Source: Mesorhizobium sp. 1M-11
Lineage (GTDB): Bacteria > Pseudomonadota > Alphaproteobacteria > Rhizobiales > Rhizobiaceae
DNA length: 64,000 nucleotides
NCBI RefSeq assembly: GCF_001303895.1
Contig: NZ_LJSD01000057.1
Coordinates: 1 to 64,000 of the forward strand
Direction of reading: 5' to 3'
Part shown: positions 1 through 64,000 of the stretch, one piece after another
How positions within the stretch are numbered: position 1 is the stretch's first letter
Layout: every line of letters starts with the position of its first letter
Translations under genes and position numbers: made by a program
The notes under the pieces: model-generated
The model's database searches: none
Told to the model about the DNA's origin: nothing
The model's input: the letters and a program-made list of their open reading frames with translations, nothing else

Positions 1-879
1 GACACCACCAAGGCCGCCAAGCGCGCCACCCAGGGAGCCGCCGATACCGCCGCTTGCAGTACCACCGATCCCACCGATCGACCTACCGCTGGTCGACGCT
101 CGGCCGGCAGATTTGCCTCCTAGCGAAGCGCCACCTCTGGACGACTTGCCGCCGACCGAGGCCTTGCCACCAGACTTGCCGCCGATCGAGGCGCCGCCTC
201 CTGACGACTTGCCGCCGATTGAGGCCTTGCCGCCAGACTTGCCTCCGATCGAAGCGCCGCCTTTTGACGATTTGCCACCAATTGAGGCCTTGCCGCCAGA
301 CTTGCCTCCGATCGAAGCGCCACCTTTGGACGACTTGCCGCCAGACTTGCCACCTATCGAGGCACCCCCTCCTGACGACTTGCCACCGACTGAGGCCTTG
401 CCACCTATCGAAGCGCCTCCTGACGACCTACTTCCAACCGAGGCCCCAGTTGACGATCTGCCGCCAACAGAGGGGCTGCCACTGGACGACTTGCCACCAA
501 CAGAAGCTGAACCGCCGATCGAGGCACCACCGACCGAGGCCGAGCCACCGATCGAGGCGCCGCCAACGGAGGGGCTGCCATCAGTCGATTTGCCACCAAT
601 CGAGGCCGAACCTCCGATCGAGGCACCACCAACCGAGGCCGAGCCACCGATCGAAGCGCCGCCTATGGAGGGGCCGCCGCTAGACGACTGACCGCCAACC
701 GAAGGCCCGCCCAGCGAACCACCAAGGCCTCCAACCGAGCCACCTCCGACCGAGCCGCCAATGCCTCCGCCCGCTCGGTCGCGAGCATCAGCGCTGTCCA
801 CTTGAGCGACGACCGCCGTCAGCAACGCAGCTGTTGCCGTGGAAAGGAGGAAATGAGAACGCCTGCTGATGCTAGCCAT
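1..879 (-). CDS. Secreted glycine/serine-rich repeat protein (3' end outside window)
   Basis: Reading leftwards from an ATG at 879-877, 293 codons are open to the window edge, so the C-terminus is missing. A Shine-Dalgarno AGGAGAG sits about 7 nt upstream. The N-terminus (MASISRRSHFLLSTATAALL, then a stretch ending ADA) looks like a Sec signal peptide of about 30 residues. The rest is low-complexity: first GGSVGG/GGLGG blocks, then variants of GGASIGGSAS, then a lysine-bearing half with many copies of GGASIGGKSGGK. No enzyme domain, cysteine cluster or calcium-binding nonapeptide is visible. I do not recognise the family; a surface, envelope or matrix protein is plausible. The signal peptide and ribosome site favour this strand over the proline-rich frame opposite. 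Confidence 0.72.
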   Translation of the reverse strand, partial: MASISRRSHFLLSTATAALLTAVVAQVDSADARDRAGGGIGGSVGGGSVGGLGGSLGGPSVGGQSSSGGPSIGGASIGGSASVGGASIGGSASIGGKSTDGSPSVGGASIGGSASVGGASIGGSASVGGKSSSGSPSVGGRSSTGASVGSRSSGGASIGGKASVGGKSSGGGASIGGKSGGKSSKGGASIGGKSGGKASIGGKSSKGGASIGGKSGGKASIGGKSSGGGASIGGKSGGKASVGGKSSRGGASLGGKSAGRASTSGRSIGGIGGTASGGIGGSLGGALGGLGGV

Positions 880-1648
880 GATACACTCTCCTGTCAGTTG
901 TCCTTGTGGTGCTGCGCACGATCAATGGTATCGGCGCGCGCCTCCCGAGGGGCTTTTTAGAAGCCGGCTAAATTTTTCCGATTTGATCTGCGAATGAAGG
1001 ATTGTCATGCCTGGGGCACTGCGAGGGCCGCTTTGCTCGGCACGGCGAACAGAGTGGGATCCGCCGAGATGGGAGGCTTCGCCTCGCCTGGTGGCACGGG
1101 TACAGCGGTTGCTGCCGTCCCGGAAGCGAATTTGGGATGCTTGCCACGTCCGTTGCCTCCTCAGCAGAGTTTGGCGCGCGCGAACGCGCTCACGGTCTGC
1201 CGCACGGCAAACCAAGAAAAAATTTCCATCTAAAAGAATATCTTCGTGTCGGCGTTAATGCCGACACGCTTCATGATACATGATTGGCAAAATACTTTTT
1301 AATAACTCAAGCCATAATCGGTTTTACCAGACGCAATTTCTCATTCGAAATTCCTCTATTAAACAGCTCTATCAAATCCAATAATCAAATTCTTTCACAT
1401 ATCCTGAGTGTCGTCATTGTCTATTACCCAGAAGTATTGACTGAAACGCACCGCCAATTCCTTCTTTGCGGGCAGCGGATGTCCCATAGGGATGCCAACT
1501 GGAGGCCGCGGAACTCTACGGCCTGGTGAGAAACGTGACATGAACCGCAGGCTGGCAACCGGCACATTTTGCCGCCGCTGTTCGCATCCCTGGCTATGTC
1601 AACATCGAGAGTTCTTGTTGCTACAAAACCAGATCTCGACGCGTCCCT
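880..1648. other. 769-bp stretch without a convincing gene
   Basis: This separates the start of the glycine-rich gene from the stop of the type I substrate gene. The part near 880-960 should hold the promoter of the glycine-rich gene, but I see no clear -35/-10 pair. The centre is GC-rich and the part from about 1210 to 1450 is AT-rich. It contains the perfect hairpin at 1245-1268. Open frames here have no ribosome site and no recognisable product. Confidence 0.6.
1245..1268. terminator. Perfect 9-bp hairpin, possible terminator or regulatory stem
   Basis: Arms CGTGTCGGC and GCCGACACG enclose the 6-nt loop GTTAAT. It lies about 380 nt past the stop of the leftward gene ending at 1649 and about 370 nt upstream of the glycine-rich gene. 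On the minus strand a T-rich stretch follows some distance after the stem, so leftward termination is possible, but it is not a textbook terminator. Confidence 0.35.
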
Positions 1649-2836
1649 TTAAGCGATATGGTGAGCCGAGACGCTGCTTGCGTGGTCCGTATCGGTGTGT
1701 GCGTCATCCTCGATGATCGGCTGACCGACAAATGTCAGTATCGGGGTGATCGCATCGGCGACGCCTTCCGTAATTTGAAGCGCCGAGTGCGCCATCTCGA
1801 ACATGTTTGATGGCGCCGCGGAATCGACATGCGCCTGCGCTCCCGTCGTCGCAATGTTCTGCGTCGAGGCACCCTGTGTCGAAGCCGTATTGTCGGATGT
1901 TGTCGCGACTTCACCTGCCGCCGCTCCAGAGCCGGCACCGAGAAGGCCACTCAGGATGCCTCCGTGACCGCCGACCAGGGCGGAAAGGATCCCACCATCA
2001 CCATTGCCGACAAGGCCGTCGAGGGTGCCGCCTTTCCCAGCCAGACCTTCAACTAACACGCTGCCGGTGTCTGCCAGGCCCGCAAGGACATCGCCATCGT
2101 GCTCCCCAACAAGGCCTCCCAGAACACCATCTTTGCCAACAAGGCTGTGAACGGTGTCTCCAATCACCGGCGCGATATCGAGCACGCCGCCATTTCCAAG
2201 CAGGTTGCTTGCGACATGATCGACCGTTTCCAGCAGTGCCCCGACCCCGCCCAAGGCGCCGCCGGAAGGAGCAGCCGTCTCTACGACCGAACTGATGACA
2301 GACGACGTGCCGTGCACGCCTTCGAAGGCTCCAACTTCTTCGGAATTCGTGTGAACGGCCGCCGTTGAAATGCCGGTATCCACCGATGCGATCACTGTTC
2401 CCGCATCGTGCACGGTATTTCCGCTGAGAGCGTCATCCGCTGCGGCCTGGGAAGATGCCGATTCCGGCGCCTCTTGTGCGACCACGGGCGAGGTCTCCGA
2501 ACTCAACACACCTGGCGCCTGCGCGCCGGTTTCACCCCCGCTTGCGACGGCCGGTCCACCATCCGCGCGATTGTCATGGTGATCGGCGGCCCTCGAGTGA
2601 TCGATGCCGGACATGGCTTGATCTGCAGAAGAGTCTGATCTGCGATCATCGTCGCGCTCGAAGGCGGACTTGGAATCCGTTGCGGCGGCAGCCGCTTCCT
2701 TCAGGTCGATCAACGCAAGACCCAGCCCCACAGCGCCGGCCGTAAGTGCAAAATTCAGCGTGTCCGCCTTGCCGGTTTCAGTTTTGTTGTCTGAACGACG
2801 GCCTTTGCGACCATCCAATTTGTCTACATTTGCCAT
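1649..2836 (-). CDS. Probable type I secretion substrate, non-RTX, glycine-rich (395 aa)
   Basis: Last gene of a leftward type I secretion operon, starting 11 nt after the stop of the HlyD-family gene. ATG 2836 is preceded by TGAGGATC at good spacing; an in-frame upstream start would overlap the adaptor gene. No Sec signal is seen: the N-terminus is basic (KLDGRKGRR), followed by a hydrophobic stretch at about residues 27-42. The middle is acidic, rich in Ala/Ser/Gly. About residues 200-310 carry degenerate repeats such as GGVLGGLVG, GGILSALVG and GGILSGLLG. The calcium-binding GGxGxDxUx repeat of RTX proteins is absent. It ends in HHIA, close to the VHIA end of the 81-aa protein at 6110-6355. 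Secretion by the adjacent exporter is inferred from position and composition; the activity is unknown. Confidence 0.75.
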   Translation of the reverse strand: MANVDKLDGRKGRRSDNKTETGKADTLNFALTAGAVGLGLALIDLKEAAAAATDSKSAFERDDDRRSDSSADQAMSGIDHSRAADHHDNRADGGPAVASGGETGAQAPGVLSSETSPVVAQEAPESASSQAAADDALSGNTVHDAGTVIASVDTGISTAAVHTNSEEVGAFEGVHGTSSVISSVVETAAPSGGALGGVGALLETVDHVASNLLGNGGVLDIAPVIGDTVHSLVGKDGVLGGLVGEHDGDVLAGLADTGSVLVEGLAGKGGTLDGLVGNGDGGILSALVGGHGGILSGLLGAGSGAAAGEVATTSDNTASTQGASTQNIATTGAQAHVDSAAPSNMFEMAHSALQITEGVADAITPILTFVGQPIIEDDAHTDTDHASSVSAHHIA

Positions 2837-2846
2837 GGGTTGATCC

Positions 2847-4160
2847 TCATTCTTCTCGAAACGCATGCCCGACTTCATCAAGAAGCGGCCCAAGCAGATA
2901 GGCTATCAGGGTCCGGGATCCGTTCGTGACCACCACCTCCGCCGGCATCCCTGGTTGCAGGGGAACCGTTGAATTGCGCAGGTCATCGGAATTGATCTTG
3001 GTGCGGATCGCGAAGTAGTTAAGTCCGGATCGTGAATCCGTGATCTTGTCCGCCGATATGCTGATTATTTCGCCGCGCAGCTGCGGGCGTTCATTTCTGG
3101 GCACGCCGGTCAGCCAGATGTTGGCGGCTGCTCCTGTCTTGACACCATTGATGTCGGAGAGCGGCAACCGGGCTTCGACGATGATCGGATTGTCGGCGGG
3201 AACAATGTCCATGAGCCGTTGGCCGGCTTGAACCACCCCACCTTCCGTGAATACGGACAGATCGACGATGGAACCGCTGGCAGGCGATTTGATGACCGTT
3301 CGATCCATTACGTCCTGCGCCGCCTTGAATTTTGGCAACGCCTCGGCCAACGACGATTGCGTTGTTCGGATCTGATCGACGATCTCATTGATCCGCTGAT
3401 GGTCCAGCTTGGCGATGGCCAGCTCAGCCTCGCCGGTTTCCTGCGTCGCCGTGGAAATCTCGGCTGTGCGTGAGCCCATATCGGCAAGGATCCGGGCCGT
3501 TGCTCTTTCCAGTTCCAGCACGCGTGTCTTGGGCGCGTACCCCGATTTGGCCAGCTTTCGGGTGCCTTCCATCTCTTCAAGCATCAGGGCGTTCTGCTTC
3601 GACAGCCCCTCTTTTTGCGCCTGCAATCCGCCAATCTTCTCGCGAAGCTGAGCGACCTTGGAGACGAGCATGCCTTTCTCGGCCTCGTATTGATGGGCTC
3701 GCGCAACCTTCACTGCAGATTCGTTGGCGACTGTTTCTTCCATCCCCTCGGAGGGGTTGGCTTTCGCCCGGAATTTTTCAAGGCAACTGGAATCGGCATT
3801 GTCGCGCTCACACAACAGACGTGCCTGACGAGCCACCAGGGTCATGACCTCGGCCTTGGCTATATCGAGCTTTGCTCGAGACTCCGTCCCGTCGAGCTCG
3901 ATCAATGGCTGACCACGCTCGACATACTGGCCCTCCGAGACCAGGAGCCTGGAGATGATACCACCGTACGGGTGTGCCACCGACTGCCTCTGCGCCTGCA
4001 CCTGCAGGCTTCCTTCGGCAATTGCCGCGCTCGATAGCGGTGCCACATAGCCCCAGCCGACAACCAGCAGCACAAAGGCCAACAATGAAGCCGCCCCCCA
4101 GACGGCGGGACGCCAGGGATTGCGATATGCCGCGCTGTCGGGAACTGTAATGGTGGTCAT
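2847..4160 (-). CDS. HlyD/PrtE-family type I secretion membrane fusion protein
   Basis: Periplasmic adaptor linking the inner-membrane ABC exporter to an outer-membrane channel. Of 437 residues, about 18-40 form one transmembrane helix. A barrel/lipoyl half-motif follows (VAHPYGGIISRLLVSEGQYVERG), then a long coiled coil (about 85-290) rich in Glu, Lys and Gln, then the second lipoyl half and barrel (SPASGSIVDLSVFTEGGVV). This is standard HlyD/PrtE order and length. ATG 4160 lies 11 nt after the ABC gene stop, with CTGAGGAAC as ribosome site; an upstream in-frame codon would lie inside the ABC gene. No TolC-like channel is encoded in the window, so the third component is probably elsewhere. 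Confidence 0.93.
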   Translation of the reverse strand: MTTITVPDSAAYRNPWRPAVWGAASLLAFVLLVVGWGYVAPLSSAAIAEGSLQVQAQRQSVAHPYGGIISRLLVSEGQYVERGQPLIELDGTESRAKLDIAKAEVMTLVARQARLLCERDNADSSCLEKFRAKANPSEGMEETVANESAVKVARAHQYEAEKGMLVSKVAQLREKIGGLQAQKEGLSKQNALMLEEMEGTRKLAKSGYAPKTRVLELERATARILADMGSRTAEISTATQETGEAELAIAKLDHQRINEIVDQIRTTQSSLAEALPKFKAAQDVMDRTVIKSPASGSIVDLSVFTEGGVVQAGQRLMDIVPADNPIIVEARLPLSDINGVKTGAAANIWLTGVPRNERPQLRGEIISISADKITDSRSGLNYFAIRTKINSDDLRNSTVPLQPGMPAEVVVTNGSRTLIAYLLGPLLDEVGHAFREE

Positions 4161-4170
4161 GAGCTGTTCC

Positions 4171-5883
4171 TCAGCTTGGCAAAGCAGGAGCTGCGAAGCT
4201 CTCTGGCGGCCCAAACCTGTCGACTTTGCCGGAATTCAGCGCCAGAACGGTGTCGACCACGCTGAGGATGGCGGGCTGATGGGTAACCACCACGACCGCC
4301 GTTCCCTGCGCCTTGATAAGGAACAAGGCCTTGCTGAGCGCGCGGACACCCTCTACGTCCAGATGCGCGTTTGGCTCATCCAGGACCAGCAGCCGCGGGC
4401 GCCCGAGCAGAGCCCTTGCCAGCCCGATGCGTTGGCGCTGTCCGCCCGATAACCCCAGTCCGCCCGGCCCCAGCATCGTGTCGTATTGCTTAGGCAAGGA
4501 CAGCACCATCTCATGGATGCCTGCGAGTGTTGCCGCTTCCATGATCTGCTCGATGGAGGTGTCATTAAAGCGCGAGATATTTTCTCGAACGCTGCCGGCG
4601 AACAACCCCACGTCCTGGGGCAGATATCCGGTTATGCGGCCAAATTCCGCTTGATCCCAGTGTGAATAGTTCAGTCCGCCGAACGAGATATCGCCTTCGG
4701 CCGGCTGAAGGGCTCCGATAAGCAACTTGGACAGCGTGCTCTTTCCCGAAGCGCTTGGACCGACAACCGCTAGGGCTTCGCCCTCTCCGATCTTGAAGGA
4801 AATGTCCTCCAGCACCGGCTTCGGGCGCCCTGCGACACGGTAGGAGAGATTTTTCACATCCAGCACGATTTCATTGGTCGGGACGATCGTCTTGGCATCG
4901 CTTACAGGAACGTCGTTCAGGAGGTCTCTGATCCGCTGATAGCCGGCCCGGGCTCCAGCTGCTTGCTTCCACGCAGTTACGGCTTGTTCGACGGGTATGA
5001 TTGCGCGCCCCATGATGATGCTGGCCGCAAAAATCGTCGCAGGACTGATGGCGTGGTCAATCGCAAGCCACGCACCGGTGCCCAATATCAGTGATTGAAG
5101 CAGAAGCCTGGTAAACCGGATGGCAGCCGAAATCAGTGCGTTGCGATCACTCGCGAAAGCCTGCCTGACAAGCATTCCGGCGCGACTTCCCTGCCAGTGG
5201 CGTTCCACGGCAGACTGCATCCCCATGGCATGAATGACATCCGCGTGCTGCATGATGTTTTCTGTAAAGACGAAAGATCGCCTGGCAGCGGCCTGGGCAT
5301 CATCCATGGGCTTACGGGTGACGGCCTCGTTTACGAAAGCGAGGACCAGCAGCAGCACGGCCCCGACCGTTGCAACGACACCTAGAATGGGATGGATGAG
5401 ATAAAGGAGGATGAGGTAAAGCGGGATCCAGGGGACATCGAATAGAAAATGGATCCCCGGACCGGTGACGAACGCGCGGAACTCGTCCAGTTCCCGCAAC
5501 GGCAAAGCTCCAAGCGAATATCCGCTTCTGGATGATTTTTGCACGAGCGCGGAAAACACGCGGCTCGCCAGTTTTTCGTCAAGCAGGATGCCGCAGCGCG
5601 TCAACATCTGGGCACGCATGGCATCTAGGACAGCCATCACGAGCAGTGCGACAATCAGGATAAGCGTAAGCAGGAGGAGCGTGGGAATGCTTTCGCTTCT
5701 CAACACGCGATTGTAGACCTGCATTAGATAAAGGGGGGAGCTGAGGTAGAGTAAATTGATCGTGCTCGAGAAGATGCCTACAGCAATGATGTAGGGACGA
5801 AGCGATCTTATCGCCGAGCCGATCTCGGTCTCCGCACGCTTTTTGGTCGGTCGAAACAGCGCGGTTGCATCAGCCAAGGACAT
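4171..5883 (-). CDS. PrtD-family type I secretion ABC exporter (permease-ATPase fusion)
   Basis: Inner-membrane ATPase-permease that drives export. About residues 25-310 are the transmembrane domain with five or six helices. The C-terminal ATPase has Walker A GPSASGKST (about 370), signature LSGGQRQRIGLARAL (about 478) and Walker B LLVLDEPNAHLD (about 500). Length of about 570 aa fits the PrtD/AprD group. No N-terminal C39 peptidase domain is present, so no double-glycine leader processing is expected. ATG 5883 is preferred; a GTG 27 nt upstream is an alternative without a good ribosome site. It heads the operon with the adaptor and the putative substrate. Confidence 0.92.
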   Translation of the reverse strand: MSLADATALFRPTKKRAETEIGSAIRSLRPYIIAVGIFSSTINLLYLSSPLYLMQVYNRVLRSESIPTLLLLTLILIVALLVMAVLDAMRAQMLTRCGILLDEKLASRVFSALVQKSSRSGYSLGALPLRELDEFRAFVTGPGIHFLFDVPWIPLYLILLYLIHPILGVVATVGAVLLLVLAFVNEAVTRKPMDDAQAAARRSFVFTENIMQHADVIHAMGMQSAVERHWQGSRAGMLVRQAFASDRNALISAAIRFTRLLLQSLILGTGAWLAIDHAISPATIFAASIIMGRAIIPVEQAVTAWKQAAGARAGYQRIRDLLNDVPVSDAKTIVPTNEIVLDVKNLSYRVAGRPKPVLEDISFKIGEGEALAVVGPSASGKSTLSKLLIGALQPAEGDISFGGLNYSHWDQAEFGRITGYLPQDVGLFAGSVRENISRFNDTSIEQIMEAATLAGIHEMVLSLPKQYDTMLGPGGLGLSGGQRQRIGLARALLGRPRLLVLDEPNAHLDVEGVRALSKALFLIKAQGTAVVVVTHQPAILSVVDTVLALNSGKVDRFGPPESFAAPALPS

Positions 5884-6109
5884 AACTGGAGGCCCTTCGT
5901 TACTTCTCACAACGACAAGATCAGGACGACAGACTTAAACTCTTCATTCAAGGAGCGGCTGCCCATTGAATTGCACTCGCAAGATCCTGAGCATCAGCCG
6001 CTGCGAGGACACAGTTCCTCGCAGCGACCAGCGCCGCTCGGGAGACGCTTTGACACATCGAACTGGCGACGGCCAAAAAGGCAGCACCTGTTCGGTCAAG
6101 GAGGGCCAA

Positions 6110-6355
6110 TCAGGCGATATGCACGCCGTCGTCAGCCTGCAGGGAATCGAGCACCAGCGAAGGTGTCAGAGCGATGCCTGTCCAGGCGCTGCCGACAAGC
6201 ATAGCAGCTCCCATGCCAAGATGGCCGCCACCATTCATAAAGTTAAGATAGGCGTCATCAAAGGTTACTTCACCAGAACGATCGTAATGATATTCATTGA
6301 TTTGGTCGACAGTCGAAGTTCCAGTAGTGCTGCCACCGAATAAAAAACTAAGCAT
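6110..6355 (-). CDS. 81-aa protein beside the type I exporter, possible small cargo
   Basis: ATG 6355 follows a very strong ribosome site (AAAGGAGA, 7 nt spacing), supporting translation of this short frame. It lies about 225 nt upstream of the exporter gene, same strand. The sequence is polar at the start (FLFGGSTTGTS, NEYHYDRSGEVTFDD), then has a Gly/Ala-rich hydrophobic half (GGGHLGMGAAMLVGSAWTG) and ends DDGVHIA. It lacks a Sec signal and any family I recognise. The C-terminal -HIA is shared with the 395-aa substrate candidate (-HHIA), suggesting a common C-terminal secretion signal. It could instead be a small membrane or accessory protein. Confidence 0.65.
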   Translation of the reverse strand: MLSFLFGGSTTGTSTVDQINEYHYDRSGEVTFDDAYLNFMNGGGHLGMGAAMLVGSAWTGIALTPSLVLDSLQADDGVHIA

Positions 6356-6829
6356 TTGAAAATCTCCTTTGAGTTTACTTCGAGCGATACCAGCGTCGCA
6401 TAGAACCCAAAGGAGTCAAGAATTTACAGCCCAATTCCGATTTTGCGCAAATGATTCCAGACAATCGTCAAAAAGCGCGACGGCTTGAGTGTCCGCAATG
6501 CCGTCGCATCGCGATAAAGGGGCCGGAGGTGCCTCGTCGCAAGAATCTGAGGGAGCTCGACGATCCAGTAGTTATACTGCCTGTCTATTGGGGTGAGGCG
6601 GCTCGATATGATACCGGCTTGGCGGTCATCGCAATGGGGAATGGATCAGACCAGGACAGATTCGAAGCGCAGATATTTCCGGCATTGCCGAAGAGCGTGT
6701 GCCGTACTTCCGTTCTCTAATGCGGGTCGATACGATCGCCCTGCCCGCTATGCGTTTCGGCTGTGTTTTTGAATTTTCCAATTGCAGGAGTTCGCATTCC
6801 GGAAGTGAATCGACCGGATTCGATTTTGA
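6356..6829. other. 474-bp intergenic stretch
   Basis: Upstream of the 81-aa gene and downstream of the 93-aa gene. The segment nearest the 81-aa gene is AT-rich and should carry its promoter; TTGACT on the minus strand near 6414-6419 is a possible -35 but no good -10 follows. Short open frames on both strands lack ribosome sites and codon bias. Nothing else recognised. Confidence 0.5.
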
Positions 6830-7111
6830 CTACGCCGTAGCCCTGCGAGCAAAGACGCGCGCCCAATCGTCGAGTGTATCGTGATAGACGCCGCTGTCGG
6901 ATTCCTGCACGGTGCCGTCGGGGCACAGGATCGCATAGTGCTCGGAGCATATGACACCTTCGACCACGGGCTCAGACCAACCGGCCAGACCTTCATCATC
7001 GAGGATGATCTGCCAGGCAGTGATGGGCGAGCGGCCGAAGCCTCGCACGGTATCCGGCGCAGGCCAGACCACGTAATATCCGGCTGCCGCCGTGATGATT
7101 TGGATAGCCAT
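6830..7111 (-). CDS. Hypothetical protein, 93 aa
   Basis: ATG 7111 has the strong ribosome site GGGAGGAGG about 9 nt upstream, which decides the start. The protein (MAIQIITAAAGYYVVWPAPD at the start) is compact and probably cytoplasmic, with many Trp, Tyr and acidic residues (AWQIILDDEGLAGWSEPVVEG). It has no signal peptide or membrane helix. I do not recognise a domain. The near-regular hydrophobic/polar alternation suggests a small beta-rich fold. It stands alone between the AraC regulator and the type I secretion locus. Confidence 0.6.
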   Translation of the reverse strand: MAIQIITAAAGYYVVWPAPDTVRGFGRSPITAWQIILDDEGLAGWSEPVVEGVICSEHYAILCPDGTVQESDSGVYHDTLDDWARVFARRATA

Positions 7112-7621
7112 GTTGGTCTTTCCTCCTCCCAAGCAATCCGATCCCACGCATCAGGCAGCAAGAAACGGGCCAGAAGGAAACGAGATCAGAAATACCTGCG
7201 AATTTCGATCTTCCAGCCAGTTAACCGGGTTGAGGATAAAACAGAGGGGCATGGAATTCTGATAATTGTACCGCTCTTTGGGCGCCGCTGGCGCCGGCTG
7301 GGCCTCTTAGCCACCGGGTTTGCTTGGGGCTCGTCTGCGTATCACTTCAGGTTGCTCTTGTACTAAAGGCCAGATTGCGGCGGAAAGCTGGCAGACGAGG
7401 CTTATCATTGTGGACAGGCATCCTTCCGGGTCGTCGGCTGCGTGCCAATCTGAAGTGTGCCGATCTGGCACATCGTGCTTTTCGGCGGAGGGAGACGGCA
7501 AGATGAGTGAGCAGACGTGCAGGCTTCGCTTTTTTAGCAGTGCTGGCAATCAGACGACGTTGGCCGCAGGCTCGGAGAAACTTTTAAGTGGAGATATTTC
7601 CTAGGTGGCTTTTGCAGCGGT
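7112..7621. other. 510-bp intergenic stretch
   Basis: Lies between the stop of the AraC gene and the start of the 93-aa gene, both leftward. It contains the GC-rich repeat GGCGCC-GCT-GGCGCC at 7281-7295, a possible hairpin downstream of the AraC gene. No frame here has a plausible ribosome site or product. Confidence 0.5.
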
Positions 7622-8623
7622 TCAATCCGAAGCGTGTTTGCGGAAAGCAGCAGGGGGTTGACCAACAGTTTTCGAGAACACTCTCGTAAAGTGCACGTGA
7701 TCCGAAAATCCGCATTCTGCGGCAATGCGAACGACGGGCATCGACGTCTTTGCCAACAGGTACCGCGCGCGGTCGATCCGGCTGTGAAGCAGATATTGGT
7801 AAGGTGTCGTTCCGGTGGCCTGCTTGAAAAGATGGGCAAAATGTCCCGTCGACAACCCACTCCCTTCGGCCAGATCGGTCAGCGTCAACTTCTGGCTTAG
7901 CCGGGTGTCGACCATTTCCCGAAAGCGTGCGATTTGGCTGCGGGTGAGCTCCCCGGAGGAGTCTTCCAAAACCTGCGGCGAGCGTAAAGTCGAGTATTTG
8001 CGAAGCACATGGCACGCCGCAGCGCGTGCGAGATGCTCCACGTAAGGACGGGTTCCTTCTATCTCCAGTTCCATTGCGTCATCGATGGCGGTGACCAATC
8101 CTTCGAGCAGGGGATCCATAAAAGCCAGCCTGCCAACCACATCGATCGAGGTCGATTGATTTCTGGTGATATCGCCCGCAACCTCGGTCAAAAACGTGTT
8201 TCGAAGATAAAGATGGGTCGTGTGGATACGCCTGTCCCATTTCATATTCACCGGCTGGTTCGGCGCCAGGATGCTCAATTGTCCCGGATGGAGATACGCT
8301 CGGTATTCCTGCGATTGAACGTTGCACATTACCCGCGTTGAGCCGGATCTTGTCAGGCTGATGAAAAGATGCGGGCTCGCCCGGAAAATACCCTCGTTGG
8401 GATCTTCGATCTGCTTCGATATGTATACGTTTTCCCAATTTCGGCCGGCACTCGTTCGAAGAGTGCGACAGGAATCGAGTTGGTTGAAGCTATGGGTTTC
8501 CTCCAGTGGGAATTCGCGAAGCGGGGTAACGTCGCCTTGCGTGAAATGCTGAGCCGGCGATGCGGCGTGAGGGCGTCGTTGCTGAGAATTCTGCTCGCTA
8601 GGCGGGGGGATCAGCGTGTTCAT
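7622..8623 (-). CDS. AraC-family transcriptional regulator
   Basis: Regulator of 333 aa. The C-terminal 100 residues are a two-helix-turn-helix AraC domain (LTLTDLAEGSGLSTGHFAHLFKQ and VVRIAAECGFSDHVHFTRVF), ending with the usual PPAAFRKH. The N-terminal half has short beta segments of a cupin-like sensor (SPHLFISL, LHPGQLSILAPNQPV) as in AraC proteins responding to small molecules. ATG 8623 is chosen because GAGGTGG lies about 7 nt upstream; an ATG 15 nt earlier lacks this. No operon partner is obvious. Inverted repeats at 8690-8714 and 8785-8804 lie upstream and could be operators. Confidence 0.88.
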   Translation of the reverse strand: MNTLIPPPSEQNSQQRRPHAASPAQHFTQGDVTPLREFPLEETHSFNQLDSCRTLRTSAGRNWENVYISKQIEDPNEGIFRASPHLFISLTRSGSTRVMCNVQSQEYRAYLHPGQLSILAPNQPVNMKWDRRIHTTHLYLRNTFLTEVAGDITRNQSTSIDVVGRLAFMDPLLEGLVTAIDDAMELEIEGTRPYVEHLARAAACHVLRKYSTLRSPQVLEDSSGELTRSQIARFREMVDTRLSQKLTLTDLAEGSGLSTGHFAHLFKQATGTTPYQYLLHSRIDRARYLLAKTSMPVVRIAAECGFSDHVHFTRVFSKTVGQPPAAFRKHASD

Positions 8624-8689
8624 ACCGGGCCACCTCATTGCATCGAATGCAAATCCGGATACTTCAGGATATATCCGCCCAGCCCCTCT

Positions 8690-8714
8690 CCAAGATAAAA
8701 CATTGCTATCTTGG
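8690..8714. promoter_or_regulatory. Inverted repeat upstream of AraC gene
   Basis: Arms CCAAGATA and TATCTTGG (8 bp, perfect) separated by 9 nt, 67-91 nt upstream of the AraC ATG. Position and AT content suit a regulator operator, perhaps autoregulation, although a hairpin role is possible. Confidence 0.4.
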
Positions 8715-8784
8715 CGCTAGCTTACATAATCAGCATGGTTAATTAGCAATAGGGAATAAGACTTAAGGCCAAGACGGCTATCCA

Positions 8785-8804
8785 GAGTTAATATTCATTA
8801 ACTC
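8785..8804. repeat. Perfect palindrome GAGTTAAT-ATTC-ATTAACTC
   Basis: Eight-bp arms with a 4-nt centre, in the AT-rich gap between the GntR and AraC genes. It could be a second operator for the AraC gene or a weak hairpin after the GntR gene. Confidence 0.35.
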
Positions 8805-9016
8805 CCGGCATTTGCAATGGTCGTCGTGTGAGGTCGGCTGTAAGGGGGGTCCCTCCCTGGACAGGCCGGCCCGCTTTGCTGTGATGGCAAAAACTTTTTG
8901 ATGCTGGCGATCGGCTTTCCGTCCCGATGGACGAATCGCTTCACGTGCCAAGCCTCTCCATGAGGCAGCAAGGAGCGCTTGATTGGAGGTCAATCAAAGC
9001 CCTTCATAGTTTCCCG

Positions 9017-9925
9017 CTATGCCAAGGTTGCAAATTCGGACGCCTGCCTGAGGTGCTGTCGCAGCAGCGCTTCCGCCCATTCCATTTCGCCGGCATCGAT
9101 GGCGTCAAGAATTGCCAGGTGCTCGCGACAGGATTGTTCGATCCGTTCGGAGGGAAGCTCGTCAAACCCAGCAGATTCCTGCATGCGGCGCAGATTGTTC
9201 TGCTGGCGTACCGCGTCGGCAAGAAAGCGATTACCCGAGCAAATAGCCAGCCCTTGGTGGAATGACGCATTGATACGGAACCACTCGTCGCCGCCGATGC
9301 TGTCGGTGTCGCTTAGCACACGCTCATGCGCCCGCCTCACTGAGGTCAGCACCTGCGGGTCGGCGTGGAAGCCTGCCGAACGAAGGGCCGCGCATTCAAC
9401 AGCCGCACGGAATTCATAGCTCTCGCGATAGGCATCCTCGCCCACCAGCGAGTCTGCGAAACGCCAGCCATGGCCGGGCAGCCGCTGCACAAGACCCTCA
9501 GCGGCGAAACGCAAAAGGAGCTTGCGGATGATCCCGCGCGAAACGCCGTAACGCGGTATCAGTTCGGCCTCAGAAACCTCCTGTGGCAACTCTCCGAGCG
9601 CACGCTCGCGCATCATGCGCCGGTATAGCTCCTCAAGCGGGGAACTGGGCAGCACCTCTGCTGTGTCGAGGCCGGTGACGTCGAGCGCGACCTGCAGCCC
9701 CCGTGTCTCCAACGGCGCCAGAATGCCCTTGGAGACCAGGAGTTCGAGCGCACCACTCACGGGCGAGCGCGAAACGCCGAAGGTACGTGCGAGATCCGGC
9801 ACGGAAAGGCGAGTTCCAACACCCCAACCTGAATCGCGGATGCGATCGAGGATGCGTCGAGCCAGATCGATCTGCAGCGGGCTTGCCGCCTCGCCACGAT
9901 CACCATCCTCGTCATGTCGGTTCAT
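9017..9925 (-). CDS. GntR/FCD-family regulator with two winged-helix domains
   Basis: Regulator of 302 aa divergent from the C45-hydrolase/oligopeptide-transport operon. Residues about 15-80 form a GntR winged helix (LARRILDRIRDSGWGVGTRL, VSRSPVSGALELLVSKGILA). Residues about 92-157 look like a second one (LEELYRRMMRERALGELPQE, YGVSRGIIRKLLLRFAAEGL). An FCD ligand domain follows to the end (YEFRAAVECAALRSAG, then His-bearing helices). Typical FadR-type members have one winged helix and about 230 residues, so this is a long tandem form. ATG 9925 lies close to the ATAATGC/GCATTAT repeats at 9944-10024. Control of the divergent operon is inferred from position. Confidence 0.88.
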   Translation of the reverse strand: MNRHDEDGDRGEAASPLQIDLARRILDRIRDSGWGVGTRLSVPDLARTFGVSRSPVSGALELLVSKGILAPLETRGLQVALDVTGLDTAEVLPSSPLEELYRRMMRERALGELPQEVSEAELIPRYGVSRGIIRKLLLRFAAEGLVQRLPGHGWRFADSLVGEDAYRESYEFRAAVECAALRSAGFHADPQVLTSVRRAHERVLSDTDSIGGDEWFRINASFHQGLAICSGNRFLADAVRQQNNLRRMQESAGFDELPSERIEQSCREHLAILDAIDAGEMEWAEALLRQHLRQASEFATLA

Positions 9926-9943
9926 GCACCCTCCTGGATCACA

Positions 9944-10024
9944 GCATTATAGTCAGGTCACACGACATAACGAAGGGGATGAATTTCCAAATATAATGCT
10001 TTTCATGCAATCAAAATGCATTAT
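9944..10024. promoter_or_regulatory. ATAATGC/GCATTAT half-sites in divergent promoter region
   Basis: An inverted repeat with arms ATAATGC (9993-9999) and GCATTAT (10018-10024) is centred in the gap between the divergent GntR and C45-hydrolase genes. The inner flanks TTTT and AAAA extend the symmetry. A further GCATTAT lies at 9944-9950 near the GntR start. Two spaced sites would suit a GntR protein with duplicated DNA-binding domains. Confidence 0.5.
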
Positions 10025-10055
10025 GATCAATCATCATCGCTTTCGAGGTAACCGC

Positions 10056-11237
10056 ATGACAGTCGTTCCGCCCTTCCCACTCGTCGACGTCAGCGGAAGT
10101 CCATCCGAGCGCGGTCGGGCCTATGGCGAGCAAGCGCGGGAGCGCATTGTCCTGTCGATTTCGCTCTATGCCTCGCAATTGGAGAAGCTGGGCTTCGCTC
10201 GCGAGGAGATCAGCCGGTTCTGCGGGCTCTTCCTCCCCCGCCTCAAGGAATGGGCCCCCGATCTTGTCGAGGAGATGGAGGGCATAGCGGCCGGCGCCAA
10301 TGTCGACCTGACGTCGGTCCTCATGGTCAATGCCCGCACCGAAGTGTTGCAGCTGGCGCGACGTGAGAAAGGCATTGTCGATGACGAGCCGGATGGCTGT
10401 ACCGGCGCCGTGATCCTGCCGGATGCAACGCGCGACGGCAGGCTGATCCATGGCCAGAACTGGGATTGGCGCGCCGAGTGCGCCGAAACCTCCATCGTAC
10501 TGCGTATCCGCCGCGACGACGGCCCCGACCTGCTGACATTCACCGAAGCCGGCGGGCTGGCCCGCAGCGGCTTCAACGCTGCCGGCATCGGCATCACCGC
10601 CAATTATCTGGAATCGGATCGCGATTATCGCGAGATCGGCATTCCCTTGCCCTTCATCAGACGCCGGGCGCTGGAGGCCGCGCATTTCGCGGATGCCGTG
10701 CGCATCGTGGCGATCACGCCGAAATCGGGTTCCAACAACATGATCCTGTCCACTGCGGAAGGCTTCGCCGTCGACCTGGAATGTGCCCCGGACGAAGCCT
10801 TCTCCATCTACCCTGACAATGACCTCATCGTGCATGCCAACCATTGGCAGAGCGCGGTCGCGCTCTCGAAACTCAGGGAAACCGGTCTGAAAGACGTGCC
10901 GGACAGTTTCTACCGTGACTACCGGGTAAAACGTCGGCTGATGAAGAGCCACGGCAGCATCACAGCCATCGATCTCAAGGACGCGCTTTTCGATGAGTTC
11001 GCCTGGCCGCTCAGCGTGTGCAGACCACCCTTCCGCAAGGAAGGCGGCAACATTTCAGCAACGGTGGCGATGATTATTTTCGAACCAGCCGCCGGCTTCA
11101 TGGAAATCGCGCCCTTGCCTGCCGAATGCCGGGTCTTCACCCGCTACGACCTTGCCATGGAAGAGGCCGTGCTTGCCCGCATGGAGCACAAGGACGATCC
11201 CAGCGAAACCATTGCCCGTGCCGTGGGAGAAAGATGA
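10056..11237 (+). CDS. C45-family acyltransferase/Ntn hydrolase (AAT-like)
   Basis: Member of the peptidase C45 / acyl-CoA:6-aminopenicillanate acyltransferase family, N-terminal-nucleophile enzymes acting on amide bonds and activated by self-cleavage before a Cys. In this 393-aa protein the expected site is Gly114-Cys115 (PDGCTGAVIL), followed by the conserved GQNWDW stretch. The N-terminal part matches the family (SERGRAYGEQARERI, WAPDLVEEMEGIAAGA). ATG 10056 has CGAGG 7 nt upstream, ruling out longer in-frame extensions. It overlaps the permease gene by ATGA and heads a four-gene operon, so an imported peptide-like amide is a likely substrate. The reaction cannot be told from sequence. Confidence 0.85.
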   Translation: MTVVPPFPLVDVSGSPSERGRAYGEQARERIVLSISLYASQLEKLGFAREEISRFCGLFLPRLKEWAPDLVEEMEGIAAGANVDLTSVLMVNARTEVLQLARREKGIVDDEPDGCTGAVILPDATRDGRLIHGQNWDWRAECAETSIVLRIRRDDGPDLLTFTEAGGLARSGFNAAGIGITANYLESDRDYREIGIPLPFIRRRALEAAHFADAVRIVAITPKSGSNNMILSTAEGFAVDLECAPDEAFSIYPDNDLIVHANHWQSAVALSKLRETGLKDVPDSFYRDYRVKRRLMKSHGSITAIDLKDALFDEFAWPLSVCRPPFRKEGGNISATVAMIIFEPAAGFMEIAPLPAECRVFTRYDLAMEEAVLARMEHKDDPSETIARAVGER

Positions 11238-12175
11238 CCCGCTTTATCCTCACCCGTATCGCCAGCGCGATCCCGACACTGATCCTGGTGTCGATAGCCG
11301 TGTTCGGCCTGCTCCGCTTCATCCCAGGAGACCCTGCCGCCCTGATGCTCGGTGATCTTGCCAAGCCTGGTCAGGTCGAGGCCATGCGCGTCCAGATGGG
11401 CCTGGACAAGCCCGTCGTCGCTCAATACCTGATCTGGATCGGCAATGTGCTGACCGGCGATTTCGGCACGTCGATCAGCACCGGGCAGGACGTCCTGCCG
11501 CTCATGCTGAATGCCTTTTCCGTTTCGGCCACCATCGTGCTCGTCGGCGTCTTCATCGCTGCGCTGATTGCCGTTCCGGCTGGCATGCTGGCCGCATGGC
11601 GCCAAAACAGCTTGGGCGATGTCGGTGTCATCGCGGTTTCGACCATTCTCCTGTCGATCCCGAGTTTCTGGCTCGGCCTCATGCTCCTGCTCGCCTTCGG
11701 GCTTCATCTCGGCTGGTTGCCGGTGATCGGCTACGTTCCGTTCAGCCAGGGCTTCTGGCCGGCGCTCGTCTACATCGTTCTGCCGGTGACCACGCTGGTG
11801 CTGAGCGAGGCCGGGCCGATCGCACGCATGGCGCGCGCCAGCACCATCGAAGTGGCTCGACTCGAGTACATTACACATGCTCGCGCCAAGGGACTTTCGG
11901 AGGCGGCGGTCATGTGGCGTCATGCCTTCAAGAATGCCTTCGCACCAACATTGACACTGATCGGCTTCGTGCTCGGCAGCCTGCTTGGCGGCATAGCCGT
12001 CATCGAAACGGTGTTCACCTTGCCAGGTCTAGGCCGGCTGCTGGTCGATGCCATCTATGCCCGCGACTATCCCGTGGTTCAGGGCACGATGCTGTTCGTG
12101 GCGGCGATCTACGTCGTCGTCAATCTGGTCGTGGACCTGCTCTATCCCTTCCTCGATCCGAGGGTTGCTGCATGA
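11234..12175 (+). CDS. Oligopeptide/dipeptide ABC permease, DppB type
   Basis: First inner-membrane permease of an oligopeptide importer. The 313-aa protein begins with the DppB hallmark (LTRIASAIPTLILVSIAVFG, then RFIPGDPAALMLG) and has about six transmembrane helices. The cytoplasmic EAA loop is visible (EYITHARAKGLSEAAVMWRHAF). Its ATG overlaps the C45 gene stop, and its stop overlaps the next permease start, so translation is coupled. The operon lacks a binding-protein gene; the one in the convergent operon (15904-17496) is the likely partner. Confidence 0.93.
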   Translation: MTRFILTRIASAIPTLILVSIAVFGLLRFIPGDPAALMLGDLAKPGQVEAMRVQMGLDKPVVAQYLIWIGNVLTGDFGTSISTGQDVLPLMLNAFSVSATIVLVGVFIAALIAVPAGMLAAWRQNSLGDVGVIAVSTILLSIPSFWLGLMLLLAFGLHLGWLPVIGYVPFSQGFWPALVYIVLPVTTLVLSEAGPIARMARASTIEVARLEYITHARAKGLSEAAVMWRHAFKNAFAPTLTLIGFVLGSLLGGIAVIETVFTLPGLGRLLVDAIYARDYPVVQGTMLFVAAIYVVVNLVVDLLYPFLDPRVAA

Positions 12176-12999
12176 TCGCGCTCGCCCTCGGACAGTCGCG
12201 TTTGAAGTTCAACGCCGTCTTCGGCATCACGGTCACCACCCTCCTCCTCGTTACGGCGATAGCCGGACCGTGGCTGGTCGGCTACGATCCGCTGAAACTC
12301 GACCTGCCTTCGCGGTTGACTGGCCCTTCCGCGCGACACCTGCTTGGTGCCGACGAATTCGGACGCGACGTCCTCAGTCGGCTGGTGAATGGTGCCCGCA
12401 CCAGTGCCTGGATCGCCTTTGCAACGGTGCTGTTCGCACTCGTTACCGGCACGGTGCTCGGCGTCGCGGCCGGCTTCCTGCGCGGCTGGACCGACCGTAT
12501 CCTGATGATGATCAACGACGCCTTTCTCGCCTTCCCCGGCCTGCTTCTCGCGCTCGGCATCATGGCCGTGATCGGAGCGAGCCGCGATGGCATCGTGCTG
12601 GCGCTGGGACTTGCCTATATGCCGATCGTCGTGCGTGTGGTGCGCTCCGCAGTGCTCTCGATCCGCGAGCGTGAATATGTCGAAGCCTCGCGCGTCATGG
12701 GCAACAGCGAATTCATCACCATGGCACGCCATGTGCTTCCCAATTGCGTGGCACCGATCATCGTGCTGGCGACGACGATGTTCGGCTGGGTGATCCTTTC
12801 GGAAAGCGCGCTGTCCTTCCTGGGCCTTGGCGTTCCGCCACCCGCGGCGAGCTGGGGCAGCATGCTGTCGACCGCCCGCCCTTACATCAGCCAGGCGCCG
12901 CATCTCATCGTGCTGCCGGGGCTCTGCATCTCGATCACATTGCTTGGCATCAACATGCTGGGCGATGCGGTTCGCGACTGGCTCGATCCGAAACTCTGA
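12172..12999 (+). CDS. Oligopeptide/dipeptide ABC permease, DppC type
   Basis: Second permease, 275 aa, overlapping the first by ATGA. It has an N-terminal helix, the HLLGADEFGRDVLSRLVNGA motif typical of DppC/OppC, five more helices, an EAA loop (REYVEASRVMGNSEFITMAR) and the C-terminal INMLGDAVRDWLDPKL. Together with DppB it forms the channel for peptides or peptide-like compounds. Length is near the short end of the family but complete. Confidence 0.93.
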   Translation: MIALALGQSRLKFNAVFGITVTTLLLVTAIAGPWLVGYDPLKLDLPSRLTGPSARHLLGADEFGRDVLSRLVNGARTSAWIAFATVLFALVTGTVLGVAAGFLRGWTDRILMMINDAFLAFPGLLLALGIMAVIGASRDGIVLALGLAYMPIVVRVVRSAVLSIREREYVEASRVMGNSEFITMARHVLPNCVAPIIVLATTMFGWVILSESALSFLGLGVPPPAASWGSMLSTARPYISQAPHLIVLPGLCISITLLGINMLGDAVRDWLDPKL

Positions 13000-13007
13000 G
13001 GCCAAGG

Positions 13008-14666
13008 ATGATGGACGGCACGACCTTCGTGAGAAATCCCATGCTTTCGGTACGCGACCTGACCATCACCATCGGCGCGAGTGGCAAGCGGATCGTCGAT
13101 ACGCTGAGTTTCGACCTGGCTTCCGGCGACATGATGGCACTGGTGGGCGAATCCGGTTCCGGCAAGACGATGGCTGCCCGTGCCATCCTGGGCCTGTTGC
13201 CACAGCCTCTGATGGCAACGCCGGAAAGCCGGATCCTGTTCAAGGACAATGACCTCACCCGTATCGAACCCAGGGCCATGCGCAAGATACGCGGCGCAGA
13301 AATCGGCATGGTGTTCCAGGAGCCGATGGTTTCGCTCAACCCAGCCGTCACGATCGGCGAACAGATGGCCGAGGGCCTGCGCCTCCACCACAAGCTCGAC
13401 AAGGCCGAGATCCGCGATCGTTCGCTGGCGATGCTGGAGCGCATCCGCATCAAGGAACCGGCAAAATGCCTGGCAGCCTATCCGCACGAATTCTCCGGCG
13501 GCATGCGCCAGCGCATCATGCTGGCTTCGGTCATGCTATTGAAACCGCGACTGCTCATCGCCGACGAACCGACCACGGCGCTGGACACACTGGTGCAGCG
13601 CGACGTGCTCGACCTGATGGTCGAGCTTACACAGGCCAACGGCACCGCGGTCCTCCTGATCAGCCACGACCTCGGCATGGTTTCCCACTACATTCCCAAC
13701 GTCGTCGTGATGAGCGATGGCAAGGCGGTGGAGAGCGGGGCAAGTTCGGAAGTCCTGCGCGAACCGAAGCACGACTATACGCGCCGCCTGCTCGACGCAT
13801 TGCCTCGGCGGAGTGCCGGCGGCATGCGTGGCGGCGATTGCGGCAAGCCGGTTGTCGAGGTCAGGAACGTCGTCATCGACTATCCAGGCCGCAATCGGTT
13901 CTTCTCCAGGACCGAAGCCAAGCGCGCCGTGCATGGTGTCGATCTCACTGTTCGAAGCGGCGAAACGCTGGCGCTTGTCGGAGCGTCGGGATCAGGCAAG
14001 ACCACGCTGGGCCGCGCCATTGTCGGCCTGGTCAAGCCGACGTCCGGTCAGATCGCTTTTCTCGGCGCGGAGGGCCATGCGCCGGCGGATCACCGTGGGC
14101 GCCATCACGAAATGCAGATCGTCTTCCAGGATCCCTATTCCTCGCTCGACCCGCGTCAGCGAATTGCCGACATCATCGCGGAGCCGCTGAAACTCGACAA
14201 ATCGATGAACGCTGCCGAGCGCGAGCGCCGCGTCGAGCAGGTTTTTGCCGAGGTCGGATTGTCGCCGGATTTCCGCCGCCGTTTTCCGCACCAGTTGTCC
14301 GGAGGTCAGCGCCAGCGTGTGGCAATCGCCCGCGCCATTGTCGGGCGTCCCGCTTTCGTGGTGGCGGATGAGCCTGTTTCGGCACTCGACATGACCGTGC
14401 AGAAGCAGATCCTGCTGCTGATCCGCGAGTTGCAGGCCCGGCACAATTTCGCCTGCCTGTTCGTTTCGCACGATCTTGGCGCAGTCGAGCAGGTCGCGGA
14501 CCGCATTGCCGTCATGCAGGACGGCCGTATCGTCGAGATCGGTGATCGTGACGATGTCATCGACCGGCCGCAACACCCCTACACGCGCCAATTGCTGGAG
14601 GCGGCGATGCTGATCGATCGCCGCTTTGCCGAAACCGGTCAGCTGCCGCAGGCCATGGCGCGCTGA
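13008..14666 (+). CDS. Oligopeptide ABC ATPase, DppD-DppF fusion
   Basis: Two full ATPase domains in one 552-aa chain. The first has Walker A GESGSGKTM (about residue 45), signature FSGGMRQRIMLAS and Walker B LLIADEPTTALD. The second has GASGSGKTT (about 325), LSGGQRQRVAIARAI and FVVADEPVSALD. Each half carries a short C-terminal segment of the peptide-transporter type (HDYTRRLLDALP, HPYTRQLLEA). The gene starts 8 nt after the permease stop; GAGG lies a few nt before ATG 13008, and the adjacent ATG 13011 is equally possible. It ends the operon and faces the convergent C45 gene across a hairpin. Confidence 0.93.
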   Translation: MMDGTTFVRNPMLSVRDLTITIGASGKRIVDTLSFDLASGDMMALVGESGSGKTMAARAILGLLPQPLMATPESRILFKDNDLTRIEPRAMRKIRGAEIGMVFQEPMVSLNPAVTIGEQMAEGLRLHHKLDKAEIRDRSLAMLERIRIKEPAKCLAAYPHEFSGGMRQRIMLASVMLLKPRLLIADEPTTALDTLVQRDVLDLMVELTQANGTAVLLISHDLGMVSHYIPNVVVMSDGKAVESGASSEVLREPKHDYTRRLLDALPRRSAGGMRGGDCGKPVVEVRNVVIDYPGRNRFFSRTEAKRAVHGVDLTVRSGETLALVGASGSGKTTLGRAIVGLVKPTSGQIAFLGAEGHAPADHRGRHHEMQIVFQDPYSSLDPRQRIADIIAEPLKLDKSMNAAERERRVEQVFAEVGLSPDFRRRFPHQLSGGQRQRVAIARAIVGRPAFVVADEPVSALDMTVQKQILLLIRELQARHNFACLFVSHDLGAVEQVADRIAVMQDGRIVEIGDRDDVIDRPQHPYTRQLLEAAMLIDRRFAETGQLPQAMAR

Positions 14667-14700
14667 AGGCGCGCATCGGATTCCAGTTGCTGCTGTCACG

Positions 14701-14729
14701 GCGACCAGTCATCGGGCGTGACTGATCGC
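14701..14729. terminator. Hairpin between convergent operons
   Basis: Arms GCGA-C-CAGTCA and TGACTG-A-TCGC with a 7-nt loop lie midway between the stops of the DppDF-type gene and the convergent C45 gene. No long T-run follows on either side, so a bidirectional, perhaps Rho-assisted, terminator is likely. Confidence 0.5.
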
Positions 14730-14743
14730 GCCAACCAAATCGG

Positions 14744-15802
14744 TCACATGGCGATTGCTCGCCAGCTTTCGTGGCTGGGAGGTCCGGCGCAGACGGAAAG
14801 CTCGATGGTTTCGCCGAGCGAATAGATCACCGAGCCGATCGTCATTGAGGCGGTCAATGCCGCGCTTTGCGGCGTGATCGAGACGATACCGCCCGTGCGG
14901 CGTGCGGCAAGAACGGCCTTTACCGCTGCTGCATCAGGCACAACATCGATGTCCGTTCGCAGGCTTTCCAACCGGCCACGGGAATCCTCGCTGCCTTCCA
15001 TGCGTGCCGCCGCATCGCGTCGGTCCGTGCTGACCAAAGGATGGTTGGTGTGCGGCGAACAACCGTTCGAGAACGGCACCTGAACAACACCACCGGCCGA
15101 ACATTCGAAGGTTCGCGCCTCGCTCCTGTCACCCAATTGATAATTCTGGCCGGAGGCGTGCGGCACCCGACCCAGGAACTCGGCCGCAGCCGCGGCCGAC
15201 GCTCGAGCCAACACGCCGCGCATGACGAAGGCCACCGGCAGCCCGCGTGGATTGACGGCGAGTTGGCTCAGCGTGTTGACGCAGACACCGAGCCCGCGCC
15301 CGGACACGCCCATCAGGCCGATCATGCCCGCGGAGGTGAAAACGAGGCATTCATGGTCTTCGTCGTGAATCTTCAGCAAAGCCTGGGCGCCGTCATGCCA
15401 GCGCGGCAAGTCCATCGTCTGGGCGATCAGAACCGGCCTGCCGTCGGCAGGCACTACCGCCAGGCTGCTGCAGTGGGCAGCGTTCGAGCGACCCCACCAC
15501 CATTCCTCATCCATCAATTGCAGTGCATAGGCGGTTTCCTCGGACAATCCGGCGCCTTCGGCGATGCCGACAACTTCATCGGCAAGATCAGGCGTATGTT
15601 CCGCGATCGCCACGCGGAAATCCGTCGCATCCAGGAAACGGGGGAGAAACAACGATGCCGGCGTGCCGTAAGCTTCGCCGATCGCTTCTCGCCAGCGCTC
15701 GACCTTGGCGGAGATCACGCCACGCAGCGCCTCACCATGCGCCTGCCCTCGCCGCCGCGCATCGCCTGCACAGTCGACAACTGGCAAATTCTCCGTGCGC
15801 AT
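14744..15802 (-). CDS. Second C45-family acyltransferase/Ntn hydrolase
   Basis: A 352-aa relative of the product of 10056-11237, encoded on the opposite strand. It has the early RRRGQAHGEALRG motif, the helical TPDLADEVVGIAEGAGLSEE segment and a candidate nucleophile Cys111 in AAHCSSLAVV. The residue before the Cys is His, not the Gly seen in the first copy, so processing or specificity may differ. ATG 15802 follows GGAGGAAG. It is the last gene of an operon with a peptide-binding protein and an alpha/beta hydrolase. The two convergent operons together form one transporter with two amide hydrolases. Confidence 0.84.
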   Translation of the reverse strand: MRTENLPVVDCAGDARRRGQAHGEALRGVISAKVERWREAIGEAYGTPASLFLPRFLDATDFRVAIAEHTPDLADEVVGIAEGAGLSEETAYALQLMDEEWWWGRSNAAHCSSLAVVPADGRPVLIAQTMDLPRWHDGAQALLKIHDEDHECLVFTSAGMIGLMGVSGRGLGVCVNTLSQLAVNPRGLPVAFVMRGVLARASAAAAAEFLGRVPHASGQNYQLGDRSEARTFECSAGGVVQVPFSNGCSPHTNHPLVSTDRRDAAARMEGSEDSRGRLESLRTDIDVVPDAAAVKAVLAARRTGGIVSITPQSAALTASMTIGSVIYSLGETIELSVCAGPPSHESWRAIAM

Positions 15803-15855
15803 AGTCTTCCTCCATTCGCTCGCGTCCGGATTTTCCGGATGTGGTCCATAAAACA

Positions 15856-15882
15856 GGATCGGGGGCCCATAGCCCCCGATCC
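15856..15882. terminator. 11-bp hairpin after binding-protein gene
   Basis: Perfect arms GGATCGGGGGC and GCCCCCGATCC around a 5-nt loop, between the binding-protein stop and the C45 gene. Such stems commonly protect the upstream mRNA or cut read-through so that the binding protein is made in excess. Confidence 0.65.
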
Positions 15883-15903
15883 AATCTATATCTGTCGGGA
15901 CGC

Positions 15904-17496
15904 CTATTCAGATTTCCACACACCCCAGGTGCGGGGGTTTTCGGCCGGCCAGGCGGCATAGCCTTGCACTTTTGGTGAAATCGCATCCACCGACGGCGTG
16001 AAATAGAGGCCTAGCATCGGCACCTCTTCGGCCATCAGCGCATGCATCTGTTTGAAGACGGCCTTTCGCTCTTCAAATTTGTCGGTGGCAACCGATTTGA
16101 GATAAAGATCCCAGGCCTTCGGACTGTCCCACTGTGCGGTCGGATCGGTCTTCTTGTCGCCCATGATCGTGCTGTACATCAGCGATGGGTCGAAACGGGC
16201 GGAAAAACCGAACGATTGCAGCTGGAATTTACCGGCCAGATAATTGTCGAGCTGGGCCGCCCAGTCGAGCACTTCCAGTTCTGCGTTGAAGCCAGCCGCT
16301 GTCAGCATGGCCTGCAGCAGAACCGAATTCTCATACATGCCCTGGTAGCGCGTGTTGGTCTGGATCTTTAGCTTCTCACCCTTGTATCCAGCTTCCGCAG
16401 CCAGCGCTTGAGCCTTCTGCGGATCGTATTGCGGCCATTGAGAGGAAAAGCTGTCATCATAGAAGGCACTCGCCGGCGCCACCGCTGAAGGATCGGCTTT
16501 GGCCAGGCCTTCGGTGCGGGCAGCGGCAATCTGCGCGATGTCGACGGCATGTGCCAATGCCTGCCGCATCTTCGGGTTGGACAGGAGCGGGTCCGTGGTT
16601 TGCATCAGGATAGCCGTCCACGACAATCCTCGGGACGAAACGACATTCATGCCGCGTGCTTTCGCCTCCTCGACACGGGTCGATTCGACGCCAGGCAGGA
16701 TATCGATCCCGCCGGCAAACAACGCGGTTTCGGCAGCCGACGTATCCGGAATCACGGTGAAGCGGACATGGTCGACATAGGCTTCGCGACTGCCGGCGAA
16801 GCCGCTCGGCTTTTCGGCAATCGGCTTGTAGCCGTCAAAACGATCGAGAGCGATATACTGCCCCTTCACCCATTCTTGCAGCTTGAACGGGCCGCTGCCG
16901 ATCGCGGAACCGTCGATCCATTTGCCGTCAGCATCGACATTCTTCGGGCTGGCGACCCAGACATTGGCCTGAATGCCAGCCAGCAGCGGCAGAAAGAGCG
17001 CGTTGGGCGCATTCAGCTTGAAGGTGACGGTACGCTCATCGACTGCCTCGACAGATTCGACCTTGAGGCCCTGGGTGCCGTCGAAACTGGTAATGAACAG
17101 CCATTCATTGGCCGGATCCATCCGACGTTCCCAGCTCCATTTAACATCGGCGGCAGTGACCTTGTCGCCATTGTGGTAGACGGCACCGTCGCGCAACGTG
17201 AAGGTATAGGTCTTCCCGTCCTCTGACATTTTCCATGTTTCCGCCAGCACTGGCCCGATCGACAGGTCGGTGCGGTAGCCGACAAGGGTCTCGAATATCT
17301 GATGCAGAACCGTATCTGTGTTGGCATCGCGCTGAATGCCGTTGGTGGCGCGAATATCGGCATTCAGGCGGACATTAAGTGTGCCGCCCTTCTTCGGTGC
17401 CTCCTCGGCCATCACTGGCAAGGCGACGGTAACCATCAATGCAGCCGCCATCCCTTTAAGGATCTGTCGTCTTCCCACTAACAAGGCTGTTCCCAT
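15904..17496 (-). CDS. Periplasmic peptide-binding protein (SBP_bac_5 family)
   Basis: Solute-binding protein of 530 aa. It has a cleavable signal (basic QILKG, then AAALMVTVALPVMAEEA), GGTLNVRLNADIR at the mature start, the family motif in which a charged loop precedes VTAADVKWSWERRMD, and a C-terminal domain with SFGFSARFDPSLMY. Length and motifs fit DppA/OppA-type proteins. GGAGAA lies 9 nt before ATG 17496. It is between an alpha/beta hydrolase gene and a C45 gene. As the nearby rightward operon has permeases and ATPase but no binding protein, this is the probable partner. Confidence 0.92.
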   Translation of the reverse strand: MGTALLVGRRQILKGMAAALMVTVALPVMAEEAPKKGGTLNVRLNADIRATNGIQRDANTDTVLHQIFETLVGYRTDLSIGPVLAETWKMSEDGKTYTFTLRDGAVYHNGDKVTAADVKWSWERRMDPANEWLFITSFDGTQGLKVESVEAVDERTVTFKLNAPNALFLPLLAGIQANVWVASPKNVDADGKWIDGSAIGSGPFKLQEWVKGQYIALDRFDGYKPIAEKPSGFAGSREAYVDHVRFTVIPDTSAAETALFAGGIDILPGVESTRVEEAKARGMNVVSSRGLSWTAILMQTTDPLLSNPKMRQALAHAVDIAQIAAARTEGLAKADPSAVAPASAFYDDSFSSQWPQYDPQKAQALAAEAGYKGEKLKIQTNTRYQGMYENSVLLQAMLTAAGFNAELEVLDWAAQLDNYLAGKFQLQSFGFSARFDPSLMYSTIMGDKKTDPTAQWDSPKAWDLYLKSVATDKFEERKAVFKQMHALMAEEVPMLGLYFTPSVDAISPKVQGYAAWPAENPRTWGVWKSE

Positions 17497-17531
17497 TCTT
17501 TTGTTCTCCAGCTGACGAATTGTGTTCGTTC

Positions 17532-18383
17532 TTAGCTGGACGCCGAATTCTGCTTCAGCGCCCTTGCGAAGAATTCCTTGACCTTGGGTACGAGATGCAG
17601 GTCGTCATGCGTGATGCCCGGCACGATGTCGTGCTGGACCGAGATGCCATGCTTCTCGAAGCTCGCCTTCAGCGCGCGCATGCGGTCGTTGCGGGTTGCA
17701 CCGGCGAGGTCGGCTCCCGGCATCCACCAGGCATCATCCTTGGTGATGGTGATCTCCCAGGTCTGCAGGTCGTCTCCGCCGATGATCATCTGCACAGCGA
17801 CCTTGCGCATCGCTTCCAGGTCGATCTTCTTGCCGAAGACCTTCTCGAAATCGCGCACGCCGACCCAGAAATCAGTGTCGAAGTCGAGCAGCGTCACCAC
17901 GCCGGGCGCACCAATCGAGGCGGCAAGCAGCCGCTCGGGATGCAGAAACAGGAAGCGGTGGGTGAAATGACCGCCGCCCGAGAAGCCATACATCATCACG
18001 CGCTCGCCACGGATGCGATAGCGCTCGCGCATCTCCTCGATCATGTCGAGCATGACCGCGTCATAGTGGAGATCGCCATGGCGCAGCATCTTGTAGGAGG
18101 ACAGATCGCCCGGGAAACAGATGCTGGTCGGAAACAGCGGCGCCAGCACGATGACGCCATTGGCTTCGGCGAAATCGGCAAACCCGTTGCGATAGGCCTC
18201 CATGCCGCGTTCGGTGCCGTGCACGATCACTGCCAGCGGATAAGTCTTGTCACCGTCCTCTTCATAGTCCTGCGGAACATAGGCGCAGTAGGCAAAGCGC
18301 TGGTCATAACGTGATGCGTAAACGGTCGTGTGCCCGAAGTCGTAATAGGAGAGTTTTTTGCCATGCCCCTGGACGTTTCGCAT
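17532..18383 (-). CDS. Alpha/beta hydrolase
   Basis: Hydrolase of 283 aa. Visible elements are the oxyanion region VIVHGTERGME, the nucleophile elbow GFSGGGHF (Ser about residue 150), an acidic residue in the late strand (IIGGDDLQTWE) and a His near the end (GITHDDLHLVP). It is cytoplasmic, with no signal peptide. AGAGGG precedes ATG 18383. It opens the operon with the peptide-binding protein and the second C45 enzyme, so it probably acts on the imported compound, as esterase or amidase. The exact substrate cannot be assigned. Confidence 0.82.
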   Translation of the reverse strand: MRNVQGHGKKLSYYDFGHTTVYASRYDQRFAYCAYVPQDYEEDGDKTYPLAVIVHGTERGMEAYRNGFADFAEANGVIVLAPLFPTSICFPGDLSSYKMLRHGDLHYDAVMLDMIEEMRERYRIRGERVMMYGFSGGGHFTHRFLFLHPERLLAASIGAPGVVTLLDFDTDFWVGVRDFEKVFGKKIDLEAMRKVAVQMIIGGDDLQTWEITITKDDAWWMPGADLAGATRNDRMRALKASFEKHGISVQHDIVPGITHDDLHLVPKVKEFFARALKQNSASS

Positions 18384-18739
18384 ATCACCCTCTCTCGCAA
18401 TCCTTTTTGTTGGCGTCGACTATTTCATGATTTTGTTCAACTGAAAAGCATATTTCTAACGCAATTTCAGCCTCGGATCGCACTTTGCATCCATCAAGAC
18501 CAAACACTAGGCGTCCGCGAATTGCTGTACGCCGGCAAGATCATGTGCATGTCGCCGGCAAAAGCCGCTTGGCGCAGCCGCAGCGCTTGCGATACCTCGC
18601 GCCAACAGCCATTATGTCCTTGAAATAATGCGAGCTTCGGCCGCCGACCGCTTGAGCGCAATCGACATGCATTGTGGCTTCGCAATTTGAAACTGTAGCT
18701 AGATGCGTGGATTTCAGAAGCTGAAGTAGCGCACCGCCA
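18384..18739. other. 356-bp divergent regulatory region
   Basis: Holds the promoters of the leftward hydrolase-binding protein-C45 operon and the rightward GntR gene. It is AT-rich near 18410-18470. The inverted repeat CATTAT (18610-18615) / ATAATG (18625-18630) resembles the ATAATGC half-sites near the other GntR gene, though in opposite order. The TGCGATC-N3-GATCGCA palindrome is not present here. Confidence 0.5.
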
Positions 18740-19432
18740 ATGGCCGAAAAGATGCAACTTGGACTGACCGCCGTCGATACCGCCCCCCTGCACGAGAAAG
18801 TCTATCTGGAGATCGTCCGCGCACTGATGTCGGGCCAGTTTGCCCCCGGCCAGAAACTGACGTCCCGAAAGGTAGCCAAGGAACTGGGAACCAGCGATAT
18901 GCCTGTGCGTAGCGCCTTCATGCGCTTGCAGGCCCTGAGGGCGTTGAGCCCTTTGCCCAACGGCAGCATGGAAGTGCCCGTCATCTCGGCCGAGCGGTTT
19001 TCGCAACTGACGGCGGTGCGCACCCTTCTGGAGGGGTCGGCGACCGAGCTTGCCGCGCAACGCATCAACGGCAACACGCTGCGCACGATACGCCGCAACT
19101 GCGCCGAGTTGACCGAAGCCGCCCAAGCAGGCGTCATCAACGACTACCTGCGCAAGAACTACAATTTCAAATTCTCGATTTACCGCCACTGCGGAAACGA
19201 CCAGATGATCTTTCTGATCGAGACGGTGTGGATGCAGGTTGGGCCGTTCCTGCGCAACCTGACCACCGGTTACGAGGACAATCTCGCCTCGATCCTCGAC
19301 ATCGACTACCATGACGAGGCGGTGGCGGCGATCGCGGAACATGACGGCGCCCGTGCCCGCGCCGCCATCGTGCGGGACATCAATGACGGCTACCAACACC
19401 TGCTGAAGCACGTCAAATTTCCCGAAGCCTGA
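18740..19432 (+). CDS. GntR-family regulator, FCD subgroup
   Basis: Regulator of 230 aa with an N-terminal winged helix at about residues 17-75 (LHEKVYLEIVRALMSGQFAP, TSDMPVRSAFMRLQALRAL) and an FCD ligand domain with LTAVRTLLEGSATELAAQRI and helices ending at YHDEAVAAIAEHDGARARAA. This is standard FadR-type length. It is divergent from the hydrolase-binding protein-C45 operon and convergent with the operon ending in the serine hydrolase at 19439. It is the nearest candidate to read the TGCGATC-N3-GATCGCA palindromes upstream of three operons at 24.8, 29.1 and 35.6 kb, but this is inference. Confidence 0.88.
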   Translation: MAEKMQLGLTAVDTAPLHEKVYLEIVRALMSGQFAPGQKLTSRKVAKELGTSDMPVRSAFMRLQALRALSPLPNGSMEVPVISAERFSQLTAVRTLLEGSATELAAQRINGNTLRTIRRNCAELTEAAQAGVINDYLRKNYNFKFSIYRHCGNDQMIFLIETVWMQVGPFLRNLTTGYEDNLASILDIDYHDEAVAAIAEHDGARARAAIVRDINDGYQHLLKHVKFPEA

Positions 19433-19438
19433 AGCCGA

Positions 19439-20590
19439 CTAGCTGCCGAAAGCCGAGACCTTCTTCAGCAGCCTGATCATGACCTGATCCATTGCCTCAT
19501 CAATCGGCTTGCTTTCCGCTGATTGCCTGACGATCACCGTTTCCGTTTTGGGATCGATCCACAGCCATTGGCCATGGATTCCCATCGCCGCCAGCTCACC
19601 CGTACCGGTCTCATACCAGTAATTGCGATAGCTGCCGGTCGGCAAACAATCGACCTGGTCGCCCGCGGCCCAGATCGCACGATCGCCGCCTTCCCACAGA
19701 CCGGCAATCCATTCCGCGGGGATGACACCGCGACCACCCTCACGTACCAGTTCGCCGACGCGGGCGAGATCACGCGCCGTTATCGAAATGCCGCCGGACG
19801 CGCGTGGATTTCCAGCCCGGTCCACCGTGATATGCGCGTCGGTGTGTGCACCCATCGGCTGCCACAGCAAGCGGCTGAGCAGTTCAGCAAACCGCTCGCC
19901 GGCTGCGCGCTCGATCACCAGCGCCGCCATGTCGGTGTTAGGCGAGCGATAGACGTGCCTCGTGCCGTGCGGATGTGACGCTTTCGGCAAGGTGCACAGG
20001 AAACTCTTGAGATCCGGCGTCGCCTCATCCTTGTGCTCAGGGTTCCAGAGCATGGCTCGCCTGTAACGATCGAAGGCGCCGCTGCGGTCGAGATAGATCT
20101 CATCGAAGTCGATGCTCACCTGCATATTGAGCAGATCGCGGACCGGAACGTCGCCATAGGCAGAACCAAGCGCTTCCGGAACATAGTCGCCGGCGACAGC
20201 ATCCAGTGAAAGCTTGCCGTTTCCGACCAGAGCTCCGGCGAGAAGACCAGTTATCGACTTGGAGACGGAGAACACCAGATGCGGCTTGGCCGCATCATTG
20301 TGATCGGCACACCATTCGGCGATGAACTTGCCACCTCGCATGACGACGAAGGCATCGGTGTGGTGCCTCACCAGAAATTCACGCAGCCTGCGCGACTGCC
20401 CATCGAGATCCTCGACCATGATGTCGGCGAAATCACCCAGCTCGCACCCCGGACTTTCCTGCAACCGAGCGCCGCGGATGGTCGCAGTCGGCACAAGCTC
20501 GGCAGCATTATGAAACGCCCAGGATGAGTGCGGCTGCGTCCGCCAGTTCGCCAGATCGATCTGTGCGCGGTCTGTTATGGCATTTTGCAT
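19439..20590 (-). CDS. Beta-lactamase-fold serine hydrolase (NylB/class C-like)
   Basis: Hydrolase of 383 aa with the penicillin-recognising fold. The catalytic SxxK is SVSK (SVSKSITGLLAGALV, about residue 120), and the second motif is a Tyr-x-x-Asn variant in VYRSPNTDMAAL. The start MQNAITDRAQ at 20590 is ATG with a weak ribosome site; a TTG 21 nt upstream is possible. No signal peptide is evident, so it is probably cytoplasmic, unlike true beta-lactamases. It is similar in layout to 6-aminohexanoate-dimer hydrolase and to the product of 29249-30445. Last gene of the operon starting at 24743. Amidase or esterase role inferred. Confidence 0.85.
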   Translation of the reverse strand: MQNAITDRAQIDLANWRTQPHSSWAFHNAAELVPTATIRGARLQESPGCELGDFADIMVEDLDGQSRRLREFLVRHHTDAFVVMRGGKFIAEWCADHNDAAKPHLVFSVSKSITGLLAGALVGNGKLSLDAVAGDYVPEALGSAYGDVPVRDLLNMQVSIDFDEIYLDRSGAFDRYRRAMLWNPEHKDEATPDLKSFLCTLPKASHPHGTRHVYRSPNTDMAALVIERAAGERFAELLSRLLWQPMGAHTDAHITVDRAGNPRASGGISITARDLARVGELVREGGRGVIPAEWIAGLWEGGDRAIWAAGDQVDCLPTGSYRNYWYETGTGELAAMGIHGQWLWIDPKTETVIVRQSAESKPIDEAMDQVMIRLLKKVSAFGS

Positions 20591-20656
20591 TTTCGTTTCC
20601 GTCTTGAACAAGGGATGAACCGAGCCGCTCTATCGGCCCCGGCAAGCCGATCGCGG

Positions 20657-21568
20657 TTATTCGCGCTCTCTACCGATCTTCCAGTACCCCATCAGGTTTG
20701 CGAGCCGCCGGTCGATCCCTCGCTCCTTGACCAGCGCCGCGCGGATCCGGCTGACCGCCCCGGTTTCACCGGCGACCCAGGCGTAGAACGTGTTGGTCGC
20801 GCAAGAAGCGCGATCCCAAAGCAGATCGTCGCTATCGGGTTCCATGAGCGCCTCGGCAGTCGAGCCGGCTAAAACATCGCATGGCAACTCGACCTGGTTG
20901 GCAGCCATTATCATCTTGTCGCCATAAGCATGCGCCTCCCCGGCCGGGCCTTCACGAACCAGCCAGCGCAGATCGAGACCATGCCACGACGGCACGTCGA
21001 GTTTGTCCGCCTCGCCCGGCACCTCCAGGAAGGCATCCACACGTGGCTGCACCTCAAGGGCAGCCAATTCCTCCAGGATTCCGGCAGCCGCCGGCAACGC
21101 GGTTTCGTCGGCAATCAGCAGAACGTGTCGAACACCCGTCGGCGGTTGCCATTCATAACCACCGACCTGGCCGTCGTAGTTGGCGTTGGGCGCCGACATC
21201 TGGATGGGATCGCTCGGCACAGCGTTGAGCGCCCAGCGTGACGCCGGCCCGTTGTCGCCATGCAGCACGAAATCGACATCCACTTCACAGCGGTCGGCCC
21301 GCAGATATCGGATGGTGTAGGTGCGCATCGGCGCGCGCTCGCGCGGCGGCGCGGTGCGATAGATATCGTACCAGTCGGCTCGGTTCGGGATTGCCGGCAA
21401 CGTCCCGTCCGCTCTTGGGAAAAACAGCTTGATACGCTGGTCGGGAGCGAACGTCGCCATGCCGGCGACGTCCTCGCCGGCCAAGGTGATGCGCGCCATA
21501 TGCGGTGACAGGATCTGCTTGCCTGCGTGACGAACGTCGAAGATGCGATAGGCACTCTGTTCAGCCAC
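20657..21568 (-). CDS. Siderophore-interacting FAD-dependent ferric reductase (SIP family)
   Basis: Flavoprotein of 303 aa of the ViuB/SIP type, which reduces Fe(III) in ferric siderophores with NAD(P)H and so releases iron in the cytoplasm. The FAD-binding stretch is R-x-Y-T (MRTYTIRYLRADRCEVDVDF, about residue 80), followed by HGDNGPASRWA and a C-terminal NAD-binding half (VLLIADETALPAAAGILEEL, FYAWVAGETGAVSRIRAAL). GTG 21568 with GGAGAGG 6 nt upstream is the best start and overlaps the upstream gene by 8 nt. Its presence inside a catabolic operon, with no siderophore receptor nearby, is unusual. Confidence 0.88.
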   Translation of the reverse strand: MAEQSAYRIFDVRHAGKQILSPHMARITLAGEDVAGMATFAPDQRIKLFFPRADGTLPAIPNRADWYDIYRTAPPRERAPMRTYTIRYLRADRCEVDVDFVLHGDNGPASRWALNAVPSDPIQMSAPNANYDGQVGGYEWQPPTGVRHVLLIADETALPAAAGILEELAALEVQPRVDAFLEVPGEADKLDVPSWHGLDLRWLVREGPAGEAHAYGDKMIMAANQVELPCDVLAGSTAEALMEPDSDDLLWDRASCATNTFYAWVAGETGAVSRIRAALVKERGIDRRLANLMGYWKIGRERE

Positions 21569-22379
21569 GATCGACCTCTCCTTCCGCGCCAAACCCTCCC
21601 AGCCGCTCCAGGATCGCGGCAATGGCGGCCACCCGTTCTTCGTTGGAAGCGGCTACGGAACCGTCGGCATTCCACAGGCTGTTTTCAAAGCCCACACGCG
21701 CTTTTCCACCCGCAGCAAGCGCAGCGGAAAGTGCCTCGGTCTCGCCGCGGCCGAAGGCGCACACCATCCAATCCGGCTGAACCGGCAAGGCCGAAGCGAC
21801 CTCAAGAAAATACCGCAGGTCATCGGCACTGCTTTCCTGGCCCGTGGAATAGCGACCGAGAACAAAAAGCACCGAAAGGCCCGCCGCCGGTACGACGCCG
21901 CGCGTGATCAGCTCCGCGAGCCGGCCAACATCGCCGGCGTCATACAGAATGTGCTGCACGGCGATGTTGTGTCCCAGACACCAGTCGTAGAAATCGGCGG
22001 CTGCCGCCTCGCCGCCTGCATCCGGGACAAATTCGCGGATCGCTGCCGAGATCGCATTCGGCCTCAACGCGCGGACCAACGCCATCTGCTCCGACGGCTT
22101 GTAGAGGCCGACGGCTTCGGTCGTGACCTGCACCATCATGTCGGGCGCAGCCGCGTTGATCAGCCTTGTCACCTGCGTGTAAAGCATCTCATCCAGCACA
22201 TGCTGGCCGTCCGCATTGCGTACATGAAGATGAATGGCGCCCGCGCCCGCCGAAAAACAGGCCGCAGCGGTCGCGGCGATTTCGTCCGGGAACACCGGCA
22301 GGTGCGAATGATCGGCTTTGGTGCGCCTGGCGCCGTTCGGTGCGACCATGATGCGTGGCAGGGTCGGCATGCTTCTCAT
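21561..22379 (-). CDS. Beta-keto acid cleavage enzyme (BKACE, DUF849)
   Basis: Zinc enzyme of the BKACE family, which uses acetyl-CoA to cleave a beta-keto acid into acetoacetate and a new CoA ester. The 272-aa protein shows the metal-binding HLHVR motif after GAGAIHLHVR (about residue 50) and the late GFENSLWNADG stretch that supplies a conserved Glu. The ATG overlaps the stop of the dehydrogenase gene (ATGA), so the pair is translationally coupled. In carnitine catabolism a dehydrogenase-BKACE pair converts L-carnitine to betainyl-CoA. Here the neighbours differ (aminotransferase, siderophore reductase, serine hydrolase), so another beta-hydroxy acid may be used. Confidence 0.88.
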   Translation of the reverse strand: MRSMPTLPRIMVAPNGARRTKADHSHLPVFPDEIAATAAACFSAGAGAIHLHVRNADGQHVLDEMLYTQVTRLINAAAPDMMVQVTTEAVGLYKPSEQMALVRALRPNAISAAIREFVPDAGGEAAAADFYDWCLGHNIAVQHILYDAGDVGRLAELITRGVVPAAGLSVLFVLGRYSTGQESSADDLRYFLEVASALPVQPDWMVCAFGRGETEALSAALAAGGKARVGFENSLWNADGSVAASNEERVAAIAAILERLGGFGAEGEVDRG

Positions 22380-23332
22380 GCGTCCCCCTCCAGCGTGCGC
22401 AACAACGCAATCAGCAATCTGTCACGGCGTGCACCCAGCTTTTCGATGCTTTGACCCGCGGCTTCGTCCTCAATGCCGGAAATCAACGCCGCACGAGTGT
22501 TTGCATCGAGCTGGGGAGAGCCAAGCGATGCCCACCGGGCTTCCTGCGCCGGGCCAAGGTGCTTCAGATAGGCAGCGATGCCTCCCTCGCCGCCCCCCAA
22601 ATGATAGAGCATGTGCGGGCCTTCGATCGCCCAGCGCAAGCCCGGCCCGGACCGAATTGCTCGATCGACATCGGCCACGCTGGCAATCCCTTCGGCAACG
22701 ATGTGCACGGCCTCGCGCCACAGCGCCGCCGTCATCCGGTTTGCAACGTGGCCCGGCGCTTCACGTGCCACCTTGATTGGCACCTTGCCGATGCGCTCCA
22801 GGAAATCATAGGCGGCATCCTGGGCTGCCTGTGCAGTTGCCGCTCCCTTCACCAGTTCGACAAGAGGAACCAGATGCGGCGGGTTGAACGGATGCGCGAC
22901 GAGCACCCGTTCGGGATGTCTGTTGCATTGCAGCTGGAGATCGCTGGCCATGAATGAGGAGGTGCTGGAGCCGATCACCACATCGGGTGCCGCGACGGCA
23001 TCGATCCGTGCTAGCAGGTCCTGCTTGAGCGTCAGGTTTTCAGGCGCGTTTTCCTGGACATAGTCACAGCCGTGCACCGCATCCTCAAGCCGCTCGAAAA
23101 ACAGCAGATTGCCAGCGCAGGTTGTCGCCATAGGCCTCAGTTGCGACAGGTCCTGAAGCCCATCGCCGACCGTCTTGCGCAACCGGCCTTCCGCGCCCGG
23201 CTGCGGGTCATGGGCATGTACCCTGAGGCCATGGCTGAGGAAGTAGGCAGCCCAGGCCCCGCCGATCAACCCTGAGCCGACAACCGCGACCGTCTCGATC
23301 GTCCCGGATCGGCAAGTCCCCGGCCCCGTCAT
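22376..23332 (-). CDS. Carnitine-dehydrogenase-like 3-hydroxyacyl dehydrogenase
   Basis: NAD-dependent dehydrogenase of 318 aa. The Rossmann motif is GSGLIGGAWAAYFLSHG (about residue 18), the substrate domain has SSTSSFMASDLQ, then AHPFNPPHLVPLVELVKG, and the helical C-terminal half has APGHVANRM and ALWREAVHIVAEGIASVADV. The IRSGPGLRWAIEG segment is typical of the L-carnitine dehydrogenase/lambda-crystallin branch, not the FadB branch. It probably oxidises a 3-hydroxy acid to the 3-keto acid cleaved by the coupled BKACE enzyme. It starts 1 nt after the aminotransferase stop. Confidence 0.87.
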   Translation of the reverse strand: MTGPGTCRSGTIETVAVVGSGLIGGAWAAYFLSHGLRVHAHDPQPGAEGRLRKTVGDGLQDLSQLRPMATTCAGNLLFFERLEDAVHGCDYVQENAPENLTLKQDLLARIDAVAAPDVVIGSSTSSFMASDLQLQCNRHPERVLVAHPFNPPHLVPLVELVKGAATAQAAQDAAYDFLERIGKVPIKVAREAPGHVANRMTAALWREAVHIVAEGIASVADVDRAIRSGPGLRWAIEGPHMLYHLGGGEGGIAAYLKHLGPAQEARWASLGSPQLDANTRAALISGIEDEAAGQSIEKLGARRDRLLIALLRTLEGDA

Positions 23333-23333
23333 T

Positions 23334-24743
23334 TCAGAGATGTCCCTCGCGGAGCAGGTCTGCAGTCACCTCGTCGATAGCGTCGCGCAGTGTCTCGGCA
23401 AGCTGCGACAGCTCCGCTTCCGTCACCACGAAGGGTGGCGAAAGGGCGATAACATCCGAATTCGGCAAAGCGCGGACCAGCACACCGCGACGGCGCGCCG
23501 ACAGGGCAACACGAGCAGCAACCTTCAGCGAAGCCGGGAATGCAGCTTTCGTTGCGTGGTCCGCGACGAGCTCGACGCCCATCATGAAGCCCGCGCTGCG
23601 CACGTCACCGACCAGCCGAAGGTTGAGCAGCGTCTCGGCAAAGCGGGATCCAAATGCGGGCGCCATCGCGGCGACACGCTCGACAAGCTTTTCGCGTTCG
23701 AGAATGTCGAGGTTGGCCAGGGCCGCCGCGGCACAGGTCGGGTGTCCTGAATAGGTAAAACCGTGCGCGAACGGGCGTCCGTCATGCGAGGCTTCCTCAA
23801 ACACCGACCAGATCTGCTCGCCGACCAGCACGGCCGACAACGGCAGATAGCCGCTGGTCAGGCCTTTGGCGGCAACGATCAGATCCGGCTCGATGCCATA
23901 GAGATCGGATGCGAACCATGTCCCGACACGCCCGAAACCGGTGATGACCTCATCGGCGATGAAGCGAACGTCATGCTTTTCGAGCACCTTGGTGATCGCG
24001 GCAAAATAGCCGCTCGGGGGCGGCAGCACGCCACCGGTCCCCATCACGGGTTCGGCAATGAAACCGGCAACCGTATCGGCACCCTCGGCAAGGATCGCTT
24101 GCTCGAGTTCCTCGGCGAGAAAGGCGGAATAGGCCTCCTCGGTGACACACCCTCGCGCCTGTGCATCCCGGTAAAGGTCCGGACGCGAGACGTGCCTCGC
24201 GAAATCAAGCGGCAGCCCAAAATTCTGATGAACCATCGGTATGCCTGACAGGCTGCCCGCCGCCGCCGTTACGCCATGATAGGCGTAGGCCCGCGAGATG
24301 ATCTTGCGCTTCATCGGCTTGCCACGAAGCATGTTGTACGACCACAGCATCTTTACCGCTGTGTCGTTGGCATCCGAACCGGACAGGCCATAAAACACGC
24401 GCCGCATTCCTTGAGGCGCAAGCTTCAAAAGCCTTTCCGACAGCCTGATGCTCGGCTCGTTGGCAACCGTGTTGAAGGAATGGAAATAAGGCAGTTCCAG
24501 CGACTGTCGGTGGATGGCGTCGGAGATTTCCTTGCGACCGTAACCGGCGTTGACGCACCAGAGCCCGGCAGCGCCATCGAGATAGGTCTTGCCGGAAACA
24601 TCGGTGATCGAGCAACCCGCCGCATGCGCCATCACCAGCGCGCCATTCTTCTGCTGATCGGCAATCGCGGTGAAGGGATGAAACTGGGTTTCCCGATCGA
24701 GCGCCACCAAGGCCTCGCCTTCAAATCCAGCGTTTGCCACCAT
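23334..24743 (-). CDS. Class III PLP-dependent omega-aminotransferase
   Basis: Aminotransferase of 469 aa. Visible are the N-terminal LDGAAGLWCVNAGYGRKEI, SGSDANDTAVKM (phosphate loop), YHGVT, the cofactor Asp in FIADEVITGFGRVGTWFAS and the Schiff-base Lys in LIVAAKGLTSGYLPLSA (about residue 290). The family includes omega-amino acid:pyruvate and putrescine/cadaverine:pyruvate aminotransferases. ATG 24743 has GGAGGAG just upstream. It heads the five-gene operon and lies 61 nt from the 17-bp palindrome placed between a good -35 and -10. The likely substrate is a diamine or omega-amino acid released from the imported compound. Confidence 0.92.
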   Translation of the reverse strand: MVANAGFEGEALVALDRETQFHPFTAIADQQKNGALVMAHAAGCSITDVSGKTYLDGAAGLWCVNAGYGRKEISDAIHRQSLELPYFHSFNTVANEPSIRLSERLLKLAPQGMRRVFYGLSGSDANDTAVKMLWSYNMLRGKPMKRKIISRAYAYHGVTAAAGSLSGIPMVHQNFGLPLDFARHVSRPDLYRDAQARGCVTEEAYSAFLAEELEQAILAEGADTVAGFIAEPVMGTGGVLPPPSGYFAAITKVLEKHDVRFIADEVITGFGRVGTWFASDLYGIEPDLIVAAKGLTSGYLPLSAVLVGEQIWSVFEEASHDGRPFAHGFTYSGHPTCAAAALANLDILEREKLVERVAAMAPAFGSRFAETLLNLRLVGDVRSAGFMMGVELVADHATKAAFPASLKVAARVALSARRRGVLVRALPNSDVIALSPPFVVTEAELSQLAETLRDAIDEVTADLLREGHL

Positions 24744-24794
24744 GTTCTCCTCCAACGCACCGCGCAATCTCAGGCAATTTCAGTGCTTGTCTTT

Positions 24795-24823
24795 TGTATA
24801 ATTTGCGATCGACGATCACACAA
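24795..24823 (-). promoter_or_regulatory. Promoter with embedded 17-bp operator
   Basis: On the minus strand TTGTGT (24823-24818) and TATACA (24800-24795) are spaced by exactly 17 nt. The spacer carries the palindrome TGCGATC-GAC-GATCACA (24804-24820; one mismatch to the consensus TGCGATC-N3-GATCGCA). A repressor here would block polymerase directly. It serves the aminotransferase operon. Confidence 0.7.
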
Positions 24824-24974
24824 CAGAAAGTCGATGATCCAGCCACGCATCACCCTCGAAAGGTAATTTTCTTTTGTTTTTCAATCTATTTTCTGAATTT
24901 TCCAACCGAAAGGCCAAGAGACATTCGCCTTAATAGGAGCAAAAAACTGCCAAAGATAAAGATCGCAATCTGGG

Positions 24975-26945
24975 CTAGGCTTCTACGCAGACATCCCCGA
25001 TCGGACTGGTGGAGCAGGCCAGGACATAACCTTCGTCCTTCTCGGACTGCGAAAGCACGGACCGCTCAGGGTCGGCCGCATTGGCAGCCACTCGCCATTC
25101 TCCGGAAACCACCTTGCAGCGACAACTTCCACAGATGCCGGCTTCACAGTCGGACGTCAGATCGACACCGATCTTGCGCGCCAGTTCCAGCAGCGTCACC
25201 GTGCCGGAGCCACTGACCGATTTGCCTGCCTTGAGAAAGGAGACCTGATAGTTGCCGATTTCCGGCAACGGCATCGCCGAGCGATCGGGACCGAAGGTTT
25301 CTTCCAGGAATGGGAACTCCGGCGTGGAACTCCAGCCCTCATAGATTTCCCGGGCCTTGGTTCGAAAACCATCCGGGCCGCAACACAGCACCGCCCTCCC
25401 CGCCAAATCGGGACAAATCGCGTGCATCATGGCGTCGTCGAGCCGACCGGCCAGAACCCGCACACCGTACTTGCCACCTTCAAACCGACCAGCAAGGACA
25501 TCGGCTTGTGCGACGGCGTCTCTCCCCGTCAGGTTCCACGAAAGCTTCAGCCGATCACCCATCTGCGTCTTGATCGACAGCAGCTCATTCAGAAACGCGA
25601 CGTCATCGAGACCGCGTGCGCTGTGATGGAAGCACACATCAAGCGGCAGGTTGGTATCGGCAATGAAGCGCAGCATCGCCATCATCGGTGTGATGCCGCT
25701 GCCGGCGGACAAAAGCAGGAGCTTGTCGGCACCACTGGCGGCGGCAAGATGAAAGCGACCATTTGGTCCAAGCGAGCGAATGCTGTCGCCGACTTTCAGC
25801 GTATCGTGCAACCAATTGGAGACGCGGCCGTCACCGACCCGCTTCACTGTCACGGACATATAATGGGGCCGCGACGGCGAGGAAGAGATCGTGTAGTTGC
25901 GGCGCACGGTTTCGCCGTCGATATCCAAGAGCAGCGTGATGAACTGGCCGGGCTTGTAGTCGACGGCATGGTCTGCGGCGAAACGGAACGTGCGGAAATC
26001 GGCCGCCTCGTCAATGATCGCCACGCAGTTTAGCCGGCGCTCATGGCTGCCTTGACGTGCGGCCGTGCCTTGACCGGCTGTAGTGGATGGAAGACGCATC
26101 ACCGGCTGCGCGTTTCCCGGCAGGATGGTGATCGCGGGCTTGCGCGACAACACTTCCACCTTGTCGCCGACATGCAGTCGGCCAAGCGTCCGGGGGATGA
26201 GAAACTGGCCGAAATAGGCCTTGCCATCCTCACCGCGCCGCTGACGGCCGAGCATCGCCAGCGGCTCGTGATCGGACCGCGCCTCGCCAGTCGCGGGATC
26301 GAGCGTGGTCATCACGCAACGGTCGCAAGCGCCGATAGCCTCGAATTCAACATCGCCGATCCGCACATGACGCCAGCCATCCTCATCGAATGCAGATGCC
26401 CCGCTGACCACGAGATTGGGCCGAAAGCGCTCCATTTCCACTTCGAGGTCGAGGTAGCGGTTGATATCGGCAAGCGAGGCGAAGTTGGTCAGCAACAACG
26501 GCGCTGTGTCGGCAAAGCTCACCGTTCCACCGGGACCGATGGCCAAGGGACGATGGGTGAACGTACCCTTGATGGCCATCCGGCAGGCACGGTCGAGGAA
26601 ACGCGTCAGCCACTGGCTAACCTCTTCGCCGGCATCGAGCGCCACGACATCGTCGCCCCAGATCGAGACGTTGCGAGCGACATCGAGTTGACCACGCGAG
26701 AACACCATCGGCGACATGCCAGGCGCGGCAAGAACGATCTCGTCGCCGTCCACATGCGTACGGATCTGCATCAGACGCGGCGCCTTGCGGGCTGTAAGGC
26801 AGTCGCCGGTCTCGTCGACGACCATCATGCGCCGATCGCCTGTCAGTCCCTCGGCCTCCAGACGAGCCGTCTCCGCCGGGATCCCCGCGCCTGACTTCAG
26901 CGGATAGAAGGTGATGCGTTCCAGGCGGCACGAAGTATCCAACAT
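24975..26945 (-). CDS. MOSC (mARC-like) - ferredoxin reductase - 2Fe2S fusion
   Basis: Three modules in 656 aa. Residues 1-270 are MOSC-N plus MOSC, with the CDRCVMTTLDPATGE motif of mARC/YcbX, whose Cys binds the molybdenum cofactor. Residues about 310-555 are a flavin reductase (RRNYTISSSPSRPHY for FAD; LLLLSAGSGITPMMAMLRF for NAD). Residues about 570-656 are a plant-type ferredoxin with CEAGICGSCRC and a later ACSTS cysteine. mARC proteins reduce N-hydroxylated compounds, including hydroxamic acids, and normally need separate electron donors; here the whole chain is fused. It is 9 nt from the esterase gene and within the operon of the polyamine-type binding protein. Confidence 0.9.
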   Translation of the reverse strand: MLDTSCRLERITFYPLKSGAGIPAETARLEAEGLTGDRRMMVVDETGDCLTARKAPRLMQIRTHVDGDEIVLAAPGMSPMVFSRGQLDVARNVSIWGDDVVALDAGEEVSQWLTRFLDRACRMAIKGTFTHRPLAIGPGGTVSFADTAPLLLTNFASLADINRYLDLEVEMERFRPNLVVSGASAFDEDGWRHVRIGDVEFEAIGACDRCVMTTLDPATGEARSDHEPLAMLGRQRRGEDGKAYFGQFLIPRTLGRLHVGDKVEVLSRKPAITILPGNAQPVMRLPSTTAGQGTAARQGSHERRLNCVAIIDEAADFRTFRFAADHAVDYKPGQFITLLLDIDGETVRRNYTISSSPSRPHYMSVTVKRVGDGRVSNWLHDTLKVGDSIRSLGPNGRFHLAAASGADKLLLLSAGSGITPMMAMLRFIADTNLPLDVCFHHSARGLDDVAFLNELLSIKTQMGDRLKLSWNLTGRDAVAQADVLAGRFEGGKYGVRVLAGRLDDAMMHAICPDLAGRAVLCCGPDGFRTKAREIYEGWSSTPEFPFLEETFGPDRSAMPLPEIGNYQVSFLKAGKSVSGSGTVTLLELARKIGVDLTSDCEAGICGSCRCKVVSGEWRVAANAADPERSVLSQSEKDEGYVLACSTSPIGDVCVEA

Positions 26946-26953
26946 AACACCTA

Positions 26954-27910
26954 CTACATTCCCCGGCTTTCAAGCGCTGCGCGGACGGCAGCACAAACTT
27001 CCAGGAAAGCCGCATCCGAAGCCTTCGAGATGCCGGCATGCTGCATGAAGTTATGGATCAGTCCTTCGAAGCAGCGATAGCGGACAGCGTTGCCGGCAGT
27101 CTCGAGCTGCTCGGCGAAAGCCCGTCCCTGGTCGCGCAGCACGTCATTTTCGGCTGCGAAGAAAAGCACAGGCGAAAGGCCGCCAAGGTCGGTTGCCAGC
27201 ACCGGCGACACCCGCGCGTCAGTGGCCATTGCGAGATCCGGCAGATAGGCCTTTGCGAAATATTCGGTCTCGGCAAACTCCAGATAATAACCGACGGCGA
27301 ATTCGCGGTCGGAGTCCGATGGGGGCGCCAAGCCAAGATAGGGCCTGGTGTCGACCAGCGGATAGAGCAGACAGACGGCTCGGAAGAGCTTTTGCCACCT
27401 GTAGTGGCGCATCAGCGCGATGGACAGGTTTGCACCCGCGCTGTCACCCATCAGCACAAAACACGCCGGATCGCCGCCATGATCAGCCGCTTTAGCCAAA
27501 ACCCACTCCACCGCAGCAAGCGCATCCTCGACGGCGGCTGGAAATGGATGCTCCGGCGAGAGTCTGTATTCAACGAAAACAACCAGCGCGCCGCACTCCG
27601 TTGCGATGCGCGCCGATTGCAGCGCGTAGGTTTCGGCATCGCCAAGGACGAAGCCACCGCCATGCAGGTAGAGGATAACCGGCAAGGGACCAGCGACATC
27701 CGCCGGCTTGTAAAGGTGGAGCGATACATCATCCCCGCCCCCAAGCCTGACGATGTCTTCCGTCACCGGCTTTTCGGGTGATCGGCTCATTTCCCGATAC
27801 TGATTGCGGTAACTCCGGCGCGAGCCGTCGAGTGTGACGTCAACCTGCTGGGCGGCCTGTTCGCGCGCAAGATGGTCGAGCATGCTTCTGATATCCGGAT
27901 CGAGTGCCAT
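26954..27910 (-). CDS. Alpha/beta hydrolase, hormone-sensitive-lipase (HSL) family
   Basis: Esterase-like protein of 318 aa with the HSL marker HGGGFVLGD (about residue 85), nucleophile elbow GDSAGANLS (Ser about 160), the acid in AENDVLRDQG and the His in GLIHNFMQHAG. No signal peptide, so cytoplasmic. ATG 27910 and a GTG 6 nt upstream share the same GGAAGTGGAG ribosome region. It follows the polyamine-type binding protein after a hairpin and precedes the MOSC fusion by 9 nt, so it probably hydrolyses an ester or amide in the same pathway. Confidence 0.88.
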   Translation of the reverse strand: MALDPDIRSMLDHLAREQAAQQVDVTLDGSRRSYRNQYREMSRSPEKPVTEDIVRLGGGDDVSLHLYKPADVAGPLPVILYLHGGGFVLGDAETYALQSARIATECGALVVFVEYRLSPEHPFPAAVEDALAAVEWVLAKAADHGGDPACFVLMGDSAGANLSIALMRHYRWQKLFRAVCLLYPLVDTRPYLGLAPPSDSDREFAVGYYLEFAETEYFAKAYLPDLAMATDARVSPVLATDLGGLSPVLFFAAENDVLRDQGRAFAEQLETAGNAVRYRCFEGLIHNFMQHAGISKASDAAFLEVCAAVRAALESRGM

Positions 27911-27936
27911 TTTCACTCCACTTCCAGTCAGATCGC

Positions 27937-27972
27937 GAATTCCGGCGTCATCCCCGTCGCCGGCATGAATTC
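27937..27972. terminator. Hairpin after polyamine-type binding-protein gene
   Basis: Outer arms GAATTC/GAATTC and inner arms CCGGCG/CGCCGG form an extended stem with a small bulge, just after the binding-protein stop and before the esterase gene. It would limit read-through or protect the upstream message. Confidence 0.5.
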
Positions 27973-27989
27973 AGATCTGGATGCCGGGC

Positions 27990-29024
27990 TCACTTCAACA
28001 GGTCTGTCCAGATCTTGGTATACATCGCCTGGACATCGGCCGGGCAGCCGACATTGACCTTTCCGTATTGGACCAGATCAGCCGGAATGTTGAGCTCCAG
28101 CGCATCCTTCATGTCCGCGGGCATAAATTTGTCGGAACCCTTGATCCCGTTCGCATAGCGGGAAAACGCCGACAGCATTGCGGCATTCTCCGGGTCCATC
28201 ACGAAATTCATGAACAGCTTGGCGTTCTCGACATTCTTGGCGTCCTTCAGGATCATCAGATTGTCCATCCAGATCGGATACCCTTCCTTGGGGTAGCCAT
28301 AGAGGATATCCGGATTCTGCAGCCGCGATCGGAAGGAAGCGCCGTTCCAGTTGACGCCGGCGGCGATGTCGCCGCGCGAATATTTATCGATATTGCCGAA
28401 ATCCATGGCCAGCCATTTCCGCTTGGCAGCCACCAACGTGTCGCGCACCTTCTTCAGCACCGCCTTGTCGCTGGTGCACGGCTCACCGCCGACATAGGTA
28501 ACGGCAAGGAACATGACGTCCGACATTTCCGGCACGACGTTGACCTTGCCGACCAGTTCGGCCGGAGGGTCCATGAAAATGGCCGAGGTGTTGATGTCGC
28601 CGGAATAGACCGACTTGTTGACCGTCACGCCCGTCGTGCCCCACATCCACGGCACCGAATAACGCCTACCGGGATCGAACGGCACATCGACCCAGCGCGG
28701 ATCGACATTCTTGAAATTCTCCATCTGGTCGGGACGGCTCTCCAGGACGAGGCCTTCGTCGATCCAAACCTTGACCACCGGAGCCGAAGGCACCACGACG
28801 TCATAGCCGTGACCACCCTGCCGGACTTTGGCAAGCGCGGTGTCGTTGGAATCGTATTCGGTCACCGTGACCTTGACGTCGTATTTCTGCTCGAACTTCT
28901 TGACCATCTCCGGGCTGGTGTAGTTGCCCCAGTTGTAGATGTTCAGCACACCTTCGGCGCGCGCCGAGCCCAGGCCGGCAAGCGTTGCGACGGCAGCTGC
29001 GGCTAAGGTCTTCGTCCAGGCCAT
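27990..29024 (-). CDS. Spermidine/putrescine-type periplasmic binding protein (PotD/PotF-like)
   Basis: Solute-binding protein of 344 aa. A Sec signal ([16 protein letters not shown]) precedes [20 protein letters not shown], the classic start of PotD/PotF mature proteins. Later motifs include [27 protein letters not shown] and [20 protein letters not shown] 29024 has GGGAGGGAG at 8 nt; longer in-frame extensions lack a signal sequence. No Pot permease or ATPase is adjacent, so it either works with the oligopeptide transporter of the same regulon or with permeases elsewhere. It is the first gene after the operator at 29106. Confidence 0.9.
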
Positions 29025-29105
29025 TGTGTTTACTCCCTCCCGGTTTTGCGCCTCGTCATGTGCGCTCACCAACAGACTGTCACGCGACCGCGTGGCATAC
29101 AAGAG

Positions 29106-29122
29106 TGCGATCTGCGATCGCA
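29106..29122. promoter_or_regulatory. 17-bp palindromic operator, perfect copy
   Basis: TGCGATC-TGC-GATCGCA, both arms perfect, 82-98 nt upstream of the polyamine-type binding-protein ATG. It matches the palindromes at 24804 and 35649. Likely GntR/FadR-type regulator site. Confidence 0.7.
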
Positions 29123-29248
29123 AAAATTATTTACTTGTCGGGAGTGTCATGACGCAGTCGAAACCCCGCGAAGCCTCCCGCACGATCACGACAGGCTTTG
29201 AGGGAGGCAGATCACACGAGCGGAAACACTATCGTCGCCAGCGGAAGA

Positions 29249-30445
29249 TCACGCCGTGGCGTAGACATCCCGAATGGCGTGGATTGCCGACAAAGCCTCA
29301 ATCGAGCGGTCCGGGTTGACGAACTCCGGCCAGGTGGACAGTTTCACCGCGGCAAAATCAGTCTGCGGATCCATATAGATATACTGGCCGAAGATACCCC
29401 TGCACATATAGGAGCGCCGCTCGGGATCCTCGATCCAGAACTGGTTGTGATACGCGCCGCGCGGCAGAACGGTCCGATATACACCCTGGAAAAGCTCGTG
29501 ATTGCCGCGCCGGGTTTCCTCGATCCATTCCGAGGGAACGATCTGCCGACCGTTCACCCTGCCTCCACGCAAATGCAGCAAGGCAAAGCGCGCGTAGTCG
29601 CGCAAAGTCGCGTTGAAACCGCCGTCGGCCAGAGCGTAACCGCCGTGATCGACGGTTATATAAGCGTCCTCTTCCGCCCCCATCGGCGCCCACAATTCAT
29701 TGCTGATCAACGCGGCCAGCGGCACCCCGCTGACCCGTTCCATCACAAAGGCGAGGATATCGGTTTCGATCGAGCGGTAGTTGAAAAGCTGGCCATGCGG
29801 TCGTTGCAGCTCGGTCAGTGTCATGACCAGTTGCCACACCGTTTGCGGCCAATCAGGCCGCGTCATCGGCTTCCAGCCGCAGGCCTGGTCGAGCTGCTGC
29901 ATATGCGAGCCCTCCGTGGTGTAGGATTCGTCGAACAGAACGCCGCTCGTCATATCCAGGACCTGCTGGATCGTTGCGCCTCGATAGGCCGTCGCCTCGA
30001 GCTCCGGAAGATACCTGGTCACCGCCGCCGCGGTCTCGACAAGCCCCTTGTGAACAAGGATGCCGAGCACGGTGGCAACGATCGACTTGGTCACCGACAT
30101 CGCCAGATGATGGCCATGCGGTTTCATTCCGTTCATGTAGCGCTCGGCGACAATCTCGCCGCGAGACAGCACGAGGAAACCATCGGTAAAACTGTTGTCC
30201 AGGAAATCGCGGATCGTGCGGCGGCGTCCCGCGACCTCGAATTCGATGTGATCGATTTCGACAGTACGCCTCGGCAACGGCAAAACGGGGCCCTGCCCGC
30301 GCCAGACCTGCGCGGTGGCTGTCATTTCCCGCACATGCTGGAAGGTCCAACGGTGATAAGGAGGATAGTCCCAATCCGCGCGCGGAATGACGGGCGATCC
30401 GGGCACCTTCGGATCGCGCCAGGGCGTATTGCTATTGGCGTTCAT
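29249..30445 (-). CDS. Beta-lactamase-fold serine hydrolase, second copy
   Basis: Hydrolase of 398 aa with SxxK in MSVTKSIVATVLGIL (about residue 118) and the second motif NYRSIETDILAF. Overall plan (RTIRDFLDNSFTDGFLVLSR, then GEIVAERYMNGM) resembles the product of 19439-20590 and 6-aminohexanoate-dimer hydrolase. No signal peptide. ATG 30445 is chosen because GGAGGTG lies 10 nt upstream. It is the last gene of the oligopeptide transporter operon, so it probably cleaves the imported oligomer inside the cell. Amide specificity is inferred. Confidence 0.86.
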   Translation of the reverse strand: MNANSNTPWRDPKVPGSPVIPRADWDYPPYHRWTFQHVREMTATAQVWRGQGPVLPLPRRTVEIDHIEFEVAGRRRTIRDFLDNSFTDGFLVLSRGEIVAERYMNGMKPHGHHLAMSVTKSIVATVLGILVHKGLVETAAAVTRYLPELEATAYRGATIQQVLDMTSGVLFDESYTTEGSHMQQLDQACGWKPMTRPDWPQTVWQLVMTLTELQRPHGQLFNYRSIETDILAFVMERVSGVPLAALISNELWAPMGAEEDAYITVDHGGYALADGGFNATLRDYARFALLHLRGGRVNGRQIVPSEWIEETRRGNHELFQGVYRTVLPRGAYHNQFWIEDPERRSYMCRGIFGQYIYMDPQTDFAAVKLSTWPEFVNPDRSIEALSAIHAIRDVYATA

Positions 30446-30491
30446 TTCTAATTCACCTCCACAATCTGCCGGCGATCTGCGCGAACGCACG

Positions 30492-32150
30492 TCATCCTTC
30501 GATGCTTTCCCGCACCTGCCTGGGCAACCGATGCAGCGAGGCGACAAGCTCCCGCGTGTAGGCCTCTTTGGGGCTCGTCAGGACGTCTGCGGCGGCACCT
30601 TGTTCCACGATCCTGCCCGAGCGAAACACATAGACGCGCTGGCAGAAGGAACTGACGACGAATAGGTCGTGCGAGATATAGACCAGCGTCAGTGCGCGCT
30701 CGCGGCGCAGACGAGCAAGCAATTCCAGGATCTGTGCCTGCGTGGTCACGTCGAGCGCCGAAGTGATCTCGTCGGCGATCAGCACCTGCGGCTGCAGCGC
30801 CAACGCTCTGGCTATGCCTACGCGCTGGCACTGGCCACCGGATAATTGGCGCGGCTTGCGCTCACCGAGTGCGGCCGGCAATTCGACCATATCAAGGAGC
30901 TTCGACGCCTGGCTGAGTGCCGATCGTCGATCGGCCATGCCATGCCGCCAGATCGGTTCGGCGATCGTCTCCAGCGCGGTCATGCGCGGGTTGAGGGAAT
31001 CGTACGGGTTCTGGAACACCATCTGGACGCGCCGCCGCAATTCCAAGAGATCGCGACCAGCAAGCCGCTCGATAGGGCTGCCGTCCAGTTTGACCGTGCC
31101 GGATGCCGGGCGGTTCTGCCTGATGATGGCACGCGCCAGCGTGCTTTTGCCGGACCCGCTTTCGCCGACGATGCCAACCGTTTCGCCCGCATCGATGGCA
31201 AGGTTTACACCATCCAATGCCGCAAAAGGCGTAGGTTTTCGCTTGCGGAGGATATCGACGATATCCCGTTTTCCCGGAAAGACGACCCGCAGGTTTTCGA
31301 CCTGCAGCAATGGTGCCTGCCCTTCAGTTTGTTTCCATCCGGCCTTGAACTGTTTTCTGCCCGGTTGCGAGTCCACCAACAGCCTCGTGTAGGGATGCTG
31401 TGGCGCATCGATGATCTGCCCGGCTTCGCCCTGTTCAACGATCTCGCCATGACGCATCACCATGATGCGCGAGCAGATATCGGCCAGAACGCCGAGATCA
31501 TGCGAGATCAATGCGATCGCAAGGCCGCGCTGCCGGTTGAGGTCCTTCAGCAGTTCGAGGATCTTCGCCTGGACCGTCACGTCGAGGGCGGTGGTCGGTT
31601 CGTCGGCAATCAGCAGTCTCGGTGCACAGCTGATCGCGGCTGCGATCATAACACGCTGTTTCATGCCACCCGACAATTCGTGCGGATATGACTTTGCCCG
31701 CATGGCGGGCTCGCGGATGCCGACGTCCTCAAGAAGCCGAACCGCCTTGTCCCATGCCTCGCTCGCGGAAAGACCAAGGTGCCGGATCATCGGTTGCGCG
31801 ATCTGCTTGCCGACCTTTTGCAGAGGATTGAGGTGCGACGCCGGGTTCTGGAAGATCATCGCCATGTCGCGACCACGCAGTCCTGCCCAGTCGGCCTCGC
31901 CAAGCCCCAGCAATGCTTGATCTTTGAAGCGGACCTCGCCCGTTACTTCAGCCGTCGAAGGCAGCAGTCCCATTGCACCGCGACAGATGGTCGACTTGCC
32001 GGATCCGCTTTCACCGGCAATGCCGACGATCTCGCCGGGCATGATTTGAAACGAGACGTTTTTCAGCACTCGGGTATTGCCAAACCTCACCGAGACATCG
32101 ATGACATCGAGCAGCGGACCCGTCACGAGTGGAGTTACAGGCCCGTTCAT
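30492..32150 (-). CDS. Oligopeptide ABC ATPase, DppD-DppF fusion
   Basis: Double ATPase of 552 aa. First domain: GESGSGKST (about residue 43), LSGGMKQRVMIAAAI, LLIADEPTTALD. Second domain: GESGSGKST (about 335), LSGGQCQRVGIARAL (with Cys at the usual R/Q position), VLIADEITSALD, where Ile replaces the usual Pro after the Walker B Glu. It overlaps the DppC-type gene by ATGA. Energises uptake of the compound bound by the product of 34039-35562. Confidence 0.93.
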   Translation of the reverse strand: MNGPVTPLVTGPLLDVIDVSVRFGNTRVLKNVSFQIMPGEIVGIAGESGSGKSTICRGAMGLLPSTAEVTGEVRFKDQALLGLGEADWAGLRGRDMAMIFQNPASHLNPLQKVGKQIAQPMIRHLGLSASEAWDKAVRLLEDVGIREPAMRAKSYPHELSGGMKQRVMIAAAISCAPRLLIADEPTTALDVTVQAKILELLKDLNRQRGLAIALISHDLGVLADICSRIMVMRHGEIVEQGEAGQIIDAPQHPYTRLLVDSQPGRKQFKAGWKQTEGQAPLLQVENLRVVFPGKRDIVDILRKRKPTPFAALDGVNLAIDAGETVGIVGESGSGKSTLARAIIRQNRPASGTVKLDGSPIERLAGRDLLELRRRVQMVFQNPYDSLNPRMTALETIAEPIWRHGMADRRSALSQASKLLDMVELPAALGERKPRQLSGGQCQRVGIARALALQPQVLIADEITSALDVTTQAQILELLARLRRERALTLVYISHDLFVVSSFCQRVYVFRSGRIVEQGAAADVLTSPKEAYTRELVASLHRLPRQVRESIEG

Positions 32151-33004
32151 GTCGACACCTGCCCGCGACGCAGTTGACCAAGGCCATCACCGAGGAAAGC
32201 CAAGCCAAGCCCCAGTGAAATGGCTGCAAGGCCCGGGAAAGTGCAAATCCACCACGCCTGGCGAATGTAGCGACTTCCATCCGAGATCATGACGCCCCAT
32301 TCCGCCAGCGGCGGCTGCGCACCCATGCCAAGAAATCCGAAGCTCGCGCCGGCAAGCATGACCAGAACCGCATCGCTCACCGCATAGGCAACCACAGGCC
32401 CGAATGCGTTCGGCAATACATGGCGCAGGAGGACAACGCGATCGGAATAGCCCAGGCATTGCGCAGCTTGTATGTATTCGCTGTCGCGGATCGCCATGAC
32501 TTCGGCGCGCACCAGCCGCGCATAGGTCACCCAGCCGACCACGGCCAGTGCGACGAAGAAATTGAGCAGCCCCGGCCCGAGCACACCGACAATCGCCAGC
32601 ACCAGGACAAAGAACGGGAAGGCAGCAGTCAGATCATAGAGCCGCATCAGCAGCGTATCGACCGCGCCGCCATAATAGCCACTCAGCAGGCCAACGGTCG
32701 TACCGATGAAAAGCGGCGGCAACACCCCGGCAAGGCACATTAGAAGATCGATACGCGCGCCATGGATGACGCGTGAAAGCACGTCCCGTCCTACCTGATC
32801 CGTTCCGAACCAATGAGTTGCGCTCGGCCCCTTCAGCGCGTTCACGATATCGATGGCGGTCGGATCATAAGGCGCCACGAATGGAGCAAAGATGGCCAGG
32901 ACAATCCAGATGCCAACGATCGAACCGGCAACGATGAGGCTCCAGGATAAAATGACGGCTGGTTGTTTCATCGAGCTCTGGATGGGAGCGGCTTCCATCG
33001 ACAT
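32147..33004 (-). CDS. Oligopeptide/dipeptide ABC permease, DppC type
   Basis: Inner-membrane permease of 285 aa with HWFGTDQVGRDVLSRVIHGA, six helices, an EAA loop (SEYIQAAQCLGYSDRVVLLR) and a C-terminus LAFLGDGLGQLRRGQV. ATG 33004 is 9 nt after the DppB-type stop. Second channel subunit of the operator-controlled oligopeptide importer. Confidence 0.93.
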   Translation of the reverse strand: MSMEAAPIQSSMKQPAVILSWSLIVAGSIVGIWIVLAIFAPFVAPYDPTAIDIVNALKGPSATHWFGTDQVGRDVLSRVIHGARIDLLMCLAGVLPPLFIGTTVGLLSGYYGGAVDTLLMRLYDLTAAFPFFVLVLAIVGVLGPGLLNFFVALAVVGWVTYARLVRAEVMAIRDSEYIQAAQCLGYSDRVVLLRHVLPNAFGPVVAYAVSDAVLVMLAGASFGFLGMGAQPPLAEWGVMISDGSRYIRQAWWICTFPGLAAISLGLGLAFLGDGLGQLRRGQVST

Positions 33005-33013
33005 GGCGGCCTC

Positions 33014-33943
33014 CTATACCCGTGCCCGAGGGTCGATGGCGGCAGAAAGGAGGTCGACGAGAAAAGTCACCGCCACCGTCGTTACCGCGAACATCAAGGT
33101 GAGTCCCTGTACGACCTGGTAGTCGCGCGCCAGAAGCGAATTGACCATCAAAGTGCCGAGGCCCGGCACTGCGTAGACCGTTTCGACGATGATGGTACCG
33201 CCAATCAGGAAGGCGACGAGCACGCCGAACAGATTGAGCGTCGGCAGGATGGCATTGGGTAGTACGGTGCACCAGAAGATTTCTCGTTCCCCCGCCCCTT
33301 GCGCGCGCGCAGCAACGACGAAATCGGCGGAAGCCTTTTCGATGAGAGCAGCCCTCAGGCTCTGGACCAGTACAGGCACCATCCAGATCGCGGTCGACAG
33401 TGCCGGTAGGAAGAGGTGATGCAGGTGATCGGCAAAGGTCTTGCCGTAGCCTGAGACCGGGAACCAGCCAAGCCCGACGCCGAAGAAGCGCGACATCATG
33501 ATGCCCAGCCAGAATACCGGGATCGCCATGCCGGCAATACCGATGAAACGGATGAGCTGGTCGGCAAGGCTACCCGGCCTGCGCGCGCTGGCGATCGCCA
33601 ATGCAATCGACGGCGGCACGGCCAGACAGATGACATATCCAGTCAGGAAAAGCGTCGGCCAGACATATTGCCCTATCAAGGCGACCACCGGACGCTTATA
33701 GCGCATCGACTGGCCGATATCGCCGGTGAAGAGATTGCCGGCATAGGTCACGAATTGCTGCCACAGCGGCTGGTCCAGCCCGAAACGCTGTCTGATCGCT
33801 TCGATCGTTTCCGGGCTCGCGCGATCCCCCGCAATGACCCGGGCAGGATCACCGGGCACCATATGCACGAGCAGGAACGTGATGATGCAGATACCGGCGA
33901 GCACGAAGATCAGCTGAATGAGACGCCTCAGGACAGTATGCAA
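33014..33943 (-). CDS. Oligopeptide/dipeptide ABC permease, DppB type
   Basis: Permease of 309 aa beginning LRRLIQLIFVLAGICIITFL then HMVPGDPARVIAGDRASPE, as in DppB proteins; six helices and an EAA loop (ADFVVAARAQGAGEREIFWC). TTG 33943 with GGTGG a few nt upstream gives the normal family length. The frame is open much further upstream, but that part overlaps the binding-protein gene and has no DppB similarity. First channel subunit of the operon starting at 35562. Confidence 0.88.
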   Translation of the reverse strand: MHTVLRRLIQLIFVLAGICIITFLLVHMVPGDPARVIAGDRASPETIEAIRQRFGLDQPLWQQFVTYAGNLFTGDIGQSMRYKRPVVALIGQYVWPTLFLTGYVICLAVPPSIALAIASARRPGSLADQLIRFIGIAGMAIPVFWLGIMMSRFFGVGLGWFPVSGYGKTFADHLHHLFLPALSTAIWMVPVLVQSLRAALIEKASADFVVAARAQGAGEREIFWCTVLPNAILPTLNLFGVLVAFLIGGTIIVETVYAVPGLGTLMVNSLLARDYQVVQGLTLMFAVTTVAVTFLVDLLSAAIDPRARV

Positions 33944-33973
33944 CTCGCCACCGTTTCGACCGCTTGAACCAGA

Positions 33974-34020
33974 CCGGCAAAAGCCGGCGTAAAGAAAGCG
34001 GCACGGTGCCTTCGGCACCG
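33974..34020. terminator. Two hairpins after binding-protein gene
   Basis: A strong stem CGGTGCC-TTC-GGCACCG (34004-34020) directly follows the binding-protein stop, and a smaller one CCGGC-AAAA-GCCGG (33974-33987) lies before the permease gene. They likely give differential expression of the binding protein over the permeases. Confidence 0.65.
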
Positions 34021-34038
34021 CGCCACCCCCGGGAGGAT

Positions 34039-35562
34039 CTATTGCTCGATCGTTGTCTCTTCGAGCGTCCACTGCATCGCTGGCGTCATCTTCAGGTTTT
34101 TCAGATGCTTCGAATAGGCGATGGCATAGGGTGAGTAATAAAGCGGGATCTGCGAGACCTCTTCCGTGGCGATCTTGGAGATCTCTTGATAGATCGCAGC
34201 ACGCTTGGCTGGATCCTGCTCGCGCGAGCCCTGTTCGGTCAGCTCGTTCACCCGTTTGTTGTTGTAGAAGGTGTTGAAGGCGTGCGAGTCGCATTCGCCG
34301 CATAGCGCCCAGCGCACAGCAAGATCCGGGTCGGTCACTTCGTTCATCCACCAGGTCGGCGTGGCGTCATATTCGCCCTTGCCTGTCGCGTCCCACCAAC
34401 CGGGAGTGTCGACGTTGACCAGAACCGGCTTCAGCCCGATCGCTTCCCACTGCGCCTGCATGAGAAGCCCGATCTGCTGATTGGTCGACCCGCTTCCCAG
34501 GATGATCTTCACTTCCTTGCCTGCCATGCCGGATTCGGCCAACAGCTGCTTGGCTTTCTCCATATCGGCGACGAGGCCAGGATAATTGTCGTCGTGAAAC
34601 TCGAGTGAACCCGGAAGCGGCGTATTCGCCGCTTTCGCATAGCCGTTGGTGACGGCCTGGGTCAGCGCCTTGTTGTCGAGGGCATAAGCAGCCGCTTGCC
34701 GCGCTTTCAGGTTCGAGAACGGCTCGCGACCGTGATTGAGAAGCGAGACAAAAACGACATTCGACGGCTCCATGCGCATGTCGATGCCGTCGCTGGCCTT
34801 GAGGTCATCGACCTGGGCCCAGTTGACGCCGCGCATGACATCGACTTCTCCTGTCTTGAGCATCGCCGCGGCTGTCTCCGGCTCCGCGATTTCAAGCAAT
34901 TCCACCGTCGCATCCGATTTCGGATAGCCTTGCCGCCAATAGTTTGGATTGGGAGAAAGGACGAGCTTTTCGCCGGGCTTCCATTCCTTGACCATGTATG
35001 GGCCGGACGAGAGCGGAACGGTGGCGAAGGCACCGTCAACGCCACGCTTGTCGACATCCGCCTTCGAGACGATGCCGACATTCCACAATTCCAGATTGGC
35101 CAGCATCGGCGCAAGCGCATGCTTCATCTTGATGACGACTGTCTTGGCATCCTGGGCCGAGATCGATTCCACCGCCGCAAGAGGCGATGGCAGGGCCGAC
35201 TCCTTGTCCGAGCGGACACGTTCCAGGCTGAACGCCACATCTTCAGCCGTCACCGGCGAGCCGTCCGAAAACTTGGCATCGCGCAAATGAAGCGTGTAGG
35301 TCATGCCATCAGTTGTAGCCTCCCATTTTTCCGCAAGGCCAGGCTCCAGTTCACCGGTTTCGAAATTTCGGCGCAGAAGCCGCGAATATAGCTGCCCATA
35401 GACTTCGATGTTTCCGGCCGCACCGGAACGCGATGGATCGAGTGTCGTCGCTGGATAAGGCGATGCGATGCGAATGACCGACTCAGCCTGCGCAATGCCG
35501 CTCGGCGCGAGGACTGCTAAACCCAGCGCAGCCGCCAAAAACGCCTTTGTCATCGTTTTCAT
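34039..35562 (-). CDS. Periplasmic oligopeptide-binding protein (SBP_bac_5 family)
   Basis: Binding protein of 507 aa with a Sec signal (MKTMTKAFLAAALGLAVLAP, cleaved near AQA-ES), a mature start VIRIASPYPATTLDPSRS, the motif FSDGSPVTAEDVAFSLERVRS and the late domain NEVTDPDLAVRWALCGE. GAGGGAG lies 7 nt before ATG 35562. It opens the operon DppB-DppC-DppDF-serine hydrolase and is preceded by the perfect operator at 35649-35665. The two Cys in CGEC may form a disulfide. Confidence 0.93.
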   Translation of the reverse strand: MKTMTKAFLAAALGLAVLAPSGIAQAESVIRIASPYPATTLDPSRSGAAGNIEVYGQLYSRLLRRNFETGELEPGLAEKWEATTDGMTYTLHLRDAKFSDGSPVTAEDVAFSLERVRSDKESALPSPLAAVESISAQDAKTVVIKMKHALAPMLANLELWNVGIVSKADVDKRGVDGAFATVPLSSGPYMVKEWKPGEKLVLSPNPNYWRQGYPKSDATVELLEIAEPETAAAMLKTGEVDVMRGVNWAQVDDLKASDGIDMRMEPSNVVFVSLLNHGREPFSNLKARQAAAYALDNKALTQAVTNGYAKAANTPLPGSLEFHDDNYPGLVADMEKAKQLLAESGMAGKEVKIILGSGSTNQQIGLLMQAQWEAIGLKPVLVNVDTPGWWDATGKGEYDATPTWWMNEVTDPDLAVRWALCGECDSHAFNTFYNNKRVNELTEQGSREQDPAKRAAIYQEISKIATEEVSQIPLYYSPYAIAYSKHLKNLKMTPAMQWTLEETTIEQ

Positions 35563-35648
35563 CTGAAAACTCCCTCTGGGGCGCTTCGCGCCTTCTTGTT
35601 TTCGCCATCAACCAGCCACCAAAGGCGGCGTTCATGACGACACTATTA

Positions 35649-35665
35649 TGCGATCGCAGATCGCA
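35649..35665. promoter_or_regulatory. 17-bp palindromic operator, perfect copy
   Basis: TGCGATC-GCA-GATCGCA, perfect arms, 87-103 nt upstream of the oligopeptide-binding-protein ATG. Same arms and spacing as the copies at 24804 and 29106. Confidence 0.72.
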
Positions 35666-35813
35666 AATAATGTCAAGATGATTGTGCGGTGGATTGGGTG
35701 ATTTTGACGCAGGACGCCACGCCAGCCGCACCGGCTTTCTCGCCGACCGGTGAACTGGGTCCGATCGCGGCGTATCTGCTTCAAGCTTGTTAGTCCGCTT
35801 GTATTCCAAGGTC

Positions 35814-35842
35814 AGAAAAGGGCGTCAGCAACGCCCTTTTCT
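35814..35842. terminator. Strong bidirectional hairpin terminator
   Basis: Perfect 12-bp arms AGAAAAGGGCGT and ACGCCCTTTTCT around a 5-nt loop. The A/T-rich stem ends give a T-run on both strands, as in intrinsic terminators. It lies 52 nt past the stop of the MFS gene, so it ends the leftward SDR-MFS operon. Confidence 0.8.
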
Positions 35843-35894
35843 GGGTCTTCGCGATGTCCCTTGGGATTGCTCGTTCAACTCCCAAGGCAGCGGA

Positions 35895-37223
35895 CTATTC
35901 AGCTGGCGCAGTTGTCCCAAATGCCCGCTTGGCTTGCGACACCTTGACCAAAATCAATGTGAGTACGGTCACCGAACCCAGGAAAATCAGATAAAGCGAG
36001 ATCGGCCAGGATGCGGCATATGCCCCCAATAGTGCTGTGGCGATGAGTGGCGATAGTCCGCCACTGAACACCGATGCGACCTCATGACCGAGCGCCAGGC
36101 CTGAATACCGTACCTCGGTGTCAAACAGACTGCTGAAGAGCTTGGGCTGAACTGCATTCATCAGGGAGAAACACACGGTGTTGGCACCGATAAAAGCAAT
36201 GAAGATGCTTGTCGTGCTGTTCGCGTCGATGAGCCAGAAGAACGGAAAGGCAAACAGGATCAGAGCCACGGCCCCAGCCATGTAGAGGGGCCATACTCCA
36301 ATACGATCTGAAAGCGCTCCAATCCCGACCAGAATCGGCAGTTGGATCAAGAACGAGAATATCAGCGCAAGCATGATCGTGTCGCCGGATGCGCCCACGT
36401 ACTTTCCATATGCGAGAGAGAAGGCAACGAAAATGTAGCTGCCGCCGTTCTCGGCGACGCGCAGGCCCATCGCGACAAGAATTTCCTTTGGATGACGCTT
36501 GATGACTTCCATGAGCGGCATCTTGTGATGGTTGTCCGCCGCAGCCGATTTCTGAAATTCCCGACTTTCAGGAACCTTCGAGCGGATGTACACGCCCACA
36601 CCGAATATCAGAATGCTGATCAGAAACGGCAGGCGCCAGCCCCAGCTCATGAAGTCTTCCTGCGGAAGCCTTTGGACCAGATAGAATGCGGCGGCGGCCA
36701 GCAGGAATCCTGCGCTCAGGCCGACCTGTCCGAAAGACGAGTAAAAGCCTTTATGCTTCTCCGGTGCATTTTCGGTGACCAGCAGAACTGCGCCACCCCA
36801 TTCCCCGCCTGCCGCAATACCCTGCATGACGCGCAGGACAACAACGAGGATAGGAGCCCAGATCCCGATTTGCGCGTATGTCGGCAACAGGCCCATCAAA
36901 AACGTCGCGCCGCCCATGATGGTCAGCGTGGCGACGAGGGCACCCTTACGTCCGTACCTGTCCCCGATGTGGGCAAATACGATGCCGCCCAGTGGTCGAG
37001 CGAGAAAGCCCATCGCAAATCCTGCAAAGGCTCCAAGAGTACCGATGAGTGGATCGGTTCCGGCTGGAAAGAACAGCTGTCCAAAGACAAGCGCCGCCAC
37101 GAAACCATAGAGAAAGAAATCATACCATTCCAATGCATTGCCAGCGACCGACGCAAAAATGAGCTGGCGGAGTTCCTTGTCCGTCAACTTCCTCGGCTCA
37201 CTGCCCGAAACCCGTTCAGACAT
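35895..37223 (-). CDS. MFS transporter, metabolite:H+ symporter family
   Basis: Carrier of 442 aa with 12 predicted helices and the MHS family signature: ASVAGNALEWYDFFLYGFVA at the first helix, HIGDRYGRKGALVATL between helices 2 and 3, QGIAAGGEWGGA, and WGWRLPFLIS. Relatives such as ProP, ShiA and KgtP import small organic acids or betaines with protons. ATG 37223 has AAGGGG at 8 nt; another ATG 6 nt upstream sits too close to it. It follows the SDR gene on the same strand, so it probably imports the substrate of the adjacent pathway. Confidence 0.92.
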   Translation of the reverse strand: MSERVSGSEPRKLTDKELRQLIFASVAGNALEWYDFFLYGFVAALVFGQLFFPAGTDPLIGTLGAFAGFAMGFLARPLGGIVFAHIGDRYGRKGALVATLTIMGGATFLMGLLPTYAQIGIWAPILVVVLRVMQGIAAGGEWGGAVLLVTENAPEKHKGFYSSFGQVGLSAGFLLAAAAFYLVQRLPQEDFMSWGWRLPFLISILIFGVGVYIRSKVPESREFQKSAAADNHHKMPLMEVIKRHPKEILVAMGLRVAENGGSYIFVAFSLAYGKYVGASGDTIMLALIFSFLIQLPILVGIGALSDRIGVWPLYMAGAVALILFAFPFFWLIDANSTTSIFIAFIGANTVCFSLMNAVQPKLFSSLFDTEVRYSGLALGHEVASVFSGGLSPLIATALLGAYAASWPISLYLIFLGSVTVLTLILVKVSQAKRAFGTTAPAE

Positions 37224-37274
37224 TTCCATTCCCCTTTGATTTTTATTGTTCAGTTTAAGAGTTTGAAGCTCGCA

Positions 37275-38018
37275 TCAGACCATGCGCGCGCCTCCGTTCA
37301 GGTCGATCGTCGCCCCCGTGAGGTATGCAGCCTCGACGCTCGCCAGGTATGAAACCAGCGATGCAAACTCCTGCGGTTTGCCGAGCCTTCTGACGGGGAT
37401 TGTCGAGATCTGCCTGGCCATCTGTGCGACGTTCGTCGCAACGTGATACGCCTCGGTATCAAACCCGCCAGGAGCGATGGTGTTCACGGTCATTCCCATT
37501 TCGGCAGCTTCCAGCGCAGCGGTGCGCGCAAGGCCGATAACGGCAGCCTTTGCAGCAGAATAGGCGACGCCAGCGGCGATCGCTGGTCGCTGCGCTGCGG
37601 TCGAAGATGTCAGGATGATCCGCCCATCGGCGACAGGTCTTTCCTTGCGAGCGCGAAACATCTCCCGAATGCAAAGGAAGGTCCCTCGGGCATTCACAGC
37701 TTCGGATCTTTGCCAATCGGCCAATGTGGTTTCAGCCAGAGATGGTTGATTTGCGCTGGTTGCCGTCGTTCCCCCTGCACAGCATACGAGCACCGCGATC
37801 GGGCCGATCTCCTCTTCGGCGCGACCGAAACAGGCCGCAACGGAGGCCTCGTCGGTTATGTCCATCTGAAAAAATTTCGTCCCATTATCGTCCAGCCCCT
37901 TTCGAGTGGGCGCGCGGACATCAGAGGAAACGACGGTGTAACCTTCGGCGTTCAATCGCATTGCGCACGCCTTCCCAAGACTGCCTTCTGCACCGGTAAT
38001 CAGCGCAATCCGTGCCAT
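37275..38018 (-). CDS. Short-chain dehydrogenase/reductase
   Basis: SDR of 247 aa with the cofactor motif TGAEGSLGKA, the CCAGG strand (NNAG variant), catalytic Ser in LTSSTAAQRP, and YSAAK (about residues 150-154). The C-terminal LTGATIDLNGGARMV is standard. It oxidises or reduces an alcohol/ketone with NAD(P). Divergent from the flavin reductase-monooxygenase-hydrolase operon, it could make the ketone used by the monooxygenase. First gene of the operon with the MFS carrier. Confidence 0.92.
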   Translation of the reverse strand: MARIALITGAEGSLGKACAMRLNAEGYTVVSSDVRAPTRKGLDDNGTKFFQMDITDEASVAACFGRAEEEIGPIAVLVCCAGGTTATSANQPSLAETTLADWQRSEAVNARGTFLCIREMFRARKERPVADGRIILTSSTAAQRPAIAAGVAYSAAKAAVIGLARTAALEAAEMGMTVNTIAPGGFDTEAYHVATNVAQMARQISTIPVRRLGKPQEFASLVSYLASVEAAYLTGATIDLNGGARMV

Positions 38019-38036
38019 TTCATCTCACATGCATTC

Positions 38037-38160
38037 TCATATGTTTTTTCAACTATGGGCTAATTTTGCTTCAAGTCAACGGGGGGCTCGAGCAAGAAAA
38101 TAACGTCGGCGGCAAAAAGCCGATTGATTATTGCGATATCATATGTATTTTCATATCATA
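38037..38160. promoter_or_regulatory. Repeated TCATATGTWTTTTC boxes in divergent promoter
   Basis: TCATATGTTTTTTC (38037-38050) near the SDR start and TCATATGTATTTTC (38139-38152) near the flavin reductase start differ at one base. The second is part of an imperfect inverted repeat, ATATCATATG and CATATCATAAT. Placement at both divergent promoters suggests binding sites for one regulator, possibly the MarR protein at 40785-41270. Confidence 0.5.
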
Positions 38161-38177
38161 ATAGTGGGAACACCGAT

Positions 38178-38714
38178 ATGAAAAATCTGGCGGTTGAAAA
38201 CGAAAGTTTCTGGCCCGCTTTCAGCGAGCGTAGCGCGGCGGTCGAGGAACACTTTCGCATCGCCATGCGCGGGGTCGCGTCCACGGTCATGCTGATCACC
38301 GCCAGGGATCGCACAGGAAAATTCCATGGGATGGCGGCGACCACTTTCATCTCGGTCTCGATGGATCCTGCAACCTGCCTGATCAGCGTAAACCGCACGG
38401 CATCTATCCACCCGACGCTTCTGGAAGAGAAGAACTTCTGCGTGAACATCATGCACCAGCAGAACCTTCCTTCGATGCCGGCCTACACCAAGCCGGAGTT
38501 CAGAGGAGATCGGTTTCAGGAAGGTGGATGGGAGATCGGGGCCAACGGCGCACCTTTCCAGACACATGCGCAAGCCAATGTCTTTTGCGAACTGATGTCA
38601 GTCCGTTCGGTTGGGACTCACGATCTCATCATCGGGCGCGTTGTGGATGTGATCAACAGCGGCAGCATGGATCCGCTTGCTCATTATGACGCCCAATATC
38701 GCAGGGCCATCTAA
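38178..38714 (+). CDS. Flavin reductase (DIM6/NTAB family)
   Basis: Flavin:NAD(P)H reductase of 178 aa that supplies free reduced flavin to a partner monooxygenase. Family features: FRIAMRGVASTVMLITARD, GMAATTFISVSMDPATCLIS, NRTASIHPTLLEEKNFCVNI and, near the end, HDLIIGRVVDV. ATG 38178 gives the normal length; its ribosome site is weak (GGGA). It is followed by the luciferase-like monooxygenase, its expected partner. Confidence 0.9.
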   Translation: MKNLAVENESFWPAFSERSAAVEEHFRIAMRGVASTVMLITARDRTGKFHGMAATTFISVSMDPATCLISVNRTASIHPTLLEEKNFCVNIMHQQNLPSMPAYTKPEFRGDRFQEGGWEIGANGAPFQTHAQANVFCELMSVRSVGTHDLIIGRVVDVINSGSMDPLAHYDAQYRRAI

Positions 38715-38762
38715 CGCAATCGTATTCCGAGACACAGCTTTTCAAACCAACTGGGAACGACC

Positions 38763-39869
38763 ATGAGTGAGCAATCCAAGAGCGTGAAATTCGGCTTCCA
38801 ACTGGCCGCCGTCGATGCCACAGGCTCAACCGACGCGAAGCTTTATCAGACCATGCTCGAAGATGCCCAGTTGGGCTACGACCTTGGCTACGAAATAGCC
38901 TGGGTGGTTGAACACCATTTCTCAGACTATTTCCCGCAACCCAGTCCGATAGCCATTCTATCGCACGTTGCCGCCAAATGTCCCGGCATTGGACTGGGGG
39001 CCATGGTACTGGTGACTCCCTGGTATCAGCCGGTCCGCCTCGCGGGCGAAATTTCAATCCTCAGCCATCTTTCGAAAGGCGACCTCCATCTTGGAATGGG
39101 ACGCGGCAACGCTCCTATGGAATACGAAGCCTTCGGTGTTCCGATGGATGAGGCCAAGCAGAGATTTGAGGAGACCTGGCGCATCATCGAATTGGCCATG
39201 AAAGGCGAAAGCTTCACGTTCCAGGGCAAGAACCTGAGCGTCGACCGCGAGATCACGCTCCGACCTCATCCCGTGACCTCGAAGATCAACTTCTATGGCG
39301 CGATCGGCAACCCCGCCAGCGCGACGAAAATTGCAGACCTGGGGCTTGCCCCTATCTCGAACGGCTCTCTGCCGTTCGAGGTGCAGCGCATGGTCATGAA
39401 GACCTGGACGGAGATTGCTGAATCCAAAGGTCTTGATACCAACGTCGACAAGCCCATCGGCGTTACCTTGATCCTGGCGGACACCGATGAAGAGGCAATC
39501 GAGCTTGGCCGCAAATACATGCCTCGTTGGTTCGAAGTCCAGGTCGAGCACTACGCATTCGACGCAAGCCGACATAATGATCTTCCAGATTATCGACCGT
39601 TTGCCGAGACTCACGAACGGCGCATCCGGATGACCAATCCGGACAATCTGGGACCGCTGTTCGAGGTATCCCTGATCGGATCACCTGAAACGATCAAACA
39701 AAAACTTCAGACCTACATCGATATCGGCTTCAACAGTTTCATCCTGCAGGCCGCCACGCCGGATATCCCTCAGTCTGTTCGGACGGATTGGCTCACTCGC
39801 TTTGCACGCGAGATCGCTCCGGCATTCTCTGATCGGTACAAAGCTTCTCCGCAGATGGCAGCCGAGTGA
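38763..39869 (+). CDS. Luciferase-like (LLM class) flavin-dependent monooxygenase
   Basis: Monooxygenase of 368 aa with the bacterial luciferase TIM-barrel fold: AWVVEHHFSDYF (about residue 46), GAMVLVTPWYQPVRLAGEIS, DLHLGMGRGNAPMEYEAFG, then a variable insertion and LIGSPETIKQKLQTYIDIGF. It uses reduced flavin from the reductase. LLM enzymes insert oxygen by hydroxylation, desulfonation or Baeyer-Villiger reaction. The lactonase-like hydrolase beginning 1 nt after its stop favours a Baeyer-Villiger role. Confidence 0.9.
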   Translation: MSEQSKSVKFGFQLAAVDATGSTDAKLYQTMLEDAQLGYDLGYEIAWVVEHHFSDYFPQPSPIAILSHVAAKCPGIGLGAMVLVTPWYQPVRLAGEISILSHLSKGDLHLGMGRGNAPMEYEAFGVPMDEAKQRFEETWRIIELAMKGESFTFQGKNLSVDREITLRPHPVTSKINFYGAIGNPASATKIADLGLAPISNGSLPFEVQRMVMKTWTEIAESKGLDTNVDKPIGVTLILADTDEEAIELGRKYMPRWFEVQVEHYAFDASRHNDLPDYRPFAETHERRIRMTNPDNLGPLFEVSLIGSPETIKQKLQTYIDIGFNSFILQAATPDIPQSVRTDWLTRFAREIAPAFSDRYKASPQMAAE

Positions 39870-39870
39870 C

Positions 39871-40710
39871 ATGGCCTCGATTGAAACCGCTACCGTTCCA
39901 GGGATTCCAGCTCTTGCCGTGGACTATACCGGCGAGGGAGAGCTTGTGCTCTTCCTCCATGGCATCGGCGGCAATCGAACGAATTGGAAAGATCAGCTCG
40001 ATGTGCTTGCGGCCGAATACAAGGCTGCAGCTCTGGACTGCCGCGGATACGGCGACAGCGAAGATTACGAGGGGGGCGTCACGCTGGACATTTTCGCGCA
40101 GGATGTACTGCGTGTTATGGATTATTTCGGCGCCGAACAGGCGCATATATGTGGCCTGTCTCTCGGAGGGCGCATAGCGCAAAGATTCTATGCGCATTAT
40201 CCCCATCGCGTGGCGTCCCTCATCCTGGCGGACTCGCGTCCGGATACTATGGACACCAGAAGTGCAGAAGACCGGGAAACCTTCTACACGTTGCGTGCAA
40301 AGCCCCTGCTCGAAGGAAAAAAGCCGGCTGACATTGCTGACAAGGTAGCACTCTCTCTTGTCGCGCCGGATACCGGCGAGGCGGTTTTGCAAAAGCTGCG
40401 AGACAGTATTTCCGCGCTTCATGCGGAATCGTACCTCAAGACGATCAGAGCAAACCTCGATGATGACTATGCCGGGGACATTACTTTGATCGATGTTCCC
40501 ACGCTTCTGATCGTCGGTGAACTCGACAAGCTGACCCCTCCGGAGCTTGCGAAAGGAATGGCTGCCGGCATAGGTGGGGCACAGCTATCGATCATTCCCA
40601 ACGTCGGCCATCTTTCCAATCTCGAAGATCCGTCAGGCTTCAACGCGGCACTGGTATCGTTCCTTAGAAAAGTGAAAGCGGCCCAGAGCAATTCCAGGAA
40701 AAGTGTGTAA
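39871..40710 (+). CDS. Alpha/beta hydrolase, 3-oxoadipate enol-lactonase-like
   Basis: Hydrolase of 279 aa with HGIGGNRTNWKDQLDVLA, nucleophile elbow GLSLGGRIA (Ser about residue 93), LDCRGYGDSE, late acid in VGELDKLTPPE and His in NVGHLSNLEDP. This is the PcaD/dehalogenase-like layout. ATG 39871 follows the monooxygenase stop by 1 nt, indicating coupled expression. In context it would open the lactone or ester formed by the monooxygenase. Confidence 0.9.
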   Translation: MASIETATVPGIPALAVDYTGEGELVLFLHGIGGNRTNWKDQLDVLAAEYKAAALDCRGYGDSEDYEGGVTLDIFAQDVLRVMDYFGAEQAHICGLSLGGRIAQRFYAHYPHRVASLILADSRPDTMDTRSAEDRETFYTLRAKPLLEGKKPADIADKVALSLVAPDTGEAVLQKLRDSISALHAESYLKTIRANLDDDYAGDITLIDVPTLLIVGELDKLTPPELAKGMAAGIGGAQLSIIPNVGHLSNLEDPSGFNAALVSFLRKVKAAQSNSRKSV

Positions 40711-40746
40711 CGGTTTTCCGTCCGTAATTGCGTGAAAACAAAGAGT

Positions 40747-40787
40747 TAGAGCGTTTCCGCGCTTCCGTGAAAAACGGAAACGCTCTA
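40747..40787. repeat. Dispersed-type palindrome TAGAGCGTTTCCG / CGGAAACGCTCTA
   Basis: Thirteen-bp perfect arms (40747-40759 and 40775-40787) around a 15-nt loop, sitting between two convergent genes and covering the MarR stop codon. The TAGAGCGTTTCCG sequence is, as I recall it, common in rhizobial intergenic DNA. It probably also acts as a terminator for both genes. Confidence 0.6.
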
Positions 40788-41270
40788 GTCGCCGCGTAGG
40801 CTGGCCATCATCTTCTTGAGCAATTGACGCAAGGTCTCTTGCTCGTCGCCGGTGAGTCCGTTTACCGCAAGCTCGGCGTGCTCGATTGCCATTGGCCACG
40901 CTCGATCGCGAAGGCTTTGACCTTCTCTGGACAAGGCAATTTCGTTGAAACGGCCGTCTGTCGCGCGAGGAGCTCGTGTAACCAGATTTCGCTCAACCAG
41001 CAGGTCAATCACGCGGCTAAGGCTGGGCTGGTCGATTGCCGTCATCGCACAGAGATCAGTCAGCGAGACATTTCCTTTTTGTCCCAGAGCTGCCAGCACG
41101 CGCCATTGCGTGACATTGAGATCGAATTTCCGCAGTGATTTCTTGAAACGCTGATTGATGGTGTTGGTGACGTTGTTCAGAATAAACGGCACGAATTCTT
41201 GAACGAAATAATCGCCTTGCGGGATCGTGTGGTCCGTCTGCTGAGATGACTTTGACGAAACTTCGCTCAC
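40785..41270 (-). CDS. MarR-family transcriptional regulator
   Basis: Regulator of 161 aa with the MarR winged helix: FDLNVTQWRVLAALGQKGNV, LTDLCAMTAIDQPSLSRVID (recognition helix), LVTRAPRATDGRFNEIALS (wing). Helical ends should give the dimer. It starts with GTG 41270 preceded by GAAGAAG. MarR proteins usually repress catabolic or efflux genes and release DNA on binding a phenolic or other small ligand. It is convergent with the flavin reductase-monooxygenase-hydrolase operon and likely controls it and the SDR-MFS operon. Confidence 0.9.
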   Translation of the reverse strand: MSEVSSKSSQQTDHTIPQGDYFVQEFVPFILNNVTNTINQRFKKSLRKFDLNVTQWRVLAALGQKGNVSLTDLCAMTAIDQPSLSRVIDLLVERNLVTRAPRATDGRFNEIALSREGQSLRDRAWPMAIEHAELAVNGLTGDEQETLRQLLKKMMASLRGD

Positions 41271-41477
41271 TGACTTCTTCTACGCTCAATTTATAAAGAT
41301 ACAGCCAGCTAGAACGGACGGCGAGCCTCCGTCAAGGTTCGCCGCAGCCATCATATTCACGCGTCGCTCTGCGAGTGAAGCCTGCATCCCGCAAGGCGCC
41401 ATGCCAGCGGTCCCACTTGCCAACGACGCGGACAGCTAGATACGTAGGTCACGGCAATTCGATAGGAGACTGTAACG

Positions 41478-41852
41478 ATGACAACGGAGCGTCGTGGCGG
41501 ATGCGCGTGCGGCAGGGTCCGCTATTCCGTGTCAGGCGATCCGTCGCGCGTAGGCCTCTGCCATTGCACCGACTGCCGGCGCGCCAGCGGCTCGGCTTTC
41601 ACCTTTTATGGAATCTGGCCACTGGCGGCATTCACATGCGACGGGCAGACGTCGCGTTACAAAGACCGCAGCTTCTGCCCGACTTGTGGAAGCCACGTCT
41701 TTGCGCTCAGCGACACCGAGGCCGAGATCATGGCTGGCACGCTTGATGAGGCGCCCTCCGATCTTGTCCCGCAGTATGAACTTTGGACGCCACGACGCGA
41801 GCCTTGGCTGCACGTGCTTCCTGGAGCCGATCAGTTCCAGGGCAATCGCTAA
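41478..41852 (+). CDS. GFA-family zinc protein (formaldehyde-activating enzyme-like)
   Basis: Small protein of 124 aa with the GFA/CENP-V fold signature cysteines: GGCACGRVRYSVSG, LCHCTDCRRASGSAFTFYG and FCPTCGSHVF, which bind two zinc ions. The namesake speeds glutathione-formaldehyde adduct formation, but most family members have no proven activity. AGGAG lies about 9 nt before ATG 41478. It stands alone and converges on the winged-helix/TPR gene. Confidence 0.88.
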   Translation: MTTERRGGCACGRVRYSVSGDPSRVGLCHCTDCRRASGSAFTFYGIWPLAAFTCDGQTSRYKDRSFCPTCGSHVFALSDTEAEIMAGTLDEAPSDLVPQYELWTPRREPWLHVLPGADQFQGNR

Positions 41853-41880
41853 CCGATCCTTGACAGTCCGCCATCGACGT

Positions 41881-43389
41881 TCATTCCGGAAGACCGGCCT
41901 TGCGATAACCTTCGACGAAATGCTCGAGCGTCGCGGCGTCTCGAAATGGCTCCGTCGCGGCCCAGTGGCTGGTTGTGAAATGCGGATTGCCGACGAGGAA
42001 GAGCTCGACCTCCGCGCGCGCCTCGTCGAGCTGGCCGAGTTGCGCGAGGCTTGCCGCCAGGAAACGGCGTGAACTTGTGCGATAGGTTTCGTCCCTGCGC
42101 AGTGTCTCGATGGCGGCCTCATAGTCTCGGGACGCATATTGCGCCTGGCCGAGCGTCAGGTAATACCAGCTGGTCGGGAACGGGTTCAGCCGGAACGCCT
42201 TGCGGATGTGCTCGAGGCCTTCCTCGGCCCGCCCGGCCAGCACCGCGATATCGGATAGTGCCGCAAAGATATCCCCCTCATTCGGGTCGAGTTCGATCGC
42301 CCTGGCGAACTCCGCGTCCGCCTCGGTGAAACTGCGCTCATAGGCAAGCAGGTAAGCCAGAACCCAGTGGCAACCAGCATCCTTGGGATCGATGGCCACC
42401 GCCTTGCGCGCCAGTTCCAGGGCAACGTTGCGGTTCTCTTCCGTCGGCCCGCCCCAATGCACCCACCCCATCCAGTGGTTCATGGCAAGCCAGCGATAGG
42501 CCTCGGCGTATTCCGGATCGAGTGAAACCGCGCGTGTGAGCATCAGATGCACTTCCCGCGCCATCTGTGGGGAATCGTCCATCAGCTTGCGTGCTCGCAT
42601 GCAGAGGTCATAAGCTTCGAGGTTCTTTGGCTGGTTGCGCGGCGGCGGCGCACGCAGCCGACCGAGCAATGCTTCGACGATCTTGGCCGTTACCTCGTCC
42701 TGAACGGCAAAGATATCTTCGAGACCTCGGTCGAAGCGCTCCGCCCAAAGATGCTCGCCGCTCACCGCATCGACCAGTTGGGCGTTGATGCGCACACGCC
42801 CAGCCGCGCGCCGTGCGCTGCCTTCCAGCAGATAGCGCACGCCAAGGTCCTGGGCGATCGCGCGCACATCGGTTGCCTTTCCTTTATAGGCAAAGGCCGA
42901 ATTGCGCGCGATGACGAACAGTCCCGAGATCCTGGACAGATCCGTGATCAGATCTTCGGTCAGTCCATCCGCGAAGGATTCCTGCTCGGGATCGTTGCTG
43001 ACATTGACAAAGGGCAGCACCGCTATCGAAGGCTTGCCGGGGAGCGGCAAGGGTTTTCGCGACACGCCGCTGATCTGTTCGACGGCGCCTGAGAAGCGGT
43101 AGCCGACACGTGGAACCGTAGCGATCCATTCACCATCCTCTGCGGCTGGACCAAGCAGCTTCCTGAGTTGTGCAATCTGGACTGTAAGGTTGCCCTCCTC
43201 AACGGCTATACTCGGCCAGGCCGCGTCCATCAGTTCGGCCTTGCTCAGGATTTCGCCAGACCGTTCGACAAGTGCCGCAAGCAGTTTCAGCCCGCGGTAG
43301 CCTATGGCAACAGGGGCATCGTTCCGAGTGAGCGTTCCCGCATCCGGATCAAGCACAAACGGACCAAAGGCAAAGCGCGACCCCTGCAT
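41881..43389 (-). CDS. Winged-helix (OmpR/CadC-type) regulator with TolB-like and TPR domains
   Basis: Protein of 502 aa. Residues 1-100 are an OmpR/CadC DNA-binding domain (LVERSGEILSKAELMDAAWP, NLTVQIAQLRKLLG, VPRVGYRFSG). Residues about 115-250 have the TolB-like segment (KPSIAVLPFVNVSNDPEQES, FADGLTEDLITDLSRI) seen in adenylate-cyclase-like regulators. The C-terminal half has tetratricopeptide repeats (DPEYAEAYRWLAMNHWMG, DPNEGDIFAALSDIAVLAG). No transmembrane helix separates the parts, unlike CadC, so it is likely a soluble sensor-regulator. Targets unknown. Confidence 0.9.
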   Translation of the reverse strand: MQGSRFAFGPFVLDPDAGTLTRNDAPVAIGYRGLKLLAALVERSGEILSKAELMDAAWPSIAVEEGNLTVQIAQLRKLLGPAAEDGEWIATVPRVGYRFSGAVEQISGVSRKPLPLPGKPSIAVLPFVNVSNDPEQESFADGLTEDLITDLSRISGLFVIARNSAFAYKGKATDVRAIAQDLGVRYLLEGSARRAAGRVRINAQLVDAVSGEHLWAERFDRGLEDIFAVQDEVTAKIVEALLGRLRAPPPRNQPKNLEAYDLCMRARKLMDDSPQMAREVHLMLTRAVSLDPEYAEAYRWLAMNHWMGWVHWGGPTEENRNVALELARKAVAIDPKDAGCHWVLAYLLAYERSFTEADAEFARAIELDPNEGDIFAALSDIAVLAGRAEEGLEHIRKAFRLNPFPTSWYYLTLGQAQYASRDYEAAIETLRRDETYRTSSRRFLAASLAQLGQLDEARAEVELFLVGNPHFTTSHWAATEPFRDAATLEHFVEGYRKAGLPE

Positions 43390-43460
43390 GGCGCATCCTT
43401 AGAGCCTTTCAGGCCCAGTGGGAACCTGTGGGGTCATCCAGCCACGGAAGGAAACCCACC

Positions 43461-44372
43461 TCAATCCTGCCGGACGATGGTGCCGATCGCATTGACGAGA
43501 AGGCGGGCAGCCGTCTGGGCCGACAGGCCATCAATGTCGGCAGGAGGGTAGAATTCGACAAGATCGAATCCTGCAATCCTTGCCCGCCTGCCGAGGCCCG
43601 CGATCAGGTCGATCCCCTGCGTGTAGGTGAGACCGCCGGGTGTGCGCGCCGCCACGCCCGGCATGATACCAGGATCGAAGGCATCGCAGTCGAGGGTGAC
43701 GACGACCCGCGCACCCTCGGGGATATGCCGCAGAGCGGCATCGACACCCGCAGCATGCACCTCGCGGGCGGTCACGAAGCGGCTGCCGTAGCGCTGCGCT
43801 GCTTCGATTTCGGTCAGCCTTGCGCTGCCGACGCTGCGCAGGCCGACCTGCACGATGCCGGCGACATGCGGCATCTCGCTCGCCCGACGCATCGGGCTCG
43901 AATAGCCGTGGCGCTCGCCGTGTATCTCGTCGCGCCAATCGATATGGGCATCGATCTGCAGGACCCAGATCGGCCCGTGATCCGCAAAACCCGCAAGGAA
44001 GGGAATGACCACGGAATCGTCGCCTCCGAGCAGGACCGGCACGGCAGGCATCGACAGGACCTCGCGCGTCTTCGCCTCTATCCGTGCCCGGTTACCGGCA
44101 TTGTCGTGCATGGTGGTGGCAATGTCGCCGATGTCGATGCAGTTGACCGACCCGCCATCGAACAGCGGGCCGCCGAGGTCGAAATCCCAATGCTCGACAA
44201 GCTCGGCGTCATATTGACTGGCAGTGCGGATCTTGTCGGCGGCCGAGACATAGCCGCTGCTGTCCTTGACGGGATAAGTGCTGCCGTGACCGGCCCCGAA
44301 GATCACTGCGCAGGGTGTGTGGCCATCGCCGAGGCGATCGGGGAAGCCGAGAAAAGGTAGCGAAGCGGTCAT
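43461..44372 (-). CDS. Ureohydrolase (agmatinase/arginase family) with altered metal motif
   Basis: Manganese hydrolase of guanidino compounds, 303 aa. The family motifs are LLGGDDSVVIP, LQIDAHIDWRD (DAHxD) and VTLDCDAFDPGIMPG (DxDxxDP). The first normally reads GGDHS, and its His binds one Mn ion; here it is Asp. Agmatinase, guanidinobutyrase and guanidinopropionase cannot be separated by sequence alone. ATG 44372 has TCAGGA upstream. It is not obviously in an operon; it faces away from the DUF1127 gene. Confidence 0.88.
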   Translation of the reverse strand: MTASLPFLGFPDRLGDGHTPCAVIFGAGHGSTYPVKDSSGYVSAADKIRTASQYDAELVEHWDFDLGGPLFDGGSVNCIDIGDIATTMHDNAGNRARIEAKTREVLSMPAVPVLLGGDDSVVIPFLAGFADHGPIWVLQIDAHIDWRDEIHGERHGYSSPMRRASEMPHVAGIVQVGLRSVGSARLTEIEAAQRYGSRFVTAREVHAAGVDAALRHIPEGARVVVTLDCDAFDPGIMPGVAARTPGGLTYTQGIDLIAGLGRRARIAGFDLVEFYPPADIDGLSAQTAARLLVNAIGTIVRQD

Positions 44373-44592
44373 GTCCTGATCGTCGTGATGATGGTTTCGC
44401 TGAATTCCAGGAAACTTGGGCGATGGTCTGCCGGACGGTGAGATCCCGTCCCAGGCTTCGAGATCGCAAACTTAGCCCATTTGGAAGTTTTGGGAACTAT
44501 TTGGGAGAGCTTAATTACGACGCTGGCCGCATCCGGCAGAATTCAACCTCATCTGAACGAGGGCACTGCCCTCCAACCGTATGGAGGTTGCC

Positions 44593-44841
44593 ATGCATGA
44601 CACCCTTTGCATCAGCCCCGCGTCGACAGAGCGGTCAAGACCGTCCGCCAAATCCATGTCGCGCCAGCGCTACAGCTTGGCGGGCCTGTCCGGCAGCATC
44701 GCAGCCTGGCAACGGCGCACGCGCTTCCGCTGGGAACTCAAGCGACTGGCGAAAGATACTCCTTATCTGATCGATGACATCGGTCTGACGAAAGAGCAGG
44801 TCGAGGAAGAGATCGCCAAGCTGCCCTTCTGGCAACGATGA
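44593..44841 (+). CDS. DUF1127 (YjiS-like) small protein
   Basis: An 82-aa protein with the DUF1127 C-terminus: a Trp/Arg-rich helix then WELKRLAKDTPYLIDDIGLT and ending EEIAKLPFWQR. ATG 44593 is set by GGAGG 5 nt upstream; an ATG 12 nt earlier would place it inside the ribosome site. Such proteins are frequent in Rhizobiales, and some affect phosphate, RNA or stress physiology. A promoter should lie in 44373-44592, but I see no clear elements. Confidence 0.85.
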   Translation: MHDTLCISPASTERSRPSAKSMSRQRYSLAGLSGSIAAWQRRTRFRWELKRLAKDTPYLIDDIGLTKEQVEEEIAKLPFWQR

Positions 44842-44866
44842 TGTTGCACATCGCCATGGCTTGAAA

Positions 44867-44890
44867 GGAGCGCTTCAAGTGAAGCGCTCC
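44867..44890. terminator. Hairpin between DUF1127 gene and binding-protein gene
   Basis: Perfect 10-bp arms GGAGCGCTTC and GAAGCGCTCC with loop AAGT. On the minus strand TTTC follows, so it terminates the leftward binding-protein operon; it can also end the DUF1127 transcript. Confidence 0.75.
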
Positions 44891-44922
44891 CATCTCTCGT
44901 ACGGGCGCGGGGGCAAAACGCC

Positions 44923-46563
44923 CTACCCCTCCAGCCACACCTTTTCGAAGTGCTGTTCGAGTGCCTGGTGCTGCTCGCAATCGTGCACGCCATTGCGGAA
45001 ACTGCGGTAGACGGAACGCCAGTAGGGCTGGATGATAATACCGGCATCGCGCAGATTCTGCTCGATCTTGCCCATCACCTCCTGCCGCTGCTTGGCCTCC
45101 GGCATCGCCAGCGCCTTGTCGAGCAGTTCGTCGAATTCCTTGTTGGAATAGGCGCTTTCATTCCAGGCTGCGCCCGACCGGTAGGCAAGCGCCAGCACCT
45201 GGACGCCGAGCGGCCGGCCGAGCCATTCCGTGCAGGAGAAAGGATACTTGCTCCAATCGTTCCAGAAGGTGGCGGCGGGCAGCACCGTTCGCTTCACCTT
45301 GAGGCCGGCGTCCCGCATCTGGGCCGCGATCGCGTCGCCGGACGATTTCTGCCACTCGACGTCGACGGAGATCAGGTCGAATTCGTGATCGCCCTTGCCC
45401 GCTTCCTTGAGCAGCGTCTTGGATTCATCGACCTTGCGCACGGCAGGGCCAATATCGGCATATTCGGGATGCATCGGGCCGACATGGTGGTTGTCGGCAG
45501 GCTTGCCGCGATCGTCCAGCGCGATCTTCAGCACCGCGCTGTTGTCGACGGCAAGCTGCGCCGCGCGCCTCACCTTGACGTCGTCATAGGGTGCATTGTT
45601 GACGTTGAAGCGCGCCACGATGGTCGAGCCGGTAGCGATCTCGGACTGGCCAAGCCCGATCGACTCGGTCTGCGACAGGATATCGGCGGAGGTCTCGTGA
45701 TTGGTATCGATCTCACCGGATTCGAACGCCGACAGCATCGGGCTCGGATCGGAGCCGTAGTCGACCCACTTGATGCCGTCGAGATAGACCTCGCCCTTCC
45801 ACCATTTCTCCTTGCGCTTGACCTCGGCACTGGTTTCGGCATCCCAGTTCACCAGTTCGAACGGGCCGGTGGTAATGGCCAAAGCCTTCTTGGGATCACC
45901 ATCACCCTGATAGGAGCGATGCATGATCAGCGCCGGATAATCGGCCATGCCGGCTATCAGCGAAATGTCCGGCTTCGGCAGGTTGAGGCGGACTGTGTGA
46001 TCATCCACGCGTTCAATGCCGCCTTCTACCGCCTTCTTGGAATTGGCGTCGACCAGCGCGCCCATGCGCGCGGCCAGCGAATTGCCGGCGACATCGGCCT
46101 CGCACCAGCGGTTCAGATTGTGGATGACGTCGTCGGCATTGAAGGCATCACCGTTCGACCAGGTGATGCCCTTGCGCACCTTCAGCGTCAGCGTCTTGGC
46201 ATCGTCGCTCATCTCCCAGGCTTCCAGCAGCCAGGGTTCGAAACTGAAATCGCGGTTCCAGCGCACCAGATATTCATTGCAATGGCGCGCGACGTTCGAC
46301 ATCTCGACGCCGTCGAAAGTGCGCGGATCCTTGAAGCCCTTGACGTTCATGGCGACCCTCAGCACGCCGCCTTTCTTCGGCTCTTCGGCGCGGGCAGGTG
46401 TCGGCACGATACCGCCAAGCGCAAAAGCGCCGGCCGTGCTCACGCCAAACGCAGCCATGGCAGCGAGATATTCGCGCCGGTTCATCATGCCTTTCTTGAA
46501 GTCGCGCGCGGTCGGTTCGGCGCGTGGGTGGAGCGGCCGGTCGGTCAACATCAGCTTGATCAT
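44923..46563 (-). CDS. Tat-exported peptide-binding protein (SBP_bac_5 family)
   Basis: Binding protein of 546 aa. Around residue 28 the motif [14 protein letters not shown] followed by a hydrophobic segment and [11 protein letters not shown] looks like a twin-arginine signal, so it would be exported folded. Mature features include [33 protein letters not shown] and late [20 protein letters not shown] precedes ATG 46563. It ends the operon M24 enzyme-isochorismatase-like-esterase and has no permease partner in the window. Confidence 0.9.
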
Positions 46564-46649
46564 GGCTTTCCCCTGCCTGACGCCGGCTTGTTGGTGGCTT
46601 TGATGGTTGCCGGGCGTTCTTGGTAGGAGCAGAGGATAAGACCGGGACA

Positions 46650-46665
46650 GGAACAGGAATGTTCC
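46650..46665. promoter_or_regulatory. Palindrome GGAACA-GGAA-TGTTCC upstream of binding-protein gene
   Basis: Perfect 6-bp arms, 87-102 nt upstream of the binding-protein ATG, in the 193-nt gap to the esterase gene. It may be an operator for an internal promoter or a small hairpin. Confidence 0.35.
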
Positions 46666-46756
46666 GGTTTCCGTGAATCTTGTGCGCTGTTCCGCAGTTG
46701 CTGGATGAGACGCCCCCGCTGGCGGATGGCATGATCGTGAAACGACTGCAGCGAGA

Positions 46757-47704
46757 TCAATACGGCCAGCGGCCCTTCCCTAATGCCGTAACCGCCGCGA
46801 CGATATCGGCCATCGCCTCGCCCGCACGTGGAGAACTCTTGCGAGCTCGCAGAAAGCTGTGCGTGAGGCGTTTTTCATTGAGCCATGCCGCCTTGCCACC
46901 GACGGCAAGAATGCGGTCGCGATAGGTTTCGCCATCTGACGACAGCGGATCGCATTCCGCGGTTATGATCGCGGTCGGCGGCAGTCCTGCAAAGTCGCTG
47001 TCCCATAGTGGTTCCAGCGTGGCGTCGTCCGGCCGTGGCGTATGATCGGTGCGTACTTGGCCGTAGAAAGCGAGATCGGCGGTCGACAGCAACGGCGCCT
47101 CGGCATGTTCGACATAGGATCCCATCGAGGAATCGCCGCCAAGGCTCGGATAGATCAACACCTGACCCACCGCCGGCCTTGGCCGATTGCGGGTCGCATG
47201 CGCCACTGCGGCCGCCAGATTGCCGCCGGCGCTCTCGCCGCACAACACGATCGGGAGCTTGGTCGTGGCCGCCAGCCAATCGAAAGCTGCCACTGCGTCG
47301 TCGAAGGCGGCGGGATGAACATGTTCCGGCGCCAGGCGGTAATCGATGGAGACCAGGGCAAAGCCGGTTTCCGCGCACAGTTCGGCGCAGATGTCGTCAT
47401 GGCTGTCCAGCCCGCCGAACACGAAGCCACCGCCATGAAAATAGAGGATGGCCGCCTGCGGCAGGCGGCCATCCAGCCGGTACCAACGAAAAGGGATGGC
47501 GCGATCCGCCAACGGGATCACGCCATCCTCGGTTCCGACGCCGGCAGGCCGGCCGACATGAAAGGCGGCCGCCATCTCATCATAAAGTGCACGTTCCTGT
47601 TCGACAGGCATGTCGGCGACCGCGGGGAAATGCCGTGCATTCACCGTGTCGATATAGGCCCAGTACTCCGGATCGAGCAGCGCCGCGTATTTCCCGCGAT
47701 CCAT
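46757..47704 (-). CDS. Alpha/beta hydrolase, HSL-like esterase
   Basis: Esterase-like protein of 315 aa with [15 protein letters not shown] (about residue 90), [14 protein letters not shown], nucleophile elbow GESAGGNLA, late acid in [13 protein letters not shown] and His in RLTHSFLRA. No signal peptide. ATG 47704 with TTGAGG nearby is preferred to a TTG 9 nt upstream. It lies between the isochorismatase-like and binding-protein genes; a role in hydrolysing an ester or amide of the imported compound is plausible. Confidence 0.88.
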
Positions 47705-47755
47705 CGTCCTCAAGGTCCAGTCAGGCGTTCCGGCGGCTCCTGCCGCGTCGATCTT

Positions 47756-48436
47756 TCAAAGCGATTGGTAGAGTTCGGCTGCATTCTCATAGGTGAAACG
47801 CAACGGCACGGAACCCTCCACCTGCCAGGCTGGCATCATTTCACCCGCCATCAACCGGCAAGCGGTGTCGGTATCGGTCACCGCGCCGCCGTAGAGGCGG
47901 TTGGCAAGGTTGAGGATCGCCGTCTGGTGCATGGCGGCACTGCCGCTGCCGCAGGCGTCCTTGACCAGAAGTACGCGGAAGCCGGCGGTCACCGCGTCCC
48001 GCACCGTGGCGTCGATGCAGGCCTCGGTCCAGACCCCGGCAACGATCAGCCACTCGATACCGCGCGCCCTGAGAAGTTCGACGGCTTCGGTCGAGCGGAA
48101 GGCGCTGGCATGCGCCTTGATCAACAGCGTCTCGTCATCGCCCGGCGCCACTTCAACGCAGATTGCCGTCAAAGGATCGTCCTTGCCGGAGAAAGCCGAC
48201 TTGCCGTTTCCGTCGAGCGGATGGAACGGGCGATCCTGCGTGTCGAGATCGACGATATAGGCCCAATGATAGAGCGGCACGCTGTTCGCCCGTGCCGCGG
48301 CCTGCAGCCGCTGCACATTGGCGAGCAGATCGGAAAAGCCCTCGACCAGATAGCGGCTGTCCTTGCGGTGCTCTTCCTGCAGGTCGATGAAGACGGCTGC
48401 GGCCGTACCGCGCCGGATCGAAACAGGCGACTTCAT
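47756..48436 (-). CDS. Isochorismatase-family cysteine hydrolase
   Basis: Hydrolase of 226 aa with the family triad: Asp in AAVFIDLQEEH (about residue 19), Lys in LLIKAHASAF and nucleophile Cys in GVWTEACIDATVRDA. Members act as nicotinamidases, carbamoylsarcosine or ureidoacrylate amidohydrolases; the Asp-Lys-Cys set supports amide hydrolysis. The ATG shares one base with the stop of the M24 gene (TGATG), so translation is coupled. Substrate unknown. Confidence 0.9.
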   Translation of the reverse strand: MKSPVSIRRGTAAAVFIDLQEEHRKDSRYLVEGFSDLLANVQRLQAAARANSVPLYHWAYIVDLDTQDRPFHPLDGNGKSAFSGKDDPLTAICVEVAPGDDETLLIKAHASAFRSTEAVELLRARGIEWLIVAGVWTEACIDATVRDAVTAGFRVLLVKDACGSGSAAMHQTAILNLANRLYGGAVTDTDTACRLMAGEMMPAWQVEGSVPLRFTYENAAELYQSL

Positions 48437-49740
48437 CAAGCATGGCCCTCGAGGAATTCGTCTTCATAAGGAAAGCGCGACAAAAGTTCCGTCCCCGTTT
48501 CGGTGATCAGCACCTCGTCCTCCAGCTTGACGCCCTCGCGTCCGCCCTTCTCGCCGATATAGCTTTCGACGGAAACCACCATCCCGGGCTGCATGATGCC
48601 GTCACGGCCATAGGTTTCGTAGTCCATGGAATGCGCGATAAAAGGCGTTTCGCCATGCATGCCCACCCCGTGCATGACCGATGTGTAGCGCTGGTCGACG
48701 AAGCGGTCGGGAATCTTCCAGGCCTTCTCGGCGATCTCGCGAAACGGCATGCCCGGCTTCACGATCGAAATGTTGTGCTGCACCTGATCGTAGGCCATGC
48801 GGTAAAGCATCTTCTGATAGTCACTCGGCTTGCCCGGCCCGCAGCGGAAGGTGCGGGAGAAATCCGAATAATAGCCATAGCACCCGATCGTATCGGTATC
48901 GAGAGCCACCAGTTCGCCCGGCCGTACCTTGCGGCCGCTCGCTTCGTTGAACCAGGGATTGGTGCGCTGGCCGGAGGTCAAAAGCCGCGTCTCGATGAAC
49001 TCGCCGCCCTGCCGGATCACCTCATGATACATGATGGCGAAGAGCTCGTTTTCGGCAACGCCGGGTTTGATGGCCTCCCGCACCGCCGACACGGCGGCCT
49101 CTGCGCCGGCCATCGAGGCGACGAGGCATTTCACCTCCTGCGGCGTCTTGATCGCGCGCACGGCCAGGATCTCACCCTGGCAATCCTTCACGTCGCAGCC
49201 GCGCTTCTGCAGCGCCAGCGCCTGCAGGTGGCTGCAACGGTCCAGTCCGAGCTTCATCGAGCCGCCACCATGCGTCTTCAGAAGTTCCGCGATCTCGTCG
49301 GCGAAAGGCCCGGCCGTCTCGTCGTCGCGGCCGGAGACCGAAGACCAGACCAGCTTCGAGGGCCTGGCTTCATCGACCGTGTCGAGCACCATGGAGACAT
49401 GGTAGCTCTGCGGATATTCGAACAGCACGATCGGCCCTTCGGTCGGGATGAAGAAGTAGCGTGTCGAATTGCGCAGGAAGTAGCCGAACATGTTGCGCGA
49501 GCCGGTGGCATAGCGCTGATTGTAGGGATCGAACAGCACCACGGCGCCATAGCCCGCCTCGCGCATCCAGCCGCGCAATCGTTCGAGCCGTTCTTTTCTC
49601 AGCGCCACCGCGTCGATGAAGGACGGCTCGGTGTCGGAAAGCCACATACCGCCGGAGGGATCTGCGGTCGCCGGATGGCGCATGCGATCCTTGAAATCGA
49701 CGTCGTCGGTGCTGTCGGGGTCGAAAACCACAATGCTCAT
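48436..49740 (-). CDS. M24-family metallopeptidase-like enzyme (DddP-related layout)
   Basis: Protein of 434 aa. The N-terminal creatinase-like domain includes AVVLFDPYNQRYATGSRNMF. The C-terminal pita-bread domain has metal ligands in LVALDTDTIGCYGYYSDFSR (three Asp), MHGVGMHGETPF (His), VVSVESYIGEKGG (Glu) and KLEDEVLITE (Glu). GGEFIETRLLTSGQRTNPWF resembles DMSP lyase DddP and related M24 proteins. The Asp that, as I recall, is the catalytic base in DddP just after the His ligand is Gly here, so a peptidase or other hydrolase is likelier. GGAGG precedes ATG 49740. First gene of the operon. Confidence 0.86.
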   Translation of the reverse strand: MSIVVFDPDSTDDVDFKDRMRHPATADPSGGMWLSDTEPSFIDAVALRKERLERLRGWMREAGYGAVVLFDPYNQRYATGSRNMFGYFLRNSTRYFFIPTEGPIVLFEYPQSYHVSMVLDTVDEARPSKLVWSSVSGRDDETAGPFADEIAELLKTHGGGSMKLGLDRCSHLQALALQKRGCDVKDCQGEILAVRAIKTPQEVKCLVASMAGAEAAVSAVREAIKPGVAENELFAIMYHEVIRQGGEFIETRLLTSGQRTNPWFNEASGRKVRPGELVALDTDTIGCYGYYSDFSRTFRCGPGKPSDYQKMLYRMAYDQVQHNISIVKPGMPFREIAEKAWKIPDRFVDQRYTSVMHGVGMHGETPFIAHSMDYETYGRDGIMQPGMVVSVESYIGEKGGREGVKLEDEVLITETGTELLSRFPYEDEFLEGHA

Positions 49741-49807
49741 GTCTGCCTCCGAGAGCGCCGCGCGTTCATCGGAACGCGCAAAGGACGCTCTAAACCTTTG
49801 CATCTAC

Positions 49808-49851
49808 GCATCGTGCTTTCCGAAAACCGATTCCGATTTTCGGGCTGATGC
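49808..49851. repeat. Rhizobial dispersed-type hairpin element
   Basis: Inner arms CCGAAAACCG and CGATTTTCGG (one mismatch) with loop ATTC, flanked by GCATC and GATGC, and preceded by CTCTAAA. This arrangement resembles a palindromic element I know from many rhizobial intergenic regions. It lies between the GlxA-type regulator and the M24 operon. Confidence 0.55.
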
Positions 49852-49929
49852 CAAGGCTTCGAACAATGAGCCAAACCGGTTGCAGGAATTGCGCAGGAAC
49901 CCGCATGGATCGTGCAACATTCCGCTATG

Positions 49930-50880
49930 CTAATTCCGTCTCGCTGCCTTCGGCGTATGGCCATATTGTTCGCGGAAGGCGCGGGCAAAGCTCGACATCG
50001 AGGCAAAACCACAGGCCAGCGAGACATCGCGCACGGCAAGGGTCGAATGCGCCAACAGATCGGCCGCGCGCTTCAGGCGCAGCCGGCGATAATAGCTGTT
50101 GGGCGAGGTGGACAGTTCGGCACGAAAGCTGCGCTCCAGCCGGTCCGGCGAGACACTCAGCCGCTCCGCCAGATCGGCCATGGCGAGCCGCTCCTCGACC
50201 GCATCTTCCATGATGGCGATGGCCGACAGCACCAGTTCGTTGCGCACGCCGGTGCGCAGCCTGAGCGGCATCAGCTTGCGGTCGACGCTCGAGCGCAGCG
50301 GACTATGCACGAACCATTCGGCAACGCCGGCGGCGAGCTCCGCGCCATAATCGCCGTCAATGATCTCCAGCATCATATCCAGACTGCCCACGCCACCCGC
50401 GGAGGTGAAACGCCGGCGGTCGATGACATAGAGATCGCGCCGCAGGTCGATCTCGGGAAAGGCTTCCATGAAAGCAGCCTGGCTGGTCCAGTGCAAGGTG
50501 CAGGCATGGCCGTCGAGCAGGCCGGCACGTGCAAGAAAGAAGGCAGCATCGGCCACGGCGCCAAGGTGCGCGCCGCCACGCAGGCTCTTGCGGATCCAGC
50601 CGACGGCGTCAGCCGCGACGAGATGGTCGGCATTGCCACCGGAACAGACCACGATCCGGTCCGCCTTGGGATTGGCGCTTGCTCCAAAGCCCGGCTGGAT
50701 GACGACGCCATTGGAGGCCTCGACGGGCCTGCGGTCGGCGCCGACGATGATCCAGCGATAGCATTCCTTCCTGGCCAGCGTGTTGGCGGCGCGCAGCGGC
50801 TCGATGATCGAACTGAACGCCATCATCGGAAACTGCGGAAACACCAGGACGGCGAAGGTGATCGGAGCGTTGCTTGCCAT
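49930..50880 (-). CDS. GlxA-family AraC regulator (DJ-1/PfpI domain plus HTH)
   Basis: Regulator of 316 aa. Residues about 8-170 form a DJ-1/PfpI-like domain (ITFAVLVFPQFPMMAFSSII, RIVVCSGGNADHL, LGAVADAAFFLARAGLLDG), with Ala-Asp-Ala where enzymes have a Cys. About 215-316 is the AraC domain (MADLAERLSVSPDRLERSFR, VRDVSLACGFASMSSFARAF). Relatives such as GbdR and CdhR respond to glycine betaine or carnitine metabolites. It lies upstream of the M24-isochorismatase-esterase-binding protein operon on the same strand and is the obvious candidate activator. Confidence 0.9.
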   Translation of the reverse strand: MASNAPITFAVLVFPQFPMMAFSSIIEPLRAANTLARKECYRWIIVGADRRPVEASNGVVIQPGFGASANPKADRIVVCSGGNADHLVAADAVGWIRKSLRGGAHLGAVADAAFFLARAGLLDGHACTLHWTSQAAFMEAFPEIDLRRDLYVIDRRRFTSAGGVGSLDMMLEIIDGDYGAELAAGVAEWFVHSPLRSSVDRKLMPLRLRTGVRNELVLSAIAIMEDAVEERLAMADLAERLSVSPDRLERSFRAELSTSPNSYYRRLRLKRAADLLAHSTLAVRDVSLACGFASMSSFARAFREQYGHTPKAARRN

Positions 50881-51339
50881 CGATGCAATCTTGGCGGGCT
50901 GCGGTTCTTGTCCGGCGTCGACCCTGCGACGCTTCGCGCGTGATGAGAATTATAGGGACTGCCCAAGTCAATACCTTGTCGGAGCAGCCTGCCCTCGCGA
51001 ACCGGTGAAATCAATGTTTGTTGGCGAAGCAAAGGAGGCGATGTGCTGCATCAGGCGAGAATGATCAAACGCCGCTCTTGCCAGGCATTTCGGAATTGAT
51101 CATACTCCATGAATAATTCCGATCGATGCTCGCGATCGACCGGATTCACAACGTTCCAGACATCCTAACGCGATCAGGGAGGGCGCATCGGGATGGCCAG
51201 CCGGCTCAAGCGCGGGCTGAGGAATTACACCGGGAAGACATTCAGGTTTCATCACGGTCCGCGCATCTCCGGTGCGCGAACTGAGTTGGGAGGTAGCCGG
51301 CGACAGCCGGTCATGTGACTGCAACAAGGGAGGAAGTTC
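50881..51339. other. 459-bp divergent regulatory region
   Basis: Holds promoters for the leftward GlxA-type gene and the rightward sugar transporter operon. I see a small inverted repeat CGCGCA-N7-TGCGCG (51261-51279) and GATCGATG/CGATCG repeats near 51120-51140, but no convincing -35/-10 pair. No gene recognised. Confidence 0.5.
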
Positions 51340-52599
51340 ATGTTGCGCAAACTGCTTATCGGAACGATGCTCGGCTCGGCGCTCACCGCCGGCTATGCGG
51401 CGTCGACCTATGCCGCCGGCGGCTCGGTCGAAGTGCTGCACTGGTGGACCTCTGGTGGCGAGGCCGCCGCGCTCGACGTTCTGAAGAAGAAGCTCGAAAG
51501 CCAGGGCGTCACCTGGAAGGACATGCCGGTGGCAGGCGGAGGTGGCGAAGCAGCCATGACCGCACTGCGCGCCCGTGTCACCGCCGGTGATCCACCGACC
51601 GCCGTGCAGGCTCTCGGCTTCGACATCACCGACTGGGCCAAGCAGGGCGTCGTCGGCGATCTCGGCGAAGTGGCCGACAAGGAAGGCTGGGACAAGGTCG
51701 TTCCGACCGCGCTGCAGAACTTCGCCAAGCATGACGGCAAGTGGATCGCGGCACCGGTCAACGTACACTCGACGAACTGGGTCTGGATCTCCAAGAAGGC
51801 GCTCGACGCCGCCGGCGGCAAGACACCCGAGAACTGGGACGAGCTGATCGCCGTGCTCGACAAGATGAAGGCAAACGGCATCACGCCGCTCGCCCATGGC
51901 GGCCAGGCCTGGCAGGACGCCACCATCTTCGACGCCGTGGTACTCTCGCTTGGCACCGACTTCTACAAGGCCTCGATGATCGACAACGATCCCGCAGCCC
52001 TTGGCGGCGAGAAGATGGTCGAAGCCTTCGATCGCATGGCCAAGCTCAAGAGCTATGTCGACAAGGACTTCTCGGGCCGCGACTGGAATCTGGCTTCGGC
52101 CATGGTCATCGAAGGCAAGGCCGGCATGCAGATGATGGGCGACTGGGCCAAAGGGGAATTCCTCAAGGCCGGCCAGAAGCCCGGTTCCGACTTCGTCTGC
52201 ATCCGCTTCCCGGGCACCCAGGGGGCCGTCACCTTCAACTCCGACATGTTCATGATGTTCAAGGTCGGCGACGACAAGAAGGCGGCGCAGCTCACCATGG
52301 CGTCCGACATCGAGAGCCCTGACTTCCAGTCGTCGTTCAACGTGGTGAAGGGTTCGGTGCCGGCGCGCACCGATGTGCCTGACACCGCCTTCGACGATTG
52401 CGGCAAGAAGGGCATCAAGGACCTGGCCGAAGCCAACTCGTCCGGCAAGCTGTTCGGCTCGATGGCTCACGGCTATGCCGTGCCGGCTGCCGTGAAGAAC
52501 GCCATGTATGACGTGATCACCCGCCACTTCAACGGTGAGCTGGACTCCAAGGCCGCTGCTGCCGCGCTGGTCGAAGCGGTTGCTGCAGCCAAGGGCTGA
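51340..52599 (+). CDS. Sugar ABC binding protein (glucose/mannose type)
   Basis: Periplasmic binding protein of 419 aa with a Sec signal ([20 protein letters not shown], cleaved near YAA-GG), then [20 protein letters not shown], the start typical of the GtsA/GtrA glucose-mannose group. Further marks are [39 protein letters not shown] and [29 protein letters not shown] precedes ATG 51340. First gene of a four-gene importer followed by a strong hairpin. Glucose or related aldoses are the likely ligands. Confidence 0.92.
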
Positions 52600-52612
52600 T
52601 CGCCTGTCCATC

Positions 52613-52636
52613 GTGCCCCGGCTACGGCCGGGGCAC
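52613..52636. terminator. Hairpin after sugar binding-protein gene
   Basis: Perfect 10-bp arms GTGCCCCGGC and GCCGGGGCAC with loop TACG, between the binding-protein stop and the permease start. It likely stabilises the upstream message or reduces read-through. Confidence 0.7.
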
Positions 52637-52663
52637 CCATTCTTTCCGAACCGAGGCTGAACC

Positions 52664-53581
52664 ATGGCCGACGCCACAGCGACCGCGCGCAATGCCATAG
52701 CGAATCCCCGCGCCACCTTGCAGGATCTGTTGCCGAAGATCGTGCTGGCGCCGAGTTTCGCCGTGATCCTGATCTTCGTCTACGGCTTCATCGCGTTCAC
52801 GGCCGTGCTGTCCTTCTCGGGCTCGAAGCTGCTGCCGGATTTCTCGACCTGGGTCGGTCTCAGTAACTATGTGCGCCTGTTCAACCATCCGAACTGGATC
52901 GTGGCGCTGAAGAACCTCGCGATCTTTTCCATCCTCTACATCGTCATCTGTTCGGTGATCGGGCTCGCGCTCGCCATCTTCCTTGACCAGAAGATCCGCG
53001 GTGAGGGCCTACTCAGGCCCATCTACCTTTATCCGATGGCGCTGTCCTTCATCGTCACTGGCGTTGCCTGGAAATGGTTCCTCGACCCCGGCATCGGCCT
53101 TGAGCACGTCATGCAGTCGATCGGCTGGGAAAGTTTCTCGTTCCGCTGGATCAAGGACGGCAAGATGGCGATCTACACCATCGTCATCGCCGCGGTCTGG
53201 CAATCGTCCGGCTTTGTCATGGCGATGTTCCTCGCCGGGCTGCGCGGCGTCGACAACGAGATCATCAAGGCCGCCCAGATCGATGGCGCTTCCACTTTTG
53301 TCATCTATCGCCGCATCATCATCCCGCTGATGCGCCCGGTCTTCCTGTCGGCCTTCGTCGTGCTCGCACACCTTGCCATCAAGTCCTACGACCTCGTGGT
53401 GGCCATGACCGACGGCGGCCCGGGAACCGCCACCTGGACGCCGGCGCTGTTCATGCAGAAATTCACCTTCGGCCGCAACGAAATGGGCATGGGCGCGGCC
53501 TCGGCGATCATCATGATGATGATGATTTTCGCCATCATCGTGCCCTATCTCTACTCCGAACTCGGGGGAAAGAAGAAATGA
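52664..53581 (+). CDS. Sugar ABC permease (GtsB/MalF-like)
   Basis: Permease of 305 aa with six helices, starting with LPKIVLAPSFAVILIFVYGF and carrying the EAA loop (EIIKAAQIDGASTFVIYRRI). The segment AMTDGGPGTATWTPALFMQK is typical of carbohydrate-uptake-1 permeases. ATG 52664 has a weak GAGG upstream. Its stop overlaps the next permease start (ATGA). Confidence 0.92.
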   Translation: MADATATARNAIANPRATLQDLLPKIVLAPSFAVILIFVYGFIAFTAVLSFSGSKLLPDFSTWVGLSNYVRLFNHPNWIVALKNLAIFSILYIVICSVIGLALAIFLDQKIRGEGLLRPIYLYPMALSFIVTGVAWKWFLDPGIGLEHVMQSIGWESFSFRWIKDGKMAIYTIVIAAVWQSSGFVMAMFLAGLRGVDNEIIKAAQIDGASTFVIYRRIIIPLMRPVFLSAFVVLAHLAIKSYDLVVAMTDGGPGTATWTPALFMQKFTFGRNEMGMGAASAIIMMMMIFAIIVPYLYSELGGKKK

Positions 53582-54459
53582 GTGCCCCCTCTCAAGATGT
53601 GGCCACCCGCAACGGCGTCGTCGTCCGCGCGCTGATCTATGCGCTGCTCATCCTGTTCGCGGTCTACTACCTGCTGCCGCTCTATGTGATGGTGGTGAAT
53701 TCGCTCAAACCCCTCGACGAGATCCGCCAGGGCAACATGCTGGCGCTGCCGCAGCAATGGACCATCGCGCCCTGGCTGTCGGCCTGGTCGACAGCGCAGA
53801 TCGGCGTCTCGCCGACTGGCCTGAAACCCTATTTCCTGAATTCGGTGCTGATGGTGGTGCCGGCGGTGGCGATCTCGACCGTGCTCGGCGCGCTGAACGG
53901 CTATGTGCTGACCAAATGGCGCTTCAAAGGCGACAACATCGTCTTCGGCATGATGCTGCTCGCCTGCTTCATTCCCTTCCAGATCGTGCTGATACCCTCT
54001 GCCCGCATCCTCGGCCTTCTGGGGCTCGCCGGCTCGGTGCCCGGCCTGATCCTGATCCACGCCATCTACGGCCTCGGCTTCACCACGCTGTTCTTCCGCA
54101 ACTATTACGAAGCCTTCCCGACGGAACTGGTGCGCGCCGCGCAGATCGATGGCGCATCGTTCTTCCAGATCTTCCGGCGCATCCTTCTGCCCTCCTCGGG
54201 GCCGATCATCGTGGTGACCGTGATCTGGCAGTTCACCAACATCTGGAACGACTTCCTGTTCGGCTCTTCCTTCTCCAGCGTCGATTCCATCCCCATCACC
54301 GTGGCGCTGAACAATCTGGTCAACTCCTCGACGGGTGTGAAGGAATACAACGTCCACTTCGCCGGTGCGATCCTGGCAGCCCTTCCCACCCTTATCGTCT
54401 ACATCGTCTCCGGACGCTATTTCGTGCGCGGCCTGATGGCCGGCGCCGTGAAAGGCTAA
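53578..54459 (+). CDS. Sugar ABC permease (GtsC/MalG-like)
   Basis: Second permease, 293 aa. It has an N-terminal helix (YALLILFAVYYLLPLYVMVV), MVVPAVAISTVLGALNGYVL, the EAA loop (ELVRAAQIDGASFFQIFRRI) and a C-terminus ending RYFVRGLMAGAVKG, the usual end of this family. Coupled to the preceding gene by a 4-nt overlap. Confidence 0.93.
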   Translation: MSAPSQDVATRNGVVVRALIYALLILFAVYYLLPLYVMVVNSLKPLDEIRQGNMLALPQQWTIAPWLSAWSTAQIGVSPTGLKPYFLNSVLMVVPAVAISTVLGALNGYVLTKWRFKGDNIVFGMMLLACFIPFQIVLIPSARILGLLGLAGSVPGLILIHAIYGLGFTTLFFRNYYEAFPTELVRAAQIDGASFFQIFRRILLPSSGPIIVVTVIWQFTNIWNDFLFGSSFSSVDSIPITVALNNLVNSSTGVKEYNVHFAGAILAALPTLIVYIVSGRYFVRGLMAGAVKG

Positions 54460-54466
54460 AGCAAGA

Positions 54467-55582
54467 ATGTCCTTTCTTGAGATCGACAACCTCGACAAAT
54501 CCTTCGGCACCACCCGGATTCTGAAAGGCGTGACGCTCGGTATCGAGGAGGGTGGCTTCCTCGTGCTGGTCGGCCCTTCGGGCTGCGGCAAGTCAACGCT
54601 GCTCAACACAATCGCGGGCCTGGAACAGATAACCAGTGGCGAGATCCGCATCGCCGGCAAACGCGTCAACGAATTGCATCCCTCGAAGCGCGATATCGCC
54701 ATGGTGTTCCAGTCCTACGCGCTCTACCCCAACATGACGGTTGGCGAGAACATCGGCTTCGGCATGGAAATCCGCGGCATTCCCAAGGCCGAACGCGACA
54801 AGGCGATCGCCGACGTGGCGCAGCTCCTGCAGATCGGCCATCTGCTCGACCGCAAGCCCAGCCAGCTGTCGGGCGGCCAGCGCCAGCGCGTCGCGATGGG
54901 CCGCGCTTTGGTTCGCAAGCCGCAAGTCTTCCTGTTCGACGAGCCGCTGTCCAATCTCGACGCCAAGCTGCGCATCGACATGCGCACCGAAATCAAGCGC
55001 CTGCACCAGCGTATGAAGACGACCATCGTCTACGTCACGCACGACCAGATCGAAGCGATGACGCTGGCCACGAAGATAGCAGTTTTGAAGGACGGCATCC
55101 TGCAGCAGTTCGGCACGCCGGCCGAGATATACAACAATCCGGTCAACATGTTCGTCGCCGACTTCATGGGCTCGCCAGCCATGAATCTCGTGCCGGCAAC
55201 CATCGGCCAGAGTGGCAGTGAATCCACCGTCGAGCTCGCCCGCGCCGGCGCGGCACCCGTCTCGCTGGCGTTGAACGGCGCATCGAGCGCTCTGTCGGCC
55301 TATCGCGGCAAAGAGGTGGTGTTCGGCATTCGCCCCGAAGCTTTGACCGACCCCGATGGCGCTGACCGCAACGCCAAACATCTGGTGACCACGGACTGTC
55401 ACATAGAGGTGGTCGAACCTGCCGGGTCCGACACATTCGCCGTCACCAATCTGGGCGGCAAGGGCGTGGTCGCTCGCCTGCGTGCCGATGCTCGCATTAA
55501 GCCTGGCGCCACCGCCCCGCTCACCTTCAATCTGACCAAGGCGGTGTTTTTCGATCCGGCGACCCAGGAAAGGATCGCGTGA
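54467..55582 (+). CDS. Sugar ABC ATPase (MsmK/UgpC/GtsD-like)
   Basis: ATPase of 371 aa with Walker A GPSGCGKST (about residue 38), QSYALYPNMTVGENIGFGME (Q-loop), signature LSGGQRQRVAMGRALVRKP, Walker B VFLFDEPLSNLD and H-loop VTHDQIEAMTLATK. The C-terminal MalK-type OB/TOBE region (about 240-371) carries regulatory and substrate-contact functions. It starts 7 nt after the permease stop, completing the importer. Confidence 0.94.
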   Translation: MSFLEIDNLDKSFGTTRILKGVTLGIEEGGFLVLVGPSGCGKSTLLNTIAGLEQITSGEIRIAGKRVNELHPSKRDIAMVFQSYALYPNMTVGENIGFGMEIRGIPKAERDKAIADVAQLLQIGHLLDRKPSQLSGGQRQRVAMGRALVRKPQVFLFDEPLSNLDAKLRIDMRTEIKRLHQRMKTTIVYVTHDQIEAMTLATKIAVLKDGILQQFGTPAEIYNNPVNMFVADFMGSPAMNLVPATIGQSGSESTVELARAGAAPVSLALNGASSALSAYRGKEVVFGIRPEALTDPDGADRNAKHLVTTDCHIEVVEPAGSDTFAVTNLGGKGVVARLRADARIKPGATAPLTFNLTKAVFFDPATQERIA

Positions 55583-55589
55583 AGACACC

Positions 55590-55907
55590 ATGATCCGGCA
55601 CTGTGTTTTCGTGAAATTCCGCGACGATGTCCCGACCGTGGAACGATCGGCCATCCACGCCGATCTTTCGGCGTTGCGCGGCATGATAGACGGCATGGGT
55701 GCCGTGCATTTCAACGGCAACGTCAGTCCCGAACACTTCGCGCGCGGGTTCACACATGGCTTCACCATTGATTTCAGCGATGCCGCCACCCGCGATGCCT
55801 ATCTGGTGCACGAGGCGCACCAAAGAGCCGGGGCGCGTCTGGTCGCTGCGCTCGAAGGCGGCACGGATGGACTGATGGTCTTCGATCTCGAGATCAGCGA
55901 AAGCTGA
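55590..55907 (+). CDS. Dabb (stress-responsive alpha-beta barrel) domain protein
   Basis: A 105-aa single-domain protein beginning MIRHCVFVKFRDDV, with FTHGFTIDFSDAATRDAYLV and HEAHQRAGARL, the usual Dabb pattern of dimeric ferredoxin-like barrels. It starts 7 nt after the ATPase gene, so it is part of the sugar operon. Dabb proteins in sugar operons are common but their role is mostly unknown; a small lyase or cyclase-like role has been seen in some members. Confidence 0.85.
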   Translation: MIRHCVFVKFRDDVPTVERSAIHADLSALRGMIDGMGAVHFNGNVSPEHFARGFTHGFTIDFSDAATRDAYLVHEAHQRAGARLVAALEGGTDGLMVFDLEISES

Positions 55908-55924
55908 ACACGGTAGGTCTTGCT

Positions 55925-56770
55925 TCAGCCCAGCCTCAAAGCCACGACGCCGGCGACAATGCCAAGCGCGGCAGCACTGCGCCACACCGTCATTTTTTCG
56001 CCAAGGGCGAAGACGGAGATCAGCATCGCGAACAGGATCGAGCTTTCGCGCAGGGAAGCCACCGAAGCGATCGGCGCCTTGGTCATCGCCCACATCACGA
56101 TCCAGTAGGCCGTGCCGCTCAGGCCTCCAGTGATGATGCCGACTTTCCAATCGCGCGCCATGGCTGGCAGCGATTGCGGCCCACGCACCAGCAGGCACAG
56201 GATCAACGACCAGATGCCATCCGCGAGGAACAGATAGACGGCATAGCTCGAGGCGCTGGCGGCCAGGCGCGCGCCGCTGCCATCGGATAGCGTATAGCTT
56301 GCGATGAAAACGGAGGTCGCCAATGCGTAGCCGACCGCATGGAGATTGAGCTTCTCCAGATGGCCACCGCCGCGAAACGACATCACCAGCGTACCGGCGC
56401 ACAGAAGCACGATGCCGACGATCGCCAGCGGCCCGGGTACTTCCGACACAACGAAGATGCCGCCGATGGCGGCAAGCAAAGGTGCCGTGCCGCGGGCCAG
56501 CGGATAGGTCTGGGCAAGATCGCCGGCCTTGTAGGCGCCGATCAGGCAAAGCTTGTAGCCCATGTGGAAAATGGTCGAGGCCAGAATCCACGGCCAGACT
56601 TCCGCCTTGGGGAACTCAACGAAGGGCACGGCCAGCAGCGCCATCGTCGCCATACCCAGCGTCAGAACCGTCACTGAGAGGAAACGGTCGAGATGCACCT
56701 TTACCATCGCATTCCAGCTTGCGTGCATGGCTGCAGCGGCCAGCACGGGGAGGAAGACGGCAAGGCTCAT
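55925..56770 (-). CDS. EamA/DMT-family transporter
   Basis: Inner-membrane protein of 281 aa with about ten helices in two repeated halves. Features include AAAAMHASWNAMVKVHLDRF, MGYKLCLIGAYKAGDLAQTYPLARG split over a loop, and the later SLRESSILFAMLISVFALGE followed by a final helix. The AQTYPLARG-type and SLRES-type motifs mark EamA proteins. These export or take up small metabolites; substrate not predictable. It converges on the Dabb gene with a 17-nt gap. Confidence 0.9.
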   Translation of the reverse strand: MSLAVFLPVLAAAAMHASWNAMVKVHLDRFLSVTVLTLGMATMALLAVPFVEFPKAEVWPWILASTIFHMGYKLCLIGAYKAGDLAQTYPLARGTAPLLAAIGGIFVVSEVPGPLAIVGIVLLCAGTLVMSFRGGGHLEKLNLHAVGYALATSVFIASYTLSDGSGARLAASASSYAVYLFLADGIWSLILCLLVRGPQSLPAMARDWKVGIITGGLSGTAYWIVMWAMTKAPIASVASLRESSILFAMLISVFALGEKMTVWRSAAALGIVAGVVALRLG

Positions 56771-56963
56771 TTCGTATCCGGTCCCTTTCAGGCAGCACGT
56801 CCGCCTTCATTCGGACGCCCAGGCGTGTCGCCGGACCAGGACGAAAATTCATTACCCGGCTCAGCTCTCGCGCTCGGAATACGCCTTTGTGCAGCCAGCT
56901 GCAATGTACAGCCGGCGCATCAGATCTTGGACCAGAAGGGATTTGAAAGAACCCGAAACAGTC

Positions 56964-58028
56964 TCAGTGCAGAACCAGCACGTCACCGGATGAGAAGGAA
57001 ATTTCGGCCTTGTCGCCAACATTCGGCGGCGGTGTGGAGGAATTGTTGAAGGTGTCGAGCGAGATCTTCGAACCGCCGATGCCGACCCTGACACGGATCA
57101 CCGAACCCAGGAAATGCACGTCGGCGATCTCGCCGGACAGTGTCGCATCGTGACCGGGGCGAGGCCCGAGCGTAATCGCTTCGGGTCGCAGCGCCAGCGA
57201 GAGCGTGTCGCCGGTCCTCGAGCCGTTAAGCTTGCCCTTGAGGCCGATTTCCTCGGCGTTGATACGCACCCGCCCCGAGCCGGCATCGCTCACCACCGCT
57301 TCCAACACGTTGAGCGTGCCGACGAAATTGGCCACGAATTTGGTGGCCGGGCGGTTGTAGATCTCGAACGGCGTACCAACTTGCTCGGCCTTGCCGCCAT
57401 ACATCACCGCGATGCGATCGGAGATCGACAGCGCCTCTTCCTGATCGTGCGTGACGAATATGGTGGTGATGCCGAGTTCCTTCTGGATGGCGCGGATTTC
57501 GTCGCGCAGCGACACGCGCACCTTGGCGTCCAGCGCCGACAACGGCTCGTCGAGCAGAAGCAGCTTTGGCTTCGGTGCCAAAGCGCGGGCCAGAGCGACA
57601 CGCTGCTGCTGGCCACCGGAAAGCTGATAGGGGTAACGATCGCCCAGTTGCGGCAGCTTGATCAGCTCCAGCATCTCGGCCACGCGTTTGTCGCTCTCTG
57701 CCTTCCCCACGCCGGCGACCTTGAGGCCGAAGGCGACATTCTGCGCCACAGTGAGGTTCGGGAAAAGCGCATAGGCCTGGAACACCATGCCGACATTGCG
57801 CTGGTTCGGCTTCAGCCGGGTCACGTCCTTGCCGCCGACGATGATCGAGCCGGCGGTCGGCTCCTCGAAACCGGCGACCATGCGCAGCACCGTCGTCTTG
57901 CCGCAACCGGAAGGCCCGAGGAAGGAGACGAATTCGCCACGCTCAACGTCAAGGTTGAAGTCCTCGACCACAGTGGTGGGACCGAAGGTTTTCTTCACAT
58001 GCTGGATCGAAAGGAACGGGTCGGCCAT
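56964..58028 (-). CDS. ABC ATPase, PotA/spermidine-iron type
   Basis: ATPase of 354 aa with GPSGCGKTT (about residue 38), QAYALFPNLTVAQNVAFGLK, LSGGQQQRVALARALAP, LLLLDEPLSALD and VTHDQEEALSISD, then a TOBE-type C-terminal region. ATG 58028 is chosen because the protein then begins with the domain itself (MADPFLSIQHVKKTFG). Last gene of the leftward Pot-type importer. The group handles polyamines, Fe(III) or phosphonates. Confidence 0.92.
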   Translation of the reverse strand: MADPFLSIQHVKKTFGPTTVVEDFNLDVERGEFVSFLGPSGCGKTTVLRMVAGFEEPTAGSIIVGGKDVTRLKPNQRNVGMVFQAYALFPNLTVAQNVAFGLKVAGVGKAESDKRVAEMLELIKLPQLGDRYPYQLSGGQQQRVALARALAPKPKLLLLDEPLSALDAKVRVSLRDEIRAIQKELGITTIFVTHDQEEALSISDRIAVMYGGKAEQVGTPFEIYNRPATKFVANFVGTLNVLEAVVSDAGSGRVRINAEEIGLKGKLNGSRTGDTLSLALRPEAITLGPRPGHDATLSGEIADVHFLGSVIRVRVGIGGSKISLDTFNNSSTPPPNVGDKAEISFSSGDVLVLH

Positions 58029-58048
58029 GGGCTGGACTTTCTCGGGGC

Positions 58049-58849
58049 TCAATTCGGGCGGTTCGCCGATTTCGGCGCAAAACGGGACAGCACCTGGATG
58101 ATCGACATGCAACCCCAGGTGATGACGAAGGCGATGATGGCGAGCGCCGCTGGCTCATAAGCACGGTTGGCGCCGATGTTCTGCAGATAGGGGCCGAAGG
58201 CCGGGCGGTTGAGCAGGCTGGCGATGGTGAATTCGCCGATGACGATGGCGAAGGTCAGGAATGCGCCCGACAGCACGGCAATCAGCACATTGGGCAGGAT
58301 GACGCGGCTGATGATGGTGGTCCAGCCGGCACCAAGGATCTGCGCAGCTTCCGTCAAGGTGCGTACATCGATGGTCCGCAAGCCGGTGTCGACGGCCCGG
58401 TACATATAAGGCAGCGCGAGCGTCGCATAGCCGATGACCAGCAGCGCACTGGTGCCGATGTCGCTCGACAGGAACGGCAGCGGCGAATTCGAGCCATACA
58501 TGCGGATGTAGCCGAAGACGATGACGATGGCAGGAATCACGAGCGGCAGCAGCGTGACGAATTCGACCACCGGCCGAAGCTGCGGCAGGCGCAATCTGAT
58601 CCAGTAGGCGGTCGGCACCACCAGCAGCACGCCAAGGATGATGGTGAACACGGCGGCAACCACAGAGAAAGTGAAGCTCTCCTGGAAGCGCGGGTCGCCG
58701 AGCACGACCCGGTAGGCCTCGAAGGAATATTCGCCACGCTTCATGCGCATGGAAAACTCCATGGTCGCGATCAGCGGAATGAAGAAATATGCGGCACCCA
58801 GAATGAAGGTGATCCAGGCCCAGAACTTGCCAGACTTCATTTCAGCCAC
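58049..58849 (-). CDS. ABC permease, PotC-like
   Basis: Permease of 266 aa with six helices: FWAWITFILGAAYFFIPLIA at the start, LLPLVIPAIVIVFGYIRMYG, an EAA loop (RTLTEAAQILGAGWTTIISR) and a final helix. Its start overlaps the PotB-like stop by 13 nt. Forms the channel with the PotB-like subunit. Confidence 0.92.
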   Translation of the reverse strand: MAEMKSGKFWAWITFILGAAYFFIPLIATMEFSMRMKRGEYSFEAYRVVLGDPRFQESFTFSVVAAVFTIILGVLLVVPTAYWIRLRLPQLRPVVEFVTLLPLVIPAIVIVFGYIRMYGSNSPLPFLSSDIGTSALLVIGYATLALPYMYRAVDTGLRTIDVRTLTEAAQILGAGWTTIISRVILPNVLIAVLSGAFLTFAIVIGEFTIASLLNRPAFGPYLQNIGANRAYEPAALAIIAFVITWGCMSIIQVLSRFAPKSANRPN

Positions 58850-59748
58850 CTTTCCGAACGGGTCCGGAACCAGATGTAGAAGATGTTGGCCAGCCCGGTG
58901 ATGAAGATCATGCCGAACGCTATCGCATAGCCGAGATTGGCGTTGTGCAGCACGTCACCGCGGATTTGCGCGTAGAGCACGATCGGCACGATGTTGAGCG
59001 ACGAACCGGTCAATGCATAGGCGGTGGCGATCGCGCCGAAGGAGTTGGCGAAGAGCAGAATGACCGTGCCGAGGAAACTCGGCCAGATCACCGGGATGAC
59101 GACCATGCGCCAATATTGCCACTGGGTAGCGCCAAGCGTGGCGGCGGCCTCGCCCCATTCCTTCCTGATACCGTCGATCGCCGGCGTGATGATCACGACC
59201 ATCAGCGGAATCTGGAAGTAAAGATAGGTGAGCGTCAGGCCCCAGAAGGAAAGCACGTTGAAGCCGTGCTGGTAGAGATCGAACCCGACCGAACGCAGAA
59301 GCACGGTGACGAGACCGAGACGGCCCAGCGTCGCGAGAAAGGCGAAAGCCAAAGGCACACCGGCGAATTGCGAGGCGACACCGGAGAAGGTGAGCGTCGC
59401 AGAGCGGGTCCAGTTGGGCAGTCCTCCGCGCACGATGGCGATGGCAATGGCAAGGCCGATGAACGCGCCAAGAAGCGACGACGCGACCGAGACCTTGATG
59501 GAGATCCAGTAGGCGGCGCGGATCGTCGGCTGTGCGAGCTCGACAATATTCTCCAGGGTGAAGACGCCGTCGGCATTCTGAAATGCACCGAGGATCAAAT
59601 ATAGCGTCGGCAGGATCAGGAACATCAGCGCGAAGATGATGAATGGCGCCACACCCAACCATTGCGTCGGCAACCGCGTCGCGCGCGCCTGCGCCGGCGG
59701 TAGGGTTTTCCCGGCAGCAGCCGGTCCTGAAAGGCTGATATCTGTCAT
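58837..59748 (-). CDS. ABC permease, PotB-like
   Basis: Permease of 303 aa with LGVAPFIIFALMFLILPTLY as first helix, an EAA loop (KEWGEAAATLGATQWQYWRM) and six helices. ATG 59748 is preferred. An in-frame ATG 36 nt upstream lies in the loop of the hairpin at 59773-59797 and would be poorly accessible. Couples with the PotC-like gene by overlap. Confidence 0.9.
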   Translation of the reverse strand: MTDISLSGPAAAGKTLPPAQARATRLPTQWLGVAPFIIFALMFLILPTLYLILGAFQNADGVFTLENIVELAQPTIRAAYWISIKVSVASSLLGAFIGLAIAIAIVRGGLPNWTRSATLTFSGVASQFAGVPLAFAFLATLGRLGLVTVLLRSVGFDLYQHGFNVLSFWGLTLTYLYFQIPLMVVIITPAIDGIRKEWGEAAATLGATQWQYWRMVVIPVIWPSFLGTVILLFANSFGAIATAYALTGSSLNIVPIVLYAQIRGDVLHNANLGYAIAFGMIFITGLANIFYIWFRTRSERWLK

Positions 59749-59772
59749 GCCGGCCCGTCTTTTTAGGAAGAA

Positions 59773-59797
59773 TCCGGGCGGCATGGCGCCGCCCGGA
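59773..59797. terminator. Hairpin after Pot-type binding-protein gene
   Basis: Perfect 10-bp arms TCCGGGCGGC and GCCGCCCGGA with a 5-nt loop, between the binding-protein stop and the PotB-like gene. It contains an unused ATG in its loop region. Confidence 0.7.
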
Positions 59798-59811
59798 TAG
59801 TCGTCAGTAAA

Positions 59812-60918
59812 TTACTTGACGTTGGCGCCCACCGCCGAGTCCCAGCTCTTCGTGATCACTTCCTTGGAAGCGCTCTGCTCGTCCAGCGTCGGGAACACGG
59901 CCTTTTCGTAGGCGGCGGCCGGCGGCAACTTGTCGAGCAGTTCCTGCGGGATCTTGCCGTTCTTGGCGAGGTCGTTGAAGCGGATCGGGTGGCAATAACC
60001 CTTCAGCCAGCCGATCTGCCCTTCGTCGGAATAGAGATGTTCCATCCAGAGTTTGGCGGCGTTCGGATGCGGCGCATAGGCGCTGATCGCCTGCACGTAG
60101 ACACCGGCCACAACGCCCTTGGCCGGGATGACGATCTCGGTCGGCGGATTGCCGTTCAGCGTGTCGCGCCCGGACAGGTTATTGTAGTCCCAGTTGATCA
60201 GGATCGGCGTCTGGCCCTGGGCGAGCGTCGCCGGCTTGCCGATGACCGGAACAAAATTGCCGGCGGCGTTGAGCTTCTTGAAGAACTCAAGGCCGGCTTC
60301 GCCAGCGGCCTTGCCGGCAGCGGCGCCGGAGGCGAGACCCGCAGCGTGAACGGCCTGGATCGCCTGGTTGGACGCGCGCGGATCACCGGCCAGCGCGACC
60401 GAGTTCGCGTATTCCGGCTTCAGCAGGTCTTCCCAGTCGGCCGGGATATTCTTGACCAGATCCTTGTTCACCATGAAGGACAGGACGCCGTAATAATCGC
60501 CGTACCAGAAGCCTTCCGGATCCTTGGCGCTGTCGGGGATCGAATCCCAGGTCGAGACCTTGTAAGGCTGGATCAGACCATCTTTCTTGGCCGAAGGGCC
60601 GAAGGAGAGGCCAACGTCGATGACGTCGGGAGCCTGCGGGCCCTTGTTGTCCTTGTTGGCCTTGATCGCCTCAACCTCATCGCCTGAACCGGCGTCGGGA
60701 TTGAGTTCGTTGACCTTGATTTCCGGATACTTCTTCTTGAAGGCGTCGATGACGGCGCCATAACCGCACCAGTCGTGCGGCAGCGCGATCGTGGTGAGCT
60801 CACCTTCCTTCTTGGCTGCAGCAACCAGTTCGTCCAGCGACTGGGCCGAAGCGAAGGCGGAAGTGGCCATCAAGGCGACCGCCGTAAGGGAAAGCACTTT
60901 TCCCGTGAATCTGAACAT
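59812..60918 (-). CDS. Periplasmic binding protein, PotD/iron-type (ABC importer)
   Basis: Binding protein of 368 aa with a Sec signal (VLSLTAVALMATSAFASAQS) and a mature start LDELVAAAKKEGELTTIALP, followed by VDVGLSFGPSAKKDG-like and FWYGDYYGVLSFMVNKDLVK segments. The pattern fits family 6/1 proteins for polyamines, thiamine, phosphonate or Fe(III). First gene of the operon with the PotB-, PotC- and PotA-like genes. Confidence 0.9.
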   Translation of the reverse strand: MFRFTGKVLSLTAVALMATSAFASAQSLDELVAAAKKEGELTTIALPHDWCGYGAVIDAFKKKYPEIKVNELNPDAGSGDEVEAIKANKDNKGPQAPDVIDVGLSFGPSAKKDGLIQPYKVSTWDSIPDSAKDPEGFWYGDYYGVLSFMVNKDLVKNIPADWEDLLKPEYANSVALAGDPRASNQAIQAVHAAGLASGAAAGKAAGEAGLEFFKKLNAAGNFVPVIGKPATLAQGQTPILINWDYNNLSGRDTLNGNPPTEIVIPAKGVVAGVYVQAISAYAPHPNAAKLWMEHLYSDEGQIGWLKGYCHPIRFNDLAKNGKIPQELLDKLPPAAAYEKAVFPTLDEQSASKEVITKSWDSAVGANVK

Positions 60919-61042
60919 TTTTCTCTCCGTTGAACTGCGCCGTGAGACGCCAGCAAGTGGCTGGTATCCCTGATATATGACAGTCCGATGAAGGCGGACC
61001 GCCCCCGCGCCCCGAAGGGCACGAAAAGTTAACTACAACTCC

Positions 61043-61066
61043 CGGACACCCGCAATCGGGTGCCCG
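61043..61066. terminator. Hairpin downstream of iron alcohol dehydrogenase gene
   Basis: Arms CGG-A-CACCCG and CGGGTG-C-CCG around CAAT, with one internal mismatch. It lies about 110 nt past the stop of the leftward dehydrogenase gene and before the binding-protein gene. No T-run follows on the minus strand, so termination is uncertain. Confidence 0.45.
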
Positions 61067-61177
61067 ATCATTTTCCGGCTAAGCTTTTGGCGCCTCCTCC
61101 CAGCCCTTTCGTTCCCCTTGCATTTTTTGTTTTTTCGCAAGTTTTCGAAAGACAGTCGCACCTGTCTCGCGCGTCTC

Positions 61178-62350
61178 TTATACCGTTCCCGACAAAGAGT
61201 TTTCCAGCAGCGACAGCGCCGCTTTCTTAGTCAGCTTAACGGGGTTGCCACCGGCGGTGGGGTCGACGATGGCCATATCGGCGATCAGAGCCTTGCGCTT
61301 CTTGTCCATGTCGAGGTCCTTGATGAGGCCGCCAAGCGTGTGCGGAACCTTCAGTTCCTTGCGCAGCTTGATGATGGCCTTTGCAAAGCCATTGAAGCCG
61401 CCCTTGATGCCGCAATAGGCAGCCAGGCGCTCGATCTTGCCTTCGATGGCTTCGCGGTTGAAGGCAAGCACATAGGGCATGAAGACGGCATTGGTCATGC
61501 CATGATGGGTGTCGTAGAGCGCGCCGATCGGATGCGACAGCGAATGGATCGCGCCGAGTCCTTTCTGGAAAGCGGTGGCGCCCATGGCGGCCGCGCTCAT
61601 CATATGGGCACGGGCGGTCAGGTCCTTGCCGTCGGCGTAGGCCTTGGGCAGGTTCTCGAACACCAGGCGCACGCCTTCGACCGCGATACCGTCGGCCATC
61701 GGATGATAGCCGGGCGCGCAATAGGCCTCTAGGCAGTGGGCGAGCGCGTCCATGCCGGTACCCGCGGTGATGAAGGCAGGCATGCCGACCGACAACGCGG
61801 GATCGGCGATGACGATGCCCGGCAGCATCTTCGGGTGGAAGATCACCTTCTTGGTGTGGCTCTCCTCATGTGTGATGACGCCAGCACGGCCAACTTCCGA
61901 ACCGGTACCGGCGGTGGTCGGCACAGCGACAATCGGCACGATGGCGTCGGCATTCGCACGCGCCCACCAGTCGCCAATGTCCTCGAAGTCCCAGACCGGC
62001 CGGGTCTGGCCGGCCTGGAAGGCAATCAACTTGCCGAGATCGAGCGCCGAGCCACCGCCAAAGGCAATGACGCCATCATGCTTGCCTTTCTTGAAGGCGG
62101 CAATGCCGGCAGTGAGGTTGGACTCGATCGGGTTTGGCTTCACTTCCGAGAAGACGCCGTAGGGAACCTTGGCCTCGTCGAGAATCTTCAGCGTGGATGC
62201 CACCACCGGCAACTTGGCAAGGCCCGGATCGGTGACGAACAGCGGCTTCTTGATGCCGGTCGCGGCCAGCGCATCCGGCAGTTCCGAGATACGGCCGGCG
62301 CCGAAACGCACGGTGGTGGGGTAATTCCATTTCGAGACGAGCTTGGACAT
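61178..62350 (-). CDS. Iron-containing alcohol dehydrogenase
   Basis: Dehydrogenase of 390 aa of the Fe-ADH family, interconverting an alcohol and aldehyde with NAD(P). Motifs: FGGGSALDLGKLIAF (about residue 98), PTTAGTGSEVGRAGVI, then metal ligands in GTGMDALAHCLEAYCAPGYH (Asp, His) and in GLGAIHSLSHPIGALYDTHH (His residues). Standard length. It follows the aldehyde dehydrogenase gene, so the two probably convert an alcohol to an acid, as in amino-alcohol or polyamine breakdown. Confidence 0.93.
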   Translation of the reverse strand: MSKLVSKWNYPTTVRFGAGRISELPDALAATGIKKPLFVTDPGLAKLPVVASTLKILDEAKVPYGVFSEVKPNPIESNLTAGIAAFKKGKHDGVIAFGGGSALDLGKLIAFQAGQTRPVWDFEDIGDWWARANADAIVPIVAVPTTAGTGSEVGRAGVITHEESHTKKVIFHPKMLPGIVIADPALSVGMPAFITAGTGMDALAHCLEAYCAPGYHPMADGIAVEGVRLVFENLPKAYADGKDLTARAHMMSAAAMGATAFQKGLGAIHSLSHPIGALYDTHHGMTNAVFMPYVLAFNREAIEGKIERLAAYCGIKGGFNGFAKAIIKLRKELKVPHTLGGLIKDLDMDKKRKALIADMAIVDPTAGGNPVKLTKKAALSLLENSLSGTV

Positions 62351-62437
62351 GGTGCGGTTCTTTCGGAAACAAAGATGAAATAGGTCTGCTGAGAAGAAAC
62401 GCCCTCTATCGCTTGCGACGATGAAGGGCGCCTGGGG

Positions 62438-63826
62438 CTAGATCGTCTCTCTGAGATGAAAGCTCTTCGGCCGAGTCAGGTTGTCGTAGCCGATCTGTGA
62501 CAGCGCGGCACCCTTGCCGGTGTCCTTGACCCCGGTCCACACCAGCGCCGGATCGAGATAGTCGCAACGGTTCATGAACACGGTGCCGGTTTCGACACGG
62601 TCGCCGATGGCAACGGCGCGATCGGTGTCGGCCGTCCAGATCGAAGCCGTCAGCCCGTAAGGACTGTCGTTCATAAGCGCGATCGCCTCCTCGTCGTTGC
62701 GCACCTTCATGATCCCGACGATCGGCCCGAAGCTTTCCTCGCGCATCACGCTCATCTGGTGGTCGACATTGGTCAGCACCTCGGCCGGCAGATAGGGCGA
62801 TCCGGCCTTGTCGGCGACGTCCTTGGTGTTCATGTGCGCGGTAGCACCCTTACGCAGCGCCTCGGCTTTCTGCTCGCGGATGAAGTCGGCAAAGCGCGCC
62901 TGCGCCATCGGGCCCATGGTGGTTGCCTGATCGAGCGGATTGCCGAGCACGTAGCTCCTGGTTTCTGCGATGAAGCCTTCGACGAAATCGTCATAGACCT
63001 TCTCGTGCACATAGACGCGCTCGATGCCGCAGCAGCATTGGCCCGAATTGAAGAAGGCGCCTTCGACGAGATTGGCCACCGCATGGTCGAGCTTGGCGTC
63101 GGACAGCACATAGGCCGGGTCCTTGCCGCCGAGTTCGAGGCCGAGCGTCATGAAGGTGCCAGCCGCCGCCTTCTCGATGGCGCGGCCGCCGGCGACCGAG
63201 CCGGTGAAGTTGACATGATCGATCTTACCCGAGCCCAGCAGCTTCTCGGTCTGCGCATGGTTGAGCACGACATTCTGGAAAACGTATTTAGGCAGACCCG
63301 CCGCCTCGAAGGCCTTGGCGAAACGCTCGCCGACCAGCAGCGTCTGCGCGGCGTGCTTGAGGATGACGGTGGAACCGGCGATCAGGGCCGGCACGATGGT
63401 GTTGACCGCGGTGAGGTAGGGATAGTTCCACGGCGCGATCACCATGACGACGCCGAGTGGATCCTTCTTCACGTAGCGCCGGAATCCGTCCTTTGGGTTG
63501 GAGGCAGGCACCGGCGCCAGCGCGCGCTCGGCGATCTCGACCATGTATTGCGTGCGTTCCTTGACGCCGCCGAATTCGCCGCCATAACGCACAGGGCGGC
63601 CCATCTGCCAGGCCAGTTCCGGAACGATCTCGTCGGCCATGCCGACGAGCGCCTCCAGCATCTTCAGCATGTATTTGGCGCGCTCCGCCACCGGCAGCCG
63701 TGCCCAATCGGCCTGTGCGGTGCGGGCACGCTCCACAGCGGCGTTGACGGCCTGGTCGGTCGCGATCGGTCGCTCCACATAGATCGAGCCGTCGATGGGG
63801 GATGTGAGTTTGACCGTCTCGGTCAT
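62438..63826 (-). CDS. Aldehyde dehydrogenase
   Basis: NAD(P)-dependent aldehyde dehydrogenase of 462 aa. It shows VMVIAPWNYPYLTAVNTIVP, the NAD site VNFTGSVAGGRAIEKAAAG, the general base Glu in LGLELGGKDPAYVLS and the catalytic Cys in NSGQCCCGIERVYV, where three adjacent Cys occur. ATG 63826 has GAAGGA upstream; longer extensions are not supported. The product acid of the alcohol dehydrogenase pathway is its likely output. It lies 87 nt upstream of the dehydrogenase gene. Confidence 0.93.
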   Translation of the reverse strand: MTETVKLTSPIDGSIYVERPIATDQAVNAAVERARTAQADWARLPVAERAKYMLKMLEALVGMADEIVPELAWQMGRPVRYGGEFGGVKERTQYMVEIAERALAPVPASNPKDGFRRYVKKDPLGVVMVIAPWNYPYLTAVNTIVPALIAGSTVILKHAAQTLLVGERFAKAFEAAGLPKYVFQNVVLNHAQTEKLLGSGKIDHVNFTGSVAGGRAIEKAAAGTFMTLGLELGGKDPAYVLSDAKLDHAVANLVEGAFFNSGQCCCGIERVYVHEKVYDDFVEGFIAETRSYVLGNPLDQATTMGPMAQARFADFIREQKAEALRKGATAHMNTKDVADKAGSPYLPAEVLTNVDHQMSVMREESFGPIVGIMKVRNDEEAIALMNDSPYGLTASIWTADTDRAVAIGDRVETGTVFMNRCDYLDPALVWTGVKDTGKGAALSQIGYDNLTRPKSFHLRETI

Positions 63827-63950
63827 ATCGGAGTCCTTCAAATCAAAATGGTTCGCTGCTTTCGCACAAAGCATCAGCAAGCGGGATAGGCCGAGCAGCG
63901 TCTAAACGAAATGCCTTCCGTCAAACACCCTTGCTCGGGCTCATGCGGAT

Positions 63951-63974
63951 TGCCTTTCCGTCACCGGAAAGGCA
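63951..63974. terminator. Perfect 10-bp hairpin near right edge
   Basis: Arms TGCCTTTCCG and CGGAAAGGCA with loop TCAC, about 125 nt upstream of the aldehyde dehydrogenase start. It may end a leftward gene that starts beyond the window edge. The remaining 120 nt hold no gene. Confidence 0.5.
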
Positions 63975-64000
63975 GTGGTCATCAATACCGTTCGAAGCCG

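Follow-up and report, generated by a model that had tools for sequence, protein, structure and literature searches.

A GntR/FCD regulator, its predicted palindromic operators and a putative regulon for hydroxamate-siderophore breakdown in Mesorhizobium

Introduction

FCD-type GntR regulators of the FadR subfamily (FadR, LldR, PdhR, GlcC) have published boxes of the form TKGT-N3-ACMA, and the same review lists members with other box letters (PMC4494728). GntR 18740-19432 of Mesorhizobium sp. 1M-11 shares with them the GntR winged helix with FCD, a palindrome with a 3-nt centre and a site at the promoter of regulator-near genes. It differs in the GATC-N3-GATC centre, the longer arms and the ATT/AAT flanks of its predicted site; the TKGT/ACMA letters are absent. 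A sequence-only reading had suggested a GntR/FadR-type dimer. Spacing and symmetry fit this, but the box letters depart from the consensus. Since the review includes members with other letters, the mismatch makes the protein a less typical member and leaves its membership untouched.

A MOSC-FAD-ferredoxin layout with a conserved cysteine belongs to the description of YcbX-like proteins in PMC10637980. The fusion protein at this locus likewise joins MOSC_N-MOSC, FAD/NAD and ferredoxin parts in a single chain and has the conserved cysteine. Unlike YcbX-like and mARC reductases, it belongs to a dedicated regulon that also encodes amidases and importers; its N-reductase activity is predicted. NylB, the 6-aminohexanoate-dimer hydrolase, is the best solved match of two hydrolases of the locus, which share the Beta-lactamase family and the SxxK motif. 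Both are distant from NylB and have other neighbours, and their natural substrate is probably another diamine-dicarboxylate amide.

Mesorhizobium loti LU grows on deferrioxamine B by means of an enzyme judged to be serine-peptidase-like (PMC5805875). LU possesses the whole gene cluster described here; PMC5805875 names no gene, and the putative link to the cluster comes from gene content. Azospirillum irakense is cited as a desferrioxamine degrader in PMC12364333, and Pierwola (2004) and Zaya (1998) are cited in PMC5805875 and PMC12364333. Among titles and the beginnings of abstracts, with most subscription journals outside reach, no deferrioxamine-degradation genes were named, nor was the palindrome named as a GntR site.

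Palindromic sites and operons

The window, the whole stretch of 64,000 nt analysed, contains three predicted operators (sequences on the operon strand):

24804..24820, minus strand: predicted operator 1, TGTGATC-GTC-GATCGCA (TGCGATCGACGATCACA), one mismatch, matrix score 31.6
29106..29122, minus strand: predicted operator 2, TGCGATC-GCA-GATCGCA, no mismatch, matrix score 35.5
35649..35665, minus strand: predicted operator 3, TGCGATC-TGC-GATCGCA, no mismatch, matrix score 36.8

The sequence-only reading had placed three palindrome copies here, each upstream of a separate operon, with 13 proteins in total. All of this was borne out: 41 of the 42 arm letters match, the start codons lie 60, 81 and 86 nt away from the operon-side edges of the sites, and the operons encode five proteins at 24.7-19.4 kb, three at 29.0-25.0 kb and five at 35.6-29.2 kb.

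Operon 1
23334..24743, minus strand: class III aminotransferase, first gene
22376..23332, minus strand: 3-hydroxyacyl / carnitine-dehydrogenase-like protein
21561..22379, minus strand: beta-keto acid cleavage enzyme (BKACE)
20657..21580, minus strand, start approximate: siderophore-interacting protein, FAD-binding, ferric-siderophore-reductase-like
19439..20611, minus strand: NylB-like serine hydrolase 1 (SVSK motif; Pfam Beta-lactamase)
Operon 2
27990..29024, minus strand: PotD/PotF-like polyamine-type binding protein, first gene
26954..27916, minus strand: alpha/beta hydrolase (hormone-sensitive-lipase family)
24975..26945, minus strand: MOSC_N-MOSC-FAD-NAD-ferredoxin fusion (Pfam), predicted YcbX-type N-reductase
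Operon 3
34039..35562, minus strand: DppA/NikA-type binding protein, first gene
33014..33943, minus strand, start approximate: DppB-type permease
32147..33004, minus strand: DppC-type permease
30492..32150, minus strand: fused DppD-DppF-type ATPase
29249..30547, minus strand, true start probably inside the frame: NylB-like serine hydrolase 2 (SVTK motif)

The open frame of the DppB-type permease runs to 34351; its start is approximate because similarity to known permeases sets in around residues 137-143 of the frame. The nearest solved structures of the aminotransferase are transaminases of the 4-aminobutyrate/putrescine type, and those of the 20657..21580 protein are iron-chelator utilisation and siderophore-interacting proteins. 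For both NylB-like hydrolases, 6-aminohexanoate-dimer hydrolase is the nearest solved relative (hydrolase 1, E 7e-63, SVSK at 115; hydrolase 2, E 2.5e-68 over residues 42-408, SVTK at 151). The MOSC fusion is nearest to mARC1 and conserves the cysteine of the ACxRCxxTT stretch, which we take to be a metal ligand.

The host genome (6.69 Mb) has two exact copies of the palindrome; the number of sites rises to six when one mismatch is allowed and to 70 when two are. Three of the six are clustered within 11 kb. The expectation that the sites are confined to these operons stands for the two exact copies, both in this window, but three further one-mismatch copies exist, two deep inside genes and one before a transaminase-GS operon. 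The two intragenic places (C37:9181 and C76:123556) were rejected as operators, with matrix scores of 6.5 and -4.7. Around the nearest GS homologue of the host (62%; L209), no site was found even with two mismatches allowed. The weight matrix was trained on 23 sites, all outside this cluster, and in the 64 kb window the next best place after the three operators scored 7.1.

An origin of the sites by chance or composition (GATC- and GCGATCGC-rich sequence, a methylation motif or coding repeats) is practically negligible. It would accord with the loose pattern: allowing three mismatches, the window has 12 places, which is not above the shuffles (mean 9.26, sd 2.69). This pattern carries no meaning at chance level and was dropped as evidence. 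Chance would also accord with 25 of 134 places genus-wide, picked by eye, that lie within an amidohydrolase gene, eight of the 25 belonging to genomes that lack GntR 18740. Against it, strict sites are rare and stand at promoters beside one regulator, and of seven exact places with another centre the three scored reached -3.3 to 10.2, compared with 31.6-36.8 for the window sites. The palindrome is very probably real and regulatory.

In the amidohydrolase gene, the 17 letters encode IIAIADR, which is invariant in the 15 closest orthologues while neighbouring codons vary. Eight of these 15 genomes are without a GntR orthologue at E 1e-60. The class was rejected as the operator of a second operon, the letters being amidohydrolase codons; two such places scored low (18.3 and 22.9). 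The operon of the amidohydrolase gene also contains Pot-type and NylB-like genes.

Regulator and site in relatives

The sequence-only reading had named one GntR gene as the nearest candidate regulator:

18740..19432, plus strand: GntR/FCD regulator (Pfam GntR and FCD), predicted as the most likely binder of the three operators

The winged helix is at the N end (PF00392, E 4e-11) and the FCD domain at the C end (PF07729, E 2e-19). McbR (4p9f) is the nearest solved relative by sequence (E 6e-17). The candidate was strengthened by the genus, in which its orthologues adjoin the site. One main form of the site was counted, YGCGATYTGCGATCGCA, with 134 places among 146 Mesorhizobium genomes; these relatives are not independent, and genus-wide counts are not probabilities. 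Ninety-four places are located 47-1345 bp beyond the end of a GntR 18740 orthologue, all 94 in the same orientation. A site lies within 20 kb of the regulator in 98 of the 103 genomes with an orthologue; one of the other five probably has a contig break. Among the 43 genomes without the regulator, two have a site outside the amidohydrolase gene, one before a GS-like gene and one beside a 45% GntR; with the amidohydrolase gene counted, the number is 10. As a control, the loci of 22 GntR paralogues (about 33-40% identity; 77,923 bases) yielded no site when one mismatch was allowed, and two sites that have two mismatches. The recognition helix TSDMPVR[S/A]A is present in all ten orthologues compared, nine with a site in their own locus and the tenth (G030) with sites on another contig. 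Glu or Asp replaces the S/A position in all 22 control paralogues, none of which has this helix.

Other regulators of the window (GntR 9017-9925, AraC 7622-8638 or 49930-50880, and a winged-helix/TPR protein at 41881-43389) lie no more than about 27 kb from the sites, and binding by one of them is most improbable. Of 29 loci surrounding exact sites of the genus (L007-L035), 22 have a match to GntR 18740; in none was a separate match to GntR 9017-9925 or to either AraC protein listed, weaker overlapping matches having been filtered out. Judged by sequence, the three palindromes are very probably operators of GntR 18740-19432.

Conservation before orthologous genes of relatives, named earlier as a test of the regulon, was found in close genomes, in other genera and in one other family. 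Genes of relatives were predicted with a simple caller as the longest frames by codon-position G+C, which gives approximate starts. Sites 1, 2 and 3 are kept before the aminotransferase, PotD-like and DppA orthologues in L036, L037 and L281, and operator 2 is also found before the PotD-like orthologue in L217 and L159. Beyond the genus and in one other family, sites precede orthologues of the PotD-like, MOSC, amidase, DppB and aminotransferase genes. In four loci of other genera (L160-L163; GntR 61-68% identical), two to four sites precede aminotransferase, amidase, MOSC, GS and DppB genes. Evidence from other families consists of two loci, L278 of family f20 (GntR 67% identical, three sites) and L279 of family f11 (50%, one site).

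The 29 listed sites are palindromic, with nearly fixed arms and a variable 3-nt centre; their GATC/GATC boxes depart by single letters only. Flanks outside the search pattern are conserved as well (A at -3 in 20/23, T at 21 in 21/23), and poor in two of the 23 training sites and one more.

Promoter overlap

Operator 1 overlaps a promoter-like sequence on the minus strand at 24.8 kb. The TTGTGT and TATACA boxes with a 17-nt spacer are present as described earlier. The palindrome, which had been placed in the spacer, is not in the spacer alone but also covers the last three letters of TTGTGT. Operator 3 begins 5 nt after a TTGACA. The promoters of relatives are more uniform: 42 of 43 distinct upstream sequences have the form TTGGCT-N17-TAT[G/A]TT, and in these the first operator base coincides with the final base of the -10 box. 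These sequences come from 50 of 61 loci considered, and a GS-like gene was seen downstream in 48 of the 50. Four loci whose targets differ were set aside (L012, L013, L016, L032), and seven promoter loci lack such a motif (L010, L019, L023, L166, L167, L168, L170). This placement is expected of a repressor operator, and GntR 18740-19432 probably acts as a repressor. Through the pairing of regulator and site, the promoter overlap and the sites before orthologues elsewhere, the regulon and its candidate regulator are well supported.

Predicted function

From the sites, their conservation, the pairing, the promoter overlap and the gene families established here, we infer binding, repression, ligand, substrate and the order of steps. 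A GntR dimer would bind the extended palindrome ATT-N-YGCGATC-N3-GATCGCR-N-AAT and, sitting on promoter boxes or transcription start, block RNA polymerase. An inducer derived from the substrate would free it from the operator. The three operons and their orthologues may then import and dismantle amide-linked, N-hydroxylated diamines. The NylB-like serine amidases could cleave succinyl-cadaverine amides, and the Dpp-type and Pot-type systems could take up the pieces. The MOSC/FAD/ferredoxin enzyme would reduce the N-hydroxy group; the mARC family reduces hydroxamic acids. The siderophore-interacting flavoprotein may reduce iron or hand on electrons. Transaminase, dehydrogenase and BKACE would lead the carbon into central metabolism.

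The gene content, with two NylB-like amidases, a MOSC/FAD/ferredoxin N-reductase and a siderophore-interacting reductase, suggests catabolism of hydroxamate siderophores. Operators of GntR 18740 within a regulon for breakdown of ferrioxamine-type hydroxamate siderophores are the likely overall reading; for a hydroxamate siderophore as the substrate, the scales are evenly balanced. In Mesorhizobium, the loci that were read out usually pair GntR 18740 with a single neighbouring target, a GS-like gene; this favours amines at large rather than siderophores. The same operator could serve a pathway for polyamine amide conjugates (e.g., plant phenolamides) or other amines, which is rather unlikely. 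The polyamine-type binding protein (27990..29024) and the 4-aminobutyrate/putrescine-type transaminase fit such a pathway, as does the GS-like protein as commonest target in relatives, its best model being gamma-glutamylputrescine synthetase with a score below the cut-off. Amines of this kind do not call for a mARC/YcbX-type N-hydroxy reductase or a siderophore-interacting protein, and they turn the deferrioxamine trait of strain LU into a coincidence.

In the breakdown of deferrioxamine, no evident role falls to the carnitine-type dehydrogenase and BKACE. With the glycine-betaine-reductase-like protein, they could act on carnitine or on a beta-hydroxy acid related to it: carnitine dehydrogenase models score the dehydrogenase best, BKACE adjoins it, and the reductase part is best matched by a GbcB model. 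This function is very improbable. All of these scores are under the curated cut-offs, neither dehydrogenase nor BKACE was seen in the regulon stretches of L160, L161, L162 and L278, and two NylB-like amidases are left unaccounted for.

The whole cluster is present with the same gene order in M. loti LU (L037, genome G028; locus on NZ_PJRO01000006.1). Four genomes have the full cluster: 1M-11, G092, G028 and G043. By kinship in one 898-aa conserved protein, these four together with G141 make up the five nearest among 142 matched; G141 lacks a close amidase orthologue. Cluster and trait of LU therefore represent one shared history, and the presence of LU among the four cluster genomes out of 146 was rejected as a statistical association, kinship indicating one clade. 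The cluster may account for growth of LU on deferrioxamine B, a link read from gene content and confounded by kinship. For breakdown of ferrioxamine-type siderophores, the more specific proposal is tentative: a full system for their use as food, in which NylB-like amidases would cleave the backbone, the molybdenum MOSC fusion would remove the N-hydroxy groups and a GntR repressor with a GATC-N3-GATC operator would sense a breakdown product. These would be the genes missing for LU.

If so, the cluster supplies the genes for deferrioxamine B degradation by this strain and a physiological role for a MOSC N-reductase. Deferrioxamine is also a drug. Candidate genes for bacterial siderophore degradation bear on its fate and on the lifetime of iron carriers in soil. 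The palindrome has become a testable regulator, operator and regulon across several genera, and a predicted GntR operator off the subfamily consensus is presented alongside its recognition helix.

Within the window, the genes at 9.6-18.4 kb have no site in front. They include a DppB gene, whose orthologues in L160, L161, L163 and L278 do have one.

Palindromes and their probable regulator

The sequence-only reading placed a palindrome, TGCGATC-N3-GATCGCA, before three leftward operons and named a nearby GntR gene as candidate regulator. All three copies were recovered, at 60 nt (aminotransferase), 81 nt (PotD-like) and 86 nt (DppA-like) from the start codons.

24804-24820, palindrome with one mismatch
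29106-29122, palindrome without mismatch
35649-35665, palindrome without mismatch
18740-19432, plus strand, GntR/FCD regulator gene

Allowing three mismatches gave 12 matches in the window, where 9.26 were expected; only the strict pattern therefore carries information. The scan of the own genome (6.69 Mb, 77 contigs) yielded 2 exact places, 6 with at most one mismatch and 70 with at most two. The six comprise the three of the window cluster, two intragenic ones and one before a transaminase gene (C1:648530).

Among 146 Mesorhizobium genomes, the exact pattern with free centre occurs at 52 places in 43 genomes. The centre is TGC or GCA at 45 of the 52, though it was left open in the query. Of the 29 loci retrieved around exact places, 22 have an orthologue of the GntR directly ahead of the site, with about 75-81% identity in 21 and 45% in one. 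The common site form, YGCGATYTGCGATCGCA, was present in 111 genomes at 134 places, and this list was crossed with the GntR matches at E 1e-60 (103 of 146 genomes). Ninety-four of the 134 places lie beyond the end of a GntR match at a distance of 47-1345 bp, all 94 in the same orientation. Eight belong to the four full clusters, each of which has two exact copies; 25 are inside an amidohydrolase gene and 7 are elsewhere. A site lies within 20 kb in 98 of the 103 GntR genomes; a site was found somewhere in 10 of the 43 genomes without the GntR, and for 8 of these the amidohydrolase gene is the sole location. The loci of 22 GntR paralogues (about 33-40% identity) had no site with at most one mismatch and two with two mismatches. 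Treating the three operons as one regulon was correct, the strict site being paired with the GntR genus-wide, and the palindromes are very probably the operator of this regulator.

Places of the common site form elsewhere in the genus
G008 (L242): before a glutamine-synthetase-like (GS-like) gene (92%); operator and gene kept without a GntR orthologue at E 1e-60
G002: beside the 45%-identity GntR
G030, two places: before the MOSC fusion gene; upstream of a beta-keto acid cleavage enzyme (BKACE) gene with an opposite reading frame between
G098: before a GS gene at the contig end
G005 and G108: inside unrelated genes

The 45%-identity GntR (L008, G002:C1:3807) is located 143 bp before an exact site. 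Despite its divergence, this copy may still use the same operator.

In 25 Mesorhizobium genomes (L238:4500-4516 and like), the 17-mer lies inside the start of the amidohydrolase gene, the first gene of an operon that also includes Pot-type and NylB-like genes. It may be an intragenic operator or a codon coincidence. None of its codons varies across the 15 closest orthologues and two more distant ones, in contrast to the codons around it, yet 8 of the 15 are in genomes without a GntR orthologue.

Other genera and families

Four loci from other genera of the family (L160-L163) encode a GntR with 61-68% identity and have 2-4 promoter sites each, preceding aminotransferase, NylB-like amidase, MOSC, GS-like and DppB genes. 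In family f20 (L278; GntR 67%), three sites with 0, 1 and 2 mismatches precede siderophore-interacting/aminotransferase, amidase and DppB genes. In family f11 (L279; GntR 50%), one site follows the GntR directly, where the called GS-like gene (36%) begins. Window positions 9615-18383, which adjoin the regulator gene and encode AAT/C45-type acyltransferases, a second Dpp importer and a binding protein, are without operator; orthologues of the DppB gene of this region do carry it in L160, L161, L163 and L278. ABC-exporter and HlyD-type genes (2847-5910) are near the cluster, and among 12 loci compared, one (L161) also has homologues (39%, 29%) beside its cluster. This suggests a linked secretion system.

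Operator extent, probable repression and DNA recognition

A weight matrix was built from 23 sites, all outside the window cluster. Scores were 31.6-36.8 for the three window sites, at most 7.1 elsewhere in the window, and -3.3 to 10.2 for three exact genus places with a different centre. Conservation extends beyond the 17-mer: 20 of the 23 training sites have A at -3 and 21 have T at 21, so the operator is predicted to be about 23-25 bp long. The flanks score poorly in three of the training sites (-5.6 to -0.6), and the lowest training-site total is 12.8. The one-mismatch site at G000:C1:648530-648546 (L210:10531), 37 nt before the transaminase gene and a following GS-like gene (40%), is a possible fourth target, a weak candidate because of its score of 14.0. 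Just upstream, a 143-aa protein is encoded, a MarR-type regulator by appearance.

Fifty genus loci gave 43 distinct upstream sequences, with the GS-like gene downstream in 48 of 50. A TTGGCT-N17-TAT[G/A]TT promoter with variable spacer is present in 42 of the 43, and the operator starts on the last -10 base. At 24.8 kb, the proposed TTGTGT-17-TATACA promoter is present on the minus strand; the palindrome, said to lie within the spacer, overlaps the final TGT of TTGTGT as well as most of the spacer. Binding at the -10 end, or over the -35 box and spacer at 24.8 kb, should block the polymerase, and this overlap makes it likely that the GntR acts as a repressor.

The proposed FadR/GntR-type fit holds for the spacing, and fails for the letters: GATC-N3-GATC instead of the TKGT-N3-ACMA that excerpted text of PMC4494728 gives for FadR-subfamily boxes. 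The predicted recognition helix changes along with these off-consensus letters, as TSDMPVR[S/A]A in 10 of 10 GntR orthologues compared, with E or D at the S/A position in 22 of 22 controls.

Gene content and possible substrate

19439-20611, NylB-like hydrolase
29249-30547, NylB-like hydrolase
24975-26945, minus strand, MOSC_N-MOSC-FAD-NAD-ferredoxin fusion, 656 aa

The nearest solved structure of both hydrolases is NylB, a 6-aminohexanoate-dimer hydrolase (E 7e-63 and 2.5e-68, respectively), and SxxK is present in both. The MOSC fusion protein is nearest to mARC1 and retains its cysteine. According to excerpted text of PMC10637980, MOSC proteins assayed so far reduce N-oxygenated compounds, mARC reduces hydroxamic acids, and some YcbX-like proteins have the same fused MOSC/electron-transfer layout. 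The regulon also includes a siderophore-interacting reductase, a polyamine-type binding protein, a transaminase, a fused-ATPase Dpp importer and a BKACE. A FadR-subfamily GntR with an off-consensus operator would thus control a gene set of which no description was found in the literature searched.

Ferrioxamine is an amide-linked chain of N-hydroxycadaverine and succinate. A serine amidase, an N-reductase and amine handling therefore fit its predicted breakdown. M. loti LU, which has the whole cluster in the same gene order (L037), grows on deferrioxamine B with an enzyme judged serine-peptidase-like by the authors (PMC5805875). Of the other 145 genomes, only 3 have the amidase orthologue (89-90%). 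By one conserved protein, the closest five genomes are the own genome, these three and G141, which is without that amidase; so the trait of LU and the cluster have one shared history. The usual GntR target in the genus, the GS-like gene alone, counts against a siderophore substrate, and the carnitine-dehydrogenase-like and BKACE genes have no step explained by it. Because of this kinship, the GS-alone target and the unexplained genes, a hydroxamate siderophore as substrate is given an even chance, below repression and further below the operator assignment.

One internal stop is reported in the M. loti LU match (G028:C32:327016-328311) to the 29249-30547 hydrolase. Since the called frame does not include the first 23 matched codons, the true start is probably downstream of this stop.
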